From: Morinoia aosen
Taxonomy: Eukaryota; Arthropoda; Malacostraca; Amphipoda; Talitridae
Direction: 5' to 3'
Length of the DNA: 64,000 bases
Assembly: GCA_030386875.1 (NCBI GenBank)
Contig: CM059562.1
Coordinates: forward strand, 44,599,757 to 44,663,756
Part shown: one piece after another, positions 1 to 64,000 of the stretch
Numbering within the stretch: the stretch's first letter is position 1
Layout of the letters: each line of letters starts with the position of its first letter
Notes under the pieces: model-generated
What the model was told of the DNA's origin: nothing
The model's input: the letters and a program-made list of their open reading frames with translations, nothing else
The model's database searches: none
Position numbers and translations under genes: made by a program

Positions 1-560
1 TTGGAATGAAAAGCTCCAAGGTATTAAAAAAAATTGAAAATAAGCAGTAGGCGTTGTCATATGTCATTTTTTGGCATTGAATTGTAGCACATCATATTCC
101 TAATTCTTTGTTTACTTTATATTTTAAATTTCAGGCAAGTCAACAGCATTTTCCCATGGAACTAGCATATCAAATTTGAACTGTTCTAATTGTATCTGGT
201 TTCAAAGCTTTGATAAAGAGATGCAACTTCATCCACTGAAAAAATTAGTTATGAGCCATCCTTTTTAAATTATATTAAAATAATATCAAAAGTTTAATTT
301 CTTACCTTCCAGTTCCAAACTCCAGTGATCATATAACAACAGCACAACACCACTTTTCATTGAAATGGGCGTCTTAATTAAATGCTGATAGCATTTTTCG
401 GTAGTCGGTCTTTTTGAAATGGCAGCTGCTAACATAAATAAGTTATTAATTAACCTGAACATTTCAACTCGGCAAAATCCATTCCTTAGAATTGAAACCA
501 AGACATTGAAATATCTTAGGTAAATTTTTAGAATTACTCCGACATTAAATTAAGGAACAC
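1..560. other. Unassigned AT-rich DNA
   Basis: I see no coding region with family features, no RNA gene and no repeat recognisable elsewhere in the window. Short open frames here have no motif. It may be flanking DNA or the outer part of the transposon that starts further right, but I could not find a terminal inverted repeat. Confidence 0.4.
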
Positions 561-963
561 TTATTAAATTTCACGTGAGGCCGCAACATTTCACTTCATC
601 AACGGCATCACACTTCGTTTCAACGGCATGCCAGATTGTCGTACCAGTAACGCTTCGCTTACAGTAATGCCAGATTTCGGGTTAGCAGTGTTGCCATATG
701 CAATGTACCTTTATGTAAGCGGCGCTGCTAATGGTGCGATGCCTTGACGTCACTCGCACGCAGCACGATTCGATAAAAGACTGGTTTGCCGCTACCTCCT
801 CTTTCGTCTACCATGACGCTTACGCTCTATGGATATAGTTGTTGGCTTGACTTTGGCGTGTATAGTGGAGTTCGTGTTTTACTGTTAAACGTTATTTTTT
901 GATTAAAACTCTAATTGAGGTTAGAAAACATTTCTGTACTTTTTAAGTGACGTTGCAACGAAA
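561..963 (+). promoter_or_regulatory. Probable promoter and 5' leader of the EnSpm-like transposase gene
   Basis: This stretch is clearly richer in GC and CpG than the DNA on both sides and runs directly into the transposase start codon at 964. A TATA-like GATAAAAG lies at about 772-779. The ATG is preceded by AACGAAA, an acceptable insect start context. The promoter role is inferred from position and composition only. Confidence 0.4.
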
Positions 964-2985
964 ATGCCTCGGAAAAACTACCATCTATTGAAAAAGTCTC
1001 ATGCCAAATTTCTGGAGACCATTGGCAGTGTTGAAAGTGGAAGTGATCATAGTAGTAGTTTTAAAACAATCAACGCCGTCGATTCTAATGAAAATTGTGG
1101 ATTGAATGATAATTTTGTGGAGAAAAGTGATTACTTCGGTGAGAGTGAAAATTTGGATTTAACAAATAGACTAGAATCTGGACAATCATTGAAGGCGACT
1201 ATTAGCGTTGAAGAACAGAAGAGTCCTGCTGCATTAGGCATAGATTCTTCTAATTTTGAAAGTGCATCTGTTTCATCAGTATCTCCTACCAATTTACCAA
1301 CATCATCTCTTCCTCGTACTGACTCTCCTTCAAAGGTACAGGAAAGTTTTCATGAAAGTCTTGAAAATTGGTATAATGAATACAATATCCCCTTGAATAG
1401 CTTCAAAGCACTATTAACCATTTTGAAGCCTCACCATCCTTCACTTCCTAGTGATCCCAGAACACTATTACAGACAAGAACTGGTCACATAGAAGATATG
1501 GAGGGAGGCCAATTTATCTATTATGGCATTGAAAATCAAATAAAGGAAAATTGCCAGATTGATATTTCTGAATCGTGTGATGTTATTAAACTTGATGTTA
1601 ATGTTAATGGTGTTCAGGTTTACAAATCTCGAAACACATCATTTTGGCCAATACTGGTTTCCTGTAATAATTCTCAATTGTATTCTCATCATTCAACATG
1701 TCCATTTATTGCTGCTATCTATTATGGTGACAGAAAACCTGAGGTATCACTGTTTCTTGAACAATTTTGCAGGGAACTTTCATTTCTTATGCAATGTGGA
1801 ATCAAAATCCACGATAAGACTGTAAATGTTGAGCTTCGCTCAATTATTGCTGATGCTCCTGCCAAAGCATTTCTGAAGCAGACCAAAACTCACGGAGGCT
1901 TTTATGCTTATGACAGATGCATTGTAAAAGGAAAATATAAATTTAGATCTGTTCCATATGATGCTACTAATGCTGTTCTAGGAACTGATTCCACACTTAG
2001 GGATAAAACTCAACCTGAACATCACAAAGGAACAAGTCCTTTTGTTTCGTTAAACATAAACATGATTGATGCATTTGTTATTGACTATATGCATTCAATA
2101 TTACTTGGCATTGTTCGCAAATTAGTTAACATATATTTACATAAAGTTCCTCATAAAATTTCTTCTGCTCAAAAAGCTCTCATTGAAGACCGAGTTAGTG
2201 TTATTAGAAAGTATTTCCCATGTGATTTTAATAGGAAACCAAGATCATTTCAAGAATTTGAGAGATTCAAAGCTACAGAATTCAGACATATTGTAATGTA
2301 CACTGGCATCTTGATTTTCAGGGATGTTTTAAGAGATGACATGTACAATAATTTCATCACTCTGATGTATATTTTGAGGATTCTCTGTGATAAATATTTA
2401 ATTTTGGATCAAGAAATGTTGAACTATGCTAGAAAACTTTGTATTACATTTGTTAAACAATATAAAAAAATATTTCATAATATGAATGTTACTTTCAATG
2501 TTCATTCTATTATTCATCTTGTTGATGATGTGTCAAGATTAGGAGTTCTGGACTCATTTTCAGCCTTCCCTTATGAGAGCTGCTTGGGTAATATTCGAAG
2601 AAAAATTCGGTCATCTAATGCTCCGCTTCATCAATTGAGCCGGAGGATAAGTGAAGGGTATAAGTGCAAAAAAGATCAAGCAGTGAACAAAACTTTGTTC
2701 AGTATAGACAACCACAAAATTATCCCAAATCTGAAGACTCATGCGTCATTTTGCATGACAAAACCATAGTATCTGTTGAAGAGATAGGCATCCATGATTT
2801 TAAAGTTTGCAAATACAATAAACTCAAATCTGCTACAAAATATCCATGTGATTCCTCCCTCTTAGATATATATATATAGTTAGAGATACTAATGAAAGAT
2901 CAGTAATCTCTAAGAAAGATGTTGAAAAAAAATGTGTTATATTGCCATATAAAAAACAGTACTTGGTATTGCCAATAGTGTAGCT
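964..2985 (+). pseudogene. EnSpm/CACTA-like (CMC-type) transposase, frame-broken at the 3' end
   Basis: The main frame (964-2769, 601 codons) has a Ser-rich disordered N-terminal third, then a catalytic region of the animal EnSpm-like type. Visible blocks are PFIAAIYYGDRKP, the motif DAPAKAFL, a zinc-type block ending in YDRCIVKGKY, EHHKGTSPF and DAFVIDYMHSILLGIVRKL. In this family the zinc block usually reads A-C-E/D-R-C; here the first Cys is Tyr (TAT for TGT), which may weaken metal binding. The normal C-terminus is not in this frame. A -1/+2 shift near 2700-2740 moves the typical Cys-Val-Ile-Leu and YPCDSS blocks into a second frame (to 2879). A further slip at the TA repeat near 2866-2878 moves the last residues (ending LPYKKQYLVLPIV) into a third frame with a stop near 2985. 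It would bind transposon ends and cut and join DNA in the nucleus. The companion DUF4806 gene follows on the same strand. Family assignment is from motifs; exact superfamily is less sure. Confidence 0.72.
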
Positions 2986-3194
2986 ATAGGCGTTTTCAAA
3001 CAACAAATTCTATTTGAATTGTATTCATACATATTGTGAAAATTCGGCTGAATAAACGCACGCAACATCCATTTTCCCCCATGCAATTAATCTGGAAGCT
3101 ACATGCAGTGTAGACAGCGCAAGGCTACTGCACACAATACTAAATTCTCATACATATGCTAGTTAATGATAACTTAGTGAATTTTGAATTTCTT

Positions 3195-3484
3195 ATTGTA
3201 ATATAGCGAGTAGTGTAAGTTCTAGTTAGAGAGACCATAAGTTGGCAACGCTCGAGAGAGCAACACTCGCAAGTCAGTCTGCTATTGGCCTCGGGTTCAA
3301 CAACAAGTACATGTTGACCGAGGGTGTATATAATTACCTACTGTGGTTGGTATCTAACTTCTTAAGTTCTAAACTAATGTACTAATTCTATTCTACTCTA
3401 TTCTATACATTTCCCGTCTATCTCCGCTCTAATCTCACTAGCCACAGTACCGCCATTTGAGTATAAAGTTAAGGTATCCAAGAG
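3195..3484 (+). promoter_or_regulatory. TATA promoter and non-coding first exon of the DUF4806-type gene
   Basis: A TATATAA box lies at 3327-3333. About 150 bases further on is a good splice donor (exon end CAAGAG, intron start GTGAGTG at 3485). A matching acceptor, TTTTGTATACAG, ends at 4244, just before the DUF4806 gene start at 4302. This suggests TATA, then an untranslated first exon, then an intron of about 760 bases, then the coding exon. The whole segment, including the TATA box and the donor region, recurs in diverged form at 24091-24241 and 29062-29440. Initiation site and splicing are inferred. Confidence 0.5.
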
Positions 3485-4301
3485 GTGAGTGAACTATTTA
3501 CCTAACTTGCTGTGTCATTGCATTGTCTATTGTGTTCAATACTATAACTATGTTGTGTCTATGTGGAACCTATGCTGTGCTCTAGTGTAGGGCTATCCAC
3601 TCCATAATACTTATGTTATGTTAAACGTCTTAATAACTTGTATTAAGATTTGTGCTTGATACAGCAGTTCCTTAGCTATGTAATTTGTATTAGAGCAGAG
3701 AGAAAAGTTTGTTTTTATCAAAAACTGCAGTCGTTAAATTAGTATTATAGAATCTTGCACTAAATTAAATTGACTTTATCATCAAATCTTGAAATTTAGA
3801 GGATAATATTTTGCAAAATTATGTTGACAGTTATTGTCCATTTCATAGAGCTAATATATCGAAATGCAGTTTTCTTATGTCCGTGACCAAAGGATTGTAA
3901 CAAACACAGTTGATTCATGATACCTGTCAGTAATACTAAAAAAGCTAACAAGTTTCTTTGAAAAATGCACAACATTATCTAGTAAAAGCAAGAAAGTTAA
4001 TTAAAATATTATCAAATGTTTAAATTTCAACTCTATATAGTTTCTACTGTATTATGGGTCTCTAAAGCAATGTAAATTTTCCCCTGGTAATCATTTAAAT
4101 TCAATAATGGAAAGAAATTGTGTGCATTCTCTTTCCGTGTCAAGGGAAGGAGACTAATTGTATGGGAGGCAATGGAGTTTTCTTGTATTCATGTGATGCA
4201 TATTTGGCCTTTTTTTGCATATATTAATATTATTTTGTATACAGGATGGAAAACTAAAAACTATATATACTGATCCGTGCAATAAGGGCATTGTTTGAAG
4301 A

Positions 4302-6682
4302 ATGTATTCAATTGTAATTTTTGAAGAGGATGATTCTGTGGAAGGTGTACCTTCCAGTTGGCTAACACGTATTAATGGTGCAACATTTTGTCATTGGCCT
4401 GGAAAGACCCCTCAGAGTGGGATGACCCACCTCATCAAAAAGTGCAATCCACCATTGTCATCTTGGAACCTTGTGAAGTGCAAATTGAAGTTTAAAGCTG
4501 ATAGCTTCGCAAAAATGAAGGAGAAATGCCAGGAGGCATCATATCTCACAACAGCAAGTGAACATACTGACATTGAGCAATCCCAGCCTTCAAGAGTACA
4601 TGTAATAAGTAGCTCAGATTCTGATGATGCACTTCCTGAACCACCAAGCAAAATTAGAAAATTGGGGAAATCTGAAGCTGTCCGCGTACAGCATACCTCA
4701 CTTAAAGTTCAGGGTGAGACTGCAGCAGTAACGCCAATTCTCCAACAGCTTCTATCTCGTGTTGAGAAATTAGACTCTCGTGTGAAGAAATTAGACTATC
4801 GTTTGGAGAAATTAGACTCGCGTGTGGAGAAACTGGCATCAACGAATACTTTGGCTCACAGCGGTATGCACAAAGAATTATTGGACACAAAAGAAGAGGT
4901 CAAACTATTGAAGAAAATTATGAAACAGTCTCCTAGCACAACTACATCAAAGAACACTAATTTACCTACATTGTCTGTGTCTAATGAAGATCTGGCCAGC
5001 CTTGAAAACACACTTAGTGATGACCTAGAAGCGCAAAACTTGATTCTCAAGCTGAGCAACTATGGAGGAACTCAACTCCGTAGCACTATCAATAATATGA
5101 TGAGAAATGTTATATCCAGTGAAGTTTCTCTTGCGTATTCTATGCAAGGAAAATGTGGGAAAAAGTCCTTCATTGAACTAAAACTTTGCAGATGTATCCA
5201 AGGTAAGCTAAAAAAATTAATTTGAGTTCTGAAATTTGCATACATATCCTGCAGTTTTGTGCACGTAAGTTATTAGCTAGGTAGCTATAACGTATCCTAA
5301 ATACCCACATGTTTCAAGTATTTTCAATCAAATCTGAAAGCTGAAATTATTAAGGGGGTCACAACAAGATTTCAATTTTGTTCATCTGATTCGTTTTAAA
5401 TTTGGCCAGTATATGTATTTGTTGAAAGTAAACTTATATTACTCATGTAAATTTTTCGATTTTGGCCTTTTTTGAAAAATACGAAAAATTAGTTTTTTGG
5501 CACATTTTTATGGAGATTCCAAAAAATAGAAGTCATTGAGTTGTCATGCTAGAACAAAACCAAAGACAGTTTTAGAATCCTTTTAGCATTTCGAACAAAA
5601 TTATGGTAACAAATTATTCATTTGAAATTTTTCGTTTTTTTATGCGATATTTGATCATTAACTCAAACATACACAAATTTTGGGTGTTGAGCTTGATAAA
5701 AAAAATTCTTTGTAGAATTGGAAAGTTTGCTACCACACTTTTGTTGGAAATGTTCCCAGGATTCCAAAACTGTCTTTGTTTTATTCCTAGCACGAAAATT
5801 CACCGACTTCTATTCTTTTGAATGTTGAAAATTATAGGTTTTGGGTATAAGCAAAAAAAAAGTTTGTGTTGAAGTGTAATATAATGGACAATTTATGTAA
5901 TTGAATGCTGTTTTCATATTTATTTCTATAATCTCCATGCATAGCTTCACATTCACACTGTGAATTGTAATATCAGAGGAAAAAAAAATAATAAAAACTT
6001 TATTTTCTTTATAAAAATTATGAAATTTTATACATGTACTCTGATTCTTATGAAATTTGACTATTACATCTACCTTATGCAAAGAAACACACTTTCATCT
6101 AATCATTTTTTAGATTCAGGCATTAGTTTTTGAAAGAATTAGACATATTGTTTTCTAGTTCATTTTTTTATTTTTCAAAGGAATAGAAGTCATTGAGTTT
6201 TTATGTTAGAACAAAACCAAAGACAGTTTTAGAGTTCTTAAAGCATTGTAAACAAAGCCACCGTTTCAAATTTTTCATTTTCCGTTTTATTTTATTTTTA
6301 TATGGGATCGAAATGGGGTCGAAAATTCAGGTTTTTTGGTCCCTTTAACCCCCCCCCCCAGGGGGGGATCTAGTGTCCGTAGCGTCATAAAATTTTAGGA
6401 CCGAATAGTCCACCACCTAAGGGTCCTTTTCCAACAACAAAACAAAGAAAGCTCACCGGACCAACAGGGGCCTGAAGTGACCCCGTTGCTAAGTGTAACA
6501 TTTCGTGTCTTGCAGAAGCAGTTCGGGCATCTCCTCACGAAAAAGATGTTCCTCTCACTGAAATCAATAAGTTTATTGCCATTCATCTCACCATGGCAAA
6601 GGACAGGCTGGCTTTGAGACTAAAAAAGAACAAAATTCCTGATTGTACGGCAGCTAACGAGGAGTCACTAGAAGAACAATGA
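4302..6682 (+). CDS. DUF4806-domain protein, accessory gene of the EnSpm-like transposon (two coding exons, 4302-5202 and 6516-6682)
   Basis: Exon 1 encodes an N-terminal module typical of these proteins (MYSIVIFEEDD..., a Val-Pro-Ser-Ser-Trp-Leu block, then a CHWPGK-type block). An acidic/Ser linker follows, then a striking heptad-like run in which LDSRVEKL or close variants repeat four times (about residues 150-182), probably a coiled coil. The DUF4806 core begins LSNYGGTQLRSTINNMM and continues KKSFIELKLCRCIQ. The frame would stop at 5225, but a GTAAGC donor at 5203 and a TTGCAG acceptor ending at 6515 join it in phase to AVRASPHEKD...EINKFIAIHL...RLALRLKK, which completes the conserved domain and stops at 6682. 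This is strong evidence for the splice. Such genes are commonly found beside this transposase type and their role is unknown; DNA binding or assembly through the coiled coil is a guess. No disabling mutation is visible, unlike the neighbouring transposase. Confidence 0.75.
5510..6260. repeat. Three copies of a ~75-base repeat inside the DUF4806 intron, one inverted
   Basis: The block AGAAGTCATTGAGTT plus ACAAAACCAAAGACAGTTTT occurs at about 5528-5600 and again at about 6186-6258 in direct orientation. It also occurs at about 5745-5820 in reverse orientation (AAAACTGTCTTTGTTTT, then ACTTCTATTCTTTT). The inverted pair could fold in the intron RNA. The copies are diverged and have no coding potential. 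Confidence 0.7.
6349..6367. other. Homopolymer hairpin C11-A-G7
   Basis: Eleven C residues, one A and seven G residues in a row form a perfect small palindrome within the intron. It is prone to slippage, and the length may be a sequencing or assembly artefact. Confidence 0.8.
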
Positions 6683-9180
6683 ATGCAGAAAATAATTTAA
6701 AGGTTAGCTTTCTTTGACTCATGAAGAAAATTCATATCTTCAATATGTTTTTGGAAATTATTTAATCATTTATTGAAAGTGCTTATTATCATTATTAAAA
6801 AATCGTTACTGTGTAATTATCAGTTATGTCCTGATAACAAATTTGTATATCTCTTTCTAGCATTTTACTGATACCAATACATCAATTTAATAGTTTACCA
6901 ATAGCAATATCACTTAAAGTTTTCCTACATAATTTTTTCTGAAGAAGCTATAAGTATTGATTGGTGTTTTTCAATCATTGAAGCAAATCAGCAATAATTA
7001 GCAGAATATAACGTGTATCTTAAATTTTTATAGCTTCCTTATTGCTACACCAATAACATGAATTAAACCATATAATGGTTTTCATTACCTTGTAACTTGT
7101 AGCTATACATTTAACATATGAGTTTGGCTCCATCTATTTCGCTTTACTGAAACTTCTACGTATTCATTGCTCATATTACTTATGTATAATCTATTCAGTA
7201 TTGGAGCTAGATTGAAATGTATCGCTAATAAATATGATTAATTACTTAAGTATGTGTGCAATATAATTGCATTCATAATGTATATTGTCTCTCAAACGAA
7301 TAATGAGTTATTGTCAAATTAAATTCGAGTGGTTGGGTTAATATTTTAGCATATATCACCAGTTTTTATTAATTTTCCATCAAGTTATCAGTACTGGTAT
7401 CGAAATTTAATATTCAATACCGGATCAGATGTACCAATCTCAATATTATTGATATTTACCAAGGCAGAAGCATTGTCACTTCGCTTGTATTTATATATAC
7501 TAATCTAAATTTTTTTTCTAGGAGCTGGAGATTTGTTGCCGATGCAACGGATGAATGGACTGATCAGAAAATTAATGCTTGGAAACCAGAAGAGGAAAGT
7601 TTTTTATTTTGTAAGGAAAAGTATTTTCATTTAATGCGGAAGCCATCTTATATGTTTACAAAATTTCACGTTTAGCTACAAGTGTGGGTTATTATATTAG
7701 AATGGATCGAAAGTTATCAATCCAGATATTTTTCGAAAGACTTATGAGCAGAATATAATATACATGGGAAATACCGTCAAAAATAGGTGCACAAAATGTC
7801 AGCGCAATCGAACGAAATTTAAGAGTCACAAATTGAACATGATAATTAAAAGGATGGTATAAATATGCAAAAATGCCATTTTTCGATTTCTATTGTTTTG
7901 TTTTTTATTTCGGATTTCACTATAGCCTGGTGTTCATTTTCTACTGTTAGTATTGAATTTTATGGATTTCTTGATCACACTTCCAGAAACATATCTCACG
8001 TTCCACATAAGCACGTGATAAAAAACGAAAAAATATGACAATAGTATTTTTTCCATTATTCTTTCCACTTTCCTTTCAAAATTTTACTCAAGCACGATAT
8101 TGAATTTAACGTCTAAAAGTTTTACTTTATATAGTTGTTCCCACCGTTCCAAAAAACAAGTGTTAACGGTGATACAGAAGAGCTGAGTGTGTGAAAATGT
8201 AACATTTATACAATAAAATAAACATCCTGATTGGTAAATTTTTAAAAGAAAAGTGGAAAGCAGTATAATAGGAAAATAATTTTTTCATATACTTTATTTC
8301 ATATACTTTTTTCATATACTTTTCACATGTTTTCATATACTTTATTTTGTTGGTTATACAAACTGTATTTGTAATTTTTTTTAGTTCCAATGTTATAGTT
8401 TTAATTCAAACTGTAATGAAAATCGTGTATTTTTTCAAGTCAGTTATAAATATATTTTCATGCACATTGGATTTAGTATAACCATAAGAAATTTTGAAAC
8501 AAGCCCGCTAATATTCTTGAAACAGTCATAATTTTTCAATATATTTCAGCTGTATATACAGTCACCTTTATTCAAGTATGTACCTCAGTTTTTTACTACT
8601 CAACTTAATGTGAATAATAACTAAATTGGCTGCTCTTGAACATTAGCATTCGTGCCACAATGAAGGATTTGGGCTGTTCTGAAACCCTCATTAATACCAA
8701 GATGTATCCTACTGACTATTAGTCGTGAGCAAAACCGGTCCCTCACTCTTTTATAATGACAAGAACACAGTTTCATTCAAGAACGAAATACTGGGAACTC
8801 GATTAGCTACATGTTTTCAATTTAATGTAAACTATGTAACCGCGTTCTTATTTTTGCTTGCAATGAACCGAATTACTGTCACCACAAAACGAGCGGCTAC
8901 CACTTTTGCTATCATCGCTGGCAGTAATTTTTTCAGTACTTTCTAATATAATTATAGCTAGTTAACTAATTTAAAATACATCATTATGCGCATTTTTGAG
9001 CTAAAATGATACATCTTGGGGGGACACGATTTCTTTTCAGGTGAAACGGGATCAAACCGCATGTACAGGTTGCCCGACCACTGATACGTGCAACACAGAA
9101 TTTGGACTTCTACCCTACGATGGCAAAGAGGTTGTAATCATGGAATCATGGATTTTAGATAAATTTTGAATGCTGTTTAG
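6683..9180. other. AT-rich intergenic or transposon 3' region; no supportable gene
   Basis: A possible 3' UTR splice pair lies just past the DUF4806 stop (AAAG/GTTAGC near 6703; TTTTTTCTAG/GAGCTGG near 7523). A short Cys-containing open stretch (9042-9168) follows a TTTCTTTTCAG acceptor, with the pattern CTGCPTTDTC, and ends at a TGA; I cannot link it to a family. Otherwise I see only AT-rich DNA with short random frames. Confidence 0.4.
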
Positions 9181-9520
9181 TTAATATTTTTAACCCAGTA
9201 TCAGCTAATTACTGTGTCAATATTGCACTGATATTGAGGTGTTTCCTTAAACAACACTTTGGCTCAGTAATTAATTTCTAATTTCACATCAATATTGAGA
9301 AGTATTCGAAGACCAGAAATATATATAATTCTGATAACTATGTTATCTGATGTTCATAGTTATCAGAATTATATATATATTTCTGGTCTTTGAATACTTC
9401 TCAATATTGATGTGATATTAGAAATTAATTATTGAGCCAAAGTGTTGTACAAGGAAACACCTCAATATTAATGCAATATTGACACAGTAATTAGCTGAGA
9501 CTGGGTTAAAAAAAATTATT
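9181..9520. repeat. Large inverted repeat (foldback), arms ~160 bases
   Basis: The left arm, about 9181-9342, is the near-perfect reverse complement of about 9355-9519, with a 12-base centre. Key blocks are ATCAGAATTATATATAT and TTTCTGGTCTTTGAATAC on the right arm and their complements on the left. A transcript could form a long hairpin. The right arm continues into tandem units of the same sequence, so the left arm is an inverted unit of that array. Confidence 0.85.
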
Positions 9521-9915
9521 ATTGGGACCATATACTCTACCAATATCAATATGATATCAAAAATTAAGTATTGGGTCAATATTTTTCTGAGGAACACCTT
9601 AATATTAAGTCCATAGTGACACAATAATTAGCTGATATTGGGTTAGTGAAAATATAATTATCGGGACAATATGTTTTGCCAATATCAACTTGATATCAGC
9701 AATTGAGCATTAACCCAATGTTATTGTAGGGAACACCTCATTATCAAGTCAATATTGATCCAATAATTAGTTGATATTGGGTTGATGATAATATTATTAT
9801 TGGGCCAATATATTTTTTCCAATATCAACCGAATTTTCCAAAATAAGGTATTGCCCCAATGTTCATTTTGAATATCCAGTCAATATTGTGAATGTATATT
9901 GGCTCAATATTAGGT
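9491..9915 (+). repeat. Tandem repeat, period ~138 bases, TATTGGGCCAATA motifs
   Basis: The marker TTAGCTGATATTGGGTT (with small changes) occurs at 9491, 9628 and 9767, a period of 137-139. Each unit also carries a self-complementary ATTGGG...CCAATAT block and GAACACCTCA. Together with the inverted unit at 9181 this resembles a foldback-type non-autonomous transposon whose right end (TTTTGCTACCTGGG near 9930) abuts the start of the BEL remnant. Whether it interrupted the BEL element is not provable here. Confidence 0.75.
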
Positions 9916-9924
9916 CAATAAATT

Positions 9925-11545
9925 TTGCTACCTGGGAAACCTAGATTTGAGCAGGGAGACTGGAGTTTGAGCGACAGCGACCCCGAAGTCAAGGTAAATA
10001 CAATAGTGACGCGCTCAACGAGTGAGAATAACTCTGAACCTAGTGCGACTGACAAATTGATGTGCTCAGTTTCGCATTGGTATAAACTCAAAAAAACGCA
10101 TTGCCTCGATAATTAGACTGGTTAAAGCGTTGAAGACTAGAGGAAAAATTTAAAAGTCAATATTTCTCGCGACGAATTGGAAGAAGCTGAGCTAATAATC
10201 GTAAAGTACCTGCAACGTAGAAATTTCAAAGCTGATTTAGTGCTAGTTCAGGCAAGGAAATCTTTGCCACGCATTTTAAAATTGCGTAAACTTTCTTCGT
10301 TTCTTGATAGCGAGAGGCTCTTGAGGGTAGGTGGCAGAACGAATAATCTACAGTATTCCTATGCTATAAAACATCCAATCATACTGCCTCATTGCTATCA
10401 AAATGAATTATTGATTTTTGAAGTTCATGGTAGGCTTGGTCATTTGGGCAGAGAGGCTATACTTGCAAATCTCAGGAAAAGATTCTGGATCTTGAAGGCG
10501 AGTTCAGTGGTTAGGAAGGTTTGTCACGCTTGTGTTTTGTGCCGTAGGCTTCAAGGAAAACCTGGTAACCAAATCATGGCTGAACTGCCCGCAGTTAGAC
10601 TACAATGCGACATTCCAGCTTTTACTAATGTTGGGATAGACTGTTTTAGACCATTCGAGACCGTGTTAGGCAGGAAAGTTTATAAGCGTTATGGATTGGT
10701 AATTTCATGCTTGTCTTCCCGAACCATTCATCTAGAGATCATTTATTCAATGTCTACTGATGCCTTTTTGAATGCCTTTAGACGATTCATCTGTCGTGGT
10801 AACGTGACCTCAATCACGAGTGATAACGGGACCAACTTTGCCGGGGGCCAAAGAGATTTGAGAGAATCTATCAAGGCTTGAAACAAGGACGCTGAAGCCT
10901 GGCTAACTCAGCGCAATATCGTGTGGAAATTTAACACTCCTACAGCGTCGCACTTTGGTGGCGTGTACGAGCGCAAGATACGAACTGTGCGTAAGGTATT
11001 CCAAGCTGTCTTGAGCGAGCAGCGGGTCAAGCTAGGCGACGACGAACTTTGCACTTTAATGTGCGAAACCGAATTCATCTTGAAAAACAGACCACTGACT
11101 GCTGTCAGCAGTGACCCAAACGATTTTGAGGCCCTGACTCCTAACCATCTGTTGTTGCTGAATGCGGGAGTAACCTTCCCCCCCGGGCTTGTTCGAGAAA
11201 GAATGCTCTTATGCAACTCGTCGATGGCGACAAGTTCAGCACTTGGCGGACCAGTTTTGGTGTCGTTGGAGGTCTGAATACGTGGTCCTGCTGCAGCAGC
11301 GCCAAAAATGGCAAGCAACGAAGCCTTCATACGAAGTCGGGGACTTGGTCCTCGTAATGGACGCGCTCCTACCCAGGAATCAATGGCCTTTGGGTCTTAT
11401 TGTTGATGTCACTCCTGATAAATATGGCAATGTTAGGTCTGCAAAGGTCAAAATCTCGAAGAGTAGGAATTCAAATTTAAAAGATTTCGCGACTACAACA
11501 TTAGAGAGACCTATTGTAAAGTTGATTTCTCTGCCGAAATGCTAG
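9925..11545 (+). pseudogene. BEL/Pao retrotransposon pol remnant: RNase H-integrase linker, integrase and C-terminal (DUF5641) domain
   Basis: The first piece (to about 10150) carries the linker ending VSHWYKLKK and IIRLVKALK across a frameshift. The piece 10177-10881 has the H-H-C-C integrase zinc region (EVHGRLGHLGREA, then CHACVLCRRLQG) and core motifs NVGIDCFRPF and ITSDNGTNFAGG. A TGA at 10879 is followed in the same sense by [19 protein letters not shown] and [19 protein letters not shown], then a frameshift near 11190-11280 into the DUF5641-like tail (SYEVGDLVLVMD, NQWPLG). Everything upstream (gag, protease, RT) is missing, so this is a 5'-truncated copy. A purine tract and an LTR follow. 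An active copy would make the enzyme that inserts cDNA into host chromosomes; this copy cannot. Confidence 0.88.
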
Positions 11546-11662
11546 TTTCTTGCCTTGAATTTGTAACCAGTTAAGGGTAGTTGTAGTTGTGTTAGTAATT
11601 TATTTGCGTTCGCAATTTTGTAAACAATTAAACTTGTGAATTGAATTTGTCATGTGATCAAA

Positions 11663-11986
11663 TTGAGGGGCGGTGTAAACGCCAAACGTTCTAGTTATTC
11701 AACAAGCCACAAATGAACTTCTAAATGAACGAGGATCACACATGATATAAACGGAACAAAAACTATCAAGATCAACCTGCACCAGCTCCTTGTCTATTGA
11801 ATAATTTTGCAATCTTTAAAAGGCATCGACTGAATTACTTATCGTAGCAAACTATTGGCAGCAAGGAACTGGCTGATGATCCTTGCAGTATGGTTGAGGA
11901 AAGAAACATAAGAACTCTTATTGGAGAGAAAAATTATAGAATAGATTAGTTAGTTTAAGCCCCTTTAAGGAGACCGAACACGGGTC
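11663..11986 (+). mobile_element. Polypurine tract and start of the BEL/Pao 3' LTR, cut by a gypsy insertion
   Basis: TTGAGGGGCGG (11663-11673) is a typical polypurine tract and is followed by TGTAAACGCC at 11674, the expected TG start of an LTR. The LTR runs to 11986, where the gypsy element begins. Its remainder should lie after 17746 (continuing CTTTTGGATCGATAC), since the four bases GGTC are duplicated at the two junctions. The true LTR end cannot be placed without a second copy. Confidence 0.7.
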
Positions 11987-12742
11987 TGTGGTGGTATGAA
12001 CACACACCACCACACAAGCTTAAAAGCGCCACCTCACAGCCTCAAAGCGCCAGTGCTAAACGACCAATAATCAGAGCTCAAGTTTGGAGCTGTGGTGCCG
12101 GACCGAGCTTTATAAGCAGCCTGCCTCGAACAGTCAGGCAACGTCGATAGAAACCTCCGTAGGTATAGCACAAGCCTGGGAAAAGCGGGCACCCCCGTCT
12201 TGACCAATCGGAGACCTGGACGGCCAGAGTCAGGCTCCAGCGAGGCCTATATAAACAGCCGCGCAGCCAGCGCAAGCTCAGTACACTCGCAGCGTCCCTG
12301 ATGTTTACAACAAAGTCTTGACGCTCCGCAAGCACCACCTCTGCTACTGTCACCGCCGCCTCGACTACCAGCCGCCACTCGTCGTCGCTCCCTCGACTCG
12401 AGCCAGTTCCCTGCTAGCGCCTCTGATACTCCTTGGTCGGAGACTCTCGGTCAGCAGCCGCCTTACCGGTCTGCTCTCGTCCTACAACCACGCTGCGCCT
12501 CCCCGACAACCGTCGGCCGGCCAAGACGTCCTCGGTTGCGGTACTACTCGGCTGTAATATTTCGTTGTGTGTCACTATTGCCGGCGATCTTCTCAATAAT
12601 ACGGCATTAATTCCAGTTGTGTATTCCTTACCCTGTCGGGTTCGTTTGCACCTCAGGCACTCGCTCCGGGCATAGATGTACAAAGTCTAAAGGTTTACAA
12701 AGTCTGCCCGGAGCGTAAAGCAGCCTGAGGGAGAACACCACA
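11987..12742 (+). repeat. 5' LTR of the gypsy element
   Basis: Starts TGTGGTGGTATG and ends GAACACCACA. A TATATAAA box at 12248-12255 is the likely core promoter for the genomic RNA. About 15-20 differences from the 3' LTR (ignoring its insertion) are visible by eye, so the copy is not recent. Open frames within the LTR are chance products of its GC-rich sequence. Confidence 0.92.
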
Positions 12743-12743
12743 C

Positions 12744-12753
12744 TGGTGACCCC
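12744..12753 (+). other. Primer binding site, tRNA-Trp type
   Basis: TGGTGACCCC begins one base after the 5' LTR. It is complementary to the 3' end of tRNA-Trp (ending GGGGUCACCA), the primer used by CsRn1-clade elements. The match beyond these ten bases is poor. Confidence 0.7.
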
Positions 12754-12776
12754 AGAGTGACCCGGCAGGTGGAAGC

Positions 12777-13593
12777 ATGGCTGGGAGAGATGTCCGGTTA
12801 CCCGCCTTCAGTGGTGACATCAAGGGATGGCTCCTTCACCGCGATGTTTTTCTCGCACAAATCCCGAACCTGGATGACGCTTCGAAATTCGGGGCGCTCC
12901 TAGGAGGACTACCCACGCACATTGTATCCGGAGTACAAGAGATACTACTGAACCCCCCGGCAAACGGTAAATACGACGCATTAAAAGCGGCGTTGACGCA
13001 ACGTTTCGTGCGTCACGACGAAGAAACAAACTACAACGCCATCTTTAAAATAACGCTGGGAGACAATACGCCTTCCGAGTTGCTCCTGGAAATGACGCGT
13101 CTCAACAACTGTAGACAAGCTCCGCTACCCCTGTCAGTCATCCGCTCGATGCACCTTTCAAAATTGCCAATGGAAGCGCAGCCACTGATTGAAGCTTTAG
13201 GAAGAGGAAAAACGGACGAAGAGTACAGGGAGATTGCCGATCAAGTCACAGCAAGGCAATCCGCGTGTCGGTCCTCAACTGCCGAGCCCCTCACCGTAAA
13301 CGCTGTCAAGCCATCACCTTCTCCGACAGTGTCAAGAGCCGATCGACGCAGCTATGAAGGAGATAGCAGAACTCAAAGAAATGTTAGGAAGGGCGTTACG
13401 CCCACAAGAAAATGTCCACCAAGAAGACAATTGGCGGAATCAAACTCCGGCGCCCAGAAACGTCCAAAACGCTAACAAAGGAAGCAGGCTCGAACAAGTT
13501 TACTGCTACTACCACCGTACCTTTGGCGATCGTGCAAGAAAGTGTACGCAACCGTGCAGCCTTGCGGGAAATGACGGCCGCGGAGGATGGTAG
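12777..13593 (+). pseudogene. Gypsy gag with CHCC zinc motif, frameshifted
   Basis: The start ATG at 12777 follows the primer site. The capsid-like part begins MAGRDVRLPAFSGDIKGW and runs to about 13340. There the frame shifts, and the downstream part continues KEIAELKEMLGRAL and ends at 13593. The nucleic-acid-binding motif is C-x2-H-x9-C-x3-C (Cys codons at 13504, 13543 and 13555; His at 13513), the CHCC type of the CsRn1 clade rather than the usual CCHC knuckle. The gag end overlaps the pol start by 7 bases, so expression of pol would need a frameshift or re-initiation in an intact copy. Product: the structural shell protein that packages element RNA. Confidence 0.85.
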
Positions 13594-16500
13594 GCGCCCC
13601 ATCTTTCGCGCAGGCAAGAGCAGGCGAGCTGTTGTACGTTAAAGACGCGAACAACGTCCGATATCTGGCCGATACTGGCTCGGCGGTCAGTTTAATCCCG
13701 CTCGACGGAAAAAGTTCTTCAAGACCCCCGTCCTACGATCTGCTAGCAGCCAACAATACTCCAATAGCTTCATACGGGACGGCAGGAAGGAACATCCAGC
13801 TCGCCCCTCAATTGTTCGTAAGATGGGATTTTGTGGTAGCCGATGTCGGTCAACCCATCATAGGCATTGATTTCCTACACGCGAACAAAATCAACGTCGA
13901 CGCAGCAAATGCAAGATTGTACATCCAAACTACACAAACAGAAATTCCTTGTGAGCGAGCAAATTTGAGTAGCGCAAAAATTCACAGGATCGATCATCAA
14001 GCATCGCCGGAGTTCAACAACCTTTTTAATGAGTTCCCCGAGATACTGGCTTCACACGAACGCACTCCTCAGCCAGGAAGAATAGATGTAGAGCATCACA
14101 TCGAAACGGTCGGCCCCCCGGTGTACGCGAGACCGCGGAGACTCCCTCCAGAAAAACTCGAAGCAGCACGGGACGAGTTCAAAAAGATATTAGATCAAGG
14201 CATCATCAGACCATCAAAAAGCGCCTGGGCGTCTCCTATGCATATGGTCCCTAAGTCGTCCGAGCCCGGGGCTTGGCGAATCTGCGGGGACTACAGGCGA
14301 CTAAATGCAGTTACGAAGCCCGATCGTTACCCCATTCCACACTGCCAAGACTTCCACTACAAGCTGCACAAGAAGACAATTTTCTCAAAAATCGACCTCG
14401 TAAAGGCCTATCACCAGATACCGGTGAAAGCCGAAGACGTCCAGAAAACGGCCATCACCACGCCGTTCGGCTTGTACGAGTACACTGTAATGTCTTTCGG
14501 ACTCCGGAATGCTGCTCAAACGTTCCAGCGTTACATCGATGCGATCACCAGAGACATGGATTTTGTCACGGCGTATATAGATGACGTGCTGATAGCATCT
14601 TCGTCCGCCAAGGAGCATAAAGATCACCTAAGGCAACTGTTCCGTCGTCTGCGAGAAGAGGGACTATAAGTGCACCCAGCAAAATGCATTTTTGGAGTGC
14701 CCGAACTAGACTTCCTCGGGCATAGAGTGTCTGCTCGGGGGATCTCGCCGCTTCCACAGAAAATAGAAGCCATCTGCAACTTCCCACGACCATCGACGAT
14801 AAAAAAACTAAGACAGTTTCTGGGAATCGTCAATTACTATCATCGATTTCTCCCAGCTGCGGTAGAAAAAATGCAATCTCTCACTGAAATAACGAAAGGC
14901 TACTCACAGAACTCGAACAAAATCATCAATTGGACTCCGGAACAAGATGCAGCTTTTGTGAGATTGAAGAACGAGATTTCCCAGCTCACCATGTTAGCGC
15001 ACCCGGCTCCAGAAGGCAAGATAATCCTAGTTACGGACGCCTCTGCCACCGCGGTGGGGGCCGTATTGCAACAGGAAATCGAAGGAGAGCAACTACCAGT
15101 AGCCTTCTTTTCAAAGAAGTTGGACGACACGCAACGCAAATATAGCACCTACGACCGGGAGTTAATGGCTATCTTCTTAGCAGTCCAACACTTTAAACAT
15201 TTCTTGGAGGGCCGGAGTTTTGAGATCAAAACGGATCACCGACCACTCTGCTTCGCTCTTCACAAATCTACGGAGGGCAGCAGTCCACGCGTGGCCAGGC
15301 AACTGTCGTATCTCTCGCAGTTCGACTGTGAGATCAACCACATCAGTGGCACCACCAACACTGTAGCAGACGCGCTATCGCGTATGGTGTCAGCAATCCT
15401 ACCAAAAAAACCTTCAATCGACTACGAGGAAATAATAAAGGAACAGAATGAAGATCCAGAATTAGAAGAGCTCCTGAATCCAGCATCGAAGAGTGCTCAG
15501 AAGATACGACCTATCAATACACACGGCAGCAAAATACCCCTGTAGTGCGACGTGTCCACCGCCCAGGAGAGGCCGTACATCCCCAAGAGATGCCGAAAAA
15601 CAATATTCACGCATTTTCACGGAGCCAGTCATCCTGGAATTCAAGCTACGCGAGATCTCCTGAGACAACGGGTAATCTGGCCCGGCCTCAACAAAGATGT
15701 CGGCAAGTGGACACGAGAATGTATTCCGTGCCAATCGAGCAAGATTACGAAGCACGTCAAAAGTCCACTTGGAAAAATGCCAGTTCCAAATGAACGATTC
15801 CAAACCATACACGTGGACATCGTCGGACCGCTGCCCGTATCGCAGAATTACCGGTACCTTTTTACGTGCATCGATCGTTTCACAAGATGGTGCACGGCTA
15901 TCCCAATGATGGATTGTAGGGCAGAAACGTCAGCCCGCGCTTTTCTCCAGGGCTGGGTGTCTTCGTTTGGAGTTCCAACGACGATCATTACGGACCAAGG
16001 TGTACAGTTCGAATCGACTCTGTGGAGGAACCTCCTAGCAGCTTTGGGCACAAAGCGACACCGGACTACAGCCTACCATCCACAAAGCAATGGCTTGGTG
16101 GAAAAACTACATCGACGACTGAAAGAAGCCATGAAAGCTACTGTGACCGACGCGAACTGGGTGGACGCCTTGCCTCTCATACTTCTTAACATCAGAGCCA
16201 CACCACACTCAGATGCTAACATTTCGCCGGCCGAAATGGTGTACGGGCAGACGCTACGCCTCACCGGAGAACTACCCGCATTGAAGAACGAAACTCTACC
16301 AGCGGGAGAATTCCTGCAAAGGTTACAAGAGACAATGACACGATTACAGCCAGTACTCCCAAGACAGCAAGGGCCTGCAAATGTCAAGGTCCCAGACGCC
16401 TTGCTAACGGCGACCAACGTTTTCGTTAAACATGGAGGTGTAAGAAAACCATTGCCGAGACCGTACGATGGACCTTTTCGCGTTCTAGAAAGGACCCCGA

Positions 16501-16739
16501 AGTACTTCACCTTAGACATACGAGGAAAACCTACCAATATAACGATTGACAGGGTGAAAGCAGCGTACGTACCCGACAGCAGCGAAACAGAAACGGAGCT
16601 CGTGGAACCAACAAACGCAAAAGTACACGATGTCTACGAAGGAGTTCCCTTCCCCCAGGCAGTGGTGGCTCCTGAACAAGGAACCATAACTAAATACGGA
16701 AGAAGAATCAAACCTCCACTGAGATACTCGGAAACTTGA
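13587..16739 (+). pseudogene. Gypsy pol: protease, RT, RNase H, integrase; two nonsense codons
   Basis: One frame of 1050 codons has only two interruptions: TAA at 14667-14669 (between RT and RNase H) and TAG at 15543-15545 (just before integrase). Domains in order: aspartic protease ([12 protein letters not shown], partner block IIGIDFL), reverse transcriptase ([33 protein letters not shown] at about 14574), RNase H (LVTDASATAVGAVLQQ), integrase zinc region (HFHGASHPG, then CIPCQSSK) and integrase core (HVDIVGPLP, IITDQGVQFES, YHPQSNGLVEKLHR). All catalytic acidic residues are present. A single-base change would account for each stop codon, so the copy looks only mildly decayed. In an active copy these enzymes process gag-pol, copy RNA to DNA and insert it. 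Confidence 0.92.
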
Positions 16740-16759
16740 AAAAACAATGGGAGGGCACC

Positions 16760-17746
16760 TGTGGTGGTATGAACACACACCACCACACAAGCTTAAAAGC
16801 GCCACCTCACAGCCTCAAAGCGCCAGTGCTAAACGACTAATAATCAGAGCTCAAGTTTGGAGCTGGGGTGCCGGACCGAGCTTTATAAGCAGCCTGCCTC
16901 GAACAGTCAGGCAACGTCGATAGAAACCTCCTTAACACGTTAGTTGCGATGGGTTAAACTGAAGTTCAATATTCAACTTAAATTTGAAGTCAAAAGTGAT
17001 AAGCAAATTGGTACATATCAAACATTAACTGGGCCTGTTAACTACCATTAATTTAGAAAGGTTGTTGGAATTTTTCAAAACGACCCATCGATGGGTCGTT
17101 TCGCAGCAGGAAAAACCTAACTACGACCCACCGGTGGGTCGTAACGCAATGAATGTGTTAAGTATAGCACAAGCCTAGACGGCAAAAAGCGGGCACCCCC
17201 GTCTTGACCAATCGGAGACCTGGACGGCCAGAGTCAGGCTCCAGCGAGGCCTATATAAACAGCCGCGCAGCCAGCGCAAGCTCAGTACACTCGCAGCGTC
17301 CCTGATGTTTACAACAAAGGCTCGACGCTCCGCAAGCACCACCTCTGCTACTGTCACCGCCGCCTCGACTGCCAGCCGCCACTCCTCGTCGCTCGCTCGA
17401 CTCGAGTTAGTTCCCTGCTAGCGCCTCTGATACTCCTTGGTCGGAGACTCTCGGTCAGCAGCCGCCTCACCGGTCTGCTCTCGTCCTACAACCACGCTGC
17501 GCCTCCCCGACAACCGTCGGCCGGCCAAGACGTCCTCGGTTGCTGTACTACCCGGCTGTAATATTTCGTTGTGTGCCACTATTGTCGGCGATCTTCTCAA
17601 TAATACGGCATTAATTCCAGTTGTGTTTTCCTTACCCTGTCGGGTTCGTTTGCACCTCAGGCACTCGCTCCGGGCATAGATGTACAAAGTCTAAAGGCTC
17701 ACAAAGTCTGCCCGGAGCGTAAAGCAGCCTGAGGGAGAACACCACA
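16760..17746 (+). repeat. 3' LTR of the gypsy element, enlarged by a MITE
   Basis: Same ends and TATA box (17252-17259) as the 5' LTR, but about 230 bases longer because of the insert at 16932-17161. Without the insert the two LTRs agree closely along their length. Confidence 0.92.
16932..17161. mobile_element. piggyBac-like MITE, 222 bases, flanked by TTAA
   Basis: The 3' LTR has an insert absent from the 5' LTR. It is bounded by TTAA on both sides (16932-16935 and 17158-17161), the target signature of piggyBac transposons. Its ends are imperfect inverted repeats: CACGTTAGTTGCG on the left and CACATTCATTGCG read inward from the right (10 of 13). Internally it holds two near-identical palindromes, ACGACCCATCGATGGGTCGT (from 17080) and a CGACCCACCGGTGGGTCG version at about 17124-17141. 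It has no coding capacity, so an autonomous piggyBac relative must have moved it. Confidence 0.82.
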
Positions 17747-17750
17747 GGTC

Positions 17751-18340
17751 CTTTTGGATCGATACATCATGTATGAAATTTTTGCGTGAAAATGTTCTTA
17801 AACCCTTCCTACATCACGATGTGAAAACGGGAACCCTGTACGAGGCTTCTACCCCCCTAAGGGGTATTTTACCCTAAATACCCTCCAAAAGGGGGCATAT
17901 TGGAGGCATACCCAAAGGGTTTCCATAATACCCAAAGGGAGAAAACAATGGAAAAACCAAGTGAAATATTATATAAAATTAGATGTGTAATAGTTATTTT
18001 GTAGGAATAACAAAAACCTATGTATCATGTTTGGAATAGCATTTGCAACTAGATCTTGCATGAAAAGCATAGCAATCATTTTTCTTAATGTAAATTAAAT
18101 TTTGGGGTTATGTACTGCATTATTTATTTCAGCTAAAGCAACCAACAATATTTCTTATTATATTTTTGATAAAAATGTGAAGCCCATAAAACTTCTACTC
18201 ATGATTAACACACTGCTATTATACATCAATCCAACAGCCATTCATTATTCAAAATCAAGGGTATGAAGAAAATCATAATTACTGAAACTTTTCAACTTTC
18301 CATTTGAATTTACTGGGTTAACTTGGAACAAACGAAACAA
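17751..18340. other. Probable tail of the split BEL LTR, then AT-rich DNA; no gene seen
   Basis: The first bases continue the BEL LTR broken at 11986. A short stretch with repeated TACCC and AAAGGG words lies at about 17850-17945. No coding or RNA signal was found. Confidence 0.45.
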
Positions 18341-18358
18341 CTAAAAGTTTTACATTAC

Positions 18359-18653
18359 CTTGGTCTTTCACAGCTCTTTTTGGAACTGCTGAAGATTTCA
18401 ATAACTTTCTCGCATTTCTGAATGGAGACAAAATGAAGTTATAGTCTGAACGAGAGAAGTGCTGGGCACACACATAAGCCCTCTCCGGCCTTTTGCATCT
18501 CTTATCCATCTTCAACGTTACATTACCACATGCTGCCATCCACTCATCGTAATTTCCTTTTGGAAATAGGAAAAACGACAAATCAGGACATTGACGGTAA
18601 TCATTTCCACAATTTTCCTTCAAGCACTTTATAAAGCGTACGAACGGGGCCAT
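18359..18653 (-). CDS. THAP-domain protein, first coding exon
   Basis: Reading right to left from an ATG at 18653, the exon encodes a near-complete THAP zinc domain of about 90 residues. The C2CH signature starts CLKENC (residues ~10-15) and is followed by SFFLFPKGNYDEWMAACG, with the conserved Trp and third Cys, and VCAQHF, with Cys-x2-His. It ends with the AVP motif (SSAVPKR). The invariant Phe-Pro is present. A splice donor (CAAG/GTAATG) follows at 18358, so downstream exons are expected on the minus strand, but I found no convincing second exon before 17751. THAP domains bind DNA and occur in host regulators and in P-element-type transposases; this exon alone cannot separate the two. No stop or shift is visible. 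Confidence 0.78.
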
Positions 18654-18919
18654 TCCTGCAGAAATCTTCGTTAAGGCCCTTTTACATTGACGGTGTCTTC
18701 GCGCTCCACACCGTCGCTCCATCCCGCCAGTCAAATAAGCTCCGCCCACAGCCGAGCAAAATGACTCTTATTGCCACGCTCTCGGTAAGAAGTGGCAACA
18801 TTCTGCATGCAAAATATTGGCGGTGTGCACTGCCAGTCAACAGCGTTCAGTTGCTCTTGAGACCAAAGAAAGCATGGGTAGTCATGGCGTACATATCATG
18901 GAACAAATAAGAAATTGAA

Positions 18920-19213
18920 ACTCCTATCGAAAAATGTAAAGAATTTCCAAGTTTATGGAACGTTAAGCTCGCAGAGTATATAAACAGAGTGTCCAGAGGA
19001 GATGCTTTTAAAAGTATAGTATCTCACTTCCCCAATTACAATATTTCAATGGTTAAAATGAAAATTCAAACACAGAGAGTTCAAGATAGGAAACAGCTCT
19101 CACTATTCAAAATATCAAAGAAACATACACATGCCTATGTGAACGTAAAATTAATTACAGTGCAATTAAAATTGTACAGTGTGCATTGCTCTCAGGAAAA
19201 GTACTTCAAGTAG
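18920..19213 (+). pseudogene. MADF-like DNA-binding domain fragment
   Basis: In the frame that ends at 19213 the sequence reads IEKCKEFPSLWNVKLAEYIN, then a Val-Ser-Arg-Gly-Asp-Ala-Phe block and a distal VKMKIQTQRVQDRKQ. This matches the MADF pattern (hydrophobic helix, P-x-L-W, a basic middle, a third helix with spaced Lys/Arg). There is an in-frame TAA upstream and no in-frame ATG; a nearby ATG (18897) is in another frame. I therefore treat it as a broken or partial exon. MADF proteins often accompany Harbinger transposons or act as host regulators. It lies about 270 bases from, and points away from, the THAP exon. Confidence 0.45.
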
Positions 19214-20485
19214 ACGAAAAACATTCGGCAGGTGTCATCAGAAGATTATTGAAATTAGAGGTAAAGTAAAAAAATATGCTTACAAATTAGTAATTAGTAT
19301 TTATTTTTCTTTCTATTTTCAGTGTTTTTTGAAGGTAATTGGGTAGTATTAACGTTTTTTAGAATATTAGCTTTTTACTTCTGCAAAATATTCTGTAAAT
19401 ATTCTGCAAATTGTTCTGCCAAGTATTCTGTCAGTATTGCAAGAGCAATACTGACAATCAGGGCTCCCACTGAAAATGTTCAGATAAACCTGGATTGAAC
19501 ATGAAAAGAAAACAAGATTCGTTAAAAATAAACGTAGAAGTGTAGTTTTAAATAAGAAAAAAGTGAAAGTTAACGTACTACCTGTATTTCCTCCTAATTC
19601 TCTTCTGCAGCGCAAATTTCAATATTAAGTCGACTTTTCTGTTGTGCAAGGCGCTTTTCATTACGCTGGTGGCATACTCTGTTGATGACATCTCGTACCA
19701 ATTTCAGCTTAGGTTTCCAACCGTGACAGGTTTTTCATTCCTTCCATTATCTATTCGTCTTTGAAAGACTGCGTATCCCTCTTTTTAGACATCGTATTTG
19801 GAGGGCTAGCCATTTTGAATACTAGTGTGGCAATAATATGAAAATTTGAATATTCAAGAATATTAACTTTTAGACATTCATTTAAAGGAATGCACGACCA
19901 GTTTTACGATCAAAATGCGTGTCATCTCACTGCAACGTGCCAAGCAAATCGAAGCAACGCAAGTAGAGCGCCGGCTATCCCTGGCTTGGCCGGGCTTGCA
20001 AGTTCGTAAGATACTCGTTCGTTACGCGTTTTTAAGGTCGAGAAACAGATTGAACACGTTCTACCCCATCCGATAGGCGTGGTGTCGAATCAGATATTCA
20101 TTTGCGTACCCTGTTAAAACAATAATTCCTAACTGGATTATTACATTTACTTCAGTTAATGATGAATTCAGTGTCTGACTTGAAAAAAACATATTTAGCA
20201 ATATATCAAAAATTAAACCTAGCAACCTAGGAGGGATCGAAAAAGAAGATCTGCTGGGTGGAAAAACCCAGGAGTTTGAGCCCTGCGTGACGATTGCTGT
20301 CTCTCGCGAAGGAGCGTTGTATTGAGCGGCAATGTAAAAGCATGCCGGTGTGCACTGACGCTTAATCCTCTCGTGGGAGGAGCTATAGGAAGTTCACCGT
20401 CGCTCCACACAGCTAGTGTAAAATGAGCTTTAGTGATAAGTTGCGGATCTTCTAGTATAAGGTCTGTGGTGGAACTCATATTAGT
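19214..20485. other. No supportable gene; one degenerate hAT-like end
   Basis: CAGGGCTCCCACTGA at about 19457 differs by one base from the CAGGGCTGCCACTGA end of the hAT family seen from 31415 onward, but no partner end was found. A few imperfect ATTCTG repeats lie at 19380-19440. The remainder is mixed AT-rich and GC-richer DNA without motifs. Confidence 0.35.
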
Positions 20486-20489
20486 AGTC

Positions 20490-20815
20490 CTAAAATCCGG
20501 AACGCACGGAACAGTTACGGAACTCTCACAAACCTCGCTCCGAATTGTGGTGAGTGACGATGGAACACGCGGATGCAGTTTGACCCAGTAAAAAATAATG
20601 AAACCCTACAATAATTAAGCTCTATAAACATCACATGAACATTTCTTCCAAGGAGCCTAATATAATTCCTTAGTGCCCAGAACGATCCGTTTCGGAGCGC
20701 TTGGAACCAACCGTTCTGGAGTAACTGGAACGATCCGTTCCGCAGTACACGAAACATTCCGTTCCGTAGTGCCCGGAACGTTCCGTCCCGTAGTGCTCGG
20801 AACTGGGACACCAGG
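20490..20815. repeat. CGGAACG/CGTTCCG minisatellite, block 1
   Basis: Degenerate units of about 24 bases built on GTGCCCGGAACGTTCCG with a TAGTGCCCGG core are clearest at 20690-20810. Each unit holds a self-complementary CGGAACG...CGTTCCG. The repeat gives rise to long artificial open frames, for example repeats of ALRNGTF on the minus strand; these are not genes. Confidence 0.85.
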
Positions 20816-20817
20816 TT

Positions 20818-23235
20818 GAAAATCTAAGAAAAATAGGTCCGGATGGAATAAAAGATTGGTATAGGTTTATACAAGGTAATGATAGCGGTAGTGAAGTTCA
20901 AGTTGACGAATTAGTAGTAAATGGTTGCAGTGTGCGAGATAGGGTGCAAATGATGAAAGCAGTTGAAGAATTCTGGGAGGACATTGGTGGAATGAATGAG
21001 CAGGTAACAGATGATGAACCCGTGAATTTTCTGATTGATGAACATGAGCTGCAAATGGAAGACGAAATCACTTGTGAAGAGATTGTAAGTTTTTCGAAGA
21101 AAGTGAAAAATAGAAAGGCATGTGGCCCTGATAGGATCCCATATGAGTTCTATAAATGTGGCGGAGAGAATGTAGTCAATATGTTGAAGTGTTTATTTGA
21201 TGAGATATGGAAGAGTGAAAGAGTACCGGATGACTGGAACAAATGTAATGTAGTTTTGTTGCACAAGGGTGGACATAAGAGTATGTAAGAACTTGAAAAT
21301 TACAGACCAATTGCCTTGGCTGACACTGTATGTAAGATATTTTGTGGTATTTTGAATGATAGAATGAAACATTCAGTAGAAGAACTATGAGTCCTAGGTG
21401 AAGAACAGAATGGGTTTAGGCAAGATAAACGTGGCGAGGATAATCTGTTTGTGGTGAGTGAAATAATAGAGCGAATGAGGAAGGATGATAAGAAGCTATA
21501 TTTAGCATTCCTGGATATTGAGAAAGCGTATGACAGAGTGGATCGGGTTAGGCTGTTTGAAATTTAAAGAAACGTTAGATTTAGCAGAAAAATAGTGAAC
21601 CTTGTGCAAAGTCTGTATGAGAACACAAGTGCTATCTACAGGTTAGGAAATTTAAAACAGGGCAAGTGAGGAGTGTTAGAGGAGTGAAACAGGGCTGTAC
21701 TATGTCTCCCCTGTTGTTTGGGTTGTATACAGAAGAATTAGCAGTTCGACTAAGAATGAGTGGCTTAGGACTGAAAGTTGGTAATGAGAGACTGAGCTGT
21801 TTGTTTTATGCTGATGATGTGGTTGTGGTTAGTGAATGTAGATATGAACTACAAAGGTTGCTTGACATAGTGAATGGATATAGTACAGATTTCAAGATGA
21901 ACTTTGGTGCCGATAAAAGTAAGGTTATGGTTATAAACAGTGATGAGACTGATAGAGACAGACTGTGGAATATTGGAGGAATCAGAATAGGTAGAACAAA
22001 AGAATACAAATATCTAGGGTGTATGATAAGTGAAGATGGATGCACTAGAAATAAGGGTGAGAAAGTGGCAAAAGCAATGCAGTGGAGTGGACGTTATGTA
22101 GTGTGGCCAGATACAGAGCAAACAAGTATGAATGGGCGAGAGGAATGTGGAAGTATGTTGCTCTACCTAGTGTCATGTATGGTATGAGTGCTCTTGCTTG
22201 GAATGGAAGTGACATTGAAAAGCTGAATGGGATACAAAATAAGGTAGGACGTTTAGCATTGGGTGCTCCAAAATGGACAGCTACTGAAGCCATTAGAAGC
22301 GACCTAGGGTGGAGCCTATTTTCAGAAAGAATTATGAAAGCTGTGCTGAATTACAAGGTAAGGATTGAGAGAATGCAGAAGAGCAGGTGGGTAAAGCAAA
22401 TTTTTGAATGGAATCTGAGTGTAAGCTATTGGGAGAAAATATGTTGGGGGCATTCAAGGAAACTAAGTATGCAAAAGATTTTCATGTTAGAATTGGGAGA
22501 CCTGTGGATGACTGGAGTTTAATAATTGTTGGAGATGAAGGGCCTGAGTGGGACTGCAAGAGGTAGAAAAAAGCGAAAGAGAGGCGAACATAAGAGGGTG
22601 GATTGAATAACTGGAAGCTTAGCATGACGTAAAAGCCTAAACTTAACTGGTATATGCAAAAGGAAGTACCTAAGTGTGAGATGTTCTATGATGGTAGTTT
22701 TGGAAGTCAACTCTTGTTTGCTGTGAGGTGTAAGTCATTGAGCGTGAATAGGCATACATGGAGGTGGAATGAGAATAATAATACACTGTCAGCGGTGTGA
22801 TAGGGGAGTGGAGGAAAAATTGAGCATTTTGTGCTGGAGTGTAGTAAGTATGAGCAAGAGAGAGAGAGAGTTTCATGAATGTGGTGTGTGAGCAGTATGG
22901 AAAGAATGAGTGGTATGCCAGATGTGCTGAAGATGATTGTGGTATGCGCTGTATTGTTGGACTAGATCAGGAGTGTATTTGAGTATCATTGAAGCTATGA
23001 AAGTTTTTCCTGTACGTGCCTGGAGTAAAAGATAGTGACTGGAATGAGCCAGTCAAGTAGAGTGGGCTGTGATGACCCACCATGCACGGAGATAGTGTCT
23101 TGACACACTGGTTTTCCCAGTGATGCCGTCTTATGGCAGTTTGTGACAAGGATTGGTGGATCCTGAGTAGTTTGTCTGGTACACAGGCGCTGAACTTTTT
23201 TGTGTGAGTTTTGAGGAGGTAATTGTAGGCCGTTA
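20818..23235 (+). pseudogene. 5'-truncated non-LTR retrotransposon (LINE) reverse transcriptase remnant
   Basis: The reading starts in the linker before the RT domain; no endonuclease is present. RT blocks in order are NRKACGPDRIPYEF, WNKCNVVLLHKGG, LENYRPIALADTVCKIF, LAFLDIEKAYDRV, VRGVKQGCTMSPLLFGLY and the catalytic FYADDVVVV (about 21806). The C-terminal part continues LPSVMYGMSALAW...LNGIQNKVGRLALGAPKW. It ends in a Cys/His segment (about 22795-22860; CDRGVEE, EHFVLECSKY) resembling the end motif of arthropod LINEs. In-frame stops lie at about 21286, 21390 and 21565, with frameshifts near 21655, 22080 and 22820. The clade is not resolved. It lies within the minisatellite, which continues on both sides. 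Confidence 0.85.
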
Positions 23236-23236
23236 C

Positions 23237-23383
23237 CAAGGCCCCGACACTGTCGGCCCTCAATTTCAAGTTCAAGTTTAAGTTGAGGGCCGTAGTGCCC
23301 GAAACGTTCCGTTCCGTAGTGCCCGGAACGAACCGTTCCGGAGTTTGAACTTGAATTTGAAGGCCGGCAGTGTCGGGGCTTTT
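23237..23383. repeat. Inverted repeat around a minisatellite block
   Basis: AAGGCCCCGACACTGTCGGC (about 23240-23259) plus a TTCAAGTTCAAGTTTAA tail is mirrored by a TTGAACTTGAATTTGAAGG block and GGCAGTGTCGGGGCTTTT (to about 23383). Arms are about 42 bases with a roughly 60-base loop of minisatellite units. It could be a small foldback element or a rearrangement point. Confidence 0.7.
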
Positions 23384-24060
23384 ATAACCGCCTACTGTAA
23401 CTGGAACGATCTGCTCCGCAGTGCCAGGAACGTTCCGTTCCATAGTGCCCGGAACGTTCCGTTTAGTAGTGCCTGGAACGTTCCGTCCCGCTGTGCCCGG
23501 AACGAACCGTTCCGGAGCACCCGGAGCAAATTGTTTTTGAACACCCGGAACAAATCATTTAGGAACACTCGGAACAAATCGTTTTCGAACACTCGGAAGT
23601 AAGCAAGTTAACTCGTTCAACGACAGCTTCGGTCGAAGACTATTTAGCTGTCGCTTTGGCATTTTGTCAAATTACAAAACATTATACAAATTTTAAGACA
23701 TAGTTGCATTGTATACGTTGTGGTCTTGAATTTCGTCAATGCTTTCCGGATATGGTTTTATTGGCAAGGTTCTGCCAGAAGGTAGGATACCACAACACTG
23801 ACATTACATTTTAGGGATTGCTATCGTTTCGGTTTACTCGTGCCGGAGTGCCCTGAACAAATCATTCCAGAACACTTGGAACAAATCGTTCCGGAGCACC
23901 CGCAACTAATCGTTCCAGAGCACACGGAACAAATCATTTTGAGACACTCAAAACAAATCGTTCCGAAGCACTCAAGACGAACCGTTCTTGAGTACTCGAA
24001 ACAAACCGTTCCGGAACCCTCGGAAAAAACCGCTCCGGAACACCTGGAATTTATCTAAAC
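23290..24060. repeat. CGGAACG/CGTTCCG minisatellite, blocks 2 and 3
   Basis: The 24-base period is shown by the translated eight-residue repeat SARNVPFR on the plus strand between 23420 and 23600. A second block (23840-24060) uses a CGGAACAAATCGTTCCGGA type unit and ends just before the promoter-like repeat. About 230 bases of non-repeat DNA lie between them. The variants differ between blocks. Confidence 0.85.
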
Positions 24061-24090
24061 CACTAAAAGATGTTCCGAAATACGATAATT

Positions 24091-24241
24091 AACTTGTAAT
24101 ATATCGAAAAATGTAAAATCTAGTTAGATAGACCAAAAGTTGGCAACGCTCGTGACGGCAACAATCGCAGTCAGTCTTCTATCGGTCTCAGGCCCAACAA
24201 CAGTAAATGTTGACTGAGCGTGTGGTATATAAATTACCTCG
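24091..24241 (+). repeat. Left half of a second copy of the DUF4806-gene promoter, cut by copia
   Basis: From TTGTAATATA to TATATAAATTACCT this matches 3195-3345 at roughly 75-80% by eye, including AGTTGGCAACGCTCG, AACAACA and the TATA box. The copia 5' LTR starts at 24242. The right half continues after the copia element at 29062. No DUF4806 coding sequence follows. Confidence 0.75.
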
Positions 24242-24667
24242 TGTAGCTAAGTTGCACCTTGAGTGTTTTTTATGCATCCTATGTTCATAGAAATTAATTG
24301 TTCCAGACGTTTCTCTTGGAAGCAACTGTCAAACTAGTTCCTTAATTTGTACGACTGTTTCCATATATGAAATCACAGTGTATAGTATTTTCTCATCTCT
24401 CGTGAGGAATATTTGTTGCCACCAGTAAAATGTGATATTTCATTATATTACTCATATTAGTATTTCTTCCTGGAATGTTCTAGAAGTTTGATGTTTAGAC
24501 GTAATGCGCATTAGTTTATAGTCTGACTCGGTCAGTCCGACTCAGTCGCCCCTTGTTCTCTCTGCTGTAAGGATGTGTGCCTCTCGCTCTATCCTTTTGT
24601 GTTTTGGATTAATCTTCAATTAAATTCTATGACGAACTTCGTCGTCATTGCCTTCGTAATTCTAACA
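24242..24667 (+). repeat. Copia 5' LTR
   Basis: Runs from TGTAGCTAAGTTGCACC to GTAATTCTAACA and matches 28641-29061 throughout, with small indels (for example an extra CAGTCCGACT-type repeat near 24530). The first bases differ from the 3' copy (TGTTAGAGTTACACC). Confidence 0.9.
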
Positions 24668-24669
24668 AT

Positions 24670-24682
24670 GGTTATGGGCCCA
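24670..24682 (+). other. Copia primer binding site, internal tRNA-iMet type
   Basis: GGTTATGGGCCCA, two bases after the LTR, is complementary to the anticodon-loop region of initiator tRNA-Met (UGGGCCCAUAACC) and not to its 3' end. This half-tRNA priming is the known mode of Drosophila copia. Confidence 0.82.
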
Positions 24683-24796
24683 TCTATGCAATGCTGGTTT
24701 AAATAAACATTGTCTCTGTGAGCTCGTCTTTGAAGAATTTAAATCACGCGGCGGTTATTTGAATCGCGTGAGGCGGCAAATCAGCAGACAGACAAG

Positions 24797-27700
24797 ATGG
24801 ACGGCAAGGCGGTCTGCATTGTTCCGCTGAACTACAGCAACTATGCTACTTGGAAAATTCAAATGAAAATGAACCTTATCGGAGATGATCTTTACGACAT
24901 CGTCGATGGCAGCGAGACGGCACCTGGTCCTGGAGCTGATGAAGCGGCTCGACGTAAATTTAAAAACCGAAGACACAAAGCTCTCTCAGCAATAATTGTG
25001 CTTGGAGTGGAGCCCAAGTTGTTGTACTTTCTCGGTAATCCACAAGATCCCAAGGATGTGTGGGAAAAACTTCAATCTACGATAGAGAAGAAAAGTTGGT
25101 CCTACCAACTACGTTTGAAAAGAAAATAGCACAACCTAACTCTTCAACCTAATGGATGCATGCAAGAGCATCTGAAGGAGTTGGTGGAACTCTTTGATTC
25201 CCTGGCAGAAATTGGTGACGAAATCAAAGAAGAACTAAATGTTATAACCTTTCTTGCCTCGTTACCTGAAAGCTACTCGACATTTGTTACAGCGCTAAAA
25301 ACTCAAGATGAAGCATCAAGTATGGAATCTGTGTGTGAAAAATTGATCAATGAAGAAAAGAAGATCAAAGTGGTGTCGAGAAATAAAGTGTTACAATCTA
25401 AAAATAAGACAAAACTTAAATGCTTCGAATGTAATAAAACTGGACATCTGAAGAAAAACTGTTACAAGTTCTTGAATAGAATAAAACGTGAGAAACAAAA
25501 CGCATCTGCAGTTGCTAATGGAGCTGGTGAATGCAATGACAAAATAACATTGTTTGCACATGCATCGGTCATGAAAGACTATGGAAACCAGGACTGGTTA
25601 ATTGACAGTGGTGCAACTCAGCATATGTGCAATGACAAAAAATTGTTTGTGTATGTTGAAAAACTCTCTTCACCAATTAAAGTAGAAATTGGTGATGGCA
25701 GATTCATTAAAGCCATTGGCTCTGGTGATGTCCATCTTTTAGTGAAAGCTTCTTACGGCAAAGTGAAAAACTGTGTTGTAAAAGCTGTTTTTGTACCTCA
25801 GCTAGCATTCAATTTAATTTCTGTTTCACAGATGTCAAATTCTGGCTTAGTAGTGACGTTCTCTTATAGCTCTTGTCAGATTTGGAGAGACAATCAACTT
25901 AAAGTTTCTGGAAAAAAGAGTGGTAAACTGTATCTGTTGTGTACTGTCAACTCTAATGAAACTTGTGCTGCTGCTAAATGTGACGAAAGAAGTCTGTGGT
26001 ATTCTAGGTTCTGTCATTTAGCCAGTGATAACTTGAAAAAGTTGGTAAAGTCAAAACTGGTCAAAGGTATTAATTTATTTGATTGTTCTTTGACTGATGA
26101 TCACATTGAATGCAAAGATTGTCTTGCTGGTGAAATTAAGCGTCTTCCTTTTGATGTTTCTGGTAAAATTAGGAAAACTTCTCCATTTGAACTGATTCAT
26201 TCTGATGTTTGTAGTTGTATTGAACCCATGTCTTTAGGTGGAGGTAATTACTTCTTAACGTTCATTGATGATGCTTCCAGATACGTGTGGGTGTATGTTA
26301 TTAAGAAAAAAAGTGATGTCTTTTCTGTTTTCAAAAGTTGGAAATCACTGGTTGAGAAACAGTATAACAAAAAGATCAAATGTCTGCGTTCTGATAACGG
26401 AGGTGAATACTCTTCCAATGAATTTGAATTGTTCTTGCAACAAGAAGATATTGTTCACCAAAAAACTGCTCCAAAAATACCTCAACAAAATGTAGTTGCT
26501 GAACGTATGAATAGGACTTTAGTAGAAGCTGCTGGATGTATGCTCTCTGAGTCAGGCTTATCTAAATCTTTCTGGGGTGAAGCAGTTTCAACTGCTGCCT
26601 ATGTTAAGAATAGAAGTCCAACTGTTGCCCTCCAGAACATGACTCCCTATGAATCTCTCAATGGACGTAAGCCAAATGTGTAACATTTCAAAGTGTTTGG
26701 TTGTGTTTGTTATGCTCATGTTCCTAGAGATGAAAGATGTAAACTTGATCCTAAGTCAAAGCGTTGTTACTTTGTTGGATACAATTCTGTGACAAAAGGC
26801 TATCGCTTGTACGACCCAGAGTTAAAAAATGTGTTCTTGAGTAGAGACGTCGTTTTCCACGAAAATAAATTTGCCCAGTCTCAGGAGTCTATTAAAAGTA
26901 AGGTTGAAATTCAACCAATATCTGACTCAAGTTACCCTGAGAGTAACACTGAAACTATCACTGATGAACTGGAGCAGGAAAACCAAACTTATCTAGAGTG
27001 TAACCTAAGACAATCTGCTAGAATAAGGAAAGAACCTGAACGTTTTGGCGAGTGGGTGTACACCTGTAAAAATGATGATGAACCTTGTAATGTGAAAGAG
27101 GCATTGAGTAGTCCAGACGCTGCTACTTGGAAAGAAGCCATGGAAAAAGAACTTGCTTCTATTAAACTAAACAATGTATGGTTTCGAGTTGAATCCAACA
27201 GTAATCATAAGCCAATCAAGATTAAATGGGTGTTTAAGAAAAAGATTAACTCTGAAGGAATTATCTGCTCCTACAGAGCACGTCTGGTTGCTCAAGGTTT
27301 TTCACAAAAATTAGGAATCGATTACGAAGAATCTTTTTCTCCTGTGACTCGTTTTCAAAGTGTTCGAACTGTAATTGCTTTAGCCGCAGTCAACAATTTG
27401 AAGATCCATCATATGGATGTAGATTCTGCCTTTCTGAATGGTGAAATTAAGGGAACCATTCATGTCACTCAGCCTGAGGGCTTTGCTGTTTCAGGCAAAG
27501 AAAACCTTGTTTGTAAATTAAATATAGCACTGTACGGTCTAAAACAGTCTCCAAAGTGTTGGAACTCTACTTTAGATAACTTTCTGAAGAAACATGGTTT
27601 TGCTCAAACTGACAGTGACTCGTGTATTTATACTAAAAATGTTGACAGCAAATTGAGCATTGTAGCCATTATGTGGATGATATAATTATTGCTGGCTTTT

Positions 27701-28659
27701 TTTGAATGATGCGCGTTAAATTAAAGATGTATTTGCGTCTAACTTTAAGATGAAGGATTTAGGAGAGTTGAAATATTTCCTTGGAGTCAAAATCGATCAA
27801 GCAAAAGATAAGATCTCTTTGAGCCAATTTGCATTCACAAATTCTTTGCTAAAGCGATTTGGTCTGGAAAATGAAAAACCTGTGTCCACGCCTGCTGATG
27901 TCAATGTATTGGAAAAAGCTAGTGAAACTTCTGAATTGTTTGATCAGAAAATTTTCCAATCTGCCGTTGGTAGCTTATCGTATTTAGCTTGTAAAACTAG
28001 ACCTGATATCAGCTTTGCAGTTAGCAATGATGCTCGACACTGCTCACAGACCACAAAACAACATTGGGGTGCAGTTAAAAAGAATATTTAGAAATATAAC
28101 AGGCTCAAACAATTTTGGCATTGTGTATCACCGAAATAATAAGAACAAATGTGTTGGATATGCTGACGCTGACTGGGCTGGCGACAAAAATGATAGAAAA
28201 TCTACTTCTGGCTATTGTTTTCTGTACGGTAGCGGTTTGATTTCATGGCGACCTGCCAAACAAACTTGTGTAGCACTCTAAACTGCCGAAGCAGAGTATG
28301 TTTCATTGGCTGGTGCTGCTCAAGAAGCTGTTTGGTTAAAAGGCTTACTAAAGCAGCTAAACTATGACATAAAGTCACCCATGACTCTGTACGAAGATAA
28401 CCAGCCAGTAATATGCGTGTCTAAAGATCCAAAAGACTATCCAAAAATGAAGCATGTTAGTATCAAATACCGTTTCATTCGAGATATGATTAATCAAAAG
28501 GAAATTGTTCTGGAATATTGTCCAACGTCCGATAACCTTGCGGATCTGTTTACAAAGCCATTGCCTTCTGTAAGATTTACTAAACTAAGAGAAATGATAG
28601 GAGTCGCTGTTGTTGAAAAAAAACTCAAGTTGAGGTGGAGTGTTAGAGTTACACCTTGA
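24797..28659 (+). pseudogene. Copia gag-pol polyprotein with several stops and frameshifts
   Basis: Start ATG at 24797. Gag (YSNYATWKIQMKMNL) runs in frame with pol through a TAG at 25127-25129. Then come the zinc knuckle CFECNKTGHLKKNC (about 25421), protease WLIDSGATQHMC and integrase. The integrase zinc region reads WYSRFCHL where WHxRLGHL is usual, so the first His is lost; core motifs HSDVCS, RSDNGGEY and PQQNVVAERMNRT remain. TAA at 26681 follows. RT starts VAQGFSQKLGIDYEESFSPV. The YVDD site near 27670 is shifted by a missing base, and further frame changes occur at about 27700-27750 and 28075. RNase H (YADADWAGDKNDRKSTSGY) has a TAA at 28279 inside the usual Ala-Leu-Ser-Thr-Ala-Glu block and ends at 28659, overlapping the 3' LTR start. 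Not functional. Confidence 0.9.
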
Positions 28660-29061
28660 GTGTTTTTTCTGCATCTTATGTTCATAGATATTAATTGTTC
28701 CAGACGTTTCTCTTGGAAGCAGCTGTCAAACTAGTTCCTTAATTTGTACTACTGTTTCCATATTTGAAATCACAGTATATAGTATTTTCTCATTTGTTGT
28801 GAGGAATATTTGTTGCCACCAGTAAAATGTGATGTTTCATTATATTACTCATATTAGTATTTCTTCCTGGAATGTTCTAGAAGTTTGATGTCTAGACGTA
28901 ATGCGCATTAGTTATTTAGTTTATAGTCTGACTCGGTCAGTCGCCGCTTGTTCTCTTGCTGTAAGGATGTGTGCCTCTCGCTCTATCCTCTTGTGTTATG
29001 GATTTATCTTCCAGTAAATTCTATAACGAACTTCGTCGTTCTTGCCCCCGTAATTCTTACA
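28641..29061 (+). repeat. Copia 3' LTR
   Basis: Begins TGTTAGAGTTACACC directly after the purine tract and ends GTAATTCTTACA. Match to the 5' LTR is high, with scattered differences. Confidence 0.9.
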
Positions 29062-29440
29062 AGTACTTACTCTAATTATTTCTAACTACCTACTACTAAC
29101 TCTGCTCTACTCTTTTCTATATATTCCAATCTATCTCTGCTCTACTCTCACTGGCCACATGTCTGTTAGTTGAGTATATTGAGTTAGAGATATCCAAGAG
29201 GGTAGTGGACTATTTATTCTATGTTATTTTACTGCTATGTACCCATTGTTATGTACTATAGATGTGTAGTTATGCCCGGTGATGATTACTAGGTTGCTAT
29301 GTCTATGTTGGATCTAATCTATGTGATGTTATTGCTATACTAACATTTTGGTGAAGCCTAGTGTGAAATTGCTATGTTCTGTGGGATAGGACACTATCTC
29401 TAATACTAATAATATCTAAGTTAGGTTACGACAAAACGGT
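29062..29440 (+). repeat. Right half of the second DUF4806-promoter copy
   Basis: Matches 3345-3600: CTACTCT...CTATATATTCCAAT, CTCACTGGCCACA and TATCCAAGAGGGTAGTGGAC, the latter aligning with the splice donor region of the first copy (CAAGAGGTGAGTG). Here the donor is changed to GGTAGTG. Similarity fades after about 29440, where the minisatellite starts. Confidence 0.7.
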
Positions 29441-29755
29441 TCCGAAGCACGCCAAACAAACCGTTCCGGGGTACCCAAAAACAAAACGTTCCGGAGTACC
29501 CGGAACGAACCGTTCCAGGACTAATAGAACATACCGCTCCGAAGTAACTGGAACATATTGTTCCGAGGTACACGGAATGAGCCGTTCCAGGACTAATAGA
29601 ACAAACCATTCCGAAGTACCCGGAATGAAACGTTCTGTTGTACCCGGAACGACCAGTTCCGTGGTACACGGAAGAAGCCGTTCCGGGGTACACAAAACGA
29701 ACCGCTTCAGGACTGAGAGAACAAACCGTTCCGAAACACCCGGAACTTACAGTCA
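29430..29755. repeat. CGGAACG/CGTTCCG minisatellite, block 4
   Basis: Units such as GTACCCGGAACGAACCGTTC with a 24-base spacing fill this block. On the minus strand they yield an artificial VPGTSERF-like repeat. With blocks 1-3 it brackets the LINE and copia insertions. Confidence 0.85.
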
Positions 29756-29756
29756 T

Positions 29757-30376
29757 TTCTCACTCACATCATGCGCTGCAGTTTTATGTTTATCAACTAA
29801 GAATATTTATTTGAAGACATTCGAAGAACCATCAATTTTTCGATCATTATTGAAACCAATCGTCTCTTTTATTTCACGAGACGTAAAACCACTAACGAAG
29901 AATGATATTTAATATCCAATCCCAGCGCTGGGGACTAAACCATTTAGTCGCATCAGCAGATTTGCTGCTTGTTAAATGAAAGATCTAATGGTTTCCTCAA
30001 GTGGAAAAATCGAGTATTCCCCGTTTTTATACATCTCGCTATGGAATCTCATCCATAGGAGGAAATAATGTAGAACTCAATAAAGTTTAGTATGCATTTA
30101 ACATACCTACACAATACGGTCAATACTTCCTATCCGTGTATTTCATTGATTCTAACTTAACTACAATGATTTGACACTGGAGAAATTACATCTTAAACGT
30201 TACTAAAAATTTTGCACGAGAAATCATACTACATAATTGAATCAATTAAATGAAAATACGATGCATTTTACGCATCTCACTATTTTTCCCTTATAGGGGG
30301 CTGGTCAATCAACCTTCCCTTCCACTCTTTAATAACGTTTCGCAAAATCTTGTCACAGCGTTGCTCTTTCTATATC
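29757..30376. other. No feature recognised
   Basis: AT-rich DNA with short random frames and no repeat shared with other parts of the window. Confidence 0.4.
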
Positions 30377-30704
30377 AATTATTTATTAAACTGTGAAGTA
30401 TTTATGCAAAGCAGTCATTAAAAATTAACTGAACTTCTGCTTCTATGGAGCCCTCTCAGACAATAGCTTCTAAGAAGATCAGACGCGAGAAAATTCTTGC
30501 TTCTATCAGGTGATACCGTTCAACATTCCTTCAGCAAATTAATATGCTGAAGGAATGTTAAACGGTATCACCTGTTAAAAGCAAAAATTTTTTCGCGTCT
30601 GATCTTCTTAGAAGCTATTGTCTGAGAGGGCTCCTTAAAAGTAGAAGTTCAGTTAATTTTTAATGACTGCTCTGCGTAAATACTTCACAGTTTAATAAAT
30701 AATT
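30377..30704. repeat. Foldback element, arms ~160 bases, almost no loop
   Basis: The outer end AATTATTTATTAAACTGTGA (30377) is mirrored by TCACAGTTTAATAAATAATT ending at 30704. The centre is AATTAATA between AGCA and TGCT near 30540. Arms pair through their length with few mismatches, for example CAGGTGATACCGTT against AACGGTATCACCTG. It has no coding capacity. It is probably a palindromic MITE; target duplications are unclear. Confidence 0.85.
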
Positions 30705-31190
30705 TAATCATTAAATATAGTGTAAAATATAATGAAAATAATAATCATTAATCAGCATATTCAATTAATATACTGATAGCACATCAATTGAAATTGAAAA
30801 GGCATTCAAATAACAGCATATTCAATTATTTTTTACATACATATATACATTTATATGTTTCCTACAATTAGCTCCACGTAAAAATTTTGAGTATTCACTG
30901 GAAGTAACTAAAAGCACTTTGTATTCGTATCTTCACGGCAAGCAGAGAAAACGTACATAATACATGATGATGGGAAATTATTCATTGACTTCGAAAAATA
31001 TCACATGAAGCACGAATTTCTTAACTAGAATAACGCTGCACAGAAACAAGTGTATCTGAAGTAGACTCCTGCAATACCTCCTTTGAAAGTGACATATTAT
31101 TGAGGGTCATTTTCTATTAACAAAAAAGGCTTTCAGTGAAAGAACGTTTTCCAATATCCGAATAAGTTCGCTCTCAACAGCTGAGGTCAC
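30705..31190. other. AT-rich DNA downstream of the Mutator-like gene
   Basis: Contains a short ACATACATATATACATTTATATG microsatellite-like stretch near 30835. It lies 3' of the PHD-finger exon, so it may hold the 3' UTR and terminal region of that element, but no inverted terminal repeat was identified. Confidence 0.35.
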
Positions 31191-31194
31191 AACG

Positions 31195-31414
31195 TGATGC
31201 TGCACTTTAAAAAAGATTCTAAGGCACTTGCCCGCATTGAACGCACAAGAATAATTGAAGCAGAAATTTTTCCTCATGATAGCCGACGCAAATTTGGTGA
31301 AACCAGTCGCGGCAACCATCACAGAAGACCATGTCCTGGTTGGGAGACTTTGGTTTGCAACAACGTACTCCATGACGACAAGTTAGGTATGAACTTCGAA
31401 ATCCGTGCCTCACT
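31195..31414 (-). pseudogene. PHD-finger 3' exon of the Mutator-like (MULE) gene
   Basis: On the minus strand this reads CRHGVRCCKPKS, MVFCDGCRDWFHQICVGYHE and FLCVQCGQVP, the C-x2-C / C-D-x-C-x-x-W-F-H-x-x-C / C-x2-C layout of a PHD finger. It joins the MULE coding region at 39282 if the two hAT insertions (31415-37569, 37596-39225) are ignored. A donor (GGAG/GTAAAA at 39281) and acceptors near the insertion points would then give an in-phase junction across an intron of only about 60 bases. A C-terminal PHD finger after a Ulp1-type peptidase is a known arrangement in animal MULE-type proteins. The remaining stops upstream show the gene is dead. Confidence 0.65.
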
Positions 31415-31689
31415 CAGGGCTGCCACTGAGAATTTTTTTCCCCCAAATTTGCTCTAGAAAATCCCCCATATTCAGCCAGTTTCCCCCAAAATAAATAAAA
31501 ACAACATAATATGGTATACATTAACTAAAAACTGACTTTACTTACTGCGTATTTAGTCCACATGTTATTCTTCCTCTACTCCAGCTTCTATGGTCAGCGT
31601 TTCTTGGTTGTTTTGAAGTCGCCTCTTGTACATAGTACTTGTTGTTCCGCTTTGTAAGTCTTTAATCAATGCATTGCTCGGCTCTCATC

Positions 31690-33599
31690 TCGTGCAGTCA
31701 GAATTACTTTTTGTTACGGCTTGTTTAGCCAAGATTCTTGCAGCAACTGTTTGTGATTTTAATGAATTAGTGTTTCTAGTTTAAATATTATTCACTTGTG
31801 AAAATATACGTTCCACACAAGCAGACGAATGTGGTAAGCAGGTTAGATTCGTCATAACATCGGAGAGTAGTGCAAATTTGAGATTATTCAGACTGTCTTT
31901 AATGGAACTTAAATCGTACCAGTACCGCGGTACAATTTCACTGGAGATAGGTAGATCTTTCGCTGTGTGTCGAAAGCTTCTCCACTGATCGTCGAGTTCA
32001 TCCACTTGTGCTGGTGGTACCAAATTTGGGAAAATACTTGGAACATGAGTTATTGATGGCGGCGAAAGACTGAGGTTTGACGCAATGTTCGGATCAAGAA
32101 TATTTAGCTTGGCAATCACACTATCTTCGTTGAGAGGGAATCTTTTGCTTATTTGAACGCAAAGTTCTACTAGAAACATTAAGCAGTCGTGCTTAAATTT
32201 ATTTAAGGTATCCGATGGCAATGGGTGACGAATGAGTTCAGTCATTGCTGATCCTTCAAGGTAAATATTTTCAAGAGTTTTATGAAAATATTTGTTCGTT
32301 GGGTCGATGTCCGACACTTGAATTCTCTGAAGTACGGACTTCTTCACGAAACAACCGAGAATAGCTTTATATTCTGTTGCCACAAACAAATGCAATCTGT
32401 GTAATCGAAAGGGCTCTGACTGGAATTCCAAATTAAGGGAGTTCACTTTCCATTATCATGAGTTTTGTTCCACAATTATTCAACGTCTCATATACACGTC
32501 TAGCTCCATCAATTTTGTCCACCTTCGTTTCGCTTTGAAAATACAGTAAAAGCGCATCATAATTCTCAATAATAATACTGATCACATTTTCTCGACTAAG
32601 CCATCGAGTTTGCGCTAGTTTAGGAATCTTGTGCTTTGGTGCTGAGACTGATTCTTGGATCATTTCAAAATCATTTTGACGCTTGCTACTATGGCTGAAG
32701 TATGAAATCAAATCTTTCAAAAAAGCCTCTAAATAAGAAGGCAGCACACCTACCGCATAGCTGGCACACAAAGCAAAGGAATGGCAAACGCATCCCATAA
32801 CAAACACTGATGGCACGTCGTCTCTCAATAATTTCTGAAAACCATTTTTGACTCCCATCATTGACGAGCAGTTGTCCGCACCCAAACCAATTATATTCTG
32901 AAGAGGTATTCCCCTTTTCTCAAATAAAGCTTTGAGCGAAGCATAGAGACCGGACGCAGTACCATCTTCAACAATTATTGTATCGAGCAGCCTGTCAACA
33001 ACGTCTAATTTAGTGTTATCGAAAAAACGGACCATGATGGCCAACACTTGTGTTACTGTTATATCAGTGCGTTCGTCTATGATGATGGACAATTTCTGCT
33101 TTTTGCATACATCATCTAAAGATTTTCTTTCATGAAAAGCAATTCCATCCTGAATTACGTAACTTAATTTAGTCCTTTTCATTGTCAACTTGTGAGCTAT
33201 TTTACTGTCAGGGTAAATTCTTTTGCCCACCGATAAGAAGTAATCGACACTCGAGAATGGAAGGTCATGTTCGGCAAAGTATGCTGTAAGAATAAGTTCG
33301 CTTTTTGCAATTTCTTCAGATTCCTAGGATGGCTCTTTTACCATAAATTGCGCGATATCAGTGCTTGTACTGTCTACTATTATATTTTTCTGATGTTTTT
33401 CTGTGATGCTGTGCTTGATGAGCATAGATTTATAATAACCTTTAAAAGAAATATTGCAGCACTTACAATAACCACAGTTGGGTTCATTACTATCTCGTTT
33501 CAGCCAGGTTTTGAGTTCGGGTACACTGAGCCATTCATCTCTGAATGACTGCGTGTAGAGCTTCCGTTTCTTAGAAGACGATTCAGTTTGGTCACTCAT
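31690..33599 (-). pseudogene. hAT transposase of element 1
   Basis: Starts at 33599 with a BED-type zinc finger region (SFRDEWLSVPELKTWLKR, then CGYCKCCNISFKG and a His pair HSITEKHQK). It continues SSVDYFLSVGKRIYPDSKIA in the same frame after a TAG near 33323. The RNase H-like core shows LSIIIDERTDITVTQVLAI (first Asp), IGLGADNCSSMMGVKNG (second Asp) and VFVMGCVCHSFALC, with the CxxH seen in hATs, then QTRWLSRENV. A frameshift near 32445 moves the C-terminal half into another frame, ending in the dimerisation motif LPHSSACVERIFSQVN. A TAA near 31777 precedes the usual last block (LKSQTVAARILAKQAV). With two nonsense codons and one frameshift it is inactive, though catalytic residues remain. 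Confidence 0.9.
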
Positions 33600-34160
33600 T
33601 ATGAGGAATGTAATCAGAATTCGGAAAAAATCATCGCTCTAACATGAAATAAATATATAAACACATTAACTAATAAAATGAACTTAGTTGTCATCCCTAT
33701 AACGTTTTGCCTTCCAAAAACAAAATAAAAATTCAAATTATGAGAATCCCCAGTGCGCAACATCATGTTAGGGAGTTGGCCTCTATAACGTCAATAAATG
33801 ATGACGAAGCGAATAAATGTTAAAAGTGGTAACTTTGGAATAATGCAATCATAAATGTCAACTCTAAATTATTCCAAGACAGCAAAAAGTTTTAAATTTC
33901 ATAAATGTCTAAACCGTAACGCTACGAATTTGTATGCAACTCTAAAAAGTATAAAACTATGGTTAATAAGTCACCATGGTATGAAGAAAATAAAGACTAG
34001 GCATGCCACACATACGTAACATTTTTAAATTTTAAAGCACACAAGTAATTAATTTTCAAGAAATTCTGCGTTCCGCCTTTTTAGCCCAAGACAATACGCC
34101 AAAAGTATCTGAATTGTCACATTAATATATGACTAATTACTACAATTTTACCCAATAATA

Positions 34161-35106
34161 TGGTAAATGTTGAGGACTTGACCATAATTGATTTTCGAAT
34201 TTTCGATGCCTAATTAATGGTAATCAGATCAAAAGAAACAAGTTTTCTTCAATGCACTTTCCGGCGGAAACGATTATTTTGAAAGTTATAGCGGTAAATG
34301 AGTTAACGGAACTCCAGTGTTTAAGGCGGGAATAAATGAATAAGGGAAGCATCACCCTATTACAAACGTAAAGAGGTCGGGTCGAGAGGGGTAGCCACAG
34401 TTCTTTTAGTGAAAATTGGAAATCAATTGAAATTCTACTATGCATAAACGAAATTAATGAGATGACGAGTTATATTGTCGATGCGAAAGACTGAACTCGA
34501 AAGTTCCCAGATACGTTGAACCGACGATATACCGTCATCTCAGGGCTGCCAGTGACGTCGAAGCAGCGGTAAACACTTTATTATAAACTTAAAGAGGTTG
34601 GGTCGTGAGGAGTAGCCACAGTTCTTTTAGTGAGAAATATCAATAAAGTGAAATTCTAGTATGCATTAGTATAAATACTGAGATGAGTTCATTTGTCGAT
34701 CCGAACGAATTCATTCGAATGCTCTCAGATACGTCGAACGTTCGACGTAATGGGTCGGTTAAAACCTTTCTTTATAATTTCCACTAAAAGAACTGTTGCT
34801 AACCCTCACGACCCAACCTCTTAACGTTTGTAATAGGGGGTTTGCTTCTCTTCTTTATTTTTTCTAGCGAAGTCGGCTTGGTTGGCGCGCGGCAACGCCT
34901 GTTTACTTTCACGTCGGACCGCGCGGTATATTTTTCCCCGCCTGAAACACTGGAGTTCCGGTAACTCATTTACCGCTATAACTTTTAAAATACTCGTTTC
35001 CCCCGGAAAGTGCATTGAAGAAAATTTGTTTCTTTTGATCTCATTAACCATATTTCGGCATCGAAAATTCGAAAATCAATTATGGTCAAGTCCTCAACAT
35101 TTACCA
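34161..35106. repeat. Palindromic array of diverged units inside hAT 1
   Basis: The outer arms TGGTAAATGTTGAGGACTTG (34161) and its complement ending at 35106 pair over about 250 bases. The arms include GAAGAAAATTTGTTTCTTTTGATC on the right and AACTCATTTACCGCTATAAC, both mirrored on the left. The middle holds further copies of a unit containing AAAGAGGTTGGGTCGTGAGG and CCACAGTTCTTTTAGTGA: direct copies at about 34365 and 34585, and an inverted copy at 34780-34850. A lone hAT-like end CAGGGCTGCCAGTGACG lies at 34541. It resembles a composite foldback element. Confidence 0.78.
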
Positions 35107-36069
35107 ATATCAGTTATTGAAGGAAATGTAAACTAAAAGCCATTCGTTTAGTGCAAGGAAGCGAGAAACACATGAACAGGCGGTCACTGTCACAGCGAAG
35201 TTCAGCGAACTGAGTCAGAGCTGTGAGCGACTGAGCGTGGATGAGAGCAGGGCTGCCAATGAGACTTTTACAAAAACCCAAGATCATGGGTCTAAAAAAC
35301 CCAAGATCTAAAATTAAAACCCAAGATTACCAAAATACAAAAAATACATGATATTTAAAGTGTTTATTTTCTTTCTGTGCGGACAAATTGCAATCATAGG
35401 TGGAAAAACATAAAAAAATATTATTACCAAGGATAAAATGCCAAAAACTACCAACTAAAGCAGATTTTTGCTATTTTAGCAAAAAAACTACCAGCATATT
35501 ACTGTTAGAAAAAGATACCGATAGTTTCAAGCTCTTAAGCATTAAATAATGTTTCTACGTTATTAGAGCACACGAGTTCGATGCGTCGAGGTTAATGGAA
35601 GCCATTTAATTTCAACACCTATAATAAGACAAGTTTGTTGAATAAAAGTTGCGCATTAATTTATGGCTTGTTATTAATATCCTGCAATACCTTTGACGGA
35701 AAGTTCCTAACAAATTGTAAAAATGAGGCTTTTATAAATTTAATGAAATAACTACTGTGGATGGCTTGGCGTTAATTTTCATCCGAAAATTAAATTGCAT
35801 ACCGTTTCCTCAACTGTACAATGCTTGCTGGCTTTTTGCAAAACTAACAAAAACTTCTATAATGGGGTCAGAATTTTAGAGAGTAGAGATAACATTGGCT
35901 CCGATGTAGTATCCTACTTCAAGTTTTAAAGTTTCTTTAAGTCATTTGAACTCGAAAAGTAAGGAGTTTTTGGCAAATTATCATTCGTGAAAATCGATTT
36001 ATTTTGAGTTTTCTTCAATAAGTTGAAATATGTTCGAACAAAAACACCTTGTATGGTACAAAAAATACA

Positions 36070-36270
36070 TATACTCACGTATAATTATAATTACATGTTA
36101 CATCATATTTAGATTAGGTAACATTAGGAGTACATTGCCCTCAATCATTTATTTCGACCAGGGACATGGGTATAACAATACTCATGTGTGTGTATCATCT
36201 AAGTGTATTAACTTTAAGATATTTTAAACACCAATGATGGTACTGTTGTACCATCTTTATTGGAAATAAA
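36070..36270 (+). repeat. Dispersed repeat copy, partner of 42665-42870
   Basis: The segment with ACTCATGTGTGTGTATC, TTAACTTTAAGATATTTTAA and CCAATGATGGTA reappears in reverse orientation at 42665-42870. It lies in the interior of hAT 2. Its family is unknown. Confidence 0.75.
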
Positions 36271-36289
36271 CTGTGTTTCTTTTTTCTCT

Positions 36290-36740
36290 ATTCTACGTTT
36301 GCGAGATTAATATTTATTTTATCAAAAGCTGTACCATCTAGGATTACCTAGGTAAGTTTCGTTCGCTTTATCGACGGTTTTTCGGCTATTTTACTATCAG
36401 GAAATGCAAGCTCACAGACCTCAATGTTGGCAAAGGGTAAATTATGTGCTACGAAATAGACTGCAACCTTATCTCACTCCTCGCTGTTTGTTGGCTTTCA
36501 GTTGTTCTCTTTTTTAAGATATTGAGTGATACTCGAGCTTCCTTTAGCAACTGCAAATTTTTTCATGATTAAAAAAAACTTTATACTTCAACGACCTAGA
36601 CTCATTTTTATTTTTTAGCGTCACTTTGCATGCCTTGCAGTAGGTAACCGAGTCTTCGTCGTTGCAGTCATGCTCAAACCACTTTTTTTTATTCCGTTTC
36701 ACTGGCCCATTCTTCCTTGAAGCAAAGAGCATTCCATTTG
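36290..36740 (-). pseudogene. N-terminal hAT transposase fragment of element 2
   Basis: Minus-strand reading gives NGPVKRNKKKWFEHDC...YCKACKVTLKNKNE, a BED-like zinc finger. After two TGA/TAG stops it gives YFVAHNLPFANIE and FPDSKIAEKPSIKRTKLT, clearly related to PDSKIAHKLTMKRTKLS of element 1. The catalytic core is absent. Confidence 0.75.
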
Positions 36741-37595
36741 CTCTTCTTTGCTGGCATAATTTCTTCAGAGACTTTTTTAATTTGAATGAACAGAGTTCAT
36801 TAGAAGATAATCCCTTCAAATTTGAGTTTAATCGAAAAATGCAGATTTTCAAATCAAACCACCGGCGAAAATCACATAGCAAATACAATAACGCGACTGG
36901 CACACGCCACACACACACTCTAATCAGTTTTTTTTACACAGTGGCGCGCGCTCAGCAGGTTGTGATTTGTGACAGGTCACCTTTATGCTACGAGTTTATA
37001 CGCTAAGCGCTCTTACGGGTTGTGACAGGCATGCAACGCATTTCTATCGCATAACGAAACTTTTAAGCGCAATAAAAAGAAGGCATTTGTACGTAATAAT
37101 TTGACTGAGAAATTTCTGTGTACCATGATTGAAGAATGAGGCTCAAAACCCAAGATTATCAACATATTCGAAAACGAAAACCCAAGAACCCAAGGTACAT
37201 CGTAAAAACCCAAGATCTTGGGTTAAAACCCAAGCATTGGCAGCCCTGGATGAGAGTCATGAGACTGCATCGAAGCATAATTGTCGGTGAAAGTCTGAAC
37301 GAGTTCGATCCTCGTTCAAACTTCATTAGATCGCCTTTCATTCGTCGTTAAAGAGGTATTTCCTGTTCTGCACCATGACATCTTCATTCGAATGAACATA
37401 CGTCTGTGTGTAATTGAAAATTTTTCAAGTTACACAATATTTACATGAAAAATAATTCCTAGCCGTATTCCCCAAAATTTAGTGGATTTTATGAAAGTTT
37501 CCCCCATTCCCCCAGACTACATGCGTTTCCCCCAGATTTAGGGGAATTCCCCCATCAGTGGCAGCCCTGGCCTCACTGCATTTCTCCAGTAACTC

Positions 37596-39225
37596 CAGGG
37601 CTGCCACTCTAGATATTTTATATCTAGATCTAGATGTTTTTGCTTAAGCCTAGATGTAAAATTTGGAGCCTAGATATTAGCTATAAAATCTAGATAGTTT
37701 TTTCAACGTGCTAGATATTTTCTAGCTAGAATACAATTGAGCTATATATATGATAGATTTCTGTAAATTCGAATTAGGAATTCACTATAATGGTAGGTTT
37801 CTTCTTCAGTCGTATTATATTTGTCAATTTGCTTCACTAAATTGTTTGAATAGTGAACAACCACATTCTGATCATGTTATGTATAGATTATGAACCCCAC
37901 CTAGACGGCTATTTCAATGTTTTTGTGCTGCCATAGTGTAATTTCTAATTGTGATCATCAGGTTCATAAGCTAAAGCACACTATCTCCAATTGCTAAACT
38001 AGTGATGATGTCAAAAATCATGGAATAAAATCCACACACATTATCAAAAACTCATTGTGGCCTCATTTTGACGAAAGACTGACCAATGATATTTGAACAA
38101 TGAGTTCAGTTTATTGTTGGATGGGAGCAATGATATTTCAAACATGAAACTGTTTGGTGTATCAATTATATACTAAGTTAGAGTCATGCATCTAATAAAG
38201 TCGAATCAACTTACTTAGTAATTGCAAACTTATTAAAAGTGATGCAGATATACGTTCTGACAGCCTTAAAACAATTGTTGATAAGTATGAATCTGATTAT
38301 CTGAGCATTGATAATTGCAATGCAATAGAGACTGACAATGCAAGTGTCATTAATTGTTGGCATCAATAATGAAGTTTATGCCAAGTTCAAAGAAGAAAAT
38401 TTATATTCAACATTGATGAGATGTGTATGCCCCTCATTCCAACTTGCAATGTCCTATGCTTCTGGTAAATGTTTACCAAGGAACGTGGAATTTTTTATTG
38501 CAGAAACTCATAATTGGTTTGAAAATTTTTTTTAGACGATGCCAATTCAATTAATTTAATGAATCAATTAATATTGGTTCAAATCCATTAAAAATTCCTT
38601 CAGCTTGCATAACTTGATTGTTGCAGTAAAAAAAATTGTTGCTCAATGGCTGGATTTATGAACACATTTTGAAATTGCAAGGCAAAGGGAAACTTGCTAT
38701 CCTGCTGATGTATTATTCGAAATATATTCTGATGAGAAAAATCTTGTACTATCATTTTTTTGCAACTGATCTTAACAGAGGTGCAAATAATTAGTAAGTT
38801 ATTTGAATATAAAAATGTAGATAAGACATATTTATTGGATGAAATGCTAATGTTCCTTAAATCAGTTTTTACTAAATTACTCCTTCCTACTTGCAACGCT
38901 GATTGCTACTTGCTACTATTTGGAAGGACTACTTATTAGTCTTTCCTACTTGCAACACTCGTGAAATTGAAGAATATTTGGGTACTAAGCTTTATTAGGA
39001 TAAATATCAGGATACTAGATAATTTAAACAAGGATAAATGGCCTATTATAAAACAATTTATGGTATAAATATTCTCATGTGCTATTTTTAAACTAACTTG
39101 TTATTATTTATAATTAATTTAGTTCTAGATATATTTTTGGATGTTTTATTTTCAAATCTAGATGTTTCTAGATATTTTTTGAGGTCAAACTAGATTATTT
39201 TGGTCAAACAAAAGTGGCAGCCCTG
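37596..39225 (+). mobile_element. hAT element 3, 26 bases from element 1
   Basis: Ends CAGGGCTGCCACTCTAG (37596) and AAAGTGGCAGCCCTG (39225) are flanked by the perfect duplication AGTAACTC (37588-37595 and 39226-39233). Both subterminal regions are packed with CTAGAT words (ATCTAGATCTAGATG; TCTAGATGTTTCTAGATAT), a third motif type for the same terminal sequence. It lies in or at the end of an intron of the MULE gene. Confidence 0.92.
38224..38900 (+). pseudogene. hAT transposase core fragment of element 3
   Basis: Plus-strand pieces in shifting frames read AIETDNASV (second catalytic Asp region), LMRCVCPSFQLAMSYASGKC (here the usual CxxH is C-P-S, so the His is lost), then NLIVAVKKIVAQWLDL and HFEIARQRETCYPADVLF. 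Several stops and frameshifts interrupt it. Neither N- nor C-terminal ends are recognisable. Confidence 0.75.
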
Positions 39226-39281
39226 AGTAACTCACAGTCGCTCACAGTTGAAGACGAGCATCGAGGGTGAGAAGTTTTTAC

Positions 39282-42029
39282 CTCCATGATTGGTGTAGCC
39301 TCTCTAACTGCGAAATGCGGCACATTTCTTGAAGTTCTTTCGGCACTTCAACCGCACAATTATCATTGCTTAGTTTATTTTTAAGCATCATTCTTTTCGT
39401 ACGAAGACTTCCTTCGGGTATCGATCCTTTACCGTGACAAAAAATCTCTGCATACACGCAAGCGTAAACACCGCAGTCGTAGTTGTTTGTCTGTACTGGA
39501 ATATCGTTAGGCTTGTAATATCTCTAATAATTTTTTGACTTCTTGACCATAAGTGTTTTCTCTAAGGTACAAAAAAAGTCGCATAGAGCTTCAAAATATC
39601 TAAACTGGGGGAGTGTAAGCTGTCCAAATAGATGAAATACCGCCGTAAGCGATCTATTATAATGAGTGTCCAATGTTCGTGAGCACAAACAGGAGCCGAA
39701 ATAAAATCTGCTTTAGTCAGGTTTAGCCTCTGTCCTCGTCTGATCATGGTTTCTGACGTTGGCCCATAATGTTTTAGGCACACGTAAAATAGGCTATCAA
39801 GTAGAACTGGTTTCACATCTGCATGTTTAATAAATGAAGACTGAGTGCACTGAAGAATGAATTAATTAACCACAACATCGTCTAGCCACTGTTTTTGATC
39901 CAAGGTTTTCAAACTCCTAAGCGTAATTTTGTAGTTCCCAATTAGTCTTCCAGGCTTTTGGCTGGAATCTTCTTTCTCTTCCGAGTCGTTCGTATCACCA
40001 TCTCGCACAGTTCTTGAACATGCAACCGTAAGCAGATCGGCTCTATAAAAGGGAGTATACTACTAGCTGCTAGTGTAAAGAAAGAAGGGCGTTCGCCGCT
40101 GCTAATATCATGACATGATTGACTTTGGTTACTGGTTTCGCAGGATTAATCTTTTGATAATTTTACGGCAAGAGAATCTGACGCTGGGATCATAGAAACT
40201 TCAGATTTTGTTAAAGAGCCCTTCCTTAATCGCCTTTTCTTTACTTTCCCTACTTTGCTCAAGTCAGAAAGAGCAAATTCACGTTTTACGTCAAATATTT
40301 CAACCTTTGAAGCCATTGCTGCTGCAAGAACATGAAGACATTTTTTTGGAATTGAACAAGAACACCTGAGTGGTTGCAGAGTGACAGCATTTCTTACGTT
40401 ACCGAAACCGTGTACGATGTAAGTACATGTTTTTCTATCTAATGACACACGATCATTCTGAACAAGATATTTTGGCATAGCTTCTTAAGTAGAAAAGGAA
40501 CTTTTACTTCGTTCCGAAGCTGCTTGTTTGGGGTAAATCTCAATTTCGTCACAGACTATTTTGACGATGTCTTCTGGATTTGTACTTCCAACAGGCAGAC
40601 TTTCTTCTTTGATTGGGTTCACCGTTTTAAAGAACTCATCCTTGAGAACCCAATTTCCCTTTCCTTTTATGCCTCTCGCCATTTCAGTTACATAATAACA
40701 TGTTAGGTGGTAGAAGGCCGGCACCATTTGATCGGCTCTAAGCTCCTTACGCTTTGTAATCCGTTTAAAAACAGCATGCATTGATTCAGAGCAATTGGTG
40801 GTAATGCCAGAAAGTTGATCGTTGTTCACGCGCAAATCGACCAGCCTTCCCATAATTGTTGATATCAAGTCTTCTTTCAATTGCGAATCAAAATATTTGC
40901 AGAAGCTTTCAGTCCATTCAGTTTTACATTTCTGGTAACGAACGCGGAACATTTCATCATTCTTTGATTCAAGTAGATGCTGCAAATAAATTGTATATGA
41001 TTTTATGTCATCAGTCGATCCATGATGTTTCTTCACCCAAGTTTTTACGTCTTGCTTGATATGATTCCAGCAAAATGCTTAGCTACAATGTAGAGCGACG
41101 TTCTTCAAAGCATTTCAGTTACCTCGTTCCTTGTCTGTTACAATCACAACTTTGGTGGGATTAATTTCTGGTACAGCCAATTTGATTGCTCGAAAAAGAA
41201 TTTCGTGAGTCGCAGTGTCTCTTTTGTGATGCAATAAAAACGCAATCGGGAAACAAGGATTGCCTTGAAAGAAAAGGCAACGCGCAACCAAAGAGCTGAC
41301 ATAGAAGCCGCCCAGATTGTACGTAGTATCATATGATGAAATGATAGGTTGTTCTTTTGATGCCAGTCTTTTCCGTTCATGTAAAAGGTTATCATTAATT
41401 AAAAGGATTCTTAAAGCGTGAAGAACAGTAAATTCTTTTATAAAATAATTTGTTTCCGAGTTGACCATTAATAAGGTGTTACAATCAAGTAAATCTTATC
41501 GCTGTCTTTTTCTGTATGTATACATTGCATTTTCAATTTGTTTCAAATTTTTCGGTTTTCCATCAGCGTCAAAATTGGATGGGATCTTAGACGTAACTAT
41601 TTCTGAGTACACAACAGACGGCACATCTTTCTTGGATGCAGCTTTGGTCAAGGTTGATTTCATTGTTCTTCTGTATGATTTTTGAAGGTTGTTCTTCCTA
41701 TTCCCATTAGGAGCTCCTTTCTCCTCTCGATCATCTTCACCAAAGTAGTGGATGAGATGTCTTGCGACACTTTGATCAACTAGCGTGTAGCAGTGTTGTA
41801 GAAATTGACAACTCTTCCCACCAATCCGTCTGCCGAAGTACTATTTCTTGAGCCATGGATTTGTTTTTGGGAGGCCACGAACACCGCAATTTGTCCAGTT
41901 GAGCCCATCTGAAAGGTAGTCCAAGCATTTTTCAGGATTATCCTTATAACTGTGTAGGAAAACATCGACGCTAGCCGGTTTCGACGGTGACTAGATGGAG
42001 CACAGATCTTCAGGTGTTTCCAGCAACAT
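39282..42029 (-). pseudogene. Mutator-like (MULE) transposase with SWIM finger and Ulp1/C48 peptidase
   Basis: The coding sense runs from about 42029 leftwards. N-terminal region: VDVFLHSYKDNPEKCLDYLS and NCGVRGLPKTNPWLKK. MULE core: SYDTTYNLGGFYVSSLVARC (first Asp), VVIVTDKERGN (second Asp), FCWNHIKQDVKTWVKKHHG and NCSESMHAVFKRITKR. A SWIM finger follows at about 40360-40320 (CSCSIPKKCLHVLAAAM; C-x-C...C-x-H). Further on a Ulp1-type peptidase spans about 39920-39330: QWLDDVVVN, HEHWTLIIID (His), IYLDSLHS (Asp) and QTNNYDCGVYACVYAEIF (Gln and Cys), so all four catalytic positions are visible. In-frame stops occur near 41850, 41500, 41140, 41080, 40490 and 39860, with frameshifts near 40140 and 39560. 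The C-terminal PHD finger is at 31195-31414. I infer a nuclear DNA-cutting transposase fused to a deSUMOylase-like peptidase. No terminal repeats were found. Confidence 0.85.
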
Positions 42030-42269
42030 TTTCTGAATTTCAATGTGAGTAACCTTTGAGCTGCGAGTAATTAGACTATGTTTTTGCTCTGTGAAAACAA
42101 TGAGAAAGTTTGCAAAAATGATGCTTCTTCATACCTGTATAGCAAACCAAAATCACATGAGAAAATATTAGATTGAAAAAAAAATTTGAATTGAAATAGC
42201 TCATAATTCAGAATGAGAATTGATGAAATGGGAGTCATTGAAAGTAGAGATGGATGAATGAATGACACG

Positions 42270-42560
42270 CCATGATACGACTGTTATTATTATCTTCCTT
42301 ACAATTATTCTTTAAATTATTGATAATAGATAAATTATTATTTAATTGTTATTTTAAATTAAATAATTTATTAAATTTATGAAATTAAATAATTAAAATA
42401 AATTGAATAATTATTTTAAATTAATTAAATTATTTAAATTATTGATAAATTATTATAAAAAATTATTGATAATTATTGATAATATTAATAAAATATTAAT
42501 AATTATTGATAATAGGTAATTATCAAAATAATGGTATTATATTACCATTAGAATAGAACC
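42270..42560. repeat. AT-only low-complexity tract (TAAATTATTGATAAT)
   Basis: Nearly pure A/T with repeated ATTATTGATAAT and AAATTAAT words. No coding signal. Such tracts can be replication-slippage products. Confidence 0.8.
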
Positions 42561-42664
42561 AAGTTCGAAACAAGTACGCCTTTTTTTCGTCTCTGTTCCA
42601 TCTATGGCAACAGTTTCAAGCATTGCATTATTTAAATTTTCCTGTTCATCATAATAATGAATGA

Positions 42665-42870
42665 AATGAAAGAAATATTTTATTTCCAATAGAGATGGTA
42701 CAAAAATACCATCATTGGTTTTTAAAATATCTTAAAGTTAACGCACTTAGGCGATACACACACATGAGTATTTTAATACTCATGCCACTAGTCGAAAAGA
42801 ATTGATTGAGGGCTATGTAATCCTAATCTTGCTTGATCTACATTTGACGATACACATAATGATAATTATA
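42665..42870 (-). repeat. Inverted partner of the dispersed repeat at 36070-36270
   Basis: Reverse-complement match including GATACACACACATGAGTAT, TTAAAATATCTTAAAGTTAA and TACCATCATTGG. The copy at 36070 lies within a hAT, this one outside any recognised element. Confidence 0.75.
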
Positions 42871-43059
42871 CGAGACAACACAATTTCATGGACGATGCAT
42901 TTTCATTGTGGGTTGAGAATACCTTTGACAATTTACGTATGAATGATATAAAATTTCGTAATTCTTGACACCAGGAAATGATATTTGAATTGTTTGTTTC
43001 GGAAGATGTTCAAAAATGTCATTTTAAGGAAGCACGAAAAAAGATAATATACATATATA

Positions 43060-43260
43060 TAAAAGCATGAGGACCATGAAAATTACAAGATTTGTATTTC
43101 TAGTTAAACAATTTTAACATAATGGTCATTAGTTGATAAGCATTATATTTAAATATCAATGGATGATCACACAATAAATGTATAGTTTTTTTACGTGAAT
43201 GCTTTACAATAAAAAAGGGATGACGAGTTAGGTAATGTTACAAGTTGAGAGTGAACAGAA
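43060..43260 (+). repeat. Diverged direct repeat flanking the BEL element, left copy
   Basis: GTCATTAGTTGATAAGC...GATGATCACACAATAAATG is similar to GATCATTGGTTGATAAGC...GGTGATCACACAACAAATT at 54120-54185. The two copies bracket the BEL/Pao element, each 200-400 bases from an LTR and in the same orientation. Confidence 0.55.
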
Positions 43261-43302
43261 AAAAAATTATCTCTAGTTAAAATGCCAGTTGTCAGTCAGT
43301 TT

Positions 43303-43410
43303 AGTACACACATATGTACATATATACATGTAAGTATATACACATATACATGCACATACATACCTACGCACATACATACACCTAACACGTAAACATACAC
43401 AAATACATTT
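43303..43410. repeat. ACATATACATAC microsatellite
   Basis: Imperfect ACAT/ATAC repeats. The comparable region right of the BEL element (54255-54330) has a similar but more degenerate purine-pyrimidine alternating tract. Confidence 0.8.
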
Positions 43411-43439
43411 CTATGCATCGAGGAAATCACAATATAATG

Positions 43440-44030
43440 TGATGCCTCCCGGCTACAAGACGTCAACAAAGTCCTCAAATGGTAAAGGGGCACAGAATTC
43501 ACATGAATGCCTGACACCCGAAAGGGTTCGGTAACGCTTTAAGTAATCATTTAAAATCAGAGCATGGCAATAAAAGGGGGTTCTCACCTTCGAAAATATT
43601 TGTTCAGGTGAACACTTCTCAATGTAGCCGGCTGTCCATGAACCCAAGGGTCCAAGGTAGCGAGGATCGAAAGGTGACCGGAGACCAGCGAGACACAAGA
43701 TTTAGGTGCACCCGAGGCCGCGGTTGGAACCTGTCTGACGTGGCAGTCCGAAAAGACCGCGCACATCGGCTTTCATCCGAATCTGCTGTATTGGCTTAGG
43801 ACTCGGAAGAAAAAGCGCAGGCGTACTTTAGAAGTTTGGAAATACGCTTGCAACCGAAGATATGAGGAACCCCCACCACCGCTCTGCTATTCGTTAATTA
43901 CTTGTTTTATTGCCTTTTAGGTTAATTAATTTAACAGCAGCCTAAGACCCCTTACTGCGGAAGGCCATTAATAATGCCTTACTAAGCCCGCAGAGGATCC
44001 CGGCTTTGAGCAATGGGTAGAATTTCCACA
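43440..44030 (-). repeat. BEL 3' LTR (element sense)
   Basis: Starts TGATGCCTCCCGGC and ends GAATTTCCACA on the plus strand. About 95% identical by eye to 53392-53979. Short frames inside are not genes. Confidence 0.9.
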
Positions 44031-45018
44031 CAATCCCGGCAAACAAAAATCCGGAGTTTTCATTTTGAATTTTCCGTTACATAGATTTTAAATACACAAA
44101 ACATTTCATTATATTCACAATACTTTACTAGAGGAAATATAGAAAGTACTATCACTTATTTTATGCGCATATACAATTTTTAATATAGCAAGATAAATTA
44201 GTAAGGGAAATCAAAGATGACCTCTCCTAATTAAATCAGCAAGTTTGCTACGCTGCTGTTGAGCTGCCTGCCGTTTAGGACGGGCAGCTGCCTCCATTTC
44301 AAGTTCTTCGGGAGATTCCGAAGAATCGTTATCATAAGAGTATTGCTGATCTCCTGGGTGTTCGATAGAGAGAGAACTACCCTCATTAGGAATGGGACTC
44401 TCAGGAGCTTCAAAATAAGGATGTAACTCCTCACCAGAGCTTCCTTCTGCACTTTCCCCACCCCCCTCCTCTGAAGCAGTATCAAAAGCAGCTAACTCCA
44501 GAGGGTAAAATAGAGAAATTTTGACGGCAGACTCAGAGCTATCAGCTTTATTAATATTAACAACCCGGACTTTACCATCGCGGCCAGGTTGCAGCGCGCT
44601 GATGCGGACCTAAGTGCAAAACGGCCTAGGTTTTATAGGATGCCTTAATAAGACAACCTGACCTACTGATAGAAATTTATTATTGTGAGGCAGAGATTTA
44701 AGAGGGTATGGACCTCTAAGACTGATTAAATATTGCGAGTACCAGAGTTCCCTGAACCTGGCCACCATTACGTCGCGCTTTTCAAGCGCGGAGAGCAAAC
44801 TCTCTCGCTGCTCGACGCCTTCGGCTTCCAAGTCAGGGACCTCGTCGGCTAGAATTCAGGAGGGCGTCCCCCTTCCGGACCATTTTGTTTGTTATTGGAC
44901 CTAGTGCAATGAAATTTGGTATACTGACAGGAAATGCATTTTGGAATTGTTTATCTTCTATGAAAAAATGTAATTTTCTTCAAAGAAAACAAGATATTCA
45001 TAGAAAATGAAATTTTTT

Positions 45019-45342
45019 TGGGGTTTTTTAAAAATCTTCTCCTCCGACAGTTTTTGAGCTACAGTGATGATTTTGGAATCATTGGATGCGAAAAGACAAG
45101 GGCTTTTATAGAAGCTAAAATTCGTTCCCCAAATTTCCTGTTTTCATTAAAAAATGGAAAAAATTCTAGAGCAAGCTCTGTTTTCAAAAAAGTGTGGATT
45201 AATGACGTCCTAACTTATGAACAAAAAATAGTTGTGAAGAAATTTTCATTTTTTATAAAAGCCCATGTCTTTCCACATCCAATGATACCAAAATCATCAC
45301 TGTAGCTCAAAAACTGTTGGAGAAGAAGCATTTTGAAACCCC
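45019..45342. repeat. Inverted repeat (foldback) inside BEL pol, arms ~92 bases
   Basis: The left arm (45019-45110), with CAGTTTTTGAGCTACAGTGA, TGATTTTGGAATCATTGGATG and AAGGGCTTTTATA, is mirrored by 45252-45342 (TATAAAAGCCCATG, CCAATGATACCAAAATCATC, CTGTAGCTCAAAAACTGTTG). The spacer is about 140 bases. It lies within the roughly 830-base insert (about 44866-45700) that splits the C-terminal domain. The 45018-45305 open frame is a by-product. Confidence 0.82.
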
Positions 45343-45869
45343 AAAATACATTGTTTACATTATAAGCAAAACAAAGAAACATAAACAATTGTAATTAAAT
45401 TTTTTTAAATTTTTGGTTCAGGTTAGACCCCTGAAATCATTAAAGAGTAATCCAGAGACATAGGAGATGACATAGCAACATCAAACCGTGAAGAATGTGC
45501 CAAGGAGGAGGTGAAACATGATAAAATATCCCTTCCCCCTCCCCTCCCCCCCATTCTTCAAACTCCCGTAGCGGGCGAACGAGTGAACGTACGAGTCTCA
45601 TTTTTTCACAGTATGTACCTGACTTATGAAACTTCTCATAGCATTAAAAATCCCACTTTTCAAGAAATCTCAAAAAAACATGGATTCCTATGAGGGACGC
45701 TCTCCTCAAAGAGTTAGAAGAAGGATAAAGTTGAAGGAATTGTATAGGCATAATAGGCAAAATTGTGTCCCCCGTCTCGGTGTAGGAAAGAGGACGTCGG
45801 TTAAGATTAAGAGTGATTTCAGAAATGGCAGTTAAAAAGGATGAATATGAATACGTGCTCCGGCCAAAG

Positions 45870-46255
45870 AGCTTATACAAACTGTCTTTTATACATACAT
45901 ACATATACATACATATACCGGGCTTATCCTCCCTATGGTAGGGTAGCCGACAGCAGGCCACAATCACCACACTTAGTCACTAGGAGGCGAGAGAGGCAGC
46001 ACTGGCCAGGACCAGCAGGAGCCAGGATCAGCCCAGGACAACCACCAGGATCAGCAGCAGCCCAGCACAACCACCTTCCACAGTCAGGCCCGACAGCCAC
46101 AGCTGGTTTACCCCGACCGCTTCATTGACTGCAGCCCCTCCCCCCGCACATGACAGGTCAACCCCATCACACGCGGGCAGCTTCCAGTAACGCGTCAAAA
46201 ATAAAATTACCTCCTTATACACTGCCCCCACTCACTTCTGTCCGCAGCCATCCCT
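45870..46255. other. GC-rich insert with ACAT microsatellite in BEL pol
   Basis: This stretch replaces continuity of the integrase/DUF5641 frame. It begins with ATACATACATACATATACAT repeats, then GGGCTTATCCTCCCTATGGT and a CAGCAG/CCAGGACCAGCAGG-rich part. A mobile insert (possibly a SINE with a microsatellite end) is likely, but I cannot name the family. Confidence 0.5.
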
Positions 46256-47320
46256 CTCGCCCGCCGGGATAGATTCAAATAATCGTTCCCAGATCGCACC
46301 AAATTGAGGACTATAGATTGGGATGGTTTTAAATTTAACGTTAAAGGTTCTGAAACGTTCTTCATACGAGGATGAAGTTAAGACTTCTGACAATAGGTCA
46401 GAAGCGGCTAGGAAAGTTTTAGCATTGTCAGAATAAACTGTGTTAGGTACGCCTTTTTCATTCATGAAGCGAATAAAAGCAAAACAGAATTCCTCCAGTG
46501 TCATGGAAGGAGGAAGCTCTATGTGAATTGCTCTAGTTTGGAAACATGTAAATAATAATAAATATACCTTTTGTTTATGACCAAAAGGGTTTAATACCAA
46601 GAAATGAACTGAAAAGTCCATTCCCGTGGTGGCGAAAGGTCTTACAAAATTAGTCCGACTGTCTGGCAACGCAGGCGGGTCGGGATAGGAAAAGGCTTTA
46701 GCGTTCACCCGCTTGCAAACTATGCACTTGGATAGAATGCTGCGAACTGTACGCTTACAGCGAGGTATCAAATAACCATCCAACTTTAGTTTTTGCACGG
46801 TTGATTCAACACCTAGATGATTTAGAGATTTATGAGTGTGCAAGATCAGAAGGTAGGTTAGCTGAGAAGAACTAGACAACAGAATAGGGTTTCTAGTATT
46901 GTAGTCTATAATTCCTCTGCTAAAATTATGCGGCTGCTAGATCTAACTAAATTGTGAGAGTCAAGAAACAAGTTGAAAGATCTAACAAGCAAAGGCGGAC
47001 GAGGATCCTTGTTCTTCAAGGCCTGTATCTCGCTGGCAAAATGCTCTCTTCGCATAGAGAAAAATAGATAAAGAAATGGTCGCGTTTTGGTCTCTCCCGG
47101 ATCTGCGCGCTTCCAGATTGATACAGCTAAATACCTTCTCTACCACACCTAATAGTCTGGGGTAGGAGAAAAAGCGCTCAAGCTCCACAATCGAAGCTTC
47201 ACATGGGGGAGCGACATTAACGGCAACACATGTGTCTGAAATAAATTGCTGAGGAATACAACCTAGTGACCCTTTGGCCACTTATCTCTACTGTCTCTTA
47301 TCCAAGATGGACCTTCTAAC

Positions 47321-48640
47321 CAGGGCTGCCAGTCAACTTTTTCCAAAATCCCCAGACTGACCCCTGAAATTTCCCCAGATCGGGATAAAATTCCCCAGGT
47401 ATTACCAAAAGTGATAAATATGATATTTATGTTTATCTTAAATACATTTTCAGGTTTATTCACAATTTTTATCATCAATTCCAGCACGAAAGTCAAGAGA
47501 TCTTAATTTTTTTAACATTTTCAGTCAATCTTGGTCTCTTTGTTAGACAGCTTAGGTCAGTGATAAAACTTTGTTCAGAACCCCACTTGGCATACTTTGC
47601 ATTATTTCTTGCCAATCACTGCTTAGCAAGAAGGAGGTGCTCGGCTGTTTCTGGTCTTAAGGAATTGTTGGTTTTTTATCCAGTTAAGTAGAGAAAATAC
47701 TTTTTAACAAATGGAGACGAAAGCACAATCGAGAAAAAGCATTAAATATGGAAGAATGCCAAATTAGGGTTACCCAAGCCATCTTTGATTTCCCCTAATG
47801 ATTTCCAATACTGAGGAATTGAGCATTCCCTTACTGATAGGTCAGCTGCAATTAGAACCACACGCTGTCTATCTTATTTATATGAGCTTCATCAACAAGC
47901 GAAGTAAGTGCCACTTAATTTATTGGTCATCATTGCGCGTTTCCGGCTTGAAAAATTGTGCGATGTCAACTATCGACTTCATAAGCCCATAACTTTTTAT
48001 GTTTTTCGGATTCCTACCGTTTCAATAGGGCAGACTTGTTCACACTTTTGAACATAATATATCAGCACTTACGACTGGTACGGTTTCGATCTTTACCTTT
48101 CTGTAGCCAATCTTTGAATTCGGAATCGTTCAACCAATCATCTCTGAATATTTAACTGTACCACATTTTTTAGGTGATTTTATGGTGTTTAACTACAAGC
48201 AGATAAATTAATAAGGACAAAACACCGCTATCGGTAGCGCTAGTACCACAGGCGTACACTAGAAAAGACATTTAGCACCTCAGCAGTAATAACGAGTGAC
48301 AGAGCCAGACGCTGCATCAGGCGCTGTAATTGCTCCACTGCGCGCTTCGTTCGGATCTCGTAAAAACTTGTATTGTTCAACCATGATGCGTTCAAGAAAC
48401 TGACTCAGGCCTCCTGTACTGATAATTTGATCAATTTCTAGATTGTATTTTAGTTAGTTTAGTTGTTACTTGTTAGAAGCAAATATCATTAAAGCAATTT
48501 TAGTTTTTGCATACAATATATTGTGAAACACCTCAAATTCCCTATAGATATTTCCAGTTTTCGTTTCGAATTCCCTAAATCCCCAGGCCATGACCGAATT
48601 CCCAAGATCTGGGGAAAATTCCCAAGGTGTGGCAGCCCTG
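47321..48640 (-). mobile_element. hAT element 4, nested in BEL pol
   Basis: Ends CAGGGCTGCCAGTCAAC (47321) and GTGTGGCAGCCCTG (48640) are flanked by the perfect duplication CTTCTAAC (47313-47320 and 48641-48648). Subterminal regions repeat CCCCAGATC and TTCCCCAGG on both sides, a fourth motif for the same terminal sequence. Confidence 0.92.
47540..48175 (-). pseudogene. Decayed hAT transposase ends of element 4
   Basis: On the minus strand the right part reads SRDDWLNDSEFKDWLQKGK (BED-region start, close to SFRDEWLSVPELKTWLKR of element 1). The left part reads RPETAEHLLLAKQ and LARNNAKYAKWGSE (C-terminal end of hAT transposases). The core between them is deleted. Frameshifts and stops are present. 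Confidence 0.7.
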
Positions 48641-48648
48641 CTTCTAAC

Positions 48649-50430
48649 CATAAGGGTTTGCACTCTAGAAATTACATCGTGGGTACATACTCATAGCTGC
48701 AGGTCGATAAAATCTTACATTCAAGTTACTTACGCATAGCTTCTATATCTTTTAATCTATTGCTTACAAATATTTCTTGCGCGGAGGTTTACCACTCAAG
48801 AGCCAAGCTAGGGTTACTTGAGAATCAGTTAGAATAGTTATAGCAGATACTTTAAAAGGAAAGTTCACATCCCTCAGAAGAGATACCAGACACTGATAGG
48901 TGAGAAACACTGCCAAGAGTTCAAGGGAAGGAAGAGTTCGCTGACGAGAAGGCGAAACTTTAACTTTAGAGAAAAGTAATGCGCTGCGTTCCTCTTGGAC
49001 GCCATAAATACAGGTACCAAAGGCGTTAGCACAAGCATCACAAAATACAATAAGTTGGGTAGTTTTAGTCTCTGAGAAAGTCATCCTAGGAAACTCGAAG
49101 TCCTTTAAATCCGAAAACTCCAGACAATAGCTCTACCACTCCTTACGTAAATCTTCCGGAACATTCTGATCCCAACCCAGCCTTAATGGCGTTAGTTTTC
49201 ACAAAATAAGCTTGCCTCGCGCAGAAAAAGGCAACAAAATCCCCAAGGGGTCATAAATAGAAGCTACTTCAGACAAAATTTCTCTTCGTGATTTACAGGA
49301 AGAGTCCAACTTTTTTACAGACAGAGAAAGAAGATCAGTAGAGGTGTTATAGTCGTAACCCAGCACTCTAGAGTGCATTTATGCACTACAGAGCTCAGGG
49401 TCGATTTGGGATAGAAGATTAGAACTATTGGATTTTCATTTGCGTAATGGAAATCCACTCTCCTCAAATGCACTATTGACGCTTCGAAATGTTCAAGCGC
49501 TAGTTCGGGGTTCTCGGTAGTAAACACTAAATTATCGACGTACAGCTTGTTTGCCACAACGTCTCCAATCGTCAAATCTGTGATCGTTTGAGCATGCAAT
49601 TTGAGCAGATAATTAAGAATGTAAGGCGAAGCAATAAATCAAAACAAAAGAATAGTATATCGGTAATATAAAAATTTATTGTCTTTATGAAGAATAAAGC
49701 TAAATTGATTTCGGTCAAAGTCACAAGCAATTTTTACTTGTAAAAAAGCCTTAAAGATTTCGGAAAGCACAACTACTGAATTTGCTCGGAAATAGACCAA
49801 AAGTCCTTACAAATTGTTTAACAGATAGGACCTACATAAGAGGCTTCATTCAGACTGGGTAAATTACAGACTTTCAAAGAGCAATTAAATACGGGTCGGA
49901 TTTTGGAGGTTTCTACATGCGTACGAATTACAGGCCTATGCGGGATCCATTTGTGCGCATGCAAATCTATCCTTTTGACAGAAATAGGCTCAATAATCCC
50001 TAATTTAAGCTGCTCAAGGAAGACGTCATTATAATCGCTTTCGATTCCCTTTTGGGAATTGTCATTCGATACTTTACGAGCAAGATATCTTGCCAAAATA
50101 AAATTATTTGGTACTTGAGCCAAAAGTTGGCGGTTCCAGGGTAACTGGATCGAATACCTACCTTTGTCGTACTTAACGCTTTTTTTGAACCCTTCCAATT
50201 CCCGATCATTTTCCTCCTCTTTAGCAGGAATACCCATCAACTCTAAGTCCAGGAGTCGGTCAAGTCCTGTCTGAACTTCGCACTCGTAAGAAATGTCCAA
50301 TATAGAGGCACACACTTTTGGGGTATCAAAGAAATTAGTCAGAATACAACTGTAACGATTTGCGTTTAGTTTACATTTAGGAACTTTCTTTTCAGCGTTT
50401 GATTTAGTCTCGTTGTCATGAGTCAAAGAA
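48649..50430 (-). pseudogene. BEL pol, reverse transcriptase and RNase H
   Basis: From right: KSVKYDKGRYSIQLPWN, the RT entry WIPHRPVIRTHVETSKIRPV, then a decayed stretch (49820-49600). The catalytic site reads KLYVDNLVFTTE (about 49530); the usual second Asp of YVDD is Asn, a loss of a catalytic residue. The RNase H part (49084-48764) has LIVFCDACANAFGTCIYGV, LPSLELLAVFLTYQCL and AITILTDSQVTLAWLL. Frame breaks occur at about 49315 and 49100. It continues on the other side of hAT 4. Confidence 0.87.
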
Positions 50431-50525
50431 GATTCAAATGGTTTAACATTAACAGCACTTCCAAAGGAAGTTTTATAACTATTATCTATCTTCTCAGGTT
50501 TAGAAGCAACAAGAGAATTTAAAGA

Positions 50526-51020
50526 TCAATTATAACATTTTAAATCCCCAAAAGGAAGAAACCCATTGGAAACTCGCATAACTTTATAGTTATTTACAGT
50601 CTGAAGTTCAAGTACTTTAAAAGCTTGCAGGGCATCAACACCCAAAATTCCTTGAACTTGGATGCTATCATTAATTACTTCAGGATAAGAAGTATAAATA
50701 GGTAATTTAGTCTTTAAAGTTTTTAGTCTAGCTTTCAAATCTCTCATCCCCATCTGCAGACGTAAATTTCTCATTGCAAAAACATCAAGCTCATGCTTCT
50801 CACTGTCTGGAAGCACGAGTTCAATGCTAAGGTGCTTTCCTATTAAAGGAACAGAAGCTCCTACAGTGTTAATAGCTTGCTTTTGCAGATCTACATCAGA
50901 ATAACCCTGACTCGAAGTATCCAAGTCAACTAAAGACGTCTGACTTCCTGTATCTATGAGATAATTGATGCGTTTAGTAACACCACCATATTTGGTGGTA
51001 AGAGCTACGAGAGGGCACAT
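50526..51020 (-). pseudogene. BEL retropepsin-like protease region
   Basis: LIDTGSQTSLVDL carries the Asp-Thr-Gly active site, followed by IELVLPDSEKHELDVFAM and a distal VQGILGVDAL flap/core block typical of BEL/Pao proteases. The piece has no stop within it but is separated from gag and RT by frame breaks (TAA near 50526 and stops near 51040). Confidence 0.85.
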
Positions 51021-51029
51021 CCTAAGACG

Positions 51030-52318
51030 TGCCTTTAACCGTCAAGTAGAAGAAGCATTAAACATAGAAGAGTTTATAAATTTGGGACACAAAGGGCTAA
51101 CATGCGTGTTAGCCTTACACAAGGAACACAAAAATGGGAGACCTTTAACTTTGGAAGGACACACGCTAGCCAAATGTTTACTGCTCATACAGATAGTGCA
51201 CAACTTCAACTAACCAGCTTGCTTCACACGTTTCTCATGTGAATCAAATTTTTTGCAGGAAAATGAAGCATGGTTAGCCTGGTTACAGAAGCGACATACC
51301 TTATCAATAGGCAGTTTACTAGACACAGGAAAATGTTGCGTTTTATCCCTAACCTCAGTTCTGGTCATCACTTGCACTCCCTTATTTCTGAATACATGAG
51401 GCGGTTTAGAGTTACGTTTGGTTTCAAGGAGAGAAAGCACTTTGTGGCCATTCTCCAATACTTTCAAAGAAAAGAAACTCGCTTTAGAATAGCGAAGGAG
51501 TTTTAACAAAAAGAATTCAGGAAGTTTAGTCTTAATTACAGCAGAAAAAACAGGTTTCCCGATTTCTCCCTAGAGAAATCCAAACCTAATTTGGAAAGCT
51601 CAAGAAGGCGAAATTTAACCTTAGAGAGGAAATAACTTATTTCAGCTAGAGTTTGAACACAAGGGCAGCTGAGAACCTCATCAAGAGCTAAGGAAATCAA
51701 CTTATCTATATTGAGGAAATCTTGCTTAAGCAATGTCCATGCAGACTGAAAGCTTGATTCTTCATTAGGGAGTCCCTCTATTAAACTGAGAGCTCTCCCT
51801 TGCAAATGATTCTTCAAGAATATGAACTTTTGCTGTTCACTCATATTGGGGTAGGCCTGAAGGGCGTTAAAAAAGGATTCTTGAAAGTGAAGGAAGTTAA
51901 AGTGGCCTCCCTCATTGTCACTGAATTTTTTCAGTGTCAACTGAGGTGCCCTAAAGATGTTCAATGGAACATTAGGAGAGAAAGATTTAACTTCAGTTGG
52001 TGCACAGGTATCACTAGAATTAAGCACCGGAGACTGGGAAACCTGATTTTTAAGTTTAATTATTAACTCAATCACCTGCACCTCATACTCAGCTCTCCTT
52101 TCTAGTTCCTCCTCTGCAACTTCACCTGCATCTACAGGAAAAGTAGAGGACAGTAATCTATAAGATTGGAGTAATCCATTCAACTGAAGGACAGCTTCAA
52201 CTAGAAAGGCAGTCTCACAGTCAGGAGGGAGAGTTTTCTTTTTGATAGCAGTAATACTGCACTAAATGCCTCGCAACCTAATGTTTAAGGCTAAGGCAGT
52301 ACTTTTTTCAATTTCCAT
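51030..52318 (-). pseudogene. BEL gag with three CCHC knuckles
   Basis: Likely start ATG at 52318 (MEIEKSTALALNIRLRGI), then a TAG and continuing frame to 51536, with the DUF1759-type core LTLKKFSDNEGGHFNFLHFQ, FIFLKNHLQGRALSLIEGLP and LDEVLSCPCVQTLAEISYFL. A frame change near 51530 leads to the knuckles CRFCNQANHASFSC (about 51290), CTICMSSKHLASVC (about 51180) and CSLCKANTHVSPLC (about 51110), each C-x2-C-x4-H-x4-C. Product in an active copy: RNA-binding shell protein. Three knuckles in a row is at the upper end for such gags. Confidence 0.85.
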
Positions 52319-52721
52319 AATCAAGTTCTTTATTTTTTGGCTTATGCGGAAAAGATAAAATTAATTATTAGTTTAATGTCTACATCCTAGAGTGGACAAG
52401 TTACATCCCTTCATATAATATAGAAAATTAATCAATGAAAATAGAAATACACAGAAATATTATATTTACCCCCAAGTACACGTTTCAGTCATTTTAATTT
52501 TAAATTTTATACTTTTACATTTAGAAAATCTGTTTAAAATTTTCTTTAAAGGTTTTTCATGGGTGAACCTAACAAAGGTTAGAAGAGATTCAACGAAGGC
52601 TAGAGACTTGCTAATACAAGATTTCTCAAGCAAGAAAAGGAGGGAATCTCAACTAACAACACACGGTATCACCCTTCTTACACCTAATGAGACAGCTTCC
52701 TTTCCTCCACTATAGACTATA

Positions 52722-52920
52722 GTGCTCGCGGTGGCACAACGGTTAAGGGATCAGACTTGTATGTTGGAGTCGCGGGTTCGTATCCCGGCGCTGACGCTGC
52801 GATTTTCCCCGTTGGGTATAAGGGAAAGCTCAAGCACAATACCCTACTCGACCCAGGTGTCGGAAATGGGTACCGGCTTTACGGGGGAACCGTCATGGTG
52901 TCCTATATATAGTGTTATAA
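52722..52920 (+). mobile_element. tRNA-derived SINE
   Basis: An RNA polymerase III type internal promoter is visible: A box TGGCACAACGGTTAAGG (from 52732) and B box GGTTCGTATCC (52775-52785), 33 bases apart, in a tRNA-like head beginning GTGCTCGCGG. A non-tRNA body follows (AAGGGAAAGCTCAAGCACAA, TGTCGGAAATGGGTACCGGC) to about 52920. TATAGTG occurs just before the head and again near the 3' end (52909-52915), a possible target duplication. A true tRNA is unlikely because the acceptor and anticodon stems do not form. Confidence 0.8.
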
Positions 52921-53391
52921 TACATTTGAAAAACCAATGCTTAAGATCATTTGTATCAGGCTTGATTGGAAATAAAGCATCCCAAAGATGCCGATGTTTG
53001 TTTAGACAGCGGCACATTTTTACTCACAAAAAGGAAAACAGGATAATTATATAGAATGATTTTACAAAAAATTTATCTTATAGACAAAAAATTTTTTTTA
53101 AGGAAAGAGAAAGAGGGATAGAAACCAAGAACCAAGACTTAGTAAGTCTGGTTCAAGACAAGCTCTTCCATCATGTAAGATGGCGCTGAGGTTAAGCCGG
53201 TGCAGTTGCTTGTATAGCACAACCGCGCCGCAAGCAGCTTGGCGTATAGAGTTTTTTTTCACTGTAAGTGGTCTTAGGCTTTCTCTTTTTAAAGGAGATT
53301 TTTAAACTGAAATACCTTCATAAATGAAAAAATACTTTCGAAAAACGAAAAGTAACCTTGTCGAAAACAAATATTTTCGAAAAAAATTATG

Positions 53392-53979
53392 TGATGCCTC
53401 CCGACTACAAGGCGGCAACGAAGTTCCCAATGGTAAAGGGGCACAGAATTCACATAAATGCCTGACACCCGATAGGGGTCGGTAACGCTTTAAGTAATCA
53501 TTTAAACAATCAGAGCATGGCAACAAAAGGGGGTTCTCACCTTCGAAAATATTTGTTCAGGTGAACACTTCTCAATGTAGCCGGCTGTCCATGAACCCAA
53601 GGGTCCAAGGTAGCGAGGAAAGATGACCGGAGACCAGCGAGGCACAAGATTTAGGTGCACCCAAGGCCGCGGTTGAAAGCTGTCTGACGTGACAGTCCGA
53701 AAAGACCGCGCACATCGGCTTTCATCCGAATCCGCTGTATTGGCTTAGGACTCGGAAGAAAAAGCTCAGGCGTACTTTAGAAGTTTGGAAATACGCTTGC
53801 AGCCGAAGATGTTAGGAACCCCCACCACTGCTCTGCAATTCGTTAATTACTTGTTTTATTGCCTTTTAGGTCAATTAATTTAACAGCAGCCTAAGACCCC
53901 TTACTGCGGAAGGCCATTAATAATGCCTTACAAAGCCCGCAGAGGATCCCGGCTTTGAGCAATGGCTAGAATTTCCACA
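53392..53979 (-). repeat. BEL 5' LTR (element sense)
   Basis: Plus-strand start TGATGCCTCCCGAC, end GAATTTCCACA. See 43440-44030 for the partner. Confidence 0.9.
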
Positions 53980-54069
53980 ATGTGCGAGTTCTATAAAAAT
54001 GCTGTGCGATGTTCTGAAATATAGAATAATGAGCAAAGGAAATTCGTGACAACTCTTTCAGTATGTGTT

Positions 54070-54250
54070 GCTGCTTACAGTTTCTAATGAAATATTGTAA
54101 CGATGTTTTATTAAATATTGTATCGAAAAGATCATTGGTTGATAAGCGTCTTATTTATCATATGTGGGTGATCACACAACAAATTTATTTGTATATATAA
54201 ATTTTATAAATGCTGTACAATAATCAAGTGAAATGAAGTATTACGTAGTG
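54070..54250 (+). repeat. Diverged direct repeat flanking the BEL element, right copy
   Basis: Partner of 43060-43260: GATCATTGGTTGATAAGC, TGATCACACAACAAATT and GCTGTACAATAA. Confidence 0.55.
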
Positions 54251-55309
54251 ACACATTCACCTATCTACGTACGCATAGCGTGCACAAGTACACATATACA
54301 CAAGTGTGCATGTGCGCAAATATCAGCGTAGACTAATCACTATAAACTAGCATTCCAATCGAGGGAATCGGAGAAAATATCTTTTATTATGGCATCAATT
54401 TTATAAAATTTCCGTCTAAAAACATCGGCACAAAACAGTCTACCTTAGTCAGAAACATGAAAACGATTGTTCTATAACAGTTCCCAAGTACAGAATATTT
54501 CCAGAAGTACGCGAGGCTTAGGTGCGGTTGTTATAATATACTCTAAAGCGTGAAGTTTATAGTATCAATTTGCATCGTTTATAAGCACAGAGTAACTAAG
54601 ATGAATATCTTGAGCTCATTTTGATGTTTTAAAAGACGTTGAACCAAATAAAGATTCCAATGCAGTATACTTGTTTCTCCAGTGAAGCATAACCCATATT
54701 ATACTGAAACAATAAACGCGCTTTGTAAATATTTAATGTCGAACGTTTTCATTTGATGCTCATCATATTAAGGAGCATTTACAATTCTGACAATATCAGT
54801 TACGCACTTCTTACCAACGCCATTTTCTTTTGATTTTGAGGATTTATGAACTTAATGTAGACGTTCATAAAATGTTTAGGTTAGGTTACCGCATCACAAT
54901 ATTAATTTTTTTATTTGAGTTACGGAATACTTCTCCTACCATTTACCACATTATAAGGCCATTACCAAAATTGGCATATTTGACAAAAAGCCTTGCCAAA
55001 AAATTTCATAGATAAAATTTCTTTATGCATCTGCTACATCCCTGGAAAATTTAGTTCGCCGAATTAGAATTAGGCAGTGATAGATTTATAGGTAATTCTT
55101 TGAAATCAAATAACAAACACTGACCTCAGCTGTCCTAAACCATTCCGTGAAAAAGCTTGCACATGATTTATTACTTTTATTTTTAGTTCACACATGTTCA
55201 ATACCAATTAATTAAATTTTGAATGCTGATTATTTTGTTACAACCATCTCGATTGGAAATTAGCCCCTCAACAAAACCTTTGCTCAGCTCGTCCTCTATC
55301 AGCAAGAAT
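54251..55309. other. No feature recognised
   Basis: AT-rich DNA with short random frames. It could include introns or 3' flank of the minus-strand locus that follows, but there is no motif to support it. Confidence 0.4.
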
Positions 55310-55450
55310 AACCAAAAATTATGAATTTAAAAATAAATCGACCTCAGCTCTTAGGAGTGAATGGGAGCAATAGCAAGGGATCTGCAAAAAATTCGTCATT
55401 CCAATTAGAAAACAGAATGCCAAGGACTGATATATCAATCGATATATGAC
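55310..55450 (-). repeat. Duplicated segment, copy A, possible terminal coding exon
   Basis: Aligned without indels to 62806-62945 at about 75% by eye. On the minus strand both read a similar peptide ending in a stop: here SVLGILFSNWNDEFFADP with a Leu-rich PLLLLPFTPKS tail; there SVLFIPSCTWNDEFFTVP with PLLMLLFPPES. Conservation of frame and stop suggests a coding origin. The family is not recognised. Confidence 0.5.
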
Positions 55451-55761
55451 AAGTAACACAAGGTCTCTGCTCAACACCTACGTGTTGAGCTGGACTCTGA
55501 AATCTAAAGTAAAAAATACGGTACGATTCTCTATATTGTGCGCTTCCCATCGGATAACCTCAGTATTTTTATCGGTAAATTCTAAATGTATTTTAGATTT
55601 TTACCCACGACGTCGAGTTCAAACTGGAAAAATAAGCTTGTTGATATTTCATTTCAACAAAACTGCTGGGGAACGTTACTTCAAATTCAATCTAGTTATT
55701 TCAATTTGTTTGACGAATTGAAAACACGTACCTCGAAAGCTTATTTCAGTCGGTGGCTGGG

Positions 55762-56366
55762 TCAACTTTTCATCAAGTACGGGGCTTCCAACGCCATGGG
55801 TTGTCCTGCAAGATGCACGCTTGGAAGAATCCTTCGCCTCTTCGTTACGGATTGAATGACCTGCTCAAGTTTACAATTCGGTTGTAAATGAAGAAGAACT
55901 GCGAGCACACTTCCTAATTTCCTTTCAAATTCACTCCACTCAACACCTATCGAGAAAACCCAAAATATGAATGCCACCCCAAATAGCAATTCTTGAATAA
56001 GTAGCAAAAGTGAGCTTCAGGACACTCCCGCGCCAGAATTCATGATCAAACGTACATGCTATCGTCTAACCCTTGAACTAATGTCTAGTTGATATTTCCA
56101 CGTGTAGTCATATACAATCGCCAACTCTTGATAGAATCTGCCGCAGCCACGATGAGAAGGGAATGCACGTGTCTAACAGACATTTCATTTCCCGCACTAC
56201 TACATTTCAAGTGAATGGCTATTGGAAAATTACCATTACTTTGAACATACATTCCAACCCATAACACATCATTGTTGCCCAAGAGGCTTTGCGCCAAATT
56301 CAAAATTATAACAGAACACATTATGAACGTTGAACAACCGAAAACGGTAATACTCATGTACAACAT
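55762..56366 (-). CDS. Hypothetical membrane-type open frames (56366-56085 and 56007-55762)
   Basis: Two neighbouring minus-strand frames, 78 bases apart, each start with a hydrophobic stretch: MLYMSITVFGCSTFIMCSVI (residues 1-20 of the first) and IQELLFGVAFIFWVFSIGV in the second. They lie upstream, in the same sense, of copy A of the duplicated segment (55310-55450), so all three might be exons of one membrane protein gene, for example a receptor. No family motif is visible and the frames do not join neatly. Low confidence; chance open frames are possible. Confidence 0.25.
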
Positions 56367-56738
56367 TTAGAAGGTGTAAATGAAACAACAAAAGTCTAAA
56401 GAAATACTCCCTTCAAATTTATCTAAAATTTATCTTTACACACGCCTAGGCCGTTTGAAACGTTCAGGAGAAGCACGGTGGTCTCTGAAGGTCGTGCTGT
56501 ATTTCCGGGATCTGCCTGCTGAAAGGCGATGAGATAAGTGCTCTGCTTCCGGAAAGATTGCTGAGAAGCCTGAAAAGCCTACGACAGAAATTGCACACAA
56601 TCAACTACGGTCTAGTTGAATGAAAGGAAAAAAATTCTTAGTCTCATTTTAACTAACGGAAAACGATCACAAGCAATGAGCCCAACTCACAGAATCGAGG
56701 GAAAATTTTAAATTTACTTTCTGTGTTCGTCCGGCTTC

Positions 56739-57620
56739 GGCTGTGGTTACAGTGGATCCGAATTCGGACGAAAACTTGTTCGTCCGAATTCGTCCGAACA
56801 ATCAAAATAATGGAATACATAGGAAGTGGTTACACTGGCAGTATCTTTTCGGACGAGTTCGGACGAATTCGGAGGAACAATTTGACTTTTCAAAAAAGTT
56901 TGTTTTTTCGTCCGAACAGTCACGAACTACCCTTCATCCCCTAACTTCTCCAGTTGCGCACAGCAATGTGTACTACATATTGGTTACACTTTTATTAGTA
57001 ATGATTGGTTACCTTTCCTCAAACTCATAATTGCTTAAATATTTCTTTGCTTTTATTATTCTTTTAATTTTGTTTTATGCTGCTATGACTAATAAATAAG
57101 GATTTTCTCGTTAAATATGGAATTTAAGTAGTAGTTATGTTATTAGAATGAAATATGGAATTTATATTTTATTTTTATTTCACTTAACTAATTTATCCTG
57201 TTATTTAATTCCAAAATCTTACCTTTGTGTTAGGGCAAGTCCTTCACACTGAGAAATGCAGGTACGGAAATTCAATTCCTTTGTTATGCTATCTTCGATT
57301 GCATTAAGAATGTAAACAAATGTAAGTGGTGTAATTATATGATACTCACAAAACTTATTCGGTTGACTTAGAAGTTCTGGGAAAAGTTTATGGTGCTCAC
57401 CGTACGTGTTTCTTCTAATGAATAATGGATTCACATTTTCAGTTCTTCCAAACAGTAAGATTTTTAACAGAGGACTTTCCAGAGGCTCAGATCATCCATC
57501 CTATCACTCACTTGACTTCTCACCTATTGACAAGATTCGTCCAAATAGACGGAGGCACTGAAACCACACAGTTCGGACGAAAAATTTTCGTCCGAATTCG
57601 GATCCACTGTAACCATAGCC
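56739..57620. mobile_element. Non-autonomous TIR element (882 bases) with TTCGGACGAA repeats
   Basis: The first 36 bases (GGCTGTGGTTACAGTGGATC... TTCGGACGAAAA) and the inverted last 36 bases (57585-57620) differ at one position only. Subterminal TTCGGACGAATTCGG and TTCGTCCGAA words occur several times near both ends. No transposase. No matching target duplication is visible beside the ends. The high TIR identity points to a fairly young copy; a Harbinger-like origin is a guess from the GG...GTTACA end. Confidence 0.75.
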
Positions 57621-58119
57621 TAACTGCCCGAGCTGAATATTCATTTCCAAAAAAGCCACTGCCGTCTTCACTGCTTATCGTGAGGGGCGACGGTGGAATA
57701 GAATTCGACGCACTCTCGGAAATTGGAGATGACCGAACTGCTCAAATTCATAATTACGATCGGGAACGGGCATTTATAGAAGCACAACTCGTTTTACCGA
57801 TTCGATTTCTAGTTTAAAATGTAAACAAAATGGCGTGAAATTCTATTTGAGTCCTTTGAATCACGCACTACAAAAAAGTTGAATTAAGAGTGTCATGGAG
57901 AGCCGTGTACGATGTACTGATATTATCCCCTTATTTTCATATGGTCCTTATGGCTAGTGATTAGAGTGATTGGTACGCACTTAGAGGGCGTTTGCAGAGT
58001 TCTGGAGAAGCAAAGCTTTCGCTGATGGTTCTACCCAGCTTTTGTGTTCTTTCACGAGAGAGACGAGAAGTGTCCTTGTCATTTTCGGTAGTTTTTCGGA
58101 CCCTTGCAGAATCTAATGG
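57621..58119. other. No feature recognised
   Basis: Mixed-composition DNA between two TIR elements. The open frame to 57817 begins inside the previous element and has no motif. Confidence 0.4.
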
Positions 58120-58304
58120 TGGGTTCACATTGTCACTCTTTTCACCACACAGAACGTCACTTCGGCGGGCACATACACTGTTGCCGGGCTAGCAGGCGGG
58201 CAAAGTGAGGTTCACTTGGACATTCTCCCTAGCCATTCTTTGCCGCCGCCTGCCCGTCAATCACTCCATCTACAGATGAGCCGTAGCCTGCAGCATGTCA
58301 TCAG

Positions 58305-59918
58305 TAGGGATGTGACATTGAACATATTGCATGTATATGCTTTTGAGTATATTTTAGATAGCATAAAATATGCCCGCAAGTATATATGCAGTGAGCGAAT
58401 ATCGCATATTTTCCTCGGAACAGAATAAAATATGACGAACATGCATGATTAACTGTAAGTGGCAGTAAACTGAAACCCAGTGAAACCTTCCCATTACTTT
58501 TAAATTATATTATTTTTTTCATCCAGTTTTATTTAATTTTTTTGTTTAACTGGATCAATTTTGTAAATTGAAATTTTTCGTAAATCAATAATAATTGTAA
58601 GTTGCTACAGCTACTTCAAAAGTTTACTTCAATTTTGCGGGAATTAGCTCAAGTTTTTTTAGATATAGTTCCTTATGAAGTGTATTTGAGATTAGTGCGG
58701 CTAGTAGTGATTTACAATCATGCCGAAGGTGAACAAGGAGCATCATTTTTAGAATACTTCAAGGAATTTGAAGATTTTCAAGCCGAGGAAGAATTTCTCA
58801 ATTGCATTTATTGCGAGAAACAGGTGAAATATAAAACTTTTTTCTCACTCAGTGCACGTGAGAGAAGTTTTGCGTGGTTCAAGGTTTTAGTTTCCAAATA
58901 TTATCACGTAGAACCATGTTGGGCTTAGTGCACACTTTATCAAATTATTGTTACCGAAGGATATGAATTGCTCTTGCATAGCAACACAGGGACTTCCTAC
59001 TTCGAGAACAATAAAATTAATGGATATCGTATAGGAAACATTGAAGAACAGATATGATAAAAGGTATTATCAAGAGTTAAAATGCATTTTGGTGAAAAAC
59101 GAAGGTTTTGAAAAAATAAAAACAATCAACTCAATTTTGACTCGTGAGATCTCTGACGCAATGGATGAATCCATTAAGGAATATTCACCTTCCGAACTAA
59201 CTTGCTTCACCTTTGCTCCTCTTGTTTCTTGCGATGTCGAGTGGAAGTTTTCGCTGCATAAAACTTTGCTGGCAGATAATCGTAGAAGATTTGTTTTTGA
59301 AAATCTAAAATACCACGCAATTATCAAGTGCAACCCTCGAATTTAATGCTAAAATATATTCCCGTTTAAAAGAAGGGTTAACAAATAATCCTTACATCCA
59401 TGAAAAACATTATATGTACTTCAAAATCAAACTTGGATGAGATCACTTTTTTTTCGTTCTTATCATCGTCCTTAATTCGTTCAGATTAGAATTGGTACTG
59501 TTTCAAAATATTTATGTTCAGATAATTTATAAAACTTAGTTGAGAATTGTATGCACTTAATGATTAATAGAAAATTATAAAATAAATAATTTTTTCCGTG
59601 TATGAAGAAGTACACTGTATCCTGTATCATTGTTTCTGCGCAATCTTCCTCACAAAAAATATAAATTTGGAGCTATTCAAGTGAAGCATTTATATTGATA
59701 CATATTTCTGCTTAGCATGTAATATGCGCTTCCACAATTATGCATAGAGTGTAGCATATATGCATCGAGTGTTTCTACATATGGTTTTACTAGCATAATT
59801 CTTGCCGAAGCCTTCATATTTTATGCTGCATATGCGCTATAAAAATCAGTAAAAACAAGAACATTAAAGAACGTGCAATCAATGACATACGAAATAAATT
59901 ATTAGCGCTATTCTACTA
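58305..59918 (+). mobile_element. hAT element 6 (TAGGGATG end), diverged
   Basis: Starts TAGGGATGTGACATTG at 58305 and ends TTCTACTA at 59918. The flanks are GTCATCAG (58297-58304) and GTCATCTG (59919-59926), 7 of 8 matching. The ends pair poorly beyond the first bases. A hAT C-terminal domain in the interior supports the call. Confidence 0.5.
58602..59346 (+). pseudogene. hAT transposase C-terminal remnant
   Basis: The second open piece (59041-59346) ends with LTCFTFAPLVSCDVEWKFSL, KTLLADNRRRFVFENLKYH and IIKCN, the hAT dimerisation block. The usual Glu-Arg-Ser-Phe-Ser is here Glu-Trp-Lys-Phe-Ser. The first piece (58602-58928), with FLNCIYCEKQVKYKTFFSLS, may come from an upstream region. 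A stop (58926) and a frame change separate them. The catalytic core is not recognised. Confidence 0.6.
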
Positions 59919-60609
59919 GTCATCTGCCCTCCTGGCGAGAAGTACTAGAGCGCAGAGCGCAGTACCTCCCGACGTAGCGTCTGGATTGCAACTGAGCACT
60001 AGGATATATGGCGGGAGCATAGCGCACTCCGATCGGGCTCAATTTGGCTACAAAAGTTGAAACACTCGGGCAGTGTGAATGCCCGATTCTGAGCCAACCA
60101 CAGACGCTTGGCTGAAGTTGCTCCACCCACCTTCCCTACAACCCTTCCTCTCAATGGCTCTCATTTTCCAAAGCAAGATTAGTACCTCACCACAAGTCAA
60201 AGGGTGAGGTGCGCGTGCAAGTCGCTCTAATTTGTTATAATCAAGGGCCTGTAATCTTTATAGTTTTCAACTCTTAATGTATCTTTGCTAGTAACTTTGA
60301 TATTATTAAGTGTCTTCAAGTGAGGAAACACAATTTATTATCTTTCGGAGTCTTAGAATCCCAAATTAATCATTACCGAGTGAATGATTAACTAAACAGC
60401 TGGAAGAGCATTCAGCGAGCGCGTGCGCACTCTAGCGTAGTTGGTAGGTAACTGGCTTCCGTGCTGACGTCACACTCGCGAGACCACAGGAGAAATTGGT
60501 TACCACAGACACAGGAGAAATCTCAAAAACTGGTTCTCTTCACAGACGGCTATGCTCCCTCCATATATACTCCCTCCACGCTGAGCAGTGTGAGCAACAC
60601 ACTCTGCCC

Positions 60610-62638
60610 CAGGGTTTCCACGCGAGGCGACTCTAATTACCCTAGCTGAAGGGTGTTGATTACCCCAGATTACCCTAAAACAGCTAATCCTGACCTATGA
60701 TCTATTAATCAACTAAAAGGTAAATGGACTGTTTTCCAGAGCTTTGTCAGTATGAATAAGTCCTGTGTTACATACTGCATGAGCGTCAGGAGGGAAATCC
60801 AGTCGAACGACGTTAGAATGCTGGTTTGATATCCAGAAAATATCACGTACAAGATGTTTGCCAAAAACCTGTCGAATTAATTTTGATGCCCGCTGTTTTC
60901 CAAGGCGCCTTTTTTTCTGCGACTCTTGATCTGGGAACGTTGTTTTCATCAAACTAAAAGAGGCTCACACAATGAGATAGGTGGTGCTTAGCTAGAAATG
61001 CACAAACTTGCAGTTCCACTTTACGAGCACGATTTTCGAGAGGATCACTGGAAAGCACGTAGCTGGCAACTGATGGTTTTTTTGCCACCATGGATCGTTG
61101 TTTGTGTCGCTGAGAGCATGTGACGCCTGATCTCCGATTTTCCGCAAGTAACATAGGTTCGACAAACCTTGCAATATTCCACATCCTTTTGCTCTGTTGG
61201 TTTTGAGAACTTGACCATCCCTCAAACTCAGGTTCCGATGTCAACGAATCTTTAAATTTCTGCTGGTAGTTTCTAGCTTTCAAGTGGAGCTCTCCTTTTT
61301 CCTAGGTGGTGTCGTTGGCTCTTCCTCGCTCGGTGCGCGATCATCTGCAATGTTGCAAGAAATGCAATAATATGTGTATTTAATTATTAATTATTTAATT
61401 TTCCATCCATTCACGCACTTCAGCCAATCTTTCCACATGCTCAATCTAACCTAACACTTTGATTCACTCTTTGCGATGACTTTCTGGCTTCCCTCACACA
61501 TGACCTTCGTCATATCTTTTCATAACGGATTTTATCCAATCTTGTTACACCACATATGCTTCTCAGAGAGACTTCGCTGCAATCACATTCACTTATCAAC
61601 TCATAAAGTTGATCTTAAAGTTATCAAATTTCTTCATTTCCGAAGGGCGAGTGAGGAAATTCAGAGGTTTTTTGGAAAAAAAACTACCTTGCCTTTATTA
61701 ATATGCATAAACTTTCCTCAACACTCAGTTGTAGAACCCCTAGTGCTTCAATTTTGGTTGACGGAATTCTAGGCATGATCACAGCTATATCAAATTTACG
61801 TCCGTGCTACTGCGCCTAAGAAAGAAAGTGAGAATACAAACATATATTGCAAGTTTTAAGTCGACAACTGTACTCTTTTGTTTGTATGAATTTTTGTAAC
61901 TTATTTTATAGCTTCTTCCTTTCTCATTTAGCACTTTTTGTAACTCGAAGTGTCAAAGAACCCTGTCTAAATTTTTTTGTTTGCATCGCTACAATAACAT
62001 ACTTCTTCGGCATGCAACATGGCTAAGAAATAGGACGCCTTCCATCTAATTAGCTGGCAAAATACCGGCGCTGTGAGGTAACTCTGCTGTTAATTCAATG
62101 ACTATAACAAGAATGAACCTATTAATTATTTCTACGATGAAAGATATTAGCTGTGGAATTTAACAATACAACAAACATACCTGTCAATATTCTGTTGAAG
62201 CTAGTGCAATCAGAATAGGACAGTGACTTTCGTCGACTGGCTGTTGCTGACACCGATCGAGTTTTTATTAGCAAAATGCAACTCAGAATCATTTGTCAAA
62301 ACGAAGAGGACAAGAGATATTATGGCTTCGTCTCTTGACGCCGTCTTTCGTGAAGGATACCTAATGACATTCAAATATGCGACACTAACCACAACAGCAG
62401 TGCAGTTTTGTGAACACTAAATTCTGACCCGTTTCATTACAGTTCGTTGAAGTGGTAACCAGTAGGGTGCTTGCATATTGGCTTTCAATTTTCTAATTTT
62501 CGTAGATTAGGCGGTCACTTCCTTCACTGAGCTCTGATTACCCTAGATTTGCCCATATTTTTCACTACCCTAAACATTACCCCAGGGTACCCCTTATTAC
62601 CCTAAACTGGGGTAATTACCCTGCTCGTGGAAACACTG
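60610..62638 (-). mobile_element. hAT element 5 (CAGNGTTTCCACG end) with perfect 8-base duplication
   Basis: The left end CAGGGTTTCCACGCGAG (60610) and right end CTCGTGGAAACACTG (62638) are inverted with small changes. CTCTGCCC flanks both sides (60602-60609 and 62639-62646). Subterminal regions at both ends repeat ATTACCCTA and TACCCCAG words. It carries the N-terminal part of a transposase on the minus strand. It belongs to a different hAT lineage from elements 1-4. Confidence 0.9.
60713..61290 (-). pseudogene. N-terminal hAT transposase fragment of element 5
   Basis: The minus-strand reading starts KARNYQQKFKDSLTSEPEFE and continues SVASYVLSSDPLENRARKVE, CAFLAKHHLSHCVSLF. After a frame change comes MKTTFPDQESQKKRRLGKQR and ASKLIRQVFGKHLVRDI. 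This follows the BED-region / linker order of hAT transposases (compare the A-Y-F-A-E-H-D-L-P-F block of element 1). The zinc-binding Cys pair is lost. No RNase H-like core is present. Confidence 0.65.
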
Positions 62639-62805
62639 CTCTGCCCGCCGACTTTGACGCTTCTGCTGCCTGCTAGCGCTGTGCCAAAGTGAACGATCGC
62701 TGCCCTTTAGCTGCGCGCACTTGCCCGCGCCCGATGGTTGTGAGCTTCCATTGCGAGTGTCAATGTGAACCCAGCATAATGAAACATCGGACACTTGTAA
62801 AATCC

Positions 62806-62945
62806 AATCCAAAACTTATGAATTTAAAAATAAATCGGCCTCAGCTCTCAGGAGGGAATAGGAGCATGAGCAAGGGAACCGTAAAAAATTCGTCATTCCA
62901 GGTACAAGACGGAATGAAAAGGACAGATACATTCAATTGATGTGC
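62806..62945 (-). repeat. Duplicated segment, copy B
   Basis: Partner of 55310-55450. In this copy the same-sense frame extends further upstream (MLIAIVKLIDHSTSITFYA before the shared tail). A second shared block, CCGTTTGAAAYGTTCAG, lies at about 63113 here and at about 56451 near copy A, so the duplicated region is larger but has a gap of about 850 bases in this copy. Confidence 0.5.
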
Positions 62946-64000
62946 TAAACTCCGAACTTTAGCATAGAACGTAATAGATGTTGAATGATCGATCAGTTTT
63001 ACAATCGCTATCAGCATTTGATAAATGTAAATGAAGGTCATACTTAAACATAAAAAATGAATAATAAATTTCCGGTCAATTCCATTGATGGTGTTATATG
63101 CACACCATGTGACCGTTTGAAATGTTCAGTTGAAGAACGATGCATCCTGAAAGACTTTCTGAATCTTTTCACAGAACCAAGATGAAAAGAACATCTTGCT
63201 TTCACAAAAGTTATCGAAAAACCTCATGAATATATGGAAAAAATTTCAAAAAAGCATCCAACGAGTACTTGGTTCGTAGAAAATATCTTCGAATATTCAT
63301 GAAAAATATTTTTTGTGCCAGTTCTTCAATTCTGTTTATCAACTGGCTTAAAAAATACAGAGAATTAAGAATTAAGTAACATAAAAAGGATTGGACGTGA
63401 AATTTGTGTGGACAGATTATCATTAGTTAAGCAGCGAAGATATTAAGTGTGAAGTAAAATAAAATGAACGATCCTTCAACATCTGTCACTAAGTACAAGG
63501 AATTATGGTGTAAGCAAATTCATCCTTGCGTTTTATCAATACATGACCATCGTAAATATAAAATTGATCATGCATGATATATACCAGGACATATTCCTAA
63601 TTTATGTGAAAAAATGAGGAGACTCACATGGGATCCGACAAAAATTGAAAATTTTTAAAGGGGAGATAGCGTAAAAGTTCGAAAAATGGCTGAATTTTCA
63701 ATTTTATTCTCAAAAGCAAGACGAACATGTTTGAAAGCTTCTGTGAAAAAATTAGCTTCGTACGTGTACTCGTTCACCCGCTACGGTGGTTTGAAGGATG
63801 GGGGGGGAGGGGGAGGAGGGAGGGGGGGGGGGTGTTGTGTGAAGTGGTATTTTACCATGTTACACCTCCCTCTTGGCACTTTCTTCACGGCGCGACGTTG
63901 CTGTGTCATCTTCTACGTCTCTTTATTACTGTATAATGATTTCAAGGGTCCTAGCTGACTCAACCAATAATAATAAAGAAAAATTGAGATTGTTATGTTT
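62946..64000. other. Region right of duplicated segment B; no confident gene
   Basis: An ATG at about 63464 starts MNDPSTSVTKYKELWCKQIH, interrupted by TGA and TAA codons but with some coding character up to about 63750. I do not recognise it. Hydrophobic minus-strand frames lie near 63211-63423. Nothing else was identified. Confidence 0.3.
63800..63832 (+). repeat. G-rich purine tract
   Basis: Runs of 8, 5 and 11 G separated by single or few A residues (GGGGGGGGAGGGGGAGGAGG and more). It has G-quadruplex potential. The two overlapping frames that translate it as poly-Gly or Gly/Arg are not supported as genes. Confidence 0.8.

Follow-up and report, generated by a model that had tools for sequence, protein, structure and literature searches.

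Five hAT elements in a 64-kb window share one lattice of subterminal word positions across five spellings of the word

Why do neighboring hAT elements that end alike carry subterminal repeats that look unrelated? The original prediction for this locus described four such elements, and in the window (the whole 64-kb stretch of DNA analyzed) all four are real: the coordinates, tips, and perfect 8-bp target duplications of elements E1-E4 are exact. However, E2 is nested in E1, and the total is five elements, the fifth with a different tip. A fossil half element (E6) is a weak further candidate. Strands are those of the transposase.

31415..37569, minus: E1, hAT element with CAGGGCTGCCA tips and 8-bp duplication GCCTCACT, split by E2
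35248..37248, minus: E2, hAT element inside E1, with CAGGGCTGCCA tips and 8-bp duplication GATGAGAG
37596..39225, plus: E3, hAT element with CAGGGCTGCCA tips and 8-bp duplication AGTAACTC
47321..48640, minus: E4, hAT element with CAGGGCTGCCA tips and 8-bp duplication CTTCTAAC
60610..62638, minus: E5, fifth element, with tips CAGGGTTTCCACG/CAGTGTTTCCACG and 8-bp duplication CTCTGCCC
19459..19731, minus: E6, weak fossil half element with tip CAGGGCTCCCA and a C-terminal transposase relic at 19588-19731

All five elements combine a perfect 8-bp target duplication with short inverted tips starting in CA, a trait of the hAT superfamily. The string CAGGGCTGCCA has nine exact matches in the window, eight of them element tips and one a lone copy at 34541; with at most one mismatch there are 10 matches, versus 0.44 expected. 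We rejected the lone copy as an element end, as it has no word array and sits inside an inverted-repeat structure. Scanning the window for CA[AG]-starting pairs that match at 10 or more of 13 positions, lie 100-9000 bp apart, and are flanked by an 8-bp duplication yielded eight pairs. The duplication is perfect in five of these, E1-E4 and E5; the remaining three have one-mismatch duplications and look like chance. The same scan of five Markov sequences returned 1, 0, 1, 1, and 1 pairs, one with a perfect duplication. Typical target sites of the Ac and Buster families of hAT elements are nTnnnnAn or nnnTAnnn; by eye, CTTCTAAC alone of the five duplications fits the former and none fits the latter, five sites being too few for a consensus. 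Counted from the gene-3′ tip of E6, degenerate words lie at 35, 58, and 79. No second end was found for E6 in the window, and a possible N-terminal relic at 19754-19813 was not significant (E 4.4). E6 is left out of every statistic, and the sample is five elements, one copy each, in one 64-kb window.

The original prediction spoke of related hAT elements, and we identified hAT transposase relics in all five, that of E5 being weak.

31781..33599, continuing slightly beyond 31781, minus: E1 relic, with a C2H2-type finger and matches to DUF4371 and the hAT dimerisation domain, both under the Pfam cut-off
36318-36772, minus: E2 relic, from sequence comparison
38200-38649, plus: E3 relic, from tblastn
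47987-48163 and 47502-47849, minus: E4 relics, from sequence comparison
60867-61280, minus: E5 relic, weak, best tblastn about 1e-4

The E1 relic contains one frameshift and two in-frame stops. Residues of the IDxxTD, TRW, and ERxFS stretches have catalytic roles. A profile of 21 E1 relatives matched Hermes 6dww (E 3.2e-13), strongly in the ERxFS stretch and weakly in IDxxTD and TRW; through this profile, the RNase H-like core and the C-terminal dimerisation region including ERxFS that characterize hAT transposases were found. PF05699 scored over its cut-off in three of five scanned relatives, and the E1 fragment itself fell under it (E 0.02). Of the 77 relatives of at least 600 aa, 72 have a C-x2-C...H-x4-6-[H/C] pattern within their first 140 residues. 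Pfam gave no BED domain match on the E1 N-terminal piece, and a poor transposase fold model (mean pLDDT 60.5) had no structural match at E ≤0.001, a result that is uninformative either way. No protein relatives were confirmed in viral_contigs or genome_contigs. DNA patterns had no matches in viral_contigs, and their 11 matches in genome_contigs, in bacterial and archaeal records, each comprise one tip with no transposase match and were set aside as chance. The five transposases are roughly 25-45% identical over short comparable stretches. In a comparison limited to the five elements, E1 and E2 group with relatives P0001-P0011, and so does the N-terminal piece of E4; the C-terminal piece of E4 is nearest P0036, and E3 and E5 fall outside. 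Judged by sequence, the five elements belong to related hAT families and are decayed.

In the orientation of the transposase, the subterminal motifs spell a single 10-bp word in five ways: TTGGGGGAAT and, in E2, E4, E5, and E3, respectively, CTTGGGTTTT, CTGGGGAATT, CTAGGGTAAT, and CTAGATATTT. The consensus core is CTNG in four of the five words and TTGG in E1, and GGG occurs in four of five. At both ends the words are mainly direct rather than inverted, with one constant reversed copy. The predicted repetition at both ends of E1-E4 is borne out by an excess over shuffled 200-bp ends (best k-mer, 300 shuffles): a best 7-mer as high appeared in no shuffle for E1, E2, E3, and E5, and in one of 300 for E4. 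The E4 array is the weakest (11/300 with 6-mers, 26/300 with 8-mers); the 6-mer filter drops two-letter words such as CCCCCA, leaving the E1 6-mer row uninformative. The E4 motif as originally given, CCCCAGATC, has merely two copies, one per strand, but a shorter core forms an array. Whole words are unmixed within each of the five elements, with one letter (position 3) varying within E4 and E5. The motifs do not, as had been claimed, differ completely: they are variants of one word, in the same orientation and at near-identical positions. The arrays are listed below, with positions given as word starts counted from the element tip in gene orientation.

37466..37555, minus: E1 gene-5′ array, words at 15, 35, 55, 63, 95; reversed 23
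31437..31489, minus: E1 gene-3′ array, words at 32, 55, 75 (lattice displaced 3 bp); weaker 43, 65
37145..37234, minus: E2 gene-5′ array of CTTGGGTTTT, words at 15, 35, 55, 63, 95; weaker 69; reversed 23
35273..35325, minus: E2 gene-3′ array, words at 35, 58, 78; weaker 94, 103; reversed 47
37609..37720, plus: E3 gene-5′ array of CTAGATATTT, words at 14, 35, 55, 75, 95, 116; weaker 29; reversed 23, also 29, 64, 89
39125..39199, plus: E3 gene-3′ array, words at 36, 58, 68, 101; weaker 89; reversed 64, 74
48536..48626, minus: E4 gene-5′ array of CTGGGGAATT/CTTGGGAATT, words at 15, 35, 55, 63, 96; reversed 23
47346..47398, minus: E4 gene-3′ array, words at 35, 58, 78
62537..62624, minus: E5 gene-5′ array of CTAGGGTAAT, words at 15, 34, 54, 66, 93; reversed 23, 48
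60636..60678, minus: E5 gene-3′ array, words at 36, 59, 69

At all five gene-5′ ends, words start near 15, 35, 55, and 95, with a reversed copy at 23; at the gene-3′ ends they start near 35, 58, and then 78 or 68, with E1 displaced by 3 bp. Weaker and additional reversed matches are also present in the arrays. Exact coincident site pairs across the five elements number 40, versus a mean of 4.9 and a maximum of 14 in 5000 random placements. A test that dispenses with chosen words, using the commonest 5-mer per element and a shift of at most 4, gave 26 at the 5′ end and 17 at the 3′ end, either value being reached in 0 of 3000 trials. The same places are visible on the window strand, where CCC occurs in the right 130 bases of E2 solely at 100, 68, 60, 40, and 20 and in the tip, and in E4 at 101, 68, 60/59, 40, and 20; CCCCC runs in E1 cover those five places.

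A lattice scan that ignores letters, with 112137 positions kept, ranked the gene-5′ ends of E2, E5, E1, and E4 as the four best loci and that of E3 tenth, the lattice having been derived from the same five elements before scanning and the tolerances set with E5 in view. The base-composition filter removed the exact E3 tip, and the E3 locus, 2 bp off, ranks under microsatellite-like and tandem-repeat loci. In a rigid lattice scan, E3 ranked 77 and E5 1553 of 127740. High lattice scores at 42.3-42.5 kb reflect an AT tandem repeat, and a candidate at 53125 is AT-rich sequence with no tip. Deviations from the lattice amount to 3 bp at the E1 gene-3′ end and to 1-3 bp in E5; E3 adds 75 and 116 and lacks 63. 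A run of five C makes the E1 register uncertain by 1-2 bp. Overall, the spelling of the words varies while their distances from the tips and their direction are nearly the same in all five elements. A common cleavage end with diverging words, as originally proposed, describes E1-E4; E5 has a different tip yet shares the lattice and the GGG core, indicating that tip and word vary independently.

The data support a picture in which one largely consistent word, particular to the element, recurs at its two ends: sites within an element have a mean identity of 0.82, versus 0.58 when the same site is compared across elements (0 of 5000 permutations). Gene-5′ spacers between elements are near random, with identities of 0.30-0.37 versus 0.25-0.28 when shuffled (43 columns). 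All ten spacer pairs lie slightly over the shuffled values, so common descent contributes, and the tip common to E1-E4 points the same way. It is nonetheless very improbable that the positions are merely inherited, with ends descending from one ancestor without indels while words and spacers drifted free of functional constraint. Drift predicts that homologous sites should be about as alike as the sites of one element, and here the spacers are near saturation, yet the words are near-uniform in each element. The contrast between within- and between-element identity speaks against inheritance as a full account, with common ancestry remaining part of the picture.

Uniform words could also arise by copying between sites, through slippage or gene conversion, rather than by site-by-site selection. 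VANDAL transposons, which are Mutator-like and not hAT and encode a binding protein separate from the transposase, offer a parallel, copying of this kind having been proposed for their target repeats. In passages of PMC5735166, these related Arabidopsis elements carry diverging arrays of target words, VANC proteins have changed targets, and the targets evolve by gain and loss of tandem repeats and bind an anti-silencing protein. Copying is unlikely to be the explanation here, where positions are fixed and spacers unrelated: tandem expansion would move the positions of the 10-bp words and bring spacers along, and the same word is present at both ends of an element. The anti-silencing role of the VANDAL/VANC arrays raises the further idea that our words are host-factor sites, or a promoter or silencing signal, rather than transposase sites. 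We consider this quite improbable, since positions are fixed from the tips at both ends, the gene-3′ end included, as one would expect of a transposition complex, and excerpts of PMC10368747 and PMC3143072 describe Hermes and Herves transposases, respectively, binding subterminal repeats.

We favor, as the probable explanation, that the words are BED-finger sites held in place by a transposase-DNA complex, with their letters rewritten together; both the binding and the cause are inferred. The 10-bp sites arrayed at each end mostly have a GC core and an AT-rich tail, and the element's own transposase most likely binds them through its BED-type zinc finger. At the gene-5′ end at least five sites point one way, and a reversed copy forms a palindrome with the one at 35; at the gene-3′ end three or four sites point that same way. 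Their placement would be dictated by a multimeric transposase, which would set many of them two helical turns (about 20 bp) from one another and, close to the tip, fix them nearly to the base. As finger preference changed in a lineage, new letters would have been substituted, most likely site by site, at about nine fixed places, with positions and orientation retained. This co-change with the finger, and the order of and reason for the changes, are likewise inferred; the relics are too decayed for finger residues to be matched with words.

Passages of PMC10368747 report that the Hermes BED domain binds left-end repeats and requires an AT-rich region after the site, that moving the first two left-end repeats by 1 bp abolishes cleavage, and that left-end repeats 2-7 are antisense and right-end repeats 1-5 sense. 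We take these senses as read from each tip, hence on the same element strand. Our arrays resemble those of Hermes (house fly) in their short repeats near both tips, their palindromic pair close to the left tip (which BED domains bind in Hermes), and their common strand, the AT-rich requirement and critical 1-bp phasing being Hermes data. In contrast to the Hermes site AAG(T/C), their words are 10 bp long and have five spellings on a lattice common to families, and those passages describe the two Hermes ends as asymmetric, with binding of right-end repeats not seen. Herves, a hAT element of Anopheles gambiae, has a repeated, transposase-bound subterminal motif at both ends, but it is a single family with the motif CG/AATTCAT, and a cross-family comparison of positions is absent from the passages of PMC3143072 consulted. 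Among the literature matches listed for the string CAGGGCTGCCA, none concerned hAT elements by title and abstract start. For hAT subterminal repeats (spacing, orientation, coevolution, cross-mobilisation), no title or abstract start among the matches listed described a shared lattice with diverged words, subscription papers being mostly outside this scope.

The original prediction suggested that word divergence lets co-resident families escape cross-mobilisation or host silencing, which is compatible with BED-finger sites on a fixed lattice. We regard this driver as a tentative possibility: five spellings coexist within 64 kb, and the tip common to E1-E4 means that the words could be the discriminator, but the divergence could be older than the co-residence. 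We lean slightly toward a reading in which recognition switched on a fixed frame: geometry would have been kept to nearly the base pair as transposases diverged, and all words at both ends would have been rewritten together, independent of the cleavage tip. With the position frame conserved and words interchangeable, geometry is separated from recognition, and site lists become comparable column by column. If this is correct, the word sets of many families would form a natural code table that pairs DNA letters with finger residues, such as those at the variable positions 4 and 1 ahead of the first zinc histidine. The lattice, being letter-free, would then serve as a detector for elements of unknown tip or word. 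Orthogonal transposase/array pairs would become predictable, as would which transposases cross-mobilise which elements. The wider question is how specificity can change jointly in a transposase and in some nine binding sites scattered over its element. Across the five elements, word similarity shows no clear agreement with transposase grouping, but the gene-3′ geometry does follow it: the third site lies 20 bp from the second in E1, E2, and E4, versus 10 bp in E3 and E5, matching the transposase split.

The original prediction had named four hAT elements with a common tip and 8-bp target duplications; their coordinates proved exact, the tips are present and the duplications are perfect. We scanned the window for 13-base inverted pairs starting with CA[AG] and matching at no fewer than 10 positions, allowing one mismatch in the flanking 8-bp duplication. 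This gave eight pairs. In five of them the duplication is perfect, namely in the predicted elements (E1 to E4, with E2 nested in E1) and in a fifth, E5. Across five Markov control sequences there was one perfect-duplication pair, with a tip match of only 10/13. The remaining three pairs in the window each carry one duplication mismatch and appear chance-like, comparable to the 1, 0, 1, 1 and 1 pairs in the controls. Our sample is five elements from one window, in single copy, with transposase genes all decayed or partial.

hAT elements in the window. E-values for E2 to E5 were obtained with 120 relatives of the E1 transposase as queries.
E1: 31415-37569, relic on minus strand
E2: 35248-37248, relic on minus strand, best 9e-22
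E3: 37596-39225, relic on plus strand, best 2e-7
E4: 47321-48640, relic on minus strand, best 1e-12
E5: 60610-62638, tips CAGGGTTTCCACG/CAGTGTTTCCACG, relic on minus strand, about 1e-4
Sixth element, fossil half: 19459-19731, tip CAGGGCTCCCA, C-terminal transposase relic, best 6e-10

The minus-strand transposase relic of E1 spans 33599 to slightly beyond 31781 and contains two in-frame stops and one frameshift. Searching with the stitched protein identified 265 of 6606 candidates as relatives at E ≤ 0.001, the best about 55% identical; the 120 listed (P0001-P0120) were used onward. The E1 protein as query also detects the relics in E2, E3 and E4. Among the matches listed, named relatives include some from molluscs, crustaceans, an echinoderm and insects. 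The relatives are hAT transposases, because their profiles match Hermes (2.4e-7 and 3.2e-13). The elements' hAT membership is supported, with five duplications too few to place them in or outside the Ac and Buster families. In tree placements, which are rough because the fragments are short, P0001-P0011 are nearest to E1, to E2 and to E4's N-terminal piece, P0036 to E4's C-terminal piece, P0086 to the E3 piece and P0077/P0084 to the E5 piece; in the tree with fragments, the E5 piece moved P0077/P0084 across the root. When the tree is built from the 77 full-length relatives, P0086 and P0077/P0084 fall in the other main group. Among P0001-P0120, many full-length sequences come from contigs of just 2-4 kb, roughly one element's length, as would be expected if repeats had been assembled alone.

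At the ends of every element a repeated word exceeds shuffled ends, the excess being weakest in E4 (7-mers, 1/300 shuffles; 6-mers, 11/300; 8-mers, 26/300), and word copies lie mostly on the same strand at both ends. Before word alignment we turned the elements to transposase-forward (E3 unchanged; E1, E2, E4 and E5 reversed), and a 10-bp consensus was derived from seven homologous sites per element. Any two consensus words have 3 to 7 of 10 letters in common.

Consensus words and word starts, called at 7/10 letters or more. Distances are counted from the tip of each end, gene-5' or gene-3' relative to the transposase reading direction.
E1: TTGGGGGAAT; gene-5' 15, 35, 55, 63, 95; gene-3' 32, 55, 75 (weaker 43, 65)
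E2: CTTGGGTTTT; gene-5' 15, 35, 55, 63, (69), 95; gene-3' 35, 58, 78 (weaker 94, 103; reversed 47)
E4: CTGGGGAATT; gene-5' 15, 35, 55, 63, 96; gene-3' 35, 58, 78
E5: CTAGGGTAAT; gene-5' 15, 34, 54, 66, 93; gene-3' 36, 59, 69
E3: CTAGATATTT; gene-5' 14, (29), 35, 55, 75, 95, 116; gene-3' 36, 58, 68, 101 (weaker 89; reversed 64, 74)

All five elements carry a reversed copy starting at 23 at the gene-5' end, with further reversed matches there at 48 in E5 and at 29, 64 and 89 in E3. Using all word matches, weak ones included, we counted 40 exactly coincident pairs of positions (mean 4.9, maximum 14 in 5000 random placements) and 63 within 1 bp (mean 14.8, maximum 30). Since these words were chosen by us, we repeated the comparison with the commonest 5-mer of each element, allowing free shifts of up to 4, and obtained 26 at the gene-5' end and 17 at the gene-3' end (maxima 18 and 12 in 3000). 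A letter-free scan scored only self-similarity at the offsets of this common lattice, with a tolerance of 1 bp (2 bp at most at a single site), over 112137 positions kept after exclusion of AT-rich ones, E3's exact tip among them. The gene-5' ends of E2, E5, E1 and E4 ranked 1-4 among window loci; E3 ranked 10, 2 bp from its tip; the loci ahead of it included one that is microsatellite-like, one tandem repeat and one in the interior of E3 itself. At zero tolerance the ranks among 127740 were 1 (E2), 2 (E1), 10 (E4), 77 (E3) and 1553 (E5). The lattice was taken from these five elements, so the scan is a consistency test rather than an independent one.

Mean agreement at the seven homologous sites is 0.82 within an element versus 0.58 at the same site between elements (0.64 without E3; 0.62 without E3 and E5), and shuffling element labels per site reached the within-element value in 0/5000 trials. 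In a separate analysis, the signal sits in the letters upstream of CCC (0/2000), which is itself common to E1, E2, E4 and E5; the AGAT letters hold little (6/2000 and 76/2000). Gene-5' spacers agree at 0.30-0.37 versus 0.25-0.28 when shuffled (43 columns). Positions and orientation therefore persisted while the letters at an element's sites changed jointly.

According to a Hermes study (PMC10368747), that transposase is octameric and binds left-end repeats via BED domains, with one pair of repeats bound as a quasi-palindrome; an AT-rich region is required after the site, and a 1-bp shift of the first two repeats impairs cleavage. Left-end repeats 2-7 are described there as antisense and right-end repeats 1-5 as sense; if, as we understand the paper's convention, these directions are read from each tip, they would fall on one strand of the element, like the arrays here. 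By analogy, the gene-5' array, whose reversed copy at 23 faces the site at 35, would most likely serve as the main platform for assembly, with the gene-3' array as a secondary one. Consistent with this division, positions are tighter at the gene-5' end in E1, E2 and E4, and the gene-3' block of E1 is displaced by 3 bp. In the VANDAL/VANC system (PMC5735166), target words likewise diverge and proteins change, but targets there evolve through tandem repeats. Among the papers listed in our literature searches, none was seen to describe a constant frame with changing words.

In 38 full-length relatives we compared the helix that precedes the first zinc histidine. Leucine at -3 and the histidine are kept, asparagine at -7 and K/R at -6 nearly so, while -4 and -1 vary (entropies 2.71 and 2.59 bits). 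In Hermes, the residues reported to contact bases are S66, N67 and R70, which precede H71 (PMC10368747). Positions -4 and -1 are therefore candidate specificity positions, but several other finger positions are more variable still, up to 3.36. The window relics are too decayed for linking residues to words.

The fossil half element at 19459-19731 has degenerate words 35, 58 and 79 from its tip. Within E1, 34161-35106 is a long inverted repeat whose 177-nt arms are 92% complementary and contain more inverted arms; it is perhaps a further nested element, and a solitary CAGGGCTGCCA lies inside it at 34541. The region 39305-41468 has weak matches to a MULE transposase and a SWIM finger, neither reaching the Pfam cut-off; the stretch beside them, at 39305-39520, resembles, by eye, an Ulp1-type protease. 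Two minus-strand retrotransposon pieces score above the Pfam cut-off: an integrase zinc-binding domain (46232-46879) and a Pao peptidase A17 (48764-49084). E4 lies between these two pieces (46232-49084), so a Pao element may have been its insertion site. Separate arrays at 20666-20803, 23290-24049 and 29434-29700 have a similar-looking 24-bp tandem unit with GGAAC/GTTCC words.
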